Assembly: GCA_025964625.1 (NCBI GenBank)
Contig: JAOPYL010000224.1
Coordinates: 1-32,602, forward strand
DNA: 32,602 nucleotides
From: Actinoallomurus sp.
GTDB taxonomy: Bacteria; Actinomycetota; Actinomycetes; Streptosporangiales; Streptosporangiaceae
Direction: 5' to 3'
Part shown: one piece after another, positions 1-32,602 of the stretch
How the letters are laid out: the number at the start of each line of letters is the position of its first letter
Numbering within the stretch: position 1 is the stretch's first letter
The notes under the pieces: generated by a model
The model's database searches: none
What the model was told of the DNA's origin: nothing
What the model saw: only the letters and a program-made list of their open reading frames with translations
Made by a program: the position numbers and the translations under genes

Positions 1-1362
1 GACCTGGTCCAGCCCGACTCCGGTCGTGTCACGCGCGAACAGCAGAAGCAGCGACGCCAGCAGGAAGACCAGACCGAGCGTGAGCCAGGTCGCACCGAAC
101 CCCGCCGCGTGGAAGACGGCCAGCACCAGTACAGGGCCCACCGCCCCGCCCGCGTGGCCGCCGCCGTCGCTCACCGCGATGCCCGCGTTGCGGACAGCCG
201 TCGGGAAGTGTTCGGCGACCAGCAGGTAGACGAGCGGCGCGAAGATGCCGAGCTGGAAGGCCAGCAGGAAGTACCCGGTGGCGAACAGCGCGTTGTCCGG
301 ATGGAGGCCGAGCACGATCATGTCCGCGGCCAGCAGGGTCGTCGTGATCGCCGCCGGATACTTGCGCGGCCAGCGGTCGGCGATGGCGGGGGCCAGGGCC
401 GCGCCGATCAGCCCGCCGACGCTGGAGCCCAGGGTGAGGCTGATGCTCGCGGTGAGGCTCAGGCCGTGCGCGGTCAACAGCGTGATGCCGAGCCCGGTGA
501 AGGAGTACGCGGCGAAGTAGACGCAGAAGAAGACCGCGAAGAACAGCACCGTCCACATCAGATGCGGCGGGCGGAGAAGTGTCAGCCAGGCACGCCATCC
601 CGAGGCCACCGGGACCGGTGCCGCGAACTCCGGCTCGGGGAGGTCCTCGCCTGTCTTCGCGCGGACCCGGGCCTCGGCGGCGGCCAGTGCGCGCAGCGCC
701 GCCTCGTCCCGGCCCCGGGCCGCCTGCCATCGCGGCGACTCCGGGATGAGCCGGAACGCCGCCACGAAGAAGACCATGGCCACTGCGGGGATGGCGAGGA
801 GTACCCGCCAGCCCCAGTCCACGGAGGGGACCAGCGCCAGCGCGGCCCAGGGCACCGCGGAGTTGCCCACGAGGGCGGGCAGCGTCACCCAGGACATGCA
901 CCGGCCGCGCCTGCGAGCCGGGGCCACCTCGCTGACGTAGGTGCTCACCACGCTCAGGGCCGCGCCGATGCCCATACCCGAGACGAACCTGGCCACGGTC
1001 AGCACCGTGATGTCCGGGCTCAGCGCGCTGCCGAGCGCCCCGACTCCGAAAAGCAGTGTCGCGGCGAGCAGGCCCGGCCGCCGGCCGAACCGGTCCGCGA
1101 GCACGCTGATGAGCAGGGCGCCCGCGACGTACCCCCACAGGCCGAGGCTCACCACGGTCCCGGCGTCGGAGACCGGCGCGTGGAACTGGCCGAGTGCCTT
1201 CGGCAGGGCGGCGCCGATGTTGGTGATGTCGAAGTACGCGCAGAAGAACCCGACGCCGAGCAGGATGAGCACGCTCGGCCGGAAGGGCCAGATCGGCAGC
1301 CGGTCGAGCCGGGCGGCGACCTCGCGGTCGACGCCCGTGGTGACGCGCATGCCGACGCTCAC
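1..1362 (-). CDS. MFS transporter, sugar/aromatic-acid symporter type (C-terminus beyond window)
   Basis: This is an integral membrane carrier, presumably importing an organic acid by proton symport. The first 454 codons are visible and the frame runs open through position 1, so the C-terminus is missing. The protein is made of hydrophobic segments, and loop 2-3 carries the MFS signature ADRFGRRP after a glycine-rich helix (GYVAGALLISVL). A conserved PESPRW follows about helix 6, as in the sugar and aromatic-acid families. The GTG at 1362-1360 overlaps the TGA of the upstream ligase (GTGA), which indicates translational coupling; an in-frame ATG at 1350-1348 is the alternative start. Pairing with an acyl-CoA ligase suggests that the imported acid is the ligase substrate (inference). 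The family is secure; the substrate is unknown. Confidence 0.88.
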   Translation of the reverse strand, partial: MSVGMRVTTGVDREVAARLDRLPIWPFRPSVLILLGVGFFCAYFDITNIGAALPKALGQFHAPVSDAGTVVSLGLWGYVAGALLISVLADRFGRRPGLLAATLLFGVGALGSALSPDITVLTVARFVSGMGIGAALSVVSTYVSEVAPARRRGRCMSWVTLPALVGNSAVPWAALALVPSVDWGWRVLLAIPAVAMVFFVAAFRLIPESPRWQAARGRDEAALRALAAAEARVRAKTGEDLPEPEFAAPVPVASGWRAWLTLLRPPHLMWTVLFFAVFFCVYFAAYSFTGLGITLLTAHGLSLTASISLTLGSSVGGLIGAALAPAIADRWPRKYPAAITTTLLAADMIVLGLHPDNALFATGYFLLAFQLGIFAPLVYLLVAEHFPTAVRNAGIAVSDGGGHAGGAVGPVLVLAVFHAAGFGATWLTLGLVFLLASLLLLFARDTTGVGLDQV

Positions 1363-2888
1363 GACAACTGCGCCTTGAGTTCCCGCTTGAGGACCTTGCC
1401 GGCCGGCCCGAGCGGGAGGTCGTCACGGAAGACGAACCTGCGTGGCTGCTTGTAGCCGGCGAGCTGGTCCCGGCAGAGCCCGCGCAACTCCGTCTCCACC
1501 GCGGCGGCGTCGATTGCCCCCTTCGGCACGATGACGGCGACCGGGGTCTCGCCCCACTCCTCGTCGGGTACGCCCACCACGGCGACCTGGTCCACCTGCG
1601 GATGCGCGCCCAGCACCCGTTCCAGCTCGGCGGGATACACGTTGAAGCCGCCGGAAATGATCATGTCCGTACGACGGCCTTCGATGTGCAGGTAGCCGTC
1701 CTCGTCGAGCCGGCCGAGGTCGCCCGACCACAGGCCGTCCGCGCGGAACGTCTTCGCGGTCTGCTCGGGGTTGTTCCAGTAGCCGCGAGCGGCCGACTCG
1801 CACCGGATCACGATCTCGCCGACCTCGCCGGGCGGCAGCTCCACCCCGTCGTCATCGAGGATGCGGATCTCGGCGTGCGGGGTCTCCCGCCCGCACGAGG
1901 TCAGCAACGACTCGCGGCCGGCGACCATCGCGCGGTGCTCGTCCGGCCCGAGGATCGTCACCTGGCCGCCGGCCTCGGTAAGCCCGTAGCGCTGCTGGAG
2001 GTCGCAACCCAGCAGGGTCATCGCCTTCTCTGCGAGGCCGACCGGTACGGGAGCCGAACCATAACTGATCCGCCGCAGGCTGGACATGTCACGGGCCGGG
2101 CCCTCCTCCAGGATGCGCAGGGTCCGGTGGAGCATCGTCGGGATGAACGTGGTGAAGGTGACCTGGCTGCGTTCGATCTCATCGATCACCGCCTGCGCGT
2201 TGAATCGGGGATGAATGATCATGGTCTGTCCCAGGTACAGCCAGGACAGCGTGCGGACCATGCCACCCGCGGTGAAGAACGGGGTCGTGGCCAGCATGAC
2301 GTCGGAGTGCCGCGCCTCCGTGGAGATGGTCGTGTCCAGGACCTGGGCCAGCATCCCCCGGTGCTCGTTGACCACACCCTTGGAGCGTCCGGTCGTACCG
2401 CTGGTGTAGAGGATGAACTGCACGTCGGAGTCGGTCAGCGTGCTCGGCGTCGGGTCGACCGGGCGGCCCTTGGCCAGGGCGGTGTCGTAGTCCTCGCCCG
2501 CGTCGTGACCGCCGATCTCCAACACGAAGTCCAGGCCGGACAGCGTCTGGCCGTGCCTCTCCGCCTGGTCATGGTGCACGATCCCGGCCCGCGCGCCGGA
2601 GTCGGCCAGCACGTGCTCGACCTCGTCGGCGGACTGCCGGATGTTCAGCGGTACCAGGATCAGCCCGGCCTTGGCCATGCCGAACACGATCTCGGGCCAC
2701 TCGAGGCAGTTGCGGGCGGAGACGGCCACGCGGTCGCCCTGCTTCAGTCCGCGATCCAGCAGGTGGGTGGCCAGCCGGTTGGCGCGCTCGTCGAGAGCCG
2801 CCCAGGTGAGGCTGGTGTCGCCGTACCGCAGCGCGGTCTTCGTGGGGAAGCGCCGACCGTTCCGGCGCGAGATGTCACCGACGAGCAT
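1359..2888 (-). CDS. Acyl-CoA synthetase (AMP-forming), class I adenylate-forming ligase
   Basis: This 509-residue enzyme activates a carboxylic acid to its CoA thioester through an acyl-AMP. The adenylation P-loop YTSGTTGRSKG lies in the middle, followed by YGLTEAGG, then GDLGRLDEDGYLHIEGR at the hinge, and the C-terminal GPAGKVLKREL carrying the catalytic lysine. Length and order match medium/long-chain or aromatic acyl-CoA ligases. The frame stays open upstream to 3101, but ATG 2888 is preferred: a GAGG lies just upstream of it and the family's N-terminus starts here. It is coupled to the MFS carrier downstream and divergent from the racemase. The substrate cannot be read from sequence; context suggests a branched or cyclic acid. 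Confidence 0.93.
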   Translation of the reverse strand: MLVGDISRRNGRRFPTKTALRYGDTSLTWAALDERANRLATHLLDRGLKQGDRVAVSARNCLEWPEIVFGMAKAGLILVPLNIRQSADEVEHVLADSGARAGIVHHDQAERHGQTLSGLDFVLEIGGHDAGEDYDTALAKGRPVDPTPSTLTDSDVQFILYTSGTTGRSKGVVNEHRGMLAQVLDTTISTEARHSDVMLATTPFFTAGGMVRTLSWLYLGQTMIIHPRFNAQAVIDEIERSQVTFTTFIPTMLHRTLRILEEGPARDMSSLRRISYGSAPVPVGLAEKAMTLLGCDLQQRYGLTEAGGQVTILGPDEHRAMVAGRESLLTSCGRETPHAEIRILDDDGVELPPGEVGEIVIRCESAARGYWNNPEQTAKTFRADGLWSGDLGRLDEDGYLHIEGRRTDMIISGGFNVYPAELERVLGAHPQVDQVAVVGVPDEEWGETPVAVIVPKGAIDAAAVETELRGLCRDQLAGYKQPRRFVFRDDLPLGPAGKVLKRELKAQLS

Positions 2889-2913
2889 GAGACCTCGATG
2901 TAGTAGTAGACGC

Positions 2914-2979
2914 ACTGTCAGAAGCATTGTCTGTTTTAGTACACTCCGGACGCAAGCTTGCGACGCCATGCTTCTCAGT
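2914..2979. promoter_or_regulatory. Operator-like inverted repeat between ligase and racemase genes
   Basis: ACTGTCAGAAGCAT (2914-2927) is answered on the other strand by ATGCTTCTCAGT (2968-2979); the arms match except for a two-base bulge. Between them sits a perfect 12-bp palindrome, CGCAAGCTTGCG (2951-2962). The element lies in the only intergenic space shared by the divergent ligase and racemase genes, so a regulator acting on both is a reasonable inference. The octamer TGTCAGAA recurs at 23945 and 24069. Confidence 0.5.
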
Positions 2980-3049
2980 ACGGCCATGGCGGACCCAGGC
3001 TTACATAGACCCAGAGTCAGATATCCGCCCACCCGTACGAGGAGGAGCA

Positions 3050-4174
3050 GTGTCGGACCAAGCGGACACCGGCCCGGCGCGGGGACCGCTCGCGGGGACA
3101 CGGGTCGTGGAGCTGGCGGGCGTGGGTCCCGGTCCGCACGCGGCCATGCTTCTCGCCGACCTCGGCGCCGACGTGATCCTCGTGCGGCGCCCGGGAACCG
3201 AGCGAGATCCCGGCCCGCAGCACCGGGGCCGCCGCCTCGTCGAGGCCGATCTGAAGGACCCCTCCGGCCGGGACGCGGTCCTCGCCCTGGTCGCCCGTGC
3301 CGATGTGCTCATCGAGGGATTCCGGCCCGGGGTGACCGAGCGGCTCGGGCTCGGCCCGGACGACTGCGCGGCGCGCAACCCCGGGTTGGTGTACGCGCGC
3401 ATGACCGGCTGGGGCCAGGCCGGGCCGCTGGCCGACAGCGCGGGCCACGACATCAACTACATCGGCCTCACCGGGGTGCTGCACGCGATCGGGCGTGCGG
3501 GCCAACCGCCGGTGGTGCCGTTGAACCTGGTCGGCGACTTCGGCGGCGGATCGCTGTACCTCGTGCTGGGCGTACTCGCCGCGCTGGTCGAGCGCCAGCG
3601 GTCCGGCCGCGGCCAGGTCATCGACGCGGCGATCATTGACGGTACGTCCAGCCTGGCGCACCTGATCTGGGCGTTGCGCGGCGACGGACGATGGCGCGAC
3701 GAGCGCGGTACGAACCGCCTAGACTCCGGCGCCCCGTTCTACGACGTGTACGAGACCTCGGACGGCGGCTACATGGCCGTGGGTGCGCTGGAACCCCGGT
3801 TCTACCGGGAGTTCGTGACCCTCCTCGAGCTGGATCCGGCGCAGCTCCCGCCGCAGAACGAGCCCGAGGGCTGGCCGGCCCTGCGCGCGATCTTCGCCCG
3901 CGCCTTCGCCACGCGGACCCGTGACGAGTGGGCCGCGGTGTTCGAGGGCACCGACGCCTGCACCACGCCCGTGCTCGCCTTCGACGAGGTCGCGACGCAC
4001 CCCCACCTGGCGGCCCGCGAGGCGCTGATCGACGTGGACGGCGTGGTCCAGCCCGCGCCCGCCCCTCGCTTCTCCCGCACACCGGCACCGACGCCCCAGG
4101 CGCCGCCACGCGCCCCGGTCGCCATCGACGCCGTTCTGGCCGACTGGGCGCGAACCCGGGCTGAAACCCGATGA
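3050..4174 (+). CDS. Alpha-methylacyl-CoA racemase (family III CoA-transferase fold)
   Basis: This 374-residue protein should interconvert 2R- and 2S-methylacyl-CoA, the step that lets branched or steroid/isoprenoid side chains enter S-specific beta-oxidation. It opens with the CaiB/BaiF motif ([11 protein letters not shown]) and carries [19 protein letters not shown] and GALEPRFY. H133, D163 and E248 keep the same spacing as the catalytic His126/Asp156/Glu241 of the mycobacterial enzyme Mcr (30 and 85 residues apart, as I recall them), which favours racemase over CoA-transferase. GTG 3050 is chosen because GAGGAGGAG lies just upstream; the frame is open to 2927. The stop overlaps the next start (ATGA). 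It is the first gene of a racemase/ACAD/DUF2889 operon. Confidence 0.9.
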
Positions 4175-5385
4175 GCCCCGATACCGACGGAGTGTCCATG
4201 CCGACGACCGACGAGGCCGATGCCCTTCCGACCGGCGCCTGGGAGCTGCCGGAGGAGTTCCGCCTGCTGGTACAGACCGTGCGGCAGTTCATGGAATCGG
4301 AGGTCCGCCCGCTGGAGGACGCCCTCGACCACGACGCGGCCGGGCCACCGCCGGGGTTGCTCGCGCCGTTGCAGGAAAAGGCCCGCGCGCTCGGGCTGTG
4401 GGCGTTGCAGACGCCGGCCGAGTACGGCGGCGCCGGGCTGAGCATGCTCGGGCAGGTCGTCGTCGCCGAGGAGGCGGCGAAATGCCGGATGGGCGCGTTC
4501 TTCCCGGCGGCGGGCGCGTTCGGCGGCAACCCGCCCAGCGTGATGTACCAGGCGACACCCGAGCAGTTCGAGCGCTACGCCCGCCCCATCATCGAGGGCA
4601 AGGCCGGCAAGGCCTACACCGCGATCAGCGAGAGCTCCGGCGGCTCCGATCCCGCGCGCGCCATCCGCTGCCGCGCCGAGCGTCAGGGCGACCACTACGT
4701 GCTCAACGGCACCAAGCTCTGGACCAGCCACGCCGCCACGGCCGACTGGGGCGTCATCTACGCGCGCACCGGCGAGCAGGGACAGCGCGACGCCATCAGC
4801 TGCTTCATCGTCGAGCGTGACACTCCCGGCCTGAGCATCGTGCCCATTGGCGTCATGAACTCCTTCTCCCCGTCGCAGCTGCACTTGGAGAACGCGCGGG
4901 TCCCGGTGGCCAACCGCGTCGGTGAGGAAGGCGCCGGCTTCCAGCTGGCCTCGGACTTCCTCGTGCGCGGCCGCATCCTCTACGCGGCGGGCCCGATCGG
5001 CATCGCCCAGCTCGCCCTGGAGATGGCGGTCGACTGGGCGAAGGAACGCGAGGTGTTCGGCTCGCGGCTGGCCGACAAGCAGGGCATCCAGTGGATGCTG
5101 GCGGACAGCGAGATCGAGCTGCGGGCGGCACGCCTGCTCACCTACCAGGCGGCCTGGAACGCCGACCTCGGCCGCGATGTCCGCGTCGACGCGTCGGTCG
5201 CCAAGCTGTACGGCACCGAGACCGCGTTCCGCGTCCTCGACCGCTGCGTACAGATCTTCGGCGCTCTCGGGCTGTCCCAGGAGATGCCACTGGAGCGCTG
5301 GTTCCGGGACCTGCGTGTCAAGCGGCTCGGTGAGGGCGCGACCGAGGTACAACGCATGGTCGTCGCCCGCGACCTGCTCAGGTAA
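4171..5385 (+). CDS. Acyl-CoA dehydrogenase
   Basis: This 404-residue FAD enzyme introduces a 2,3 double bond into an acyl-CoA. It has the usual N-terminal helical, central beta and C-terminal helical domains. The flavin/substrate loop appears as [16 protein letters not shown], followed by [12 protein letters not shown] and, near the C-terminus, [15 protein letters not shown]. There E388 aligns with the catalytic Glu376 of medium-chain dehydrogenase. ATG 4171 overlaps the racemase stop (ATGA); a second ATG at 4198 has its own GGAG and would remove nine residues. Its position directly after a methylacyl-CoA racemase suggests that it oxidises the racemised 2-methylacyl-CoA (inference). Confidence 0.92.
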
Positions 5386-5395
5386 GGAGTGTGCG

Positions 5396-5992
5396 ATGAC
5401 CCACCGACCACCGGACGTCCCGCCGGCACCCGACGATGCCGTGCACCGGCGCAGCATCATCATGGACTCCTACGCCGACGGCCCCGACCAGGTGACCGTC
5501 GTCGGCCGCCTCACCGACCAGGCGCCCTGGGCGGAACCCGGCCAGCGCCGGGTCCACGACATGACCCTGACGGTCACCGTGCGCCTGCCGGACCTGGTAA
5601 TCACCGCCGCGGAGGCCGGAATGGCGTCGTTCCCGCACGCCGAGTGCCCGCTCATCGCCCCCGCCTTCGGCCGCCTTGTCGGCCTGTCCGTACGCAAGGG
5701 GTTCACGCGCGAGCTGCGTACCCGGCTCGGCGGCGTATCCGGCTGCGCGCACCTAGGCGAGCTGGCCCGCGCGCTCGGCCCGGCGATCGTCCGCACCGCG
5801 GGCGAGCGCGTCGCCCAGACCCGCCCGCGCGGTCCGGACGGCGCACCGGTGGGGGCCGTCGCGCTGCCGCTGGGCAGTTGTCACGTGTGGGCCGCGGACG
5901 GCGCGGGGCCGAGGAAGATCGAGGCCGGCTGGCGGCCGGGCACCGTGGCCCGTCCCGTCCCGCCGGTCGAGGAGTTCCTGCGCTCGGACTGA
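5396..5992 (+). CDS. DUF2889 family protein, function unknown
   Basis: This 198-residue soluble protein has no signal peptide or membrane segment. It shows the DUF2889 pattern: HRRSI near residue 18, then a beta-rich N-terminal half, then PHAECP (H81, C84) and GGVSGCAHL (C117, H119). The paired Cys/His motifs could bind a metal or be catalytic; that is inference only. AAGGAG lies 7 nt before the ATG, and the gene starts 10 nt after the ACAD stop, so it is the last gene of the racemase operon. A second, larger DUF2889 protein lies at 25642-26664. Presence in two CoA-catabolic operons of one locus suggests a role in acyl-CoA metabolism rather than housekeeping. Confidence 0.8.
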   Translation: MTHRPPDVPPAPDDAVHRRSIIMDSYADGPDQVTVVGRLTDQAPWAEPGQRRVHDMTLTVTVRLPDLVITAAEAGMASFPHAECPLIAPAFGRLVGLSVRKGFTRELRTRLGGVSGCAHLGELARALGPAIVRTAGERVAQTRPRGPDGAPVGAVALPLGSCHVWAADGAGPRKIEAGWRPGTVARPVPPVEEFLRSD

Positions 5993-6003
5993 GCGGCGAG
6001 GCA

Positions 6004-6038
6004 CGGCGGCCGCGCGATCACTCATCGCGCGGCCGCCG
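6004..6038. terminator. Bidirectional hairpin terminator between convergent genes
   Basis: A perfect 15-bp stem (6004-6018 with 6024-6038) and a five-base CACTC loop fill the 55-nt gap between the DUF2889 stop and the binding-protein stop. There is no T-run, as is common in high-GC actinomycetes. Its place between convergent genes makes a two-way terminator the natural reading. Confidence 0.75.
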
Positions 6039-6047
6039 CGTCCGGGG

Positions 6048-7310
6048 TCAGCCGCTCTTGGCGAACAGGGTTCCCGCGTTGATCACCTGGTAGTTCGACA
6101 GCGTGCCGTTCGTGGACGCGTCGGCGAGGAGCCCGTTGGAGCTGCAGACGTTCGCCGACAGCGGCACCGCCTTGCCGTTGCACTGGAAGGTGGCGCCTCC
6201 GCTCAGCGGGTAGGGCACGGGCGGGGCGGACTTCACCGCGGCCTCCAGGCCTGCGGCCGAGGTGTCCTTCACCTTGGCGGCGTTCAGCACCCGGACCAGC
6301 CCGAGCGTCACGGCGTAACCGATGCCGGGGATCGATGCGGGCTTGGTGCCGCCGGCGTACTGGCCCAGAGCCGCCTTGAAGACCTTGTACTCCTGGTCGG
6401 CGGGGTTGAATTCCAGGGTCGAGATGACCTTGACCCCCTTGTACCCACCGGGTATCGACGCGCTCGCGCCCGAGTTCACGCAGGTCTCCGCGACCAGGAT
6501 GGTGGCCTTGACCCTGAGGGTCCGCATGGCCTTCAGCGCGCTGGTACAGAAGGTCGCGTCGCCGAGCATGCTGTACATCTGCGGGTTCTTCTTCTGGGCG
6601 GCCTGGATCTGCGGCGTCATGTCGGCGGTGCCCGGCGCGATCGGCAGGACGTTGTAACCGACGCCCGCCTTGCCGAACAGCAGGCCGCCGACCTGCTGGG
6701 CCGGTCCGCTGGCGCCGGGGACGTCGATGACGACCTCCGTCGCCCGCTGGTAGCCCTGCTGTTTCGCATAGGCCGCCGGGGTGCTGAAGTAGTTGACGGC
6801 GTTGGTCATCGAGAAGACGTGCGGTTTGGTGAGCGCGAGCGCCGACGATGCCTGGGAGTAGAACTCCGGGATGTTCGCCGCGGACAGCACCGCGATGGCC
6901 TGGTCGGCCTGCGCCAGAGTGCCGCCGAGCACCGCGGACGCCTTGGCGGTGACCATCTGGTTCGCGCAGGCGGTCGCCTGCGCGGCGACGTTCTGCGTCG
7001 AGCAGACCTTCAGCTGGATGGTGTGGCCGTTGATCCCGCCGAGATGGTCGTTGGCGTACGCGACCGCCGCCTGCGCACCCTTGATCTCGTCCGTCTGGTC
7101 GACGGCGGTGCCCTTGCCGTCACTGATCATCCCCAGCACGACGGGACTGCCGGCGGCCTTGTTCTGGGCGCCGAGTACTTTCGCCGCGTCGGCCGTGGTG
7201 GCCGAGTTGTCCGTTGAGCTGTTTCCGCAGGCGCTGACCAGCAGCACCAGCACGGTGAGCAATGTCGGCAGGGCGACACGGACACACCGTTGTCTGGACC
7301 CGACTCGCAT
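6048..7310 (-). CDS. ABC transporter substrate-binding lipoprotein (LivK-type, Peripla_BP_6)
   Basis: This 420-residue extracytoplasmic solute receptor belongs to the Liv-type importer encoded just upstream. It has a basic N-terminus, a hydrophobic stretch and a lipobox (VSAC, lipidated C28), followed by a Ser/Thr/Asn-rich linker. The mature part has the two-lobe LivK pattern: VVLGMISDGKG, a run containing AQAAVAYANDHLGGINGH, and VLGGTLAQADQAIAVL. Extra cysteines suggest disulfides. Such receptors bind branched amino acids, amides or aromatic and dicarboxylic acids. In this setting an aromatic or aliphatic acid is more likely than leucine (inference). It is the last gene of the transporter operon, after a hairpin that may set its level apart from the membrane parts. 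Confidence 0.9.
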   Translation of the reverse strand: MRVGSRQRCVRVALPTLLTVLVLLVSACGNSSTDNSATTADAAKVLGAQNKAAGSPVVLGMISDGKGTAVDQTDEIKGAQAAVAYANDHLGGINGHTIQLKVCSTQNVAAQATACANQMVTAKASAVLGGTLAQADQAIAVLSAANIPEFYSQASSALALTKPHVFSMTNAVNYFSTPAAYAKQQGYQRATEVVIDVPGASGPAQQVGGLLFGKAGVGYNVLPIAPGTADMTPQIQAAQKKNPQMYSMLGDATFCTSALKAMRTLRVKATILVAETCVNSGASASIPGGYKGVKVISTLEFNPADQEYKVFKAALGQYAGGTKPASIPGIGYAVTLGLVRVLNAAKVKDTSAAGLEAAVKSAPPVPYPLSGGATFQCNGKAVPLSANVCSSNGLLADASTNGTLSNYQVINAGTLFAKSG

Positions 7311-7325
7311 TTTCGGTGGACCTTT

Positions 7326-7364
7326 CGTCGTTTCTTCGACGGGGCGGACCGTTCAGGCCGCCCC
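7326..7364 (-). terminator. Tandem hairpins at the livF stop, before the binding-protein gene
   Basis: GGGGCGG (7341-7347) pairs with CCGCCCC (7358-7364) across the LivF stop codon, with two more inner pairs. Next to it CGTCG (7326-7330) pairs with CGACG (7337-7341). Neither is followed by a T-run on the minus strand, so partial termination or 3'-end/5'-end mRNA protection between livF and the receptor gene is more likely than a full stop. The function is inferred. Confidence 0.4.
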
Positions 7365-8081
7365 GTCCTCGGCACCACCGAGATAGGCGGCTTCGAGCCT
7401 CCGCCGGTCGGCGGCGAGTTCGGTCGCGGCGCCTCGAAGAGTCACATCGCCGTGGACCAGGACGATCGCCTCGTCGGCGACCTCCAGTGCCAGCCGGACA
7501 TGCTGTTCGACCAGGACGACCACGGCGCCGGTCTCGTCGGCGATGCGCCGTACGACCGGCAGGAGGTCCTCGACGATCACCGGGGCCAGCCCCATGCTCA
7601 TCTCGTCGATCAGCAATACCTTCGGCTTCTGCACGAGGCCGCGTGCGACCGCGAGCATCTGTTGCTCACCACCGGACAGCGCGCCCGCGCGTACTCCGAG
7701 CCGCTTGGCGAGCGCGGGGAACATCTCCAGGACGTCGTCGATCGAGGGGGCGCCGGAGCGCCGGGCGATCACGAGGTTCTCCCGCACGGTGAGTGTGGTG
7801 AACAGGGCGCGGTCGTCGGGCACCAGTACCAGGCCGGACCGGTTCGCCGATCGTGGCCGGCCCTTGGGCAGTGGGTGGTCGTCCACCAGGACCTCGCCGC
7901 CGATGCTCGGCAGCAGCCCGGCGAGGGTGCCCAGCAGCGTCGTCTTCCCGGCGCCGTTGGGACCGAGTACGGCGAGTACGGTGCCGTGCGGGACGGCCAG
8001 GTCCAGCGGGCGCAGAACCGGCACCGAACCATGACCGGCGACCAGGCCCCGGCATTCGAGGGCGGCGGGCGCGGCGCTCAT
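7353..8081 (-). CDS. livF: ABC transporter ATP-binding protein, LivF type
   Basis: This 242-residue cytoplasmic ATPase powers the branched-chain-type importer together with the ATPase domain of the fused protein. It shows Walker A GPNGAGKTT (residues 40-48), the signature LSGGEQQ (135-141), Walker B VLLIDE (155-160) and the switch histidine in VEQHV. After the Walker B glutamate the usual Pro of DEP is Met (DEMSMGLAP), which is common in LivF. The ATG overlaps the stop of the fused permease gene (ATGA), so the two are translationally coupled. It lacks the longer LivG-specific C-terminal part. The symbol reflects family membership, not a proven leucine substrate. Confidence 0.92.
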   Translation of the reverse strand: MSAAPAALECRGLVAGHGSVPVLRPLDLAVPHGTVLAVLGPNGAGKTTLLGTLAGLLPSIGGEVLVDDHPLPKGRPRSANRSGLVLVPDDRALFTTLTVRENLVIARRSGAPSIDDVLEMFPALAKRLGVRAGALSGGEQQMLAVARGLVQKPKVLLIDEMSMGLAPVIVEDLLPVVRRIADETGAVVVLVEQHVRLALEVADEAIVLVHGDVTLRGAATELAADRRRLEAAYLGGAEDGAA

Positions 8082-10816
8082 GCCGAGGCCTTCTCACCGG
8101 GGGTGCCGCCGAGGTAGGCGTCGGCCACCTCGCGGTCGGACCTGATCTGCGCCGGTGTGCCGGAGGCGATGAGCCGTCCGAAGTTGAGCACGTGGATCTG
8201 GTCGCAGAGGCCCAGCACGAGGCTCATGTCGTGGTCGACCATGATGATGGTGACCCCGCTGTCCCGTATCACCTTCAGCCGTTCGCCGAGCCAGGCACTC
8301 TCGGCGGTGTCCAGGCCGCCCGCCGGCTCGTCGAGGAGCAGCAGCCTGGGCTCGCCGGCCAGCGCCCTGGCGATCGACACGAGCTGACGCTGCCCCTGGG
8401 ACAGCTCACCCGCGGGACGCCCGGCCAGCCGCGTCAGCCCGAGGAGCGCGAACGTGCGCCGCAGCGCCTCGTCGGGCGGATGCCGGCGCCGGCCGTGTGA
8501 CGCGGTGAGCCCGACGGCCACGTTCTCGGCGACGGTCAGGTCGTCATAGAGCTCCAGCGACTGGAACGTACGACCGAGCCCGGCGCGGACCCGCCCGTGG
8601 GGCGGCCGGCCCGCCAGCGGTTCGCCGTCCAGGCTCACCGCGCCGGTGTGCTCGGCGAACCCGCTGATCGCGTCGAGCAGCGTGGTCTTGCCGGCCCCGT
8701 TGGGACCGATCAGCCCCACGATGCTTCCCTCCGGGACGTCGAAGCCGACGCCGTCGACGGCGACCACGCCGCCGTAGCGCACCCCGAGGTCACGGACGAC
8801 CAGCAGGTCCGGCCGGCCGTCCGGCTCGCCGCGCGTGGCCGGGACGGCCGTCGGAGGTGGGGGCTCCTCGGCGTCCGGGGACTCCCGTCGCGCGCGTACG
8901 GCGGCGAGCTTCTGGTGCGCGGGCCCGACGATGCCCTCCGGATTCATGATCACGGTCAGCACCAGCAGCACGCTCGAGACGACCGTGTACCAGCCGCCGG
9001 TCCCCACCAGCTTGTCGATGACGACGAACAGCAGGCCGCCGGAGGCGGAGAACCCCGCGAGGACACCGCCCGACACCGAGGTGATGCCGGTGAGGTAGAC
9101 GGTGGCGAACAACGTCAGGCCGGAGACCGCGGAGAAGGCGTCGTAGGTGACGGTCCGCTGCTGGTAGGCCAGCAGGGCGCCGCCGAGACCCGCGATGAAG
9201 GCCGCGACGGCGAACACGATGATCTTGACGCGTACGACGTCGACCCCGGCGGCCGCGGCGGACCGTTCGTTGGCGCGGACGGCCAGCAGCTGGGAGCCGA
9301 GTCCGCTGCGCCGCAGGGCGGCGACGCCGATCGCGACGGCGACCAGGACGAGCAGACACAGGATGCCGAACGTGATCCGGGGATAGCCGAGGCCGCTGCC
9401 CACGCCCAGCTTCCAGCCGAACAGGGACGGGTCCGCGACCGCTACCCCCGAGCTGCTGACGAAGTCGAGGTTCCGGAACCAGAACGCCTCCAGCGCGAAG
9501 GCGAGCGCCAGCGTGACGACCGCGACGGGCAGGCCTCTGATCCGCAGGGCGGGCAGCCCGACCAGCACCCCGAGGACGGCCGCCGCGAGCGCGGCGGCAA
9601 GGGGTGCGAGTGGGAACGGGATGTGCAGGTCGTGGCCGAGCGGCCCGAGCAGGAAGCCGGCGGCGCCGGCCAGGGTCAGCTGAGCGAGCGACAGCTGGCC
9701 GGCGTACCCGCCGACCACGACGATCGAGAGCGCGATGATGGCCATGATCAGGCTGACGATCAGCCCTTCGCGCAGCCGATCGTGCAGCACGACAAGGGCG
9801 ACCACAACGACGACCACGCTGCCCGCGGCCGTGGGCACCACGCGCCGCGGTCTCGGTGCCCGGCCCAGCGTCCGCAGGATGAGCGCGCCGCGGGTCGGCA
9901 GCGGCCGTGCCCGCACCACGAGCACGAGCATGATCAGGATCAGCGGCACGAGCTCCGGCAGGCCGGACCGGGGCAGCCAGCCGAACTGGTTCTGCAGGTA
10001 CTGCGCCTCCGACTGGAGCATGCCGATCAGCAGCCCGGCGGCGGCCGCGACGAACACCAGCTGGAACCGGGCGAGGATCGCCGCGGCCAGAGCGGGCACG
10101 ATGAACAGCGTGTACGCCAGGGGGACCAGCGGAACGATCGGCGCGATGAGGATGCCGGACAGGCCGGCAATCGCCGAGCTGAGCATCCAGTTGTAGGCGG
10201 CGACGCGGTCCGGCGAGATGCCGCTGACGTAGGCGCCGCGTTCGGTCTCGGCGGCCGCCCTGGTGGCCAGGCCGAAGCGGGTGAAGCGGAAGGTCAGTGC
10301 CAGGAGCGCCGCCACGGCGAGGATCGTGAGCGCGAAGTAGGCGCGGTCCGAGGACATCTGCAGGCCGCCGAGCTGCCACAACGAGGTCGGGAAGATCGGC
10401 TGGACGGGGACCGGGGTGGTACCGAGCACCTGCGCGACGATGCCGCTCACCACCAGTGAGACGCCCAGCGCCGCGACCGCCTTGGCGACCGGGGGTGCGG
10501 TCCGCAACGGCCGGAAGATCAGAACGTAGAGGACCAACCCGAAGAGCGCGGACACGACGAGCGTCGCCGCCATGGCCGGGAACAGACCGAGTGGGTGCCC
10601 GATCCCGACGGTCGCGGGCAGGCCGGGGATCAGCAGGAGCAGGCGGCCCTGGCGGAGGAACGCGTACACGTACGCCGCGTGCAGTGCGATGGCGCTGGTG
10701 CCGAAGTTGAGCACTCCGGAGCTTCGATAGGTCAGGACGAGGGCGAGCGCCAGAGCCCCGAACACGGCCCCGTTCCCCAGTCCGAGCAGGAGAAAAACCG
10801 CGTTGGTCATCGTCAA
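8078..10816 (-). CDS. Fused LivH-LivM-LivG: two permeases and one ATPase in a single ABC transporter chain
   Basis: This 912-residue protein joins three normally separate subunits. Residues about 1-305 are a LivH-type permease (LTYRSSGVLNFGTSAIAL near the start). Residues about 335-640 are a LivM-type permease (GGYAGQLSLAQLTLAGAAGF and the GVDVVRVKIIVFAVAAFIAG loop). After a charged, proline-rich linker (about 645-665) comes a LivG-type ATPase with Walker A GPNGAGKTT from residue 704, signature LSQGQ near 802, Walker B LLLLDEP and HD switch. The LivG domain also has the GLGRTFQ Q-loop. GAGG lies 6 nt before ATG 10816. No internal stop or frame change was seen, so the fusion is real in this sequence. 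The arrangement would fix a 1:1:1 ratio of subunits. Confidence 0.92.
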   Translation of the reverse strand: MTMTNAVFLLLGLGNGAVFGALALALVLTYRSSGVLNFGTSAIALHAAYVYAFLRQGRLLLLIPGLPATVGIGHPLGLFPAMAATLVVSALFGLVLYVLIFRPLRTAPPVAKAVAALGVSLVVSGIVAQVLGTTPVPVQPIFPTSLWQLGGLQMSSDRAYFALTILAVAALLALTFRFTRFGLATRAAAETERGAYVSGISPDRVAAYNWMLSSAIAGLSGILIAPIVPLVPLAYTLFIVPALAAAILARFQLVFVAAAAGLLIGMLQSEAQYLQNQFGWLPRSGLPELVPLILIMLVLVVRARPLPTRGALILRTLGRAPRPRRVVPTAAGSVVVVVVALVVLHDRLREGLIVSLIMAIIALSIVVVGGYAGQLSLAQLTLAGAAGFLLGPLGHDLHIPFPLAPLAAALAAAVLGVLVGLPALRIRGLPVAVVTLALAFALEAFWFRNLDFVSSSGVAVADPSLFGWKLGVGSGLGYPRITFGILCLLVLVAVAIGVAALRRSGLGSQLLAVRANERSAAAAGVDVVRVKIIVFAVAAFIAGLGGALLAYQQRTVTYDAFSAVSGLTLFATVYLTGITSVSGGVLAGFSASGGLLFVVIDKLVGTGGWYTVVSSVLLVLTVIMNPEGIVGPAHQKLAAVRARRESPDAEEPPPPTAVPATRGEPDGRPDLLVVRDLGVRYGGVVAVDGVGFDVPEGSIVGLIGPNGAGKTTLLDAISGFAEHTGAVSLDGEPLAGRPPHGRVRAGLGRTFQSLELYDDLTVAENVAVGLTASHGRRRHPPDEALRRTFALLGLTRLAGRPAGELSQGQRQLVSIARALAGEPRLLLLDEPAGGLDTAESAWLGERLKVIRDSGVTIIMVDHDMSLVLGLCDQIHVLNFGRLIASGTPAQIRSDREVADAYLGGTPGEKASA

Positions 10817-10876
10817 CCTCAGCTCTCGCTCGCAGATGCCGGTGTGGCGACACGGCCGGGCCCCGATATGAACGAG

Positions 10877-10905
10877 ACGTTAGATGACTGTGCAGATCAT
10901 GTAAA
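10877..10905 (-). promoter_or_regulatory. Promoter for the livHMG-livF-receptor operon
   Basis: On the minus strand a -35 TTTACA (10905-10900) is followed after 17 nt by a -10 TAACGT (10882-10877), which fits the actinobacterial TANNNT consensus. The start point would fall near 10870, leaving a 5' leader of about 55 nt that contains a normal GAGG ribosome site. Confidence 0.5.
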
Positions 10906-11138
10906 CAACTTGCCGCAACCGAGATCGAACGGGAGTGGCCGCAAGCCACGAGATCCACGGATGAGGCATCAACTTCGCTGCTGGAAGCACGATTTAGATC
11001 TGAACCGGTCCGTACGCCGACGAGAAGGCCCCCTGGCGCGTCCGACCTCGAGCCTGACTGATTTGTATACACGCTGCCAGAAGTAGCCGACCGAAGACGG
11101 TTCTGATCGCCGAGACAGGCCCATGGGCATCCATGGTT

Positions 11139-11183
11139 CTCACCAGTGAGTGTTGCAGTCTCCCATAAGAGAACGTTATTCTC
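11139..11183 (+). promoter_or_regulatory. Leaderless promoter with two operator dyads, kinase operon
   Basis: The -35 TTGCAG (11153-11158), an 18-nt spacer and the -10 TATTCT (11177-11182) lie 6 nt before GTG 11189, so transcription should begin at or next to the start codon; no Shine-Dalgarno is present. Dyad 1 is CTCAC-CA-GTGAG (11139-11150). Dyad 2 is GAGAA-N5-TTCTC (11169-11183), which covers the -10. The same arrangement is found at 16806-16850, next to the TetR gene, which makes that TetR the obvious candidate repressor. Confidence 0.7.
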
Positions 11184-11188
11184 CGACC

Positions 11189-12229
11189 GTGAGCAACGAA
11201 CCCACGGCGACCCACCAGGGCCTCGATGTGTCCCTGCTGGACCGGTGGCTGGCCGTACAGGACGTGCCGGGCGGGGACGGCGAACTGGCGGTCACCCAGA
11301 TCTCCGGCGGGTCGCAGAATCAGCTCTACGAGCTGCGCCGAGGCGACACGCGCCTGGTCCTGCGCGCCGCGCCGAGCCATGCCTCTCCCGAGCGCGGGCG
11401 GAGCATGCTCCGCGAATACGAGTTCCTGCGCGCCCTCGCCGACACCGACGTGCCCCACGCCCGCGCCTACGCGGCCTGCGGCGATCCCGGCATCCTGGGC
11501 CAGCCGTTCTACGTGATGGACCACGTCGACGGCTGGTCACCGATGCAGGGTGGGTGGGCGGCGCCGTTCGACACCGACCTCGATGCGCGAGCCGGCCTCG
11601 CCGTGCAACTCGTCGACGGCATCGCCCGGCTCGCCCGGGTGGACTGGAAGTCGCTCGGCCTGGACGGATTCGGCCGGCCCGACGGCTTCCATGACCGCCA
11701 GGTGGACCGCTGGCTGTCCTATCTGGCCCGATACCGGTTCCGCGAACTGCCCGGGCTCGACGTGGCGGCCGACTGGCTGCGCACGCACCGGCCCCGCGCG
11801 TACGAGCCGGGCATCATGCACGGGGACTACCAGTTCGCCAACGTCATGTACGCGAACGGCGCGCCCGCCCGCCTGGCCGCGATCGTGGACTGGGAGATGG
11901 CCACCATCGGGGACCCGCTCCTCGACCTCGGCTGGACCCTGATCGCATGGTCGCCGGAGGGCGACGACATGGTGCGCTCCCGTTACCTCGACTACGCCGG
12001 GATGCCGCCGAGGGACGACCTGCTCGAGCACTACGCCACGGTCAGCGGCCGGCCCGTCGACGACATCGACTACTACGTCATCCTGGCCCGCTTCAAGCTC
12101 GGCATCGTGCTGGAGCAGAGCGTGGCGCGCGTCGCGTCGGGCGGGGACGACCCACGTGTCTCGGCCTTCGACGGCATCGTGCTGGAACTCATCCGCAAGG
12201 CCGCGGAGCTGGCAAGGAGCACGCCATGA
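11189..12229 (+). CDS. APH-family phosphotransferase, probable hydroxyacyl-CoA kinase (LvaA/ACAD10-11 kinase type)
   Basis: This 346-residue cytoplasmic protein has the aminoglycoside-phosphotransferase (APH) kinase fold. The nucleotide-binding loop is near ISGGSQNQLYELR. The catalytic HGDYQFAN motif has H211, D213 and N218, and the metal-binding DWEMATIGDPLLDLGW starts at D234. The DWE.ATIGDP form is typical of kinases linked to ACAD10/11-like dehydrogenases, which phosphorylate the hydroxyl of 4-hydroxyacyl-CoA so that a partner ACAD can eliminate phosphate. GTG 11189 fits the leaderless promoter; an ATG at 11150 would place the operator inside the gene. It overlaps the next gene by 4 nt. 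True antibiotic phosphotransfer is unlikely in this operon. Confidence 0.85.
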   Translation: MSNEPTATHQGLDVSLLDRWLAVQDVPGGDGELAVTQISGGSQNQLYELRRGDTRLVLRAAPSHASPERGRSMLREYEFLRALADTDVPHARAYAACGDPGILGQPFYVMDHVDGWSPMQGGWAAPFDTDLDARAGLAVQLVDGIARLARVDWKSLGLDGFGRPDGFHDRQVDRWLSYLARYRFRELPGLDVAADWLRTHRPRAYEPGIMHGDYQFANVMYANGAPARLAAIVDWEMATIGDPLLDLGWTLIAWSPEGDDMVRSRYLDYAGMPPRDDLLEHYATVSGRPVDDIDYYVILARFKLGIVLEQSVARVASGGDDPRVSAFDGIVLELIRKAAELARSTP

Positions 12230-12993
12230 CCATCCCCGCACCCTTCGACCGGTTCGACCTCACCGGGAAGGTCGCGCTCGTGACCGGCGGCAGCCGGGGG
12301 CTCGGTCGCGAGATGGTCCTCGCGTTCGCCGCCGCCGGCGCCGACGTCGTCATCACCAGCCGCAAAGTGGAGTCGTGTGAGGTCCTCGCCCGCGAGGTGA
12401 CCGAGCGGACCGGCCGCGCCGCACTCCCCTACGGTTGCCACGTCGGCCACTGGGACGAGCTCGACGGGCTCGTCGCGGCGGCGTACGACCGGTTCGGCAA
12501 GGTCGACATCCTGGTGAACAACGCCGGCATGTCGCTGCTGTACGACGAACCGACCGACGTGACCGAGAAGATGTGGGACAGCGTCGTCAACCTCAACCTC
12601 AAGGGTCCGTTCCGGCTCACCGCGCTGGTGGGGCAGCGGATGGTCGAGCACGGCGGTGGCTCCATCATCAACGTGAGCAGCACCGGCTCGATCCGGCCGA
12701 CGCCCAACATCCTGCCGTACGCCGCCGCGAAGGCCGGCCTCAACGCCATCACCGAGGGGTTCGCCCAGGCGTTCGGCCCGACGGTACGGGTGAACTGCCT
12801 GATGGCGGGCCCGTTCTTCACCGACATCAGCAAGGCATGGGACCTCGAACGCGTCAACGAGGGGTTGCAGAGCCACGCGTTGCGCCGGGGCGGCCGGCCG
12901 GAGGAGATCATCGGGGCCGCCCTGTTCCTGGCCGGCGACGCGTCCAGCTTCACCACCGGCGCCGTCCTCCGCGCTGACGGCGGCATTCCCTGA
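12226..12993 (+). CDS. Short-chain dehydrogenase/reductase (SDR)
   Basis: This 255-residue classical SDR has the cofactor motif TGGSRGLG (residues 20-27), NNAG, a serine in INVSSTGS and YAAAK as the Tyr/Lys pair. It lacks the insertion of mycofactocin-coupled SDRs. The ATG overlaps the kinase stop (ATGA), with AAGGAG 7 nt upstream. In the lva pathway an SDR interconverts the 4-oxo- and 4-hydroxyacyl-CoA that the kinase uses, so this gene may serve that role or oxidise the 3-hydroxyacyl-CoA product. That assignment is by analogy of gene content; the substrate is not visible in the sequence. Confidence 0.88.
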   Translation: MTIPAPFDRFDLTGKVALVTGGSRGLGREMVLAFAAAGADVVITSRKVESCEVLAREVTERTGRAALPYGCHVGHWDELDGLVAAAYDRFGKVDILVNNAGMSLLYDEPTDVTEKMWDSVVNLNLKGPFRLTALVGQRMVEHGGGSIINVSSTGSIRPTPNILPYAAAKAGLNAITEGFAQAFGPTVRVNCLMAGPFFTDISKAWDLERVNEGLQSHALRRGGRPEEIIGAALFLAGDASSFTTGAVLRADGGIP

Positions 12994-13015
12994 TCGCACA
13001 AGGAGAGCTCCTGCC

Positions 13016-14320
13016 ATGGCATGGGACTTCAGCACAGAGCCCGAATTCCAAAAAAAACTCGACTGGGCCGACGCGTTCGTCCGCGAGGAGGTCGAACCGC
13101 TCGACCTCGTCTGGCCCGCCCCCTTCAACTACCAACCCCTCACGCCCGAGCGCCGCAAGCTCGTCGAACCGCTCAAGCAGGCGGTGCGTGAGCAGGACCT
13201 GTGGGCCTGCCACCTCGGTCCGGAACTGGGCGGCAAGGGCTATGGGCAGCTCAAGCTGGCGCTGCTCAACGAGATCCTCGGCCGCTCCACCTGGGCGCCG
13301 GTCATCTTCGGCACCCAGGCTCCTGACACCGGCAACGCCGAGATCATCGCGCATTTCGGTACGCCAGAACAGAAGAAGCGTTACCTGGATCCGTTGCTCA
13401 ACGGCGAGATCTTCTCCTGTTACTCGATGACGGAACCCCAGGCGGGTGCCGATCCGGCCATGTTCACCACCCGCGCGGAGCGGGACGGCGACGGCTGGGT
13501 CATCAACGGGTGGAAGTTCTTCTCCTCCAACGCGCGCTGGGCCGAGTTCCTGATCGTGATGGCCGTGAGCGACCCGGACGCCGGGGCGTACCGGGGAATG
13601 TCGATGTTCCTGCTCCCCCGGTCGACACCCGGCGTGAAGATCGTCCGGAACGTGGGCCTGATGGGCGAACCGGCCGAGGACGGTTCACACGCCCTGATCC
13701 ACTACGACAACGTCCGGGTCCCCGCGGACGCCCTGCTGGGTGCGGAGGGCGGCGCGTTCGCCGTGGCCCAGACCCGGCTCGGTGGCGGCCGGGTGCACCA
13801 CGCGATGCGCACCGTCGGCGTCGCGCAGCGCGCACTGGACATGCTGTGCGAGCGGGCGCTCAGTCGCTACACCAAGGGTTCCGTACTCGCCGACAAGCAG
13901 AAGGTGCAGGAGTACATCGCCGACTCCTACGCCCAGCTGGCGCAGTTCCGGCTGTTCGTGCTGAACGTCGCCTGGCAGATCGATCGGTACCAGGACTACA
14001 AGAAGGTGCGCATGGACATCGCCGCGATCAAGGTGCTCGCCCCGACCGTGCTGCACGACATCGTCCAGAGGTCCATGCAGGTGCACGGCGCGCTCGGCGT
14101 GTCAAACGAGCTGCCGCTGGCCCACATGTGGGTGCAGGCACCTGTGATGGGCCTGGCGGACGGCCCGACCGAGGTGCACAAGGTCACGGTCGCACGCGAG
14201 GTGCTGAAGGGCTACGAGCCGGTCGACTCCATCTGGCCGTCGGAACACGTGCCGACCAGGCTGGCCGCGGCCAAGGCCAAGTTCGCCGCCGCCCTCGAAC
14301 TCGAGATCGGCGACCTCTGA
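13016..14320 (+). CDS. Acyl-CoA dehydrogenase, ACAD10/11 (LvaC) type
   Basis: This 434-residue flavoprotein resembles the dehydrogenase half of ACAD10/11. It has CYSMTEPQAGADP for flavin contact, INGWKFFSSNA, the loop AQTRLGGGRVHHAMRTVG, and GLADGPTEVHKVTVAR near the C-terminus. At the usual catalytic-Glu position the residue is Asp (D382), as in the ACAD10/11 group, whose members can act on phosphorylated hydroxyacyl-CoA. The C-terminal tail is longer than in ordinary ACADs. A GGAG precedes the ATG at 13016, and the gene follows the SDR by 22 nt. Together with the kinase it forms the two-part machine expected for converting a gamma-hydroxyacyl-CoA to an enoyl-CoA (inference from family). Confidence 0.9.
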   Translation: MAWDFSTEPEFQKKLDWADAFVREEVEPLDLVWPAPFNYQPLTPERRKLVEPLKQAVREQDLWACHLGPELGGKGYGQLKLALLNEILGRSTWAPVIFGTQAPDTGNAEIIAHFGTPEQKKRYLDPLLNGEIFSCYSMTEPQAGADPAMFTTRAERDGDGWVINGWKFFSSNARWAEFLIVMAVSDPDAGAYRGMSMFLLPRSTPGVKIVRNVGLMGEPAEDGSHALIHYDNVRVPADALLGAEGGAFAVAQTRLGGGRVHHAMRTVGVAQRALDMLCERALSRYTKGSVLADKQKVQEYIADSYAQLAQFRLFVLNVAWQIDRYQDYKKVRMDIAAIKVLAPTVLHDIVQRSMQVHGALGVSNELPLAHMWVQAPVMGLADGPTEVHKVTVAREVLKGYEPVDSIWPSEHVPTRLAAAKAKFAAALELEIGDL

Positions 14321-15129
14321 ACGCCCCGCCGGGCGAGGGCCGGACGGCGTTCGAGTTCGCGGGGAAGGTCGCCGCCGTCACCGGCGGCGCCAGCGGCATC
14401 GGGCTCGCGCTCGCCGAGCGTCTTGCCGCGGAAGGCTGCCAGGTCGCCGTCGCGGACGTGAACCCCGAGCGGCTCGCCGAGGTACGGCGGCGACTGCCCG
14501 GCGCCCTGACCGCGGCGGTCGACGTCGCGGATCCGCGCCAGGTCCAGGACTTCGCGGACCGGACGGCGGAGCGGTACGGCGCCGTGCACCTCGTCTGCGC
14601 GAACGCCGGGATCATTGGGCCGGCGGGCGACCGGCTGTGGGAGGTCTCGGACGACGAGTGGCGGCAGGTGGTCGACGTGAACCTGCTGGGCGTGGTCGCC
14701 ACCCTGCGGGCGTTCGTCCCCTTGCTGCTGCGGACTCCCCCCGGCCACGTGGGCATCACCGCGTCAATGGCGGCGGTGACGACCACGGCCACGATGCCCG
14801 CCTACTACGCCACCAAGCACGCGCTCCTATCGGTCGCGGACACGCTGCACCGCCAGTTCGTACGGGACGGGCTGGACGTGGGCGTCAGTGTGCTGCTGCC
14901 AGCGCAGGTCACCACGAATCTCGGGGAGTCACTGACCGGCGTGGACCGGCCGGGCAACCCCCGGGGGATCAGCCCCGAGGAGGTCGCCACCCGATTCGTC
15001 GAGGCGGTGCGGTCCCGCACACTGCACGTGTTCACCCATCCCGGTTCGACCGGGCTGGCCAGGGCGCGCACCGACGCGATGCTCGCCGAGGCCGGTGGCC
15101 CTGCCGGGCGGTCGGCCGGCGCCGGCTGA
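14317..15129 (+). CDS. Short-chain dehydrogenase/reductase with no canonical start codon
   Basis: This SDR of about 270 residues has TGGASGIG for cofactor binding, CANAG in place of NNAG, serine in ITASMAAV and YYATK for Tyr/Lys. Its frame contains no ATG, GTG or TTG between the end of the ACAD gene and the cofactor motif, and none close upstream. The best start is CTG 14317-14319, which overlaps the ACAD stop as CTGA and would be read by translational coupling. The first canonical codon downstream (GTG 14459) would delete the nucleotide-binding motif. Its stop abuts the stop of the convergent MDR gene with no base between. The dehydrogenase fold is certain; the start is not. Confidence 0.8.
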   Translation: MNAPPGEGRTAFEFAGKVAAVTGGASGIGLALAERLAAEGCQVAVADVNPERLAEVRRRLPGALTAAVDVADPRQVQDFADRTAERYGAVHLVCANAGIIGPAGDRLWEVSDDEWRQVVDVNLLGVVATLRAFVPLLLRTPPGHVGITASMAAVTTTATMPAYYATKHALLSVADTLHRQFVRDGLDVGVSVLLPAQVTTNLGESLTGVDRPGNPRGISPEEVATRFVEAVRSRTLHVFTHPGSTGLARARTDAMLAEAGGPAGRSAGAG

Positions 15130-16176
15130 TCACGAGCCGACGTCGACGACCACCTTGCCCAGCGCGCGCCGGTCCGCGACGAAGCGGAGGGCGGCGGCCC
15201 CTTCCGCGAGCGGAAAGTGCGCGCCGATGTGCGGCACGACCCGGCCGGCGGCGAACAGCTCCAGCACTTCCTCGCGGTCCCGTCGCTCCCGCTCGGGGTC
15301 GTGGTCGCCGAAGGTGCGCAGCTCGATGCCCTTGACGGTGATCCCCTTCAGGAGCACCAGGTTGAGCGGGATCGCGGGGATCGCACCGGAGGCGTACCCC
15401 AGCGTGACGAACGTGCCGCCCCACCGGATGCTGCGCAGCGCCCGCTCCGACCACTCGCCACCGACCGGGTCGATCACCGCGTGCGCGCCGCCATCGGTCA
15501 GTTCGCGGATCCGCAGGCGCAGGTCCTCGGTGGTGTAGTCGATGACGTGGGTCGCGCCGTGCGCGCGGCACAGGGCGAGCTTCTCGGCACCGGACGCGGC
15601 CGCCACCACGCGGGCGCCCAGCTCTCTGGCCAGGTCCACCGCCGCCAGCCCGACGCCGCCGGCCGCGCCGAGCACGACGACCCAGTCCCCTGGGCCGACC
15701 CCCGCGGCCGAGCGCAGGGCGTGGTAGGCGGTGCGGTAGGTGACGCCGAACGCGGCCGCCTCGGCGAAGTCGGCGCCGGGGGGCATCGCCGCCAGCTGGC
15801 CGGCGGGTACGATCGCCCGCTCGGCGAAGGCGCCGACCGGCACCGTGCCGAACACCAGGTCGCCGCGCCGGAACGCCGTCACGCCGGCCCCCACCGCGAG
15901 CACCTCCCCCGCGAGTTCGCTGCCCGGTACGAACGGCAGCGGCACCGGCACCTGATAGGCGCCTGCGACCAGCAGGACGTCGGGGAAGTTGACGGCGGCG
16001 GCCCGCACGTCCACCAGAACCTCACCCACACCTGGGACCGGGGTGGGCATCTCCTCGACGGCGAGTTCTTCAGGCGGACCGTACCGCCGGCAGACCAGGG
16101 CACGCATCGGGGCAGGCCCGGAACCCGGCCCGTGGCCGGCGGATGTGCCGGCCGCGGCTTTGACGTCAGAGGTCAT
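15130..16176 (-). CDS. NADPH:quinone reductase-like MDR-family oxidoreductase
   Basis: This 348-residue protein belongs to the zinc-independent medium-chain dehydrogenase/reductase family. It has a GroES-like N-terminal half (AAAVNFPDVLLVAGAYQ, FVPGSELAGEVLAVG) and a Rossmann half with VLGAAGGVGLAAVDLAREL. It lacks the zinc-ligand cysteine cluster of alcohol dehydrogenases. Members reduce quinones, enones or enoyl-CoA with NADPH. ATG 16176 is chosen; it overlaps the TetR gene end by 11 nt. GTG 16188 upstream and ATG 16107 (MRALVCRRYG) are alternatives, the last matching the usual family start. Being co-transcribed with the TetR repressor, it should be induced with the regulon. Confidence 0.87.
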   Translation of the reverse strand: MTSDVKAAAGTSAGHGPGSGPAPMRALVCRRYGPPEELAVEEMPTPVPGVGEVLVDVRAAAVNFPDVLLVAGAYQVPVPLPFVPGSELAGEVLAVGAGVTAFRRGDLVFGTVPVGAFAERAIVPAGQLAAMPPGADFAEAAAFGVTYRTAYHALRSAAGVGPGDWVVVLGAAGGVGLAAVDLARELGARVVAAASGAEKLALCRAHGATHVIDYTTEDLRLRIRELTDGGAHAVIDPVGGEWSERALRSIRWGGTFVTLGYASGAIPAIPLNLVLLKGITVKGIELRTFGDHDPERERRDREEVLELFAAGRVVPHIGAHFPLAEGAAALRFVADRRALGKVVVDVGS

Positions 16177-16801
16177 CAGCGCTTCCACCGCCGTCCGGGC
16201 GGACGGCGTTCAGGCAGAACGCGATGAGGTGCTCGGTGTCGCCCGGTGCGGGCCGGGTGTCCAGCGCCATGTGGCGGCGCAGGACACCGAACACGGTCGC
16301 GAAGACCACGTCGGTGTCGCGCCGGGGATCGGCGCTGCCCAGGTCGGTGATCGGCGCGAGCAGACGATCGTGCAGGGTCCGCGTGACCTGCTCCTCGGCG
16401 AGACGCCGCTCCGCGGTCGCCGCGAGCTGGGCGGTGACGGCCCTGCTGGCGTTGGCCAGCTCAGGATCGCCGACCTGCGCCAGCACACCCCTGATCCAGC
16501 GGGCCAGTCGCCGGGCCGGCTCGTCCTCCTTGGCCATCTGGTGGTCGAGATAGGACGCCACGAGCCCGACCCCGCGCTCCATCACGGCGAGGATCAGGTC
16601 GTCCTTGCCGGTGAAATAGCGGTAGAACGCCTTGTTGGACGTCCCGGCCTCGGCGACGATATCGCTCACCCTCGGCGCGGCGGGCGCCACGCGCTCCATC
16701 ACCGTCACGGCGGCGGCGAGGATGCGTTCGACCTCCTCGGTCGCCTCCCGCTGGCGCTCGTCCAGCGCCCGCTCCACGGCCGCGGCCACACGGGAATTCA
16801 T
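16166..16801 (-). CDS. TetR-family transcriptional repressor, probable regulator of the twin operators
   Basis: This 211-residue protein has an N-terminal helix-turn-helix (VSDIVAEAGTSNKAFYRYFTGKD, about residues 45-67) and an all-helical ligand domain. Upstream of the usual TetR helix 1 is a charged stretch (ALDERQREATEEVERIL). ATG 16801 has GGGGAGAACC before it; ATG 16831 further upstream lacks a ribosome site. It is divergent from the tandem CoA-transferase gene across 54 nt containing two dyads, which are repeated before the kinase operon at 11139-11183. Autoregulation and control of both operons, with an acyl-CoA or substrate as ligand, is the simplest model (inference). Confidence 0.88.
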   Translation of the reverse strand: MNSRVAAAVERALDERQREATEEVERILAAAVTVMERVAPAAPRVSDIVAEAGTSNKAFYRYFTGKDDLILAVMERGVGLVASYLDHQMAKEDEPARRLARWIRGVLAQVGDPELANASRAVTAQLAATAERRLAEEQVTRTLHDRLLAPITDLGSADPRRDTDVVFATVFGVLRRHMALDTRPAPGDTEHLIAFCLNAVRPDGGGSADDL

Positions 16802-16805
16802 GGTT

Positions 16806-16850
16806 CTCCCCTGGGAGGATTGCAATCTCAAAGGTGAGAATAATACTCTC
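16806..16850 (+). promoter_or_regulatory. Leaderless promoter with two operator dyads, TetR/CoA-transferase divergon
   Basis: The -35 TTGCAA (16820-16825), an 18-nt spacer and the -10 TACTCT (16844-16849) lie 6 nt before GTG 16856, with no ribosome site. Dyad 1 is CTCCC-CT-GGGAG (16806-16817), which overlaps the TetR leader. Dyad 2 is GAGAA-N5-CTCTC (16836-16850), which covers the -10. Spacing is identical to the kinase promoter at 11139-11183. Confidence 0.7.
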
Positions 16851-16855
16851 GCGGT

Positions 16856-19126
16856 GTGAAACCCAGCATCGGTATCGGCCCGTTCGGCGACCTACGGATC
16901 CTGGAACTGAGCACGGGCATCGCGGGCCGCACCGCCGGGATGCTCCTGGCCGAGTTCGGCGCCGAGGTGGCCCGGGTCCTCCCGCCGGGCGGCCAGGAGT
17001 CTCCCGACGACCCCAGAAGCCTGTGCTGGGATCGCGGCAAGATCCTCGCCGAGATGGATCAGGCCGATCCCCGGGCCATCGCCGAGCTGCGCCGCCTGGT
17101 CGACGCCTGCGATGTCCTCCTGACCGATGTCGGCCCGGACGAGCTGGACCGCCTCGGCCTCGACGCGGCGACCGCGCTGGAGCGGTCCCCCGGCCTGGTC
17201 CACGTGTGGCTCCCGCCGTACGGCGCGCGCGGCCGGTGGAGCACCCTGCCCGAGGACCCGCTGCTGCTCGCCGCCCTCGGCGGTTTCGCCGCGCACCACC
17301 CCGCGACCGAGGACCAGCCCGTGGCCCCGGTCGTGCCAACGGTCAACTACCTGCAGGGTGCGCTCGGCGCCACCGCGGTCGCGGCCGCACTCGTCGGCCG
17401 GGCCACCGACGGGGCGGCGCGGGCGGTCACCGTCACCGGGCTGCACGCCATGGCGGCCGCGCAGGGCACCATGATGCTGGAGGGCCTCGACGTCGACCGG
17501 ATCTATGCGGTCGGCAAGATCCTGGGCGGGGCGCCGAACTTTCGGGCCTATCAGGCGAGGGACGGGCAGTGGCTCTATCTCGCCGCGCTCACCCCGGACT
17601 TCTTCTTCCGCGCGCTGGACGTCCTCGGCCGTATGGAGGTTCTGGTCCGGACCGACGTCGCCGGGGAGTTCACCAACATCCTCGTCCCGGAGACCGGCCA
17701 GGCGGTCGGAGCCGAGCTCGCGGCGGTGTTCGCCGAACGGCCCCGCGCCGAGTGGCTCCGCGTGCTGGCCGACGCCGGAGTGCCGGCCGCGCCGGTCTCC
17801 CGGCGGGAGGACTGGATGGCCAGCGAGGTGGTGTCGGCCAATGACGCCCGAGTCGACCTGGACCATCCCACCCTCGGCCCGGTAGTCCTGCCCGGTGTCC
17901 CGGTCGCACTGTCCGCGACGCCGGGGACCGCGGGCGTCCCGCCGTCCGGAGACCGCGTCCCGGCTTCGGCACTCTGGCGTGCCACAAGCCGCGCCGAGGC
18001 ACCGGTCGGACGCTCCCGCGAGCTGCCCCTGACGGGCCTGCGCGTGCTCGACCTGTCCACTTTCCTGGCGGGCCCGTTCGCCGGTTCTCTCCTGGCCGAC
18101 CACGGCGCCGAGGTGGTCAAGGTCGAGGCGCCGGGAGGCGACCCGTACCGCACCTACTCCGCGGCCTACACCGCGGTGAACCAGGCCAAGTCCGGGATCA
18201 CCCTGGACCTCCGGCGGCCCCAGGGGCGCGACGCGCTGCTCCGGCTGGTCACCGATGCGGACGTCCTCGTCGACAACCTGCGCCCGGGGAGCCTGGACCG
18301 GCTCGGGCTGGGCGCGGAGATCCTCGCGGCCGCCAATCCCGCGCTGGTCCGCTGCTCGGTGTCCGCCTACGGCCGGACCGGGGCGTGGGCCGACCAGCCA
18401 GGGTTCGATCCGGTCGTGCAGGCGTTGAGCGGACTGATGGCCGCGCAGGGTGGTGCCGGCGCGCCAGTGGCGACCACCGCGCCCGTGCACGATGCCACGA
18501 CCGGCACCCTCGCGGCGTTCGGCGTGCTCGCCGCGCTGCTCGCCAGAACGCGTACCGGCCGGGGCCAGCACGTGACGACCTCGCTGGCCGCCGCGTCGAC
18601 CTTCCTGCAGTCGGCCGAGCTGACCTCCTTCGCCGGCCGGCCGCCCACGGCCGAGGGCGGCCGGGACTTCCCGGGACCGACCGCGTACCACCGGCTCTAC
18701 CGCGCCGAGGACGGCTGGCTCGCGACGGCGGCGACCACCCCGGCGCAGCGGCACGCCCTGCTGCGGGCGCTCGGCCAGGACGACCCGTCCACTGCGGACG
18801 ACGACGAGGGGCTCGCCGCGCGGCTGGAGGACGTGCTGGCCACGCGCCCGGCCGACGAGTGGGTGGACGTCCTGGGCGCGCACGAGGTGCCGGCGTGCCG
18901 GGTCCTGTCGGCCGAGGCGGAGCTGCACAATCCGTTTCTGGTCGAGAACGACTTCTCCCATGTCGTCGACGATCCTGTGCTGGGGCGGCTGCGGGTGGTG
19001 CGGTCCTACGCGGAGTGGCGCGAGTCCGACCCGCCCCGCCCGCCGGCCGAGATCCCCGGCCCGCCCTACGCCGAGGTGTGGCGGGACCGCACCGCGTCGT
19101 CGCCCGGCGGTCAGCGGAAGTCGTAG
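16856..19126 (+). CDS. Tandem family III CoA-transferase (CaiB/BaiF), N-terminal copy lacking the catalytic Asp
   Basis: This 756-residue protein contains two full CaiB-like units, about residues 8-355 and 389-745. The C-terminal unit has the standard opening LTGLRVLDLSTFLAGPFAG, VVKVEAPGGDPYR and the active-site block APVHDATTG with D546. The N-terminal unit opens similarly (FGDLRILELSTGIAGRTAG), but the matching block reads PTVNYLQG, placing Asn (N164) where the Asp should be. It therefore probably serves a structural role, since family III enzymes work as interlocked dimers and a tandem chain can mimic one. Its job would be to move CoA from a donor thioester to the pathway acid. The leaderless GTG start follows a TetR-type operator. 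Confidence 0.9.
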   Translation: MKPSIGIGPFGDLRILELSTGIAGRTAGMLLAEFGAEVARVLPPGGQESPDDPRSLCWDRGKILAEMDQADPRAIAELRRLVDACDVLLTDVGPDELDRLGLDAATALERSPGLVHVWLPPYGARGRWSTLPEDPLLLAALGGFAAHHPATEDQPVAPVVPTVNYLQGALGATAVAAALVGRATDGAARAVTVTGLHAMAAAQGTMMLEGLDVDRIYAVGKILGGAPNFRAYQARDGQWLYLAALTPDFFFRALDVLGRMEVLVRTDVAGEFTNILVPETGQAVGAELAAVFAERPRAEWLRVLADAGVPAAPVSRREDWMASEVVSANDARVDLDHPTLGPVVLPGVPVALSATPGTAGVPPSGDRVPASALWRATSRAEAPVGRSRELPLTGLRVLDLSTFLAGPFAGSLLADHGAEVVKVEAPGGDPYRTYSAAYTAVNQAKSGITLDLRRPQGRDALLRLVTDADVLVDNLRPGSLDRLGLGAEILAAANPALVRCSVSAYGRTGAWADQPGFDPVVQALSGLMAAQGGAGAPVATTAPVHDATTGTLAAFGVLAALLARTRTGRGQHVTTSLAAASTFLQSAELTSFAGRPPTAEGGRDFPGPTAYHRLYRAEDGWLATAATTPAQRHALLRALGQDDPSTADDDEGLAARLEDVLATRPADEWVDVLGAHEVPACRVLSAEAELHNPFLVENDFSHVVDDPVLGRLRVVRSYAEWRESDPPRPPAEIPGPPYAEVWRDRTASSPGGQRKS

Positions 19127-21024
19127 TCCTCGATCACCGGGGCGCGGGTCCGCCGGTAGAACTCGAACGTCGACAGCGGCCAGTTCTGCGACACCCGCCC
19201 GGACGCGTTCTTGTACCAGCTGTGCGCATCGGGTGTCCCCCACGCCATCAACGCGTTGGCCTCGTCGACGCGCCGGCAGTAGCCCTCCAGCGCGTCCCAC
19301 CGGCATTCCATCGTGCGGTGGGGTGACCCGAGCAGTGTCGCCAGGCAGGCCATCACGTAGTCGACCTCGAACTCGGAGAACATCACGATGCTGCCGTTGA
19401 CCAGGAGGTTGGTGTTCGGCCCGTACAGCAGGAAGAGGTTCGGGAAGTTCGGCACGGTGACGCCGACGTAGGCCCGCGCGTCGCCGTTCCACTGCTCGTG
19501 CAGGTCAACGCCGCCGCGCCCGACCACCCGCATCCGCGACAGGAACTCCGAGGCGCGGAACCCGGTGCCGTAGATGATGACGTCGACCGGGTGCACGGTC
19601 CCGTCACCGGTCACGATGCCGCGCTCGACGATCTCCGTGATCGGCTCGGTGACGACGGTGACGTTGCTCCGCTTCAACGTCCGGAACCACGTGCCGTCGT
19701 CGCGGAGCATGCGTTTGGCGTAGGGCGGGTAGTCGGGAACGGCGTGGGCAAGAAGATCGGGCCGGTCCGCGTATCCCTTCTCCAAGTGCCCGACGAGAGC
19801 CCGCCGGAGCGCGTCGTTGCGCTCCGAGACCGCGCCCCGCCCCGACCACTCCGGATCCACTAACGCGAACGGGCGCCGGCCCTCGACGTTGACCCAGAAC
19901 TGATAGAAGCGGAACCAGCGGTGGTAGCCGGGCACATGGCGGAACAACCACCGGAGTCCGGGCTTGAGCAGGGAGTGATAGGTCGCCGTCGGCACGATCC
20001 ACGGCGGGGTGCGCTGGAACAGCGTCAGCTCGGCGACCGAGCCGGCGATCTCGGGGACCACCTGGAACGAGCTGGCGCCCGTGCCGATCACCGCGACGCG
20101 GCGCCCCTCCAGGCTCTCGTCGTGGTTCCACCGCGCGGTATGCCAGGACGAACCGGCGAACCGCTCCCGGCCCCGGATGTCCGGATAGCGCGGCCGGTTC
20201 AGCTGGCCGACCGCGCTGATCACGACGTCGGCCTCGATGGTCTCCACCGCGCCGCCGGCCGTACGCGCCCGCAGCCGCCACCGGCACGTGTGCTCGTCGA
20301 ACACGGCGGAGACCACCTCGGTGCCGAACCGGATGGACTCGCGCAGCGACAGCCTGTCGGCGACGCGCGTGAAGTAGTCGAGGACCGACTCACGGGTCGA
20401 GTACTGGTACGGCCAGGTCGGCTGCTGGGCGAACGAGTAGCTGTAGGAGAAGTTGCTGGTGTCGAGCCGGCAACCGGGGTAGCTGTTCTCCCACCAGACG
20501 CCGCCGACCTCCTCGTTGCGCTCCAGGACGAGGAACGGGACGTCCGCTTGCCGCAGGCGGTGCGCAGCGGCGAGCCCGGACATGCCCGCGCCGATGACCA
20601 CCACCAGGAAACCGGTGCGGCGCCCGATCGGCCGGGGCGGCGCGTGGGCGACGCCGAGCTGGTGCCGGAACAGCGACAGGTAGTCGTCCTCGACCGCACC
20701 GGTGACGAACTCCATCATCCGGCGGAGCCGGTCGTCGTCCGGTGTCGGGGCGGCCGGGCGGCCTCGGCCGACCCAGTCCCGGATGGCCCGGGCGGCGAGG
20801 TCCCGCGCCCGCTCCTGGACCGCGGGCGACAACCCGCCCTGTGGCTCCAGCCCGAGCGGCGTCGCGTTGATCGCCGGGCGGAACTCCTCCCGCAGCAGCG
20901 ATAGGTCCCCGGTGAGGTGGGCGAGGGCGGGCAGGAGTGAGGGCAGCTCGGCGTCGAGGAGCACCGCGGGCAGGTCGACGTCCGCCATCGTGAAGGGTTC
21001 GGCGTCGCTGGCCAGGTCCGGCAC
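19111..21024 (-). CDS. Baeyer-Villiger monooxygenase, hydroxyacetophenone-monooxygenase type
   Basis: This 637-residue FAD/NADPH enzyme inserts oxygen next to a ketone to give an ester or lactone. It has a FAD Rossmann motif GAGMSG (145-150), the Baeyer-Villiger fingerprint FAGSSWHTARW (289-299) and a second nucleotide motif GTGASS (314-319). Ahead of the FAD domain is a helical extension of about 130 residues (LPSLLPALAHLTGDLSLL) of the kind that aids dimerisation in HAPMO. GTG 21024 is chosen because AGGA lies 7 nt upstream and 14 nt separate it from the ACAD stop; ATG 20988 is the alternative. The 3' end overlaps the convergent CoA-transferase by 16 nt. Aryl or cyclic ketones are likely substrates. 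Confidence 0.9.
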   Translation of the reverse strand: MPDLASDAEPFTMADVDLPAVLLDAELPSLLPALAHLTGDLSLLREEFRPAINATPLGLEPQGGLSPAVQERARDLAARAIRDWVGRGRPAAPTPDDDRLRRMMEFVTGAVEDDYLSLFRHQLGVAHAPPRPIGRRTGFLVVVIGAGMSGLAAAHRLRQADVPFLVLERNEEVGGVWWENSYPGCRLDTSNFSYSYSFAQQPTWPYQYSTRESVLDYFTRVADRLSLRESIRFGTEVVSAVFDEHTCRWRLRARTAGGAVETIEADVVISAVGQLNRPRYPDIRGRERFAGSSWHTARWNHDESLEGRRVAVIGTGASSFQVVPEIAGSVAELTLFQRTPPWIVPTATYHSLLKPGLRWLFRHVPGYHRWFRFYQFWVNVEGRRPFALVDPEWSGRGAVSERNDALRRALVGHLEKGYADRPDLLAHAVPDYPPYAKRMLRDDGTWFRTLKRSNVTVVTEPITEIVERGIVTGDGTVHPVDVIIYGTGFRASEFLSRMRVVGRGGVDLHEQWNGDARAYVGVTVPNFPNLFLLYGPNTNLLVNGSIVMFSEFEVDYVMACLATLLGSPHRTMECRWDALEGYCRRVDEANALMAWGTPDAHSWYKNASGRVSQNWPLSTFEFYRRTRAPVIEDYDFR

Positions 21025-21038
21025 GTCGTGTCCTGTTC

Positions 21039-22211
21039 TCAGCGGGGCAGGCCGAGGACCCGGTCCCCGATGATGTTGCGTTGGATCTCGGACGTTCCGC
21101 CGCCGATGGTGGAGGAGAACGAGTGCAGGTACCGGCCGGTCCACCCGTCGGGCACCCACTGGCGCACGAAGCGGAGCGAGTCCGGGCCGAGCAGGTCGCT
21201 CGACAGGCGGGCCACGCGCTTCTCCAGCTCGGAGAAGTAGAGCTTGATGATCGAGCCCTCCGGGCCGGGACTACCCTGCCGGGCGCTGCGGGAGATGGCC
21301 GCGTACGTCAGGGCGCGGAGCGCGGCGACCTCGGCCCGCGCCAGGGCGAGGCGGCGGCGCAGCTCGTCGTCGTCGAGCGCCCGGCCGCGCCCCCGCGGCC
21401 CGGGCCGGTCGGTGGCGATGGCGATCAGTTCTTCGACCGTGGACGCCAGTCGTACCTGCCCGGCCGTGAAGGCGGTGCCCCGCTCGAACGACAGGGTCGA
21501 CATCGCCACGCTCCAGCCTCCGCCGAGCTCGCCGACGACGTTGGTGAGCGGTATGCGGACCTCGTCGTAGAAGACCTCGCAGAAGTCGGACTCACCGTCC
21601 ATCGTCTCGATGGGCCTCGCGTCGATGCCCGGGCTGTGCATGTCGCAGATGACCCAGGTCAGGCCGTCGTGTTTGCGGCCGGTGTGGTCGGTGCGGACCA
21701 GCAGCTCCTGCCAGTCCGCGATGTGGGCGCTGCTGGTCCAGATCTTCTGCCCGGTCACCACCAGCTCGTCGCCGTCGATCTCCGCGCGGGTGCGCAGGGA
21801 CGCCAGGTCCGACCCGGCCTCAGGCTCGGAGAACCCCTGGCACCAGATCACGTCACCGCGCAGGATCGGCGGCAGGTGCACCGACTTCTGCTCGTGGTCG
21901 GCGCGCTGGATCAGGGTCGGACCGGCGTGGTTGAGACCGACGAACGTGCTGTCCAGGCTGGGTAGGCCGGCGCGGCCGTACTCCTCGTACCAGATCAGCT
22001 GTTCGAGCAGGGACAGCCCGCGACCGCCGTACTCCTTCGGCCAGGCGATGCCGGCCCAACCGCCCTCGTACTGCGTACGCTGCCACGCCAGGTCGTAGTT
22101 CCGGATGTCCGCGGCGTCGTCCGGGCGCGGCTCGGCCGGCTTGTGCTCGGCGAGCCAGGTACGGACCTCGTCGCGAAACTCCCGCTGTTCGGCCGAGAAA
22201 TCGAGATCCAC
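21039..22211 (-). CDS. Acyl-CoA dehydrogenase (Glu base in helix G)
   Basis: This 390-residue FAD enzyme has GFSEPEAGSDLASLRTRA, VTGQKIWTSSAH and the C-terminal IGGGTSEIQRNIIGDRVLGLPR. The usual C-terminal catalytic Glu is Gly here. The group with this change, as in isovaleryl-CoA and long-chain dehydrogenases, uses a Glu in helix G, and SFERGTAF supplies a candidate. GTG 22211 is chosen for its GGGAG site and because VDLDFSAEQREF is the typical N-terminus; the frame continues upstream to 22265. It is the middle gene of a flavin hydroxylase/ACAD/BVMO operon. Substrate unknown; actinobacterial FadE relatives often act on ring or side-chain CoA esters. Confidence 0.9.
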   Translation of the reverse strand: MDLDFSAEQREFRDEVRTWLAEHKPAEPRPDDAADIRNYDLAWQRTQYEGGWAGIAWPKEYGGRGLSLLEQLIWYEEYGRAGLPSLDSTFVGLNHAGPTLIQRADHEQKSVHLPPILRGDVIWCQGFSEPEAGSDLASLRTRAEIDGDELVVTGQKIWTSSAHIADWQELLVRTDHTGRKHDGLTWVICDMHSPGIDARPIETMDGESDFCEVFYDEVRIPLTNVVGELGGGWSVAMSTLSFERGTAFTAGQVRLASTVEELIAIATDRPGPRGRGRALDDDELRRRLALARAEVAALRALTYAAISRSARQGSPGPEGSIIKLYFSELEKRVARLSSDLLGPDSLRFVRQWVPDGWTGRYLHSFSSTIGGGTSEIQRNIIGDRVLGLPR

Positions 22212-22276
22212 CTGACGTCTCCCATCGAAATCGCCGCGGCCGGCCCGGCCTGTCGGTTTCTGCATCGTGCACAGCG

Positions 22277-23905
22277 CTAGGGCTCAAGGGCGGAGAGAAA
22301 ATGTCCGAGCACCCGATCGAGGTCGGCGGCCCGGCACACCGCGCCGACGTAGCGGTCCGGGCGCACGACGTACACCTCGTCGGCGGGGCGGGCGAGCAGC
22401 AGGTCGCGCAGCGCGCCGTCGACGTCGACCACCTCGACCACCTCACGGTTCGCCGGCATGTCCGCCGGTCCGTCCGCAGGCGGCGACATCCCGCGCTGGT
22501 AGACCGGGGCCGGCACGGACTGCACGAGCACGCCGCCGTGGGCACGCAGGCGTTCGGCCGTGCGATCGGAGATGGACGCGGCGAAGTCGGGCACGAGCCC
22601 GAGTACGCCGACCCGCGGGCCAAGGACGTCGTCGAGGCGGGTCCCCTCCCCCTCCGCCGTCCGCACCGTGGGCTGGGGGAAGGCGCGCCCGACCAGCGAG
22701 GTGCGGTCGGCGCCGTCCGCACCGATGACGAGGCCCTCGGTGTAACGCGGGATCGGCTTGTACTTCATCTGCAGGATGTAGTCCCGCGCGCCGGGCACCT
22801 TCTGCGCGCCCCGGAAGGCGGCGTTGCGGAGCCGGTCGGTGAACCGGTTGCGCGCCTTGTACATGCGCCCCATCCGGGTGGCGAAGGCGACCATCACCTC
22901 GGCGTTGCGCCGGCGCTCGGCGTCATAGGTGTCCAGGATCCGGGGCGCGGCCTGCCCGCCGGTCACCAGCGCGAGTTTCCAGGCCAGGTTGGTGACGTCC
23001 CGGATCCCGGAATTCATGCCCTGGCCGAAGAACGGGGGCTGGAGGTGCGCGGCGTCACCCGCCAGGAACACCCGGCCGGCCTGGAACGAGGCCGCGGTGC
23101 GGGAATGGTGCCAGTACACGTCACTGCGGACCACCGGCGGCACCTGCGAGCCTGGGTAGAACCGCTTCAGCAGGGAGGTGACGGTGTCCGGCCGGCTGAC
23201 CGTCGCCGGATCCTCATCGTCCCGGATCTGGAACTCAAAGCGCCGGTAGCCGAAGGGCAGCGGGATGGTCATCGACGGCCGCTCCGGCGAGGTGTAGACC
23301 GCTGAGTACGGCGCGTCCCAGGTGTCCTTCTCCACGTCGACGACCAACCACTTGACTGGCGCGGTGTCGCCCCGCAGGGAGATCCCGACGGCCTCGCGGA
23401 CGTAACTGCGGCCACCGTCGGTGCCCACGACGTACCGCGCCCGGACCGTGGCCTCCCCGTCGTCGGTGCGCGCCCGGAGGGTGACGCCGCCGGAATCCTG
23501 GTCCAGCGCCGTGACCCGGCTGCCGAGCCGAAGGTCGACGCTGTCGTACCGGGCCAGGTGCTCGCGCAGGCACTCCTCCAGGAACGGCTGGTAGAACAGG
23601 TTGCGCCTGGGCCACCCGTAGGGCCGGCCGGTCGGGGCGACATGCGCCAGGACCCGGCCCGCCGAGTCGTGGTACCGGATCGGCACGTTGGTGAGTGAGT
23701 TGTCCAGGACCACCTGCGCCAGCCCGAACGACTGCAGGGTGCGGATCGCCTCGTCGTCGATCCCCACCGCGCGGGGGTGGCCGATGACGTTGCCGGCGGC
23801 CTCCAGGACCACCACTGTGACGCCGGCGTGACCGAGCAGGTTGGCCAGGACCGCCCCTACCGGGCCGGCCCCAACGACGGCGACATCGCAGTCAAAGCCC
23901 TCCAT
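22277..23905 (-). CDS. FAD-dependent aromatic hydroxylase, class A flavin monooxygenase (MhpA-like)
   Basis: This 542-residue NAD(P)H-dependent monooxygenase has GAGPVG (12-17) for ADP binding, GTDGGRSYVRE (161-171) as the DG motif and FLAGDAAHLQPPFFGQGMNS (280-299) as the GD motif. The C-terminal thioredoxin-like tail of this subgroup is present, and the length fits 3-(3-hydroxyphenyl)propionate hydroxylase relatives. Such enzymes hydroxylate phenolic rings. ATG 23905 lies close to the first beta strand and has GGAGG and AGG upstream; the frame is open to 23956. It heads the minus operon and diverges from the aldehyde dehydrogenase. The phenolic substrate is inferred from the family. Confidence 0.9.
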   Translation of the reverse strand: MEGFDCDVAVVGAGPVGAVLANLLGHAGVTVVVLEAAGNVIGHPRAVGIDDEAIRTLQSFGLAQVVLDNSLTNVPIRYHDSAGRVLAHVAPTGRPYGWPRRNLFYQPFLEECLREHLARYDSVDLRLGSRVTALDQDSGGVTLRARTDDGEATVRARYVVGTDGGRSYVREAVGISLRGDTAPVKWLVVDVEKDTWDAPYSAVYTSPERPSMTIPLPFGYRRFEFQIRDDEDPATVSRPDTVTSLLKRFYPGSQVPPVVRSDVYWHHSRTAASFQAGRVFLAGDAAHLQPPFFGQGMNSGIRDVTNLAWKLALVTGGQAAPRILDTYDAERRRNAEVMVAFATRMGRMYKARNRFTDRLRNAAFRGAQKVPGARDYILQMKYKPIPRYTEGLVIGADGADRTSLVGRAFPQPTVRTAEGEGTRLDDVLGPRVGVLGLVPDFAASISDRTAERLRAHGGVLVQSVPAPVYQRGMSPPADGPADMPANREVVEVVDVDGALRDLLLARPADEVYVVRPDRYVGAVCRAADLDRVLGHFLSALEP

Positions 23906-23944
23906 GGGGACCTGCCCTCCACCCAGATCTGCCTGTACACATGA

Positions 23945-23956
23945 TGTCAGAAACAT
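23945..23956. promoter_or_regulatory. TGTCAGAA-type motif upstream of flavin hydroxylase
   Basis: TGTCAGAAACAT lies 40-51 nt before the hydroxylase start. Eleven of its 12 bases match TGTCAGAAGCAT at 2916-2927, which sits 28-39 nt before the acyl-CoA ligase start in the same orientation. A binding site for a shared regulator is inferred. Confidence 0.4.
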
Positions 23957-24028
23957 GCTCCGTCACGCCAGAGATGTTGTCCAGCGCGGACTCCCACCGA
24001 TCCCGTCTAGATACCGATCGACCACCTC

Positions 24029-24076
24029 TGGTCATCCGGCGACCCGCGAGCTACTGTCGTGAACCTTCTGTCAGAA
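24029..24076 (+). promoter_or_regulatory. Promoter and palindromic operator for the aldehyde dehydrogenase gene
   Basis: A weak -35 TGGTCA (24029-24034), a 17-nt spacer and a -10 TACTGT (24052-24057) place transcription near 24064. Directly at that point is TTCTGTCAGAA (24066-24076), a perfect odd-length palindrome. It contains the TGTCAGAA octamer also seen at 2916 and 23945. A repressor bound here would block initiation. Confidence 0.45.
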
Positions 24077-24145
24077 TCTGATCCATCGTGCAGAGCCGCA
24101 CGCGCCTGGAGCGCGCACCGGCTCTCCACGGAAAGCGAGGGACCG

Positions 24146-25630
24146 GTGCCCGAACCACACGCGCAGGGCGACTTCGCCCCGGAACGCCGGATGCTGATCG
24201 GCGGGGAACTCGTCGGATCCAGCGACGGGGCCGAGTTCGACAACCTCAACCCCGCGACGGAACAGGTGCTGGGCCAGGTCGCCGACGGCACCAAGGCGGA
24301 CATGGATCGTGCGATCGCCTCGGCTCGGCACGCGTTCGACGAATCCCCCTGGTCGACCGACCGAGCCCTGCGGCGACGCTGTCTCGAGCAGCTACAGGAG
24401 GCGATCGAGGCAGAGCGCGAGCAGCTGCGGGCCGAACTCGTCGCCGAGGCCGGCGCACCCGTGGCGGTCACGTACCTGGCGCAGCTGGACTGGCCGCTGG
24501 CCGACGCGTTCCGCTGGCCGGCCAAGATGATCGACGAGTTCCCCTGGGAACGTCAGCTGTCCGACGGTGACCTGATGGGCGTGACCAGCAAGCGGCTTGT
24601 CCGCAAGGAGCCGGTCGGGGTCGTCGGGGCGATCGTCCCCTGGAACTTCCCGTTCGAGGTCACCGCCAACAAACTCGGCCCGATCCTCGCCATGGGCAAC
24701 ACCGTGGTGCTCAAGCCCGCGCCCGACACCCCGTGGAACGCGACCCGGATCGGGCGGCTCATCGCGGAGCGCACGGACATCCCGGCCGGCGTCGTCAACG
24801 TGGTGACCTCCTCTGACCACCTCGTCGGCGAGGTGCTCACGCTGGACCCCCGGGTCGACATGATCTCCTTCACCGGCTCCACCGCCACCGGCCGGCGCAT
24901 CATGGAGCGCGGCGCCGCCACGCTGAAGAAGGTCTTCCTGGAGCTGGGCGGCAAGTCGGCGATGATCGTCTGTGACGACGCCGACCTCGCGACCGTGCTG
25001 CCGACGGCCGGGGCCGTCTGCATGCACGCCGGCCAGGGCTGCGCTCTGCAGACCAGGGTGCTGTTGCCGCGCTCGCGCTACGCCGAGGGCGTCGAGATCC
25101 TCACTGCGGTGATGCAGAACATCCCCTACGGCGACCCCACGGACCCGACCGTCCTGTCCGGACCACAGATCAGCGCCCTGCAGCGCGACCGGGTCCAGGG
25201 CCACATCGATCGCGCGGTCGAACAGGGCGCCCGGCTGGTCCTCGGCGGCGGCCGGCCCGCACACCTGCCCACGGGCTACTACATCGAACCCACACTGTTC
25301 GCCGACGTCGACAGCTCGATGGCGATCGCTCAGGAGGAGGTGTTCGGACCCGTCCTGGCCGTCATCCCCTACGAGGACGACGACGACGCCGTGCGCATCG
25401 CCAACGACAGCGCCTACGGCCTGTCCGGCGGGGTGTTCTCCGGCTCGCACGACCGCGCCATGGCCATCGCGAACCGGATGAGGACCGGGTCCGTCGGCGT
25501 GAACGGCGGCCTCTGGTACGGAGCCGACTCACCCTACGGCGGCTACAAGTCCAGCGGCGCCGGCCGGCAGAACGGGATCGAGGGCCTCGAGCAGTACTGC
25601 GAGACCAAGGCGCTGGGCTGGTCGGCCTGA
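24146..25630 (+). CDS. NAD(P)-dependent aldehyde dehydrogenase
   Basis: This 494-residue enzyme oxidises an aldehyde to the acid. Key elements are PWNFPF with the oxyanion Asn (N167), SFTGSTATGR for cofactor binding, LELGGKS with the general base E266 and GQGCA with the nucleophile C299. GTG 24146 is chosen because GAGG lies 7 nt upstream and the length then matches the family; the frame is open to 24059, but that would include the operator. It is divergent from the flavin hydroxylase operon and converges on the second DUF2889 gene with an 11-nt gap. It probably oxidises an aldehyde released after ring opening or hydroxylation. Confidence 0.93.
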   Translation: MPEPHAQGDFAPERRMLIGGELVGSSDGAEFDNLNPATEQVLGQVADGTKADMDRAIASARHAFDESPWSTDRALRRRCLEQLQEAIEAEREQLRAELVAEAGAPVAVTYLAQLDWPLADAFRWPAKMIDEFPWERQLSDGDLMGVTSKRLVRKEPVGVVGAIVPWNFPFEVTANKLGPILAMGNTVVLKPAPDTPWNATRIGRLIAERTDIPAGVVNVVTSSDHLVGEVLTLDPRVDMISFTGSTATGRRIMERGAATLKKVFLELGGKSAMIVCDDADLATVLPTAGAVCMHAGQGCALQTRVLLPRSRYAEGVEILTAVMQNIPYGDPTDPTVLSGPQISALQRDRVQGHIDRAVEQGARLVLGGGRPAHLPTGYYIEPTLFADVDSSMAIAQEEVFGPVLAVIPYEDDDDAVRIANDSAYGLSGGVFSGSHDRAMAIANRMRTGSVGVNGGLWYGADSPYGGYKSSGAGRQNGIEGLEQYCETKALGWSA

Positions 25631-25641
25631 GGGCCGCCGCC

Positions 25642-26664
25642 TTATCCGGCCGCGGCGAGCACCCGCAGCACGGGAACGTACCGCAGGAACCGCAGCACGT
25701 CATTGAGGTGGGTGCAGCCACGCGTACCGGACAGGCCGGCCCTGACGGCCCCGTCGATCTCGTGCAGCGATGTGCCGAGCAGGTCGGTCACATGCCGTGA
25801 TCCGAGCGGGCATTCGGGGAACGGCAGCGCCCGCGGCTCGACGCCGATCTCCGTGAGGACCAAGGCGTCGTCGGCGGACACGCTCGCGCGCACCACATAT
25901 TCGTGCAGGGATCCCTCGCGCAGCGCCGCGTCGAGGTGGCTGTCCCGGAAGTACTCGAACACGTCGAGCCGGTCGCCGCGCGGCGTCACGTCGAGTATCC
26001 GGCGGCGACGCATCGAGCCGGCCCTCAGCGGCGGCTCGGCATGGAAGTCCGTCGCCGCCATCATCGACGCCGGCGCCGGGGCGGTCGGCAACGCGGCGAG
26101 CAGCGGAGTCCCGGCCCGTATCCTGCGGTCGGCGGTGGCATCCGGCGCCCATCCCGCGCAGATGCCGACCATCGGGGACCGCCGATCCGACGGCGGCGGA
26201 GACACCTGCGGCTGCTCCATCACCATCGCGTAGCCGGTGATGAGGCGTACGGTCGGCAGGTCGTCCAGCACCGCCGACACCAGGGAGCCCGGGTCGAGCC
26301 CGGCGTCGGCCAGCGTCGCCAGACGAGCGCGGAATCGACCGACCGTCGACGTACCTGCCAGGTCTTCCCGGACCGGGCCGGGCACGTCGCCGGACAGGGC
26401 GGTCATCCGCGAGGCGGCGTCCAGCGTGACGGTCAACCGGCGCGTGTCCAGCTCGCGGCCCGCGCCATCCGAGCCGACCAGCAGGTCACGCGCCGTGGCG
26501 ACGACGACCGACCCCCTGTCCCAGGTGGGTTCCGGCGCGACCTCGATGGAGAGCGTCCGGCGTACCGTGCCGGGAGCCGGCGCCGGCAGCGAGGTCAACG
26601 GATCGCTCGGACCGGGCTCCGGCTCTGGAGGGCCGGTCCGGCTCGGCACAGCAGCACCCGACAC
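25642..26664 (-). CDS. DUF2889 family protein with internal duplication, function unknown
   Basis: This 340-residue soluble protein has DUF2889 features in its C-terminal half: MRRRRILDV near residue 218, PFPECP (C285) and GTRGCTHLNDVLR (C317, H319). The N-terminal half repeats the general plan (VRRTLSIEV near 34, ARDLLVGSDG, a glycine/aspartate region, LDDLP near 133) but has lost the Cys/His motifs. It therefore looks like a degenerate duplicate. A Pro-rich head (about 1-32) precedes both. GTG 26664 has GGAGG 5 nt upstream. It lies 60 nt downstream of the enoyl-CoA hydratase gene on the same strand. A smaller, single-domain relative is at 5396-5992. Confidence 0.78.
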   Translation of the reverse strand: MSGAAVPSRTGPPEPEPGPSDPLTSLPAPAPGTVRRTLSIEVAPEPTWDRGSVVVATARDLLVGSDGAGRELDTRRLTVTLDAASRMTALSGDVPGPVREDLAGTSTVGRFRARLATLADAGLDPGSLVSAVLDDLPTVRLITGYAMVMEQPQVSPPPSDRRSPMVGICAGWAPDATADRRIRAGTPLLAALPTAPAPASMMAATDFHAEPPLRAGSMRRRRILDVTPRGDRLDVFEYFRDSHLDAALREGSLHEYVVRASVSADDALVLTEIGVEPRALPFPECPLGSRHVTDLLGTSLHEIDGAVRAGLSGTRGCTHLNDVLRFLRYVPVLRVLAAAG

Positions 26665-26689
26665 AGCACCCTCCAGCGAACATCCCTCA

Positions 26690-26703
26690 TCAGGCCGGCC
26701 TGA
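26690..26703. repeat. Perfect 14-bp palindrome between hydratase and DUF2889 genes
   Basis: TCAGGCCGGCCTGA is its own reverse complement and lies in the 60-nt gap. It could be a protein site or a processing hairpin; no T-run follows on the minus strand. GC-rich palindromes of this size also arise by chance in such DNA. Confidence 0.4.
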
Positions 26704-26724
26704 AGCCGCCCATACAGTTAGATA

Positions 26725-27828
26725 TTAAACCTGATTGCACGCTCGTCGGGAGGGCGAGTCGACCAGTTCGTCGACGAGTCCCCACGCCATGGCCGTCGGC
26801 GCGTCCAGAGCCCGGCCGGACAGGGCGAGCAGCAGCGTGCGCCAGCGGCCGATCCGGCGAGGGATGCTGACCGTGCCGCCCGCTCCGGGGATCAGGCCCA
26901 TTCCCACCTCGGGCAGCCGGAACGTCGTATCCGGATGGGCGACGACCCGTCCGGCGAAGGCGGGCAACTCGATTCCGGCGCCGACGCAACTGCCGTGCAG
27001 GCGGGCCTCGAGACGGTCGGCGATCTGGTGCAGCAGCCGGCCGGCCCCGGCGTGGGTGCGGACAAAGTGGGCCGTGGCCAGGTCCGGTGCGGTGCCGAAC
27101 TCGGCGAGGTCTCCGCCCGAGCAGAAGCACGGCCCCGCTCCGTCGAGAATGACCTGCTCGACGGTGTCGTCCAGCACGGCGACCTGCAGCGCCTCGACGA
27201 GCGCGTCCCGCACCTCCCGCCCGTAGGCGTTGCGCCGCTCCGGCCGGTTCAGCGTGACGCGCAGCCGGCCGTCGATGCGCTCAGCGAGCACCGCGGGCTG
27301 GAGCGCGGCCGGTGGCAGCGGCCGGGGCCCGCGCCGGTCGAGCCAGCGCCGGAACTCCTTACCGCCGAGCAGAGCGGAGTAGGCGAGGGACTCCGCGTCC
27401 AGCGCCGCCGGTACGCTCTGCCGCTCGGTGTCCCGCAGCAGCCGCGCGAGCACGAGCGCGGCCTGTGGCGCCTCGGTGGCGGCGGCCAGGAGCAGGCGCG
27501 CATCGCCGACCGGGTCCGGGGTGCCGGCGAAGCAGCGGCCGGATCCGATCCGATCGTATGGCGTGAGGGCAAGATCCAGCGCCGAGGCGAGCTCGTCATG
27601 CGGGCCGCTCCGGCGGTCGGCGGTCGTGACACCCACGAGGATCCGGTCGCAGGAGCGGGCGGCACGCGTGGCCCGTCCAAGCAGACCCGGATCGGCGGGG
27701 CCGTCCAGGTCGACCAGGAACAGCGGATCGACCACCCTGCCGAATCCGTCGAGCAGCGACTCGTGCGCCCGGCCGTCCGCGAGCGCGGCCGGAGCGAGCC
27801 ATCCCGCGCTAGATGCTTCGGCCGTCAC
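26725..27828 (-). CDS. Enoyl-CoA hydratase/isomerase with a long N-terminal extension
   Basis: This 367-residue protein has a C-terminal crotonase domain from about residue 180 (AERIDGRLRVTLNRPERRNAY). The first oxyanion loop is CFCSGGDLAEFG and the second GAGIELP. LPEVGMGLIPGAGGT supplies the second acid, so both glutamates needed for hydration are present. The first 180 residues are not crotonase-like in motif; they include LVLARLLRDTERQSVPAALD and AESLAYSALLGGKEFRRWL, a conserved-looking helical segment of unknown role. GTG 27828 has AGGAG only 2 nt away, which is tight. The gene is divergent from the half-swapped CoA-transferase across 84 nt, suggesting shared control. Confidence 0.85.
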   Translation of the reverse strand: MTAEASSAGWLAPAALADGRAHESLLDGFGRVVDPLFLVDLDGPADPGLLGRATRAARSCDRILVGVTTADRRSGPHDELASALDLALTPYDRIGSGRCFAGTPDPVGDARLLLAAATEAPQAALVLARLLRDTERQSVPAALDAESLAYSALLGGKEFRRWLDRRGPRPLPPAALQPAVLAERIDGRLRVTLNRPERRNAYGREVRDALVEALQVAVLDDTVEQVILDGAGPCFCSGGDLAEFGTAPDLATAHFVRTHAGAGRLLHQIADRLEARLHGSCVGAGIELPAFAGRVVAHPDTTFRLPEVGMGLIPGAGGTVSIPRRIGRWRTLLLALSGRALDAPTAMAWGLVDELVDSPSRRACNQV

Positions 27829-27899
27829 GGCTCCTACTTGGTGTGTTCACCGGTTCTGCGGTCGCTCCGTGGGCGACGATGTCCGACAGATTTCGAGCG

Positions 27900-27905
27900 T
27901 AACAT
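27900..27905 (+). promoter_or_regulatory. Leaderless -10 box for the half-swapped CoA-transferase gene
   Basis: TAACAT fits TANNNT and lies 7 nt before ATG 27913. No Shine-Dalgarno is present, which points to a leaderless transcript. No good -35 is visible at the expected distance. Confidence 0.4.
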
Positions 27906-27912
27906 CGCGACC

Positions 27913-29184
27913 ATGTCGACCGAGGAGTTCACCGTGGCCGGCGGGTCGGTGCGACCGGCCGATCCGGTGACCGACTGGGCCGGCAGCGGGATCGTGGCGC
28001 TTAACGGGCGGCCCTGGGGACCACCGCTGGTGCCGCCCGGCCGGGCGGCCACTGTCGCACGGGAGATCTCCGCGCGGCTGGCGGCGGCCACCGGGCAATG
28101 CCACCATCCGGTGCGCGTCGACGGCGCCCGATTGCTGGCCGAACGCGCCGCGTACACCGGCCACCGTCGCCAGGGAACCGTTTCGGTCGGCGGCCGCTGC
28201 CGGCTTCTGCGGACCGCCGACGGGTGGGCGGCGGTCTCCTGCGCCCGCCCCGACGATCCCGCGCTGCTCGGCGCGCTGGTCGGCGCGGAGCTGCCCCAGG
28301 ACCCGTGGCCGGCGATCGCGGCGTGGCTGGCCGAGCACACCGGCGAGGAGCTCACCGAGCGCACCACGCCACTCGGCATCGCCGCGGGGCCGGTCCAGGT
28401 CCCGGGCGGCGTGCCACCGGCCGGCCTCCCGCGGCCAGGGCCGGCACGGTCCGTGGCCGGCCTCCTCGTGGTCGACTTCAGCGCCCTGTGGGCAGGACCC
28501 CTGTGCGCGCATCTGCTCGGGCTGGCGGGCGCTCGCGTGGTCAAGGTCGAAACACCGTCGCGCCCGGACGGGGCACGACGCGGCGACCCGGAGTTCTACC
28601 GGCTCCTCCACGGGGGCCACCGTTCGGTGGTACTCGATCCGAGTACGCCCGGGGGCCGCCGCGCACTCGCCGGACTGGTCGAGGCGGCCGACATCGTCAT
28701 CGAGGCATCGCGGCCGCGCGCGCTGGCCCGGTTCGGGTTGGACGCCGAGGCGGCCGCCGAGGCGGGCACGGTCTGGGTGTCGATCACCGCGCATGGCCGC
28801 GCGTCCGACCGCGTCGGATTCGGCGACGACCTGGCCGCCGCGAGCGGCCTCGTCGCGCGTGACCCGGACGGCAGTCCGCTGTTCTGCGGCGACGCGCTGG
28901 CCGACCCGCTGACCGGGCTGGTCGCCGCCGAGCTGGCCATGACGGCGCCGACCGGTGTGCTGTTCGACGTGTCGATGTCCGCGGTGGTCGCCTCCACCCT
29001 CGGCGCCGACATGGACCGTCCGTCGTCGCCCGCTCGGTGGGAGGGCTCCGGCTGGCTGATCGACACCGCGGACGGCCCGGTGCCGGTGGCGCTCCCCCGC
29101 CGGCGACCGGTGACCGGACGCGCCCCGGCGAGCGGGGAGAACACCGGCGAGGTGCTACGCGAGCTGGGCATTCCGGCGCCGTGA
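27913..29184 (+). CDS. Family III CoA-transferase made of two complementary half-units (swapped order)
   Basis: This 423-residue protein has its standard CaiB opening only at residue about 183 (VAGLLVVDFSALWAGPLCAH), followed by ARVVKVETPSRPDG, ADIVIEASRPRA and the active-site block ADPLTGLVAA with Asp D331. The usual small domain does not follow; the chain goes quickly to the normal C-terminal signature (SGENTGEVLRELGI). The small domain appears at the N-terminus instead: DPVTDWAGSGIVALNG, GRCRLLRTADGWAAVSCARP and LGIAAGPV match the middle and small-domain region of ordinary CaiB, such as the tandem protein at 16856. It thus resembles a tandem CaiB that kept one copy of each part. It is coupled to the amidohydrolase (GTGA overlap). 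Confidence 0.85.
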   Translation: MSTEEFTVAGGSVRPADPVTDWAGSGIVALNGRPWGPPLVPPGRAATVAREISARLAAATGQCHHPVRVDGARLLAERAAYTGHRRQGTVSVGGRCRLLRTADGWAAVSCARPDDPALLGALVGAELPQDPWPAIAAWLAEHTGEELTERTTPLGIAAGPVQVPGGVPPAGLPRPGPARSVAGLLVVDFSALWAGPLCAHLLGLAGARVVKVETPSRPDGARRGDPEFYRLLHGGHRSVVLDPSTPGGRRALAGLVEAADIVIEASRPRALARFGLDAEAAAEAGTVWVSITAHGRASDRVGFGDDLAAASGLVARDPDGSPLFCGDALADPLTGLVAAELAMTAPTGVLFDVSMSAVVASTLGADMDRPSSPARWEGSGWLIDTADGPVPVALPRRRPVTGRAPASGENTGEVLRELGIPAP

Positions 29185-30611
29185 ACTCCACCGGGCTGCT
29201 GATCCGCGGCACGGAGCTGGACGGCCGGCTCCGCGCCGACGTCCGCGTCACCGGCGGCACCATCGCCGAGATCGCTCCCGGGCTGACGCGGCGGTCGGGC
29301 GAGGTCGTACTCGACGCGCGGGGGGGTGCCTTGCTGCCCGGCCTGTGCGACCACCACCTGCACCTGCACGCACTGGCCGCCCACGCGAGTTCCGTGCCGT
29401 GCGGTCCACCCGACGTGGCGGACGCGTCCGGCCTCGCCGACGCGCTGGCCGGGGCCATGGGCGACGAGCACGGCTGGGTACGCGGGGTCGGCTACGTCGA
29501 AACGGTGGCCGGCGACCTGGACGCGGACGCACTCGACCGGCTGCACCCCGACCGGCCGGTGCGCATCCAGCACCGCAGCGGAGCGCTATGGATGCTCAAC
29601 GGCGCCGCCATGGCGGTCCTCGGCCTGGCCCGTGGACACCACCCCGGCATCGAGCGCGACCGCCACGGTGCGCCCACCGGACGGCTCTGGCGCGCGGACG
29701 ACTGGCTGCGCACGCGGCTTCCACGCTCCCGCCCACCGGACCTCGCCCCGGTCGGCGCCCGCCTCGCGGCCCTTGGCATCACCGCGGTCACCGATGCCAC
29801 CCCTGACCTCGACGCCACCGCGATCGAGGCCGTCACGGACGCGATGGCGTCCGGGGCCCTGCGCCAGCGGGTGCAGCTGCTCGGCGTCCCGGTCGGCTGG
29901 CGGCCACCCCCCGAGAAGCGGACGCCGTCGGCCGGACCGTACAAGATCGTCCTTGCCGACTCGGCGCTGCCCGGCCTCGACGCGCTCACCACGCGGATCG
30001 CGGAGACACACGCCCACGGCCGGGCGGTCGCCGTGCACTGCGTGACCCGCGAGGCACTGCTCCTGCTGCTCGCCGCCTTCGCCGATGCGGGGACGCTACG
30101 CGGTGACCGCATCGAGCACGCCGCCCTGGTTCCGGCCGAGTCGGTGCCCACGCTCGCGGGCCTGCAGTTGCGCGTGGTGACGCAGCCAGGGTTCCTGGCC
30201 CATCGCGGCGATGACTTCCTCCGCGACGTGCCCGAGGCCGAGCACGGAGACCTCTACCGGTGCCGGTCGCTGGTGGAGGCCGGGGTTCCGCTGGTGCCGT
30301 CCAGTGACGCGCCGTACGGTCCGCTGGATCCGTGGGCGGTGATCTCCGCCGCGGCGGCGCGCCGGACCCCCTCGGGGCGCTCCGTCGGGCCGGCCGAACG
30401 CATGAGCACGGCCGGCGCGCTCGCCGGTTACCTCTCCGACCTGTCCGACCCCGGCGGACCGGTCCGGCGGATACGCCTGGGCGCCACCGCCGATCTGGCG
30501 CTTCTTCGCGTACCCCGAGCCGTGGCGCTGTCCGGCCCGTCGTCCGACCACGTACGCGCGACGATCATCGGGGGCGCTGTGGCGTGGGACGCGGGCGCGA
30601 TGTGCGGCTGA
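29181..30611 (+). CDS. Amidohydrolase, YtcJ-like (amidohydrolase family 3)
   Basis: This 476-residue metal-dependent hydrolase has an N-terminal beta sandwich part (LLIRGTELDGRLRADVRV), then PGLCDHHLHLHA with the metal-binding His pair (H59, H61). Later come VAVHCVTRE, RIEHAAL and SSDAPYGPLDPW, which supply further metal ligands in order. It should cleave an amide, ester-like or cyclic C-N bond; the family's natural substrates are mostly unknown. GTG 29181 overlaps the CoA-transferase stop (GTGA), so the two are translationally coupled. One possibility is that it frees the acid that the CoA-transferase then activates (inference). Confidence 0.87.
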   Translation: MNSTGLLIRGTELDGRLRADVRVTGGTIAEIAPGLTRRSGEVVLDARGGALLPGLCDHHLHLHALAAHASSVPCGPPDVADASGLADALAGAMGDEHGWVRGVGYVETVAGDLDADALDRLHPDRPVRIQHRSGALWMLNGAAMAVLGLARGHHPGIERDRHGAPTGRLWRADDWLRTRLPRSRPPDLAPVGARLAALGITAVTDATPDLDATAIEAVTDAMASGALRQRVQLLGVPVGWRPPPEKRTPSAGPYKIVLADSALPGLDALTTRIAETHAHGRAVAVHCVTREALLLLLAAFADAGTLRGDRIEHAALVPAESVPTLAGLQLRVVTQPGFLAHRGDDFLRDVPEAEHGDLYRCRSLVEAGVPLVPSSDAPYGPLDPWAVISAAAARRTPSGRSVGPAERMSTAGALAGYLSDLSDPGGPVRRIRLGATADLALLRVPRAVALSGPSSDHVRATIIGGAVAWDAGAMCG

Positions 30612-30623
30612 GCGGTTCAGCGT

Positions 30624-30644
30624 CCGGTGCCGGGTACCGGTTTT
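30624..30644 (+). terminator. Weak hairpin with T-run after the amidohydrolase gene
   Basis: CCGGT (30624-30628) pairs with ACCGG (30636-30640) over a 7-nt loop and is followed directly by TTTT. The stem is short, but its position 13 nt past the stop and the T-run favour a terminator separating this operon from the MftR-like gene. Confidence 0.35.
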
Positions 30645-30677
30645 CCTTCGCGGGCACGGCCGGGTCATGGCAGCCTG

Positions 30678-31328
30678 ATGTCCGTGACGTCAGATAGCGG
30701 GAAGATCGGCGCGCAGCCGGGCATGGGCAGGCCACCCGTGACCTCACGGGCCGCCCTGGAGCGACTGGCCTTCGAGTTGTTCGCCCGGCGGGGATTCGCC
30801 GAGACCACGATCGATGACATCGCGGCCGCGGCCGGGATCGGGCGGCGAACCTTCTTCCGCTATTTCGCCTCCAAGAACGATCTGGTGTGGGGCGATTTCG
30901 AGGACCATCTGCTCAAGCTGCGGAAGCTGCTCGACGAATCGGATCCGGGCCTTCCGATGGTGGACGCGCTGCGCCGGGCCGTCGTGGAGTTCAACCGATT
31001 CGATCCGAGGGAGGTGCCCTGGCATCGGCAGCGGATGCAGCTGATCCTGCGGGTACCCACCTTGCAGGCCGACGCGACCTTGCGCTACGCGTCCTGGCGG
31101 ATGGTCATCGCGGAGTTCGTCGCCGGCCGTACGGGTCTGCCGCCTTCCACGATGATCCCCCGGCTCGCCGGCCATGTCCTGCTGGGGGCCGCGGTCGCCG
31201 CCTACGAGCACTGGCTGTCCAGCGCGGCGGACGCGGACCTGTCGAGCCTGCTCGACGAGGCCATCCGGCGGGTGGCCGCGGGCCTGGCCACGGTACTGCA
31301 CGACGCCGGAGCCCCGCCCGGACCGTGA
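30678..31328 (+). CDS. mftR: TetR-family regulator, MftR type (mycofactocin system)
   Basis: This 216-residue repressor has the helix-turn-helix segment TIDDIAAAAGIGRRTFFRYF followed by ASKNDLVWGDFEDHL, a combination I recognise as characteristic of MftR. The C-terminal domain also keeps the MftR-like run HRQRMQLILRVPTLQADATL and then RYASWRMVIAEFVAGRTG. In mycobacteria MftR represses mycofactocin biosynthesis genes and has been reported to respond to long-chain acyl-CoA. ATG 30678 lacks a clear ribosome site; GTG 30684 is an alternative. It converges on the GMC oxidoreductase with a 10-nt gap. The MftR assignment rests on remembered family sequence, not a search. Confidence 0.78.
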   Translation: MSVTSDSGKIGAQPGMGRPPVTSRAALERLAFELFARRGFAETTIDDIAAAAGIGRRTFFRYFASKNDLVWGDFEDHLLKLRKLLDESDPGLPMVDALRRAVVEFNRFDPREVPWHRQRMQLILRVPTLQADATLRYASWRMVIAEFVAGRTGLPPSTMIPRLAGHVLLGAAVAAYEHWLSSAADADLSSLLDEAIRRVAAGLATVLHDAGAPPGP

Positions 31329-31338
31329 CCGGGGACGT

Positions 31339-32602
31339 TCAGCCGGATTCACGGCGGATGGCGTCGGCGATGAGCTCACCGATGAGGACGGCCGTGGCGG
31401 CGGGGCCGCGCAGCGGCGCCGTGGGGAGGATCGAGGTGTCGGCGACGCGGAGCCCGCTGAGGCCGTGGACTCTGCCGTAGGCGTCGACAGCGACGGACGC
31501 GGCGCCGGCCGGGCCCATGGGCACGGTGCCGCAGGTGTGCTGGGACGTACCGAGACGGGAGCGTATCCAGCCGTCGAGGGATCGGTCGTCTTCGAGCGTC
31601 CGGGGACCGGGCTCCAGGAGGTTCTCCGATACCTCTCCGAAGGCGCTCGTGGAGATCAGGGCGGCCGTGGCCCGCACGGCCTCGCGCAGCCGGCGCCGGT
31701 CGTCGGCCGTCTCGAGGTATCCGTAGTCGATGCGCGGCGGCACATCCGGGTCGGCCGACAGGGTCCGCAGGCGGCCGCTCCTGCGGGGCGTCTGGACCGA
31801 CGCGAGGAATGCCAGGGGAGCACCGGGGACCGTCGTCCTCCCGCCGACCAGGCCGGCCATCGGCAGGAGGGACTGAAGAATCTCCAGATCCCCCGGGTCC
31901 TCCCCGCCGAATGACGACAGGTGCAGGGCTCCGCCGAGCCAGGAGCCGGATGGCTCGCCCATCGGCCGCCGGGGCGTCCACTCCAGCACCACCTGGGGGT
32001 GGTCGCTGAGTCCGCCGCCGACAGCGGGGACGTCCTGGACAACGGGGATGCCCAGGCGCGCCAGGTCCCCCGCCGGTCCGATACCGGACAGGTGCAGCAG
32101 GTGCGGTGAGGCGAACGAACCGGCGCACAGCACGATCTCGCCGGCCTCCAGCACGGTCCGTCGCCGGCCCTGTTCGACCACGACACCGGTCGCTCGGCCG
32201 CGCCGTACGACCACCGATCGCACCGCGCAGCCACCCACCACGGTGAGGTTGGGGCGCCCCAGCGTGCCGGGCAGGTAGGCGATGCCGGTGTTGATGCGCC
32301 GGCCGTCCACCGCGTTCGACGGCAGCGGGCCGAAGCCGGGGGCACCCTGGTGGTTCTTGTCCGGTTCCTGCGGATAGCCCAGTTCATGGGCTCCGGCTTG
32401 GAACGCGGCCGCGGCGGGGTGCCGCAGGTCGGTGCGGCGGATCCGGATCGGTCCGCGGTCTCCGTGCTGCGGAGTCGCCCCGAAGTCGAGATCGGTCTCC
32501 AGCGCGCGCAGGAACGGCAGCACCCGCTCGTAGGACCAGGACGCGTCACCCGCCGTGGCGGACCAGCGGTCGAAATCCTCGCGCCGCGCCCTGACGAAGT
32601 AT
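31339..32602 (-). CDS. GMC-family FAD oxidoreductase, probably MftG (N-terminus beyond window)
   Basis: The last 421 codons of a GMC flavoprotein are visible; the FAD-binding N-terminus lies to the right. Seen are FVRARREDFDRWSAT, HGDRGPIRIRR, the GMC signature segment GEIVLCAGSFASPHLLHLSG, LSDHPQVVLEW and SQHTCGTVPMG with the catalytic His. At the C-terminus, where many GMC enzymes have Asn or His as second catalytic residue, this one reads LRGPAATAVLIGE. The short length and the MftR-like neighbour suggest MftG, the oxidase-like partner thought to reoxidise mycofactocin. Other GMC alcohol dehydrogenases remain possible. If it is MftG, mftF and other biosynthesis genes should follow past 32602. 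Confidence 0.85.
   Translation of the reverse strand, partial: YFVRARREDFDRWSATAGDASWSYERVLPFLRALETDLDFGATPQHGDRGPIRIRRTDLRHPAAAAFQAGAHELGYPQEPDKNHQGAPGFGPLPSNAVDGRRINTGIAYLPGTLGRPNLTVVGGCAVRSVVVRRGRATGVVVEQGRRRTVLEAGEIVLCAGSFASPHLLHLSGIGPAGDLARLGIPVVQDVPAVGGGLSDHPQVVLEWTPRRPMGEPSGSWLGGALHLSSFGGEDPGDLEILQSLLPMAGLVGGRTTVPGAPLAFLASVQTPRRSGRLRTLSADPDVPPRIDYGYLETADDRRRLREAVRATAALISTSAFGEVSENLLEPGPRTLEDDRSLDGWIRSRLGTSQHTCGTVPMGPAGAASVAVDAYGRVHGLSGLRVADTSILPTAPLRGPAATAVLIGELIADAIRRESG

Follow-up and report, generated by a model that had tools for sequence, protein, structure and literature searches.

The window considered here, a whole stretch of 32,602 nucleotides of Actinoallomurus sp. contig JAOPYL010000224.1, contains a TetR-family regulator gene together with genes for a kinase, two short-chain dehydrogenases (SDRs), an acyl-CoA dehydrogenase (ACAD), an MDR-family quinone oxidoreductase, and a CoA-transferase, with two similar promoters, S1 and S2, ahead of the kinase and CoA-transferase genes (Table 1). 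Three units appear to be under control: kinase-SDR-ACAD-SDR, tetR-MDR, and CaiB. The initial annotation had proposed a two-operon regulon, but three likely transcription units are counted here because tetR-MDR is read leftward from its own start. This start has a good Shine-Dalgarno sequence, and a -10-like box for tetR lies within the S2 palindrome on the minus strand, both of which had been overlooked.

Table 1. Genes, promoter elements, and operator-like sites; ranks and percentages refer to all window positions scored with a matrix from outside sites.
Feature	Position	Strand	Sequence	Remarks
Kinase, aminoglycoside-phosphotransferase fold, ACAD10/11 kinase / LvaA-like	11189–12229	+		PF01636; PDB 3dxp, 9o56, 8v3v; GTG start
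SDR 1	12226–12993	+		PF13561
ACAD10/11/LvaC-like ACAD	13016–14320	+		Contains LADGPTEVH
SDR 2	14320–15129, start approximate	+		PF00106 in open frame
MDR-family quinone oxidoreductase, PIG3-like	15130–16188	-		Family match; overlaps end of tetR
TetR-family regulator	16166–16801	-		PF00440; ATG 16801 after AGGGGAG; predicted recognition helix 56–62, Lys57
Tandem two-domain CoA-transferase family III, CaiB-like	16856–19126	+		PF02515, two stretches; GTG start
Operator 0 (half-site), S1	11127–11141		GCATCCATGGTTCTC	Only right half TTCTC good; 21 bp upstream of operator A; top 1.5%; weak
Dyad 1, S1	11139–11150		CTCACCAGTGAG	Junction of operators 0 and A
Operator A, S1	11148–11162		GAGTGTTGCAGTCTC	Degenerate; encloses -35; exactly 21 bp from operator B; rank 30
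-35, S1	11153–11158	+	TTGCAG	
Operator B (dyad 2), S1	11169–11183		GAGAACGTTATTCTC	Holds -10; rank 1
-10, S1	11177–11182	+	TATTCT	
Operator 0 (half-site), S2	16794–16808		GAATTCATGGTTCTC	Overlaps tetR start codon and Shine-Dalgarno; top 0.25%
Dyad 1, S2	16806–16817		CTCCCCTGGGAG	Junction of operators 0 and A
Operator A, S2	16815–16829		GAGGATTGCAATCTC	Encloses -35; rank 7
-35, S2	16820–16825	+	TTGCAA	
Operator B (dyad 2), S2	16836–16850		GAGAATAATACTCTC	Holds both -10 boxes; rank 2
-10, S2	16844–16849	+	TACTCT	
-10-like box of tetR	16845–16840	-	TATTAT	

The kinase groups with ACAD10/11-type kinases in the PDB, with matches to 3dxp (E 3e-45), 9o56 (E 1e-44), and ACAD11 8v3v (E 7e-31), and ACAD11 ranks among the closest structures to the kinase and the ACAD alike. 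The LADGPTEVH stretch of the ACAD aligns with LADGPDEVH of ACAD11 (8v3u) and YEGTNQIQ of an ordinary ACAD (8i4p) and has Asp where the ordinary enzyme has Glu; 8v3v has Asn at the column of this diagnostic Asp. We take this column to be the catalytic position. Support for its catalytic status is also given in the available text of PMC12440821. Since the two enzymes resemble ACAD10/11 (LvaA/LvaC), including the diagnostic Asp, a role in 4-hydroxyacyl-CoA catabolism is suggested.

The regulator has a TetR_N helix-turn-helix (PF00440, E 5.7e-11), and its AlphaFold model (pLDDT 93) has the all-helical TetR fold, with FadR proteins on top of the fold neighbours and KstR among the first 20; a PDB search by sequence returned only weak matches to assorted TetR proteins. 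Its relatives are patchy in distribution, being found in 20 of 341 genomes of the family at E 1e-18 and in 12 of 396 genomes of the phylum at 1e-30, and their loci include species of Mycobacterium, Nocardia, Frankia, and Actinomadura. At cut-offs of 48% for the kinase and 57% for the ACAD, 15 of the 80 relatives were without both genes in the DNA fetched. Genome G003 is left out of the comparison of kinase promoters, as its contig ends inside SDR1 and its best kinase match is only 43% identical.

The promoter architecture of the initial annotation was read back from the sequence in each of its parts: a TTGCAR -35, a spacer of 18 nt, a TAYTCT -10, a GTG start 6 nt further on (11189 in S1, 16856 in S2), and no Shine-Dalgarno sequence on the plus strand before either GTG. 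Both promoters are probably leaderless, as judged from sequence. Among promoter rows of the relatives, a TATTCT -10 is present in 53 of 60, while TTGC at spacer 18 is seen in 14 of the 42 non-mycobacterial rows, with none at spacers 14–17 or 19–22, and is missing from all 18 mycobacterial rows. Start codons lie 6–7 nt past the site at loci L084, L085, L087, L089, and L090, and a distance of 7 nt in L064 and 6 nt in L004 was read from sequence.

Positions 11132–11191 and 16799–16858 do match without gaps at 40 of 60 bases, as had been reported, and the likeness extends into the first tetR codons (GGG.AT.CATGG). Such a match is not rare, as 20 diagonals of at least 40/60 were found in a self-comparison of the whole window, among which the S1/S2 diagonal ranks about sixth with 42 when the frame is shifted 10 bp upstream (best frame from 11122); when the sequence was resampled at random (first order) four times, the number of diagonals reaching 40 was 2, 0, 1, and 0. 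The self-comparison was thus dropped as proof of a twin. The identity is weak evidence by itself, compatible with chance, and the case therefore rests on the comparison with relatives.

The palindrome called dyad 2 (GAGAA-N5-TTCTC type; one arm base differs in S2) covers both -10 boxes, as the initial annotation had it, and recurs widely. The exact core AGAA-N5-TTCT has 98 matches in 67 of 80 loci with a TetR relative (1.16 Mb), whereas three control palindromes gave 2, 5, and 4 matches; since the relatives share ancestry, counts across them are not independent. With one mismatch allowed, the enrichment is smaller (219 sites vs. 129, 192, and 132 for the controls). Around the 80 relatives, 55 exact sites fall in 283,409 bases, whereas 22 loci with other TetR genes (73,881 bases) have none. 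In 59 of the 80 loci (60 gene rows), a kinase, ACAD, SDR, or MDR gene has such a site no more than about 170 bp in front of it. An exact N5 site is missing from 13 loci: the site of L064 carries one mismatch, L073 is truncated, the spacing is N6 in L086, L093, and L094, and the remaining eight (L088, L091, L092, L115, L117, L122, L128, and L138) are without explanation. A matrix built solely from 93 sites outside the window placed operator B of S1 and of S2 first and second among all window positions. The palindrome sits in the promoter of tetR itself and in those of neighbouring targets and is conserved with the orthologues; it is very probably the operator of the TetR protein encoded here.

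The sites are arranged in a regular row. A second site stands at exactly 21 bp from 28 of the 98 sites in each direction, compared with a mean of 0.1 at other offsets, and a second operator at -21 is present in 24 of 42 non-mycobacterial promoter rows. All 18 mycobacterial rows lack this upstream operator and have a downstream GAGA, the later bases of that stretch being also well conserved. Operator A of S1 is a poor match to the outside matrix; the L064 counterpart of S2 operator A is GAGGATTGCGGTCTC.

Position 57 in the recognition helix of the regulator goes with the flank of the operator. Lys57 is accompanied by a flanking G in 42 of 44 half-sites, mostly from one mycobacterial clade and with two origins in all; on the tree, at least two changes to Lys57 are needed. 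TetRs of the Asp and Gln types have mixed flanks.

In the 5.84-Mb genome itself, the exact tandem pattern was found in three places: besides S1 and S2, it lies on contig C89 within an open frame that by eye we take to be an ABC-transporter ATPase. With one mismatch, the tandem pattern has 10 matches on both strands vs. 2 in the control, and GAGAA-N5-TTCTC has 98 places per strand vs. 48, too many for a wider regulon to be read from them. Since the one-mismatch sites are too many and the exact tandem adds only C89, no distant target is claimed.

The best reading, to which we give a probability of about 0.85, is that the TetR protein acts as a local autorepressor on 21-bp-phased operators across two probably leaderless promoters, controlling three units and released by an acyl-CoA. 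It builds on operator conservation, phasing, promoter overlap, linkage to the TetR family, and the ACAD10/11-type enzymes, all computed here, and retains the earlier proposal that the protein regulates its own gene along with those for the MDR enzyme, the CoA-transferase, and the kinase and ACAD. The protein would bind a row of GAGAA-N5-TTCTC operators in which A covers the -35 and B the -10, with an additional half-site upstream; dimers two helical turns apart would lie on one DNA face and block RNA polymerase. The ligand-free form would shut the kinase-SDR-ACAD-SDR unit (from 11189), tetR-MDR (leftward from 16801), and the CoA-transferase (from 16856), and a pathway acyl-CoA, probably 4-oxo- or 4-hydroxyacyl-CoA, would release it. 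The pathway is envisaged as CoA loading (CaiB), reduction (SDR), phosphorylation (kinase), and phosphate elimination (ACAD), with an enoyl-CoA for beta-oxidation as the product.

The initial annotation had instead treated dyad 1 and dyad 2 as two independent binding sites, the former proven by compensatory changes in its arms. Dyad 1 is present as described and paired at 5/5 positions in S1 and S2, with one pair changed on both sides per comparison, but the joint change comes down to a single base pair (A-T vs. C-G). In the 12-mer CTCCATTTCGAG of L064, whose TetR is 90% identical, that inner pair is C-C and broken and the next pair is now A-T; 4/5 pairs therefore hold, and the claim of arms changing together is weak. 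The outer CTC and GAG belong to adjacent 21-bp-phased operators, whose halves face each other here, and all 18 mycobacterial loci retain TTCTC and GAGA while the six bases between them drift. Dyad 1 was thus set aside as an independent co-varying site, a reading considered very unlikely, and is better read, from these alignments, as the junction of neighbouring operators in the 21-bp array.

Even less probable is that the motif is due to a sigma factor or to a different regulator, for instance KstR with its AGAAC-N2-GTTCT site. KstR half-sites are also AGAA/TTCT and overlap the -10 according to the available text of PMC1995591, as the motif does in S1/S2, and a KstR-DNA structure is a fold neighbour of the TetR model. 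The spacing is unlike, being N4 in KstR and N5 or N6 here; 12 exact N4 sites occur in the scanned loci, with no pairs. Moreover, the motif tracks the relatives of the local TetR, is absent from the 22 other TetR loci, and varies in its flank with the recognition-helix residue of the local protein. The lowest standing of all is given to the idea that the likeness of S1 and S2 has no selected regulatory meaning and that the kinase operon simply received S1 through duplication of S2, the tetR-caiB control region. The likeness running into the tetR codons fits this idea, but many other species have the operator, its phasing, and the -10 ahead of kinase or ACAD genes; duplication may still be the origin of the second promoter copy.

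Beyond the autorepressor reading, a broader proposal is held at slightly better than even odds: a wide-ranging but patchy TetR subfamily, unnamed as far as searched, would control the ACAD10/11-type breakdown of 4-hydroxy acids in bacteria by means of a composite promoter-operator whose operators are locked at 21 bp, one over the -35 and the next over the -10. Its sequence preference would shift with one recognition-helix residue (Lys57 to G-flanked sites), and one clade would have moved to N6 with 22-bp phasing and a constant inter-operator gap.

The type of switch is ordinary. A literature search that included operator consensus strings, with subscription papers and regulon databases outside its scope, returned no description of this TetR or operator. 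The 4-hydroxy acid function of mammalian ACAD10/11 was assigned only recently, according to the available text of PMC11342911 and PMC12440821. The locus offers a concrete operator for an apparent regulator of 4-hydroxy acid breakdown in actinobacteria, the paired TetR and operator sequences form a natural data set on joint change of recognition helix and operator, and a biosensor for 4-hydroxy or 4-oxo acids could be built on the TetR.

Several known systems share parts of this design. In QacR/CprB, two dimers of the TetR family cooperate in binding a single control region, as would be presumed here, but on opposite sides of one 22-bp element, whereas the present operators lie side by side with centres 21 bp apart (PMC4150764, available part). 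BkaR (Rv2506/MSMEG_4718) is a TetR protein that regulates its own gene next to a divergent catabolic operon of the acyl-CoA type and has two palindromes in a single promoter region; their sequence, GTTA(N)T(N4)A(N)TAAC, bears no relation to the present operator, and no 21-bp phasing was seen in the available text (PMC3920632). KstR, the cholesterol-catabolism TetR repressor of mycobacteria, is a fold neighbour whose complex with DNA has been solved (5fmp, rank 12) and commands an autoregulated lipid-degradation regulon (PMC1995591, available part). Its operator TnnAACnnGTTnnA has N4 between AGAA and TTCT compared with N5 in the window, its targets differ, and the window TetR scores 22.3 bits with the NCBIfam equivalog model of KstR, far below the cut-off of 280. 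For the lva operon (levulinic acid), the regulator LvaR is not known to be a TetR protein and the accessory genes differ. The lva operon and ACAD10/ACAD11 resemble the present locus in joining a kinase to an ACAD with the special catalytic Asp, acting on 4-hydroxyacyl-CoA according to the available text of PMC12440821 and PMC11342911, which is the activity predicted here.

Dyad 2, the AGAA-N5-TTCT palindrome of the twin 60-bp promoters S1 (before the kinase operon) and S2 (between tetR and caiB), is the predicted operator of the TetR encoded in the window, as the initial annotation had supposed. Among loci with a relative of this TetR (best 80 of 169), the exact palindrome occurs 98 times in 67 of 80 loci, against 2, 5, and 4 occurrences of three control palindromes; with one mismatch, the counts are 219 against 129, 192, and 132, and therefore only the exact form discriminates well. 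Loci of other TetR genes with weak similarity (22 loci, 73,881 bases) have none, against 55 sites, in 41 loci, over 283,409 bases around the best 80 relatives. A weight matrix from 93 outside sites only ranks the dyad-2 copies of the window 1 and 2 among all positions. Sites adjoin kinase, acyl-CoA dehydrogenase (ACAD), SDR, or MDR genes (identity to those of the window 45% or more) in 59 of these best 80 loci, giving 60 gene rows, and in 18 mycobacterial loci GAGAA(T/C)G(C/T)TATTCTC lies immediately upstream of a kinase-SDR-ACAD-tetR-MDR operon. The exact N5 site is missing from 13 of the best 80 loci, of which L064 has one mismatch, L073 ends before the promoter, and three carry N6 sites instead; for the other eight the absence is unexplained.

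Successive operators appear to follow a 21-bp phase, with operator A over the -35 box and operator B (dyad 2) over the -10 box. A further site scoring above 0 stands at exactly 21 bp from 28 of the 98 sites in each direction (mean 0.1 at other offsets), and 33 pairs have this spacing with one mismatch allowed, compared with 2 in the reversed control. With a second operator counted from 6 of 8 core bases upward, 24 of 42 non-mycobacterial rows have one 21 bp upstream, and no row has one 20 or 22 bp upstream. In the same 42 rows, the only spacer within the range 14-22 at which TTGC starts a -35 is 18 (14 rows); TTG alone has spacer 18 in 17 and spacer 17 in 3. The -10 is TATTCT in 53 of 60 rows; only its TA carries information, since the search set the final four letters. 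Among the 18 mycobacterial rows, none has the upstream operator (0/18) or TTG at the -35 place. GAGA at the downstream 21-bp phase is retained in every one of the 18, with six varying intervening bases, which gives the phasing moderate support because bases farther downstream are also well conserved. By the outside matrix, operator A ranks 30 (weak) in S1 and 7 in S2 among all window positions.

Dyad 1 (CTCAC-CA-GTGAG in S1, CTCCC-CT-GGGAG in S2) had been proposed as a bound site with co-changed arms. The changed arms are present; a separate site is considered unlikely, because the compensated change is a single pair and is broken in L064 (MAG Actinoallomurus sp. RYN_221, the nearest named relative found, TetR identity 90%), where a neighbouring pair is altered on both sides and 4 of 5 pairs remain. 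CTCAC-CA-GTGAG is instead read as TTCTC of one predicted operator facing GAG of the next. Direct alignment gives the 40/60 identity claimed for S1 and S2, and their promoter features lie where first placed; taken alone, this match is unremarkable, because 20 diagonals of the window self-comparison reach at least 40/60 (four random resamples: 2, 0, 1, and 0). The likeness (11122-11141, 16789-16808) runs on into the first tetR codons, a hint that one of the two control regions was copied from the other.

Leaderless starts are plausible in only a subset of the family, to which the window belongs: a start codon lies 6-7 nt past the site in 5 of 60 outside rows (L084, L085, L087, L089, L090), a GTG 7 nt past it in L064, and an ATG 6 nt past the N6 site of L004. 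The reading is limited to this subset because in the remaining rows the nearest start is usually farther off, often behind an AGGAG-like stretch by eye.

The recognition helix of TetR is predicted at residues 56-62; at residue 57, 22 of 81 TetRs carry Lys, 24 Gln, and 35 Asp. The flanking base is G in 42 of 44 half-sites of Lys57 TetRs, the majority from close mycobacterial relatives, compared with A 42, C 47, and G 27 for Asp57 and G 12, A 11, C 12, and T 3 for Gln57. Two changes to Lys57 are needed on the tree, the second being Myxococcota locus L139 (TetR 416-1015), where Lys57 was gained separately and the sole site, near 297, is G-flanked (GAGAATAGTATTCTC); neither kinase nor ACAD was found at the cut-offs within its short contig. 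These two origins are suggestive of a link between Lys57 and the G flank. Gln57 TetRs of L086, L093, L094, L046, and L004 adjoin AGAA-N6-TTCT sites 22 bp apart, and thus the gap between operators stays constant relative to N5 at 21 bp; seven N5 pairs depart from this rule by lying 22 bp apart, and some surveyed loci are likely the same organisms counted twice.

The TetR is patchy, occurring in 20 of 341 family genomes (E 1e-18) and, among 396 genomes sampled from the phylum, in 12 (E 1e-30); both counts take in the own genome. Neither kinase nor ACAD was found at the cut-offs in 15 of the best 80 relatives; within the flanks fetched, L064 and L086 alone have CaiB (at least 45%) near TetR, and its membership is thus a feature of few lineages. 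The window is one entire contig (32,602 bases). Its genome (5.84 Mb, completeness rating 95%) has the exact tandem pattern at S1, S2, and a third place within an open frame, by eye an ABC-transporter ATPase. Single one-mismatch sites were unusable as a regulon guide, being too numerous in the genome. TCTC-AACGATGAGAA-like palindromic stretches are common to other genomes of the genus (G005:C25:65025-65060, G003:C221:11411-11446, G006:C1:957300, G002:C1:1238316); they may be coding sequence or the site of a different regulator.

Features of the window and predicted operator positions
Feature	Position	Strand or remark
Second CoA-transferase family III gene, then ACAD	2927-5385	outside operator array
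Branched-chain-amino-acid-type ABC transporter cluster	6048-10816	permease and ATPase domains in single 912-aa frame
Upstream half-site (putative)	11127-11141 (S1); 16794-16808 (S2)	
Operator A (putative)	11148-11162 (S1); 16815-16829 (S2)	encloses TTGCA
Operator B (putative)	11169-11183 (S1); 16836-16850 (S2)	dyad 2
Kinase, aminoglycoside-phosphotransferase fold	11189-12229	rightward
SDR, then ACAD, then second SDR	downstream of kinase	all rightward
MDR-type quinone oxidoreductase	15130-16188	leftward, overlaps TetR gene
TetR	16166-16801	leftward, overlaps MDR gene
Two-domain family III CoA-transferase (CaiB)	16856-19126	
Second TetR gene	30627-31328	MftR-type C-terminal domain (PF17754), different regulator

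The top structure matches are 3dxp, 9o56, and ACAD11 for the kinase and 4hr3 and ACAD11 for the ACAD. In the alignment, the Asp in LADGPTEVH of the window ACAD shares its column with Asp in ACAD11, Glu in ordinary ACAD, and Asn in ACAD11 entry 8v3v. This column is presumably the catalytic residue of ACAD10/11-type enzymes. Going by this enzyme pair of kinase and ACAD, the operon may serve 4-hydroxyacyl-CoA breakdown. A special catalytic aspartate of ACAD10/11-type enzymes is described in a portion of one report (PMC12440821).

The system is predicted to be a TetR autorepressor of known general kind. Since the best fold matches of the TetR model are FadR proteins, with DNA-bound KstR at rank 12, analogy supports an acyl-CoA as putative inducer. 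The window TetR did not reach the cut-off of the KstR family model; its operators resemble those of KstR in their half-sites but differ in the spacing between them.
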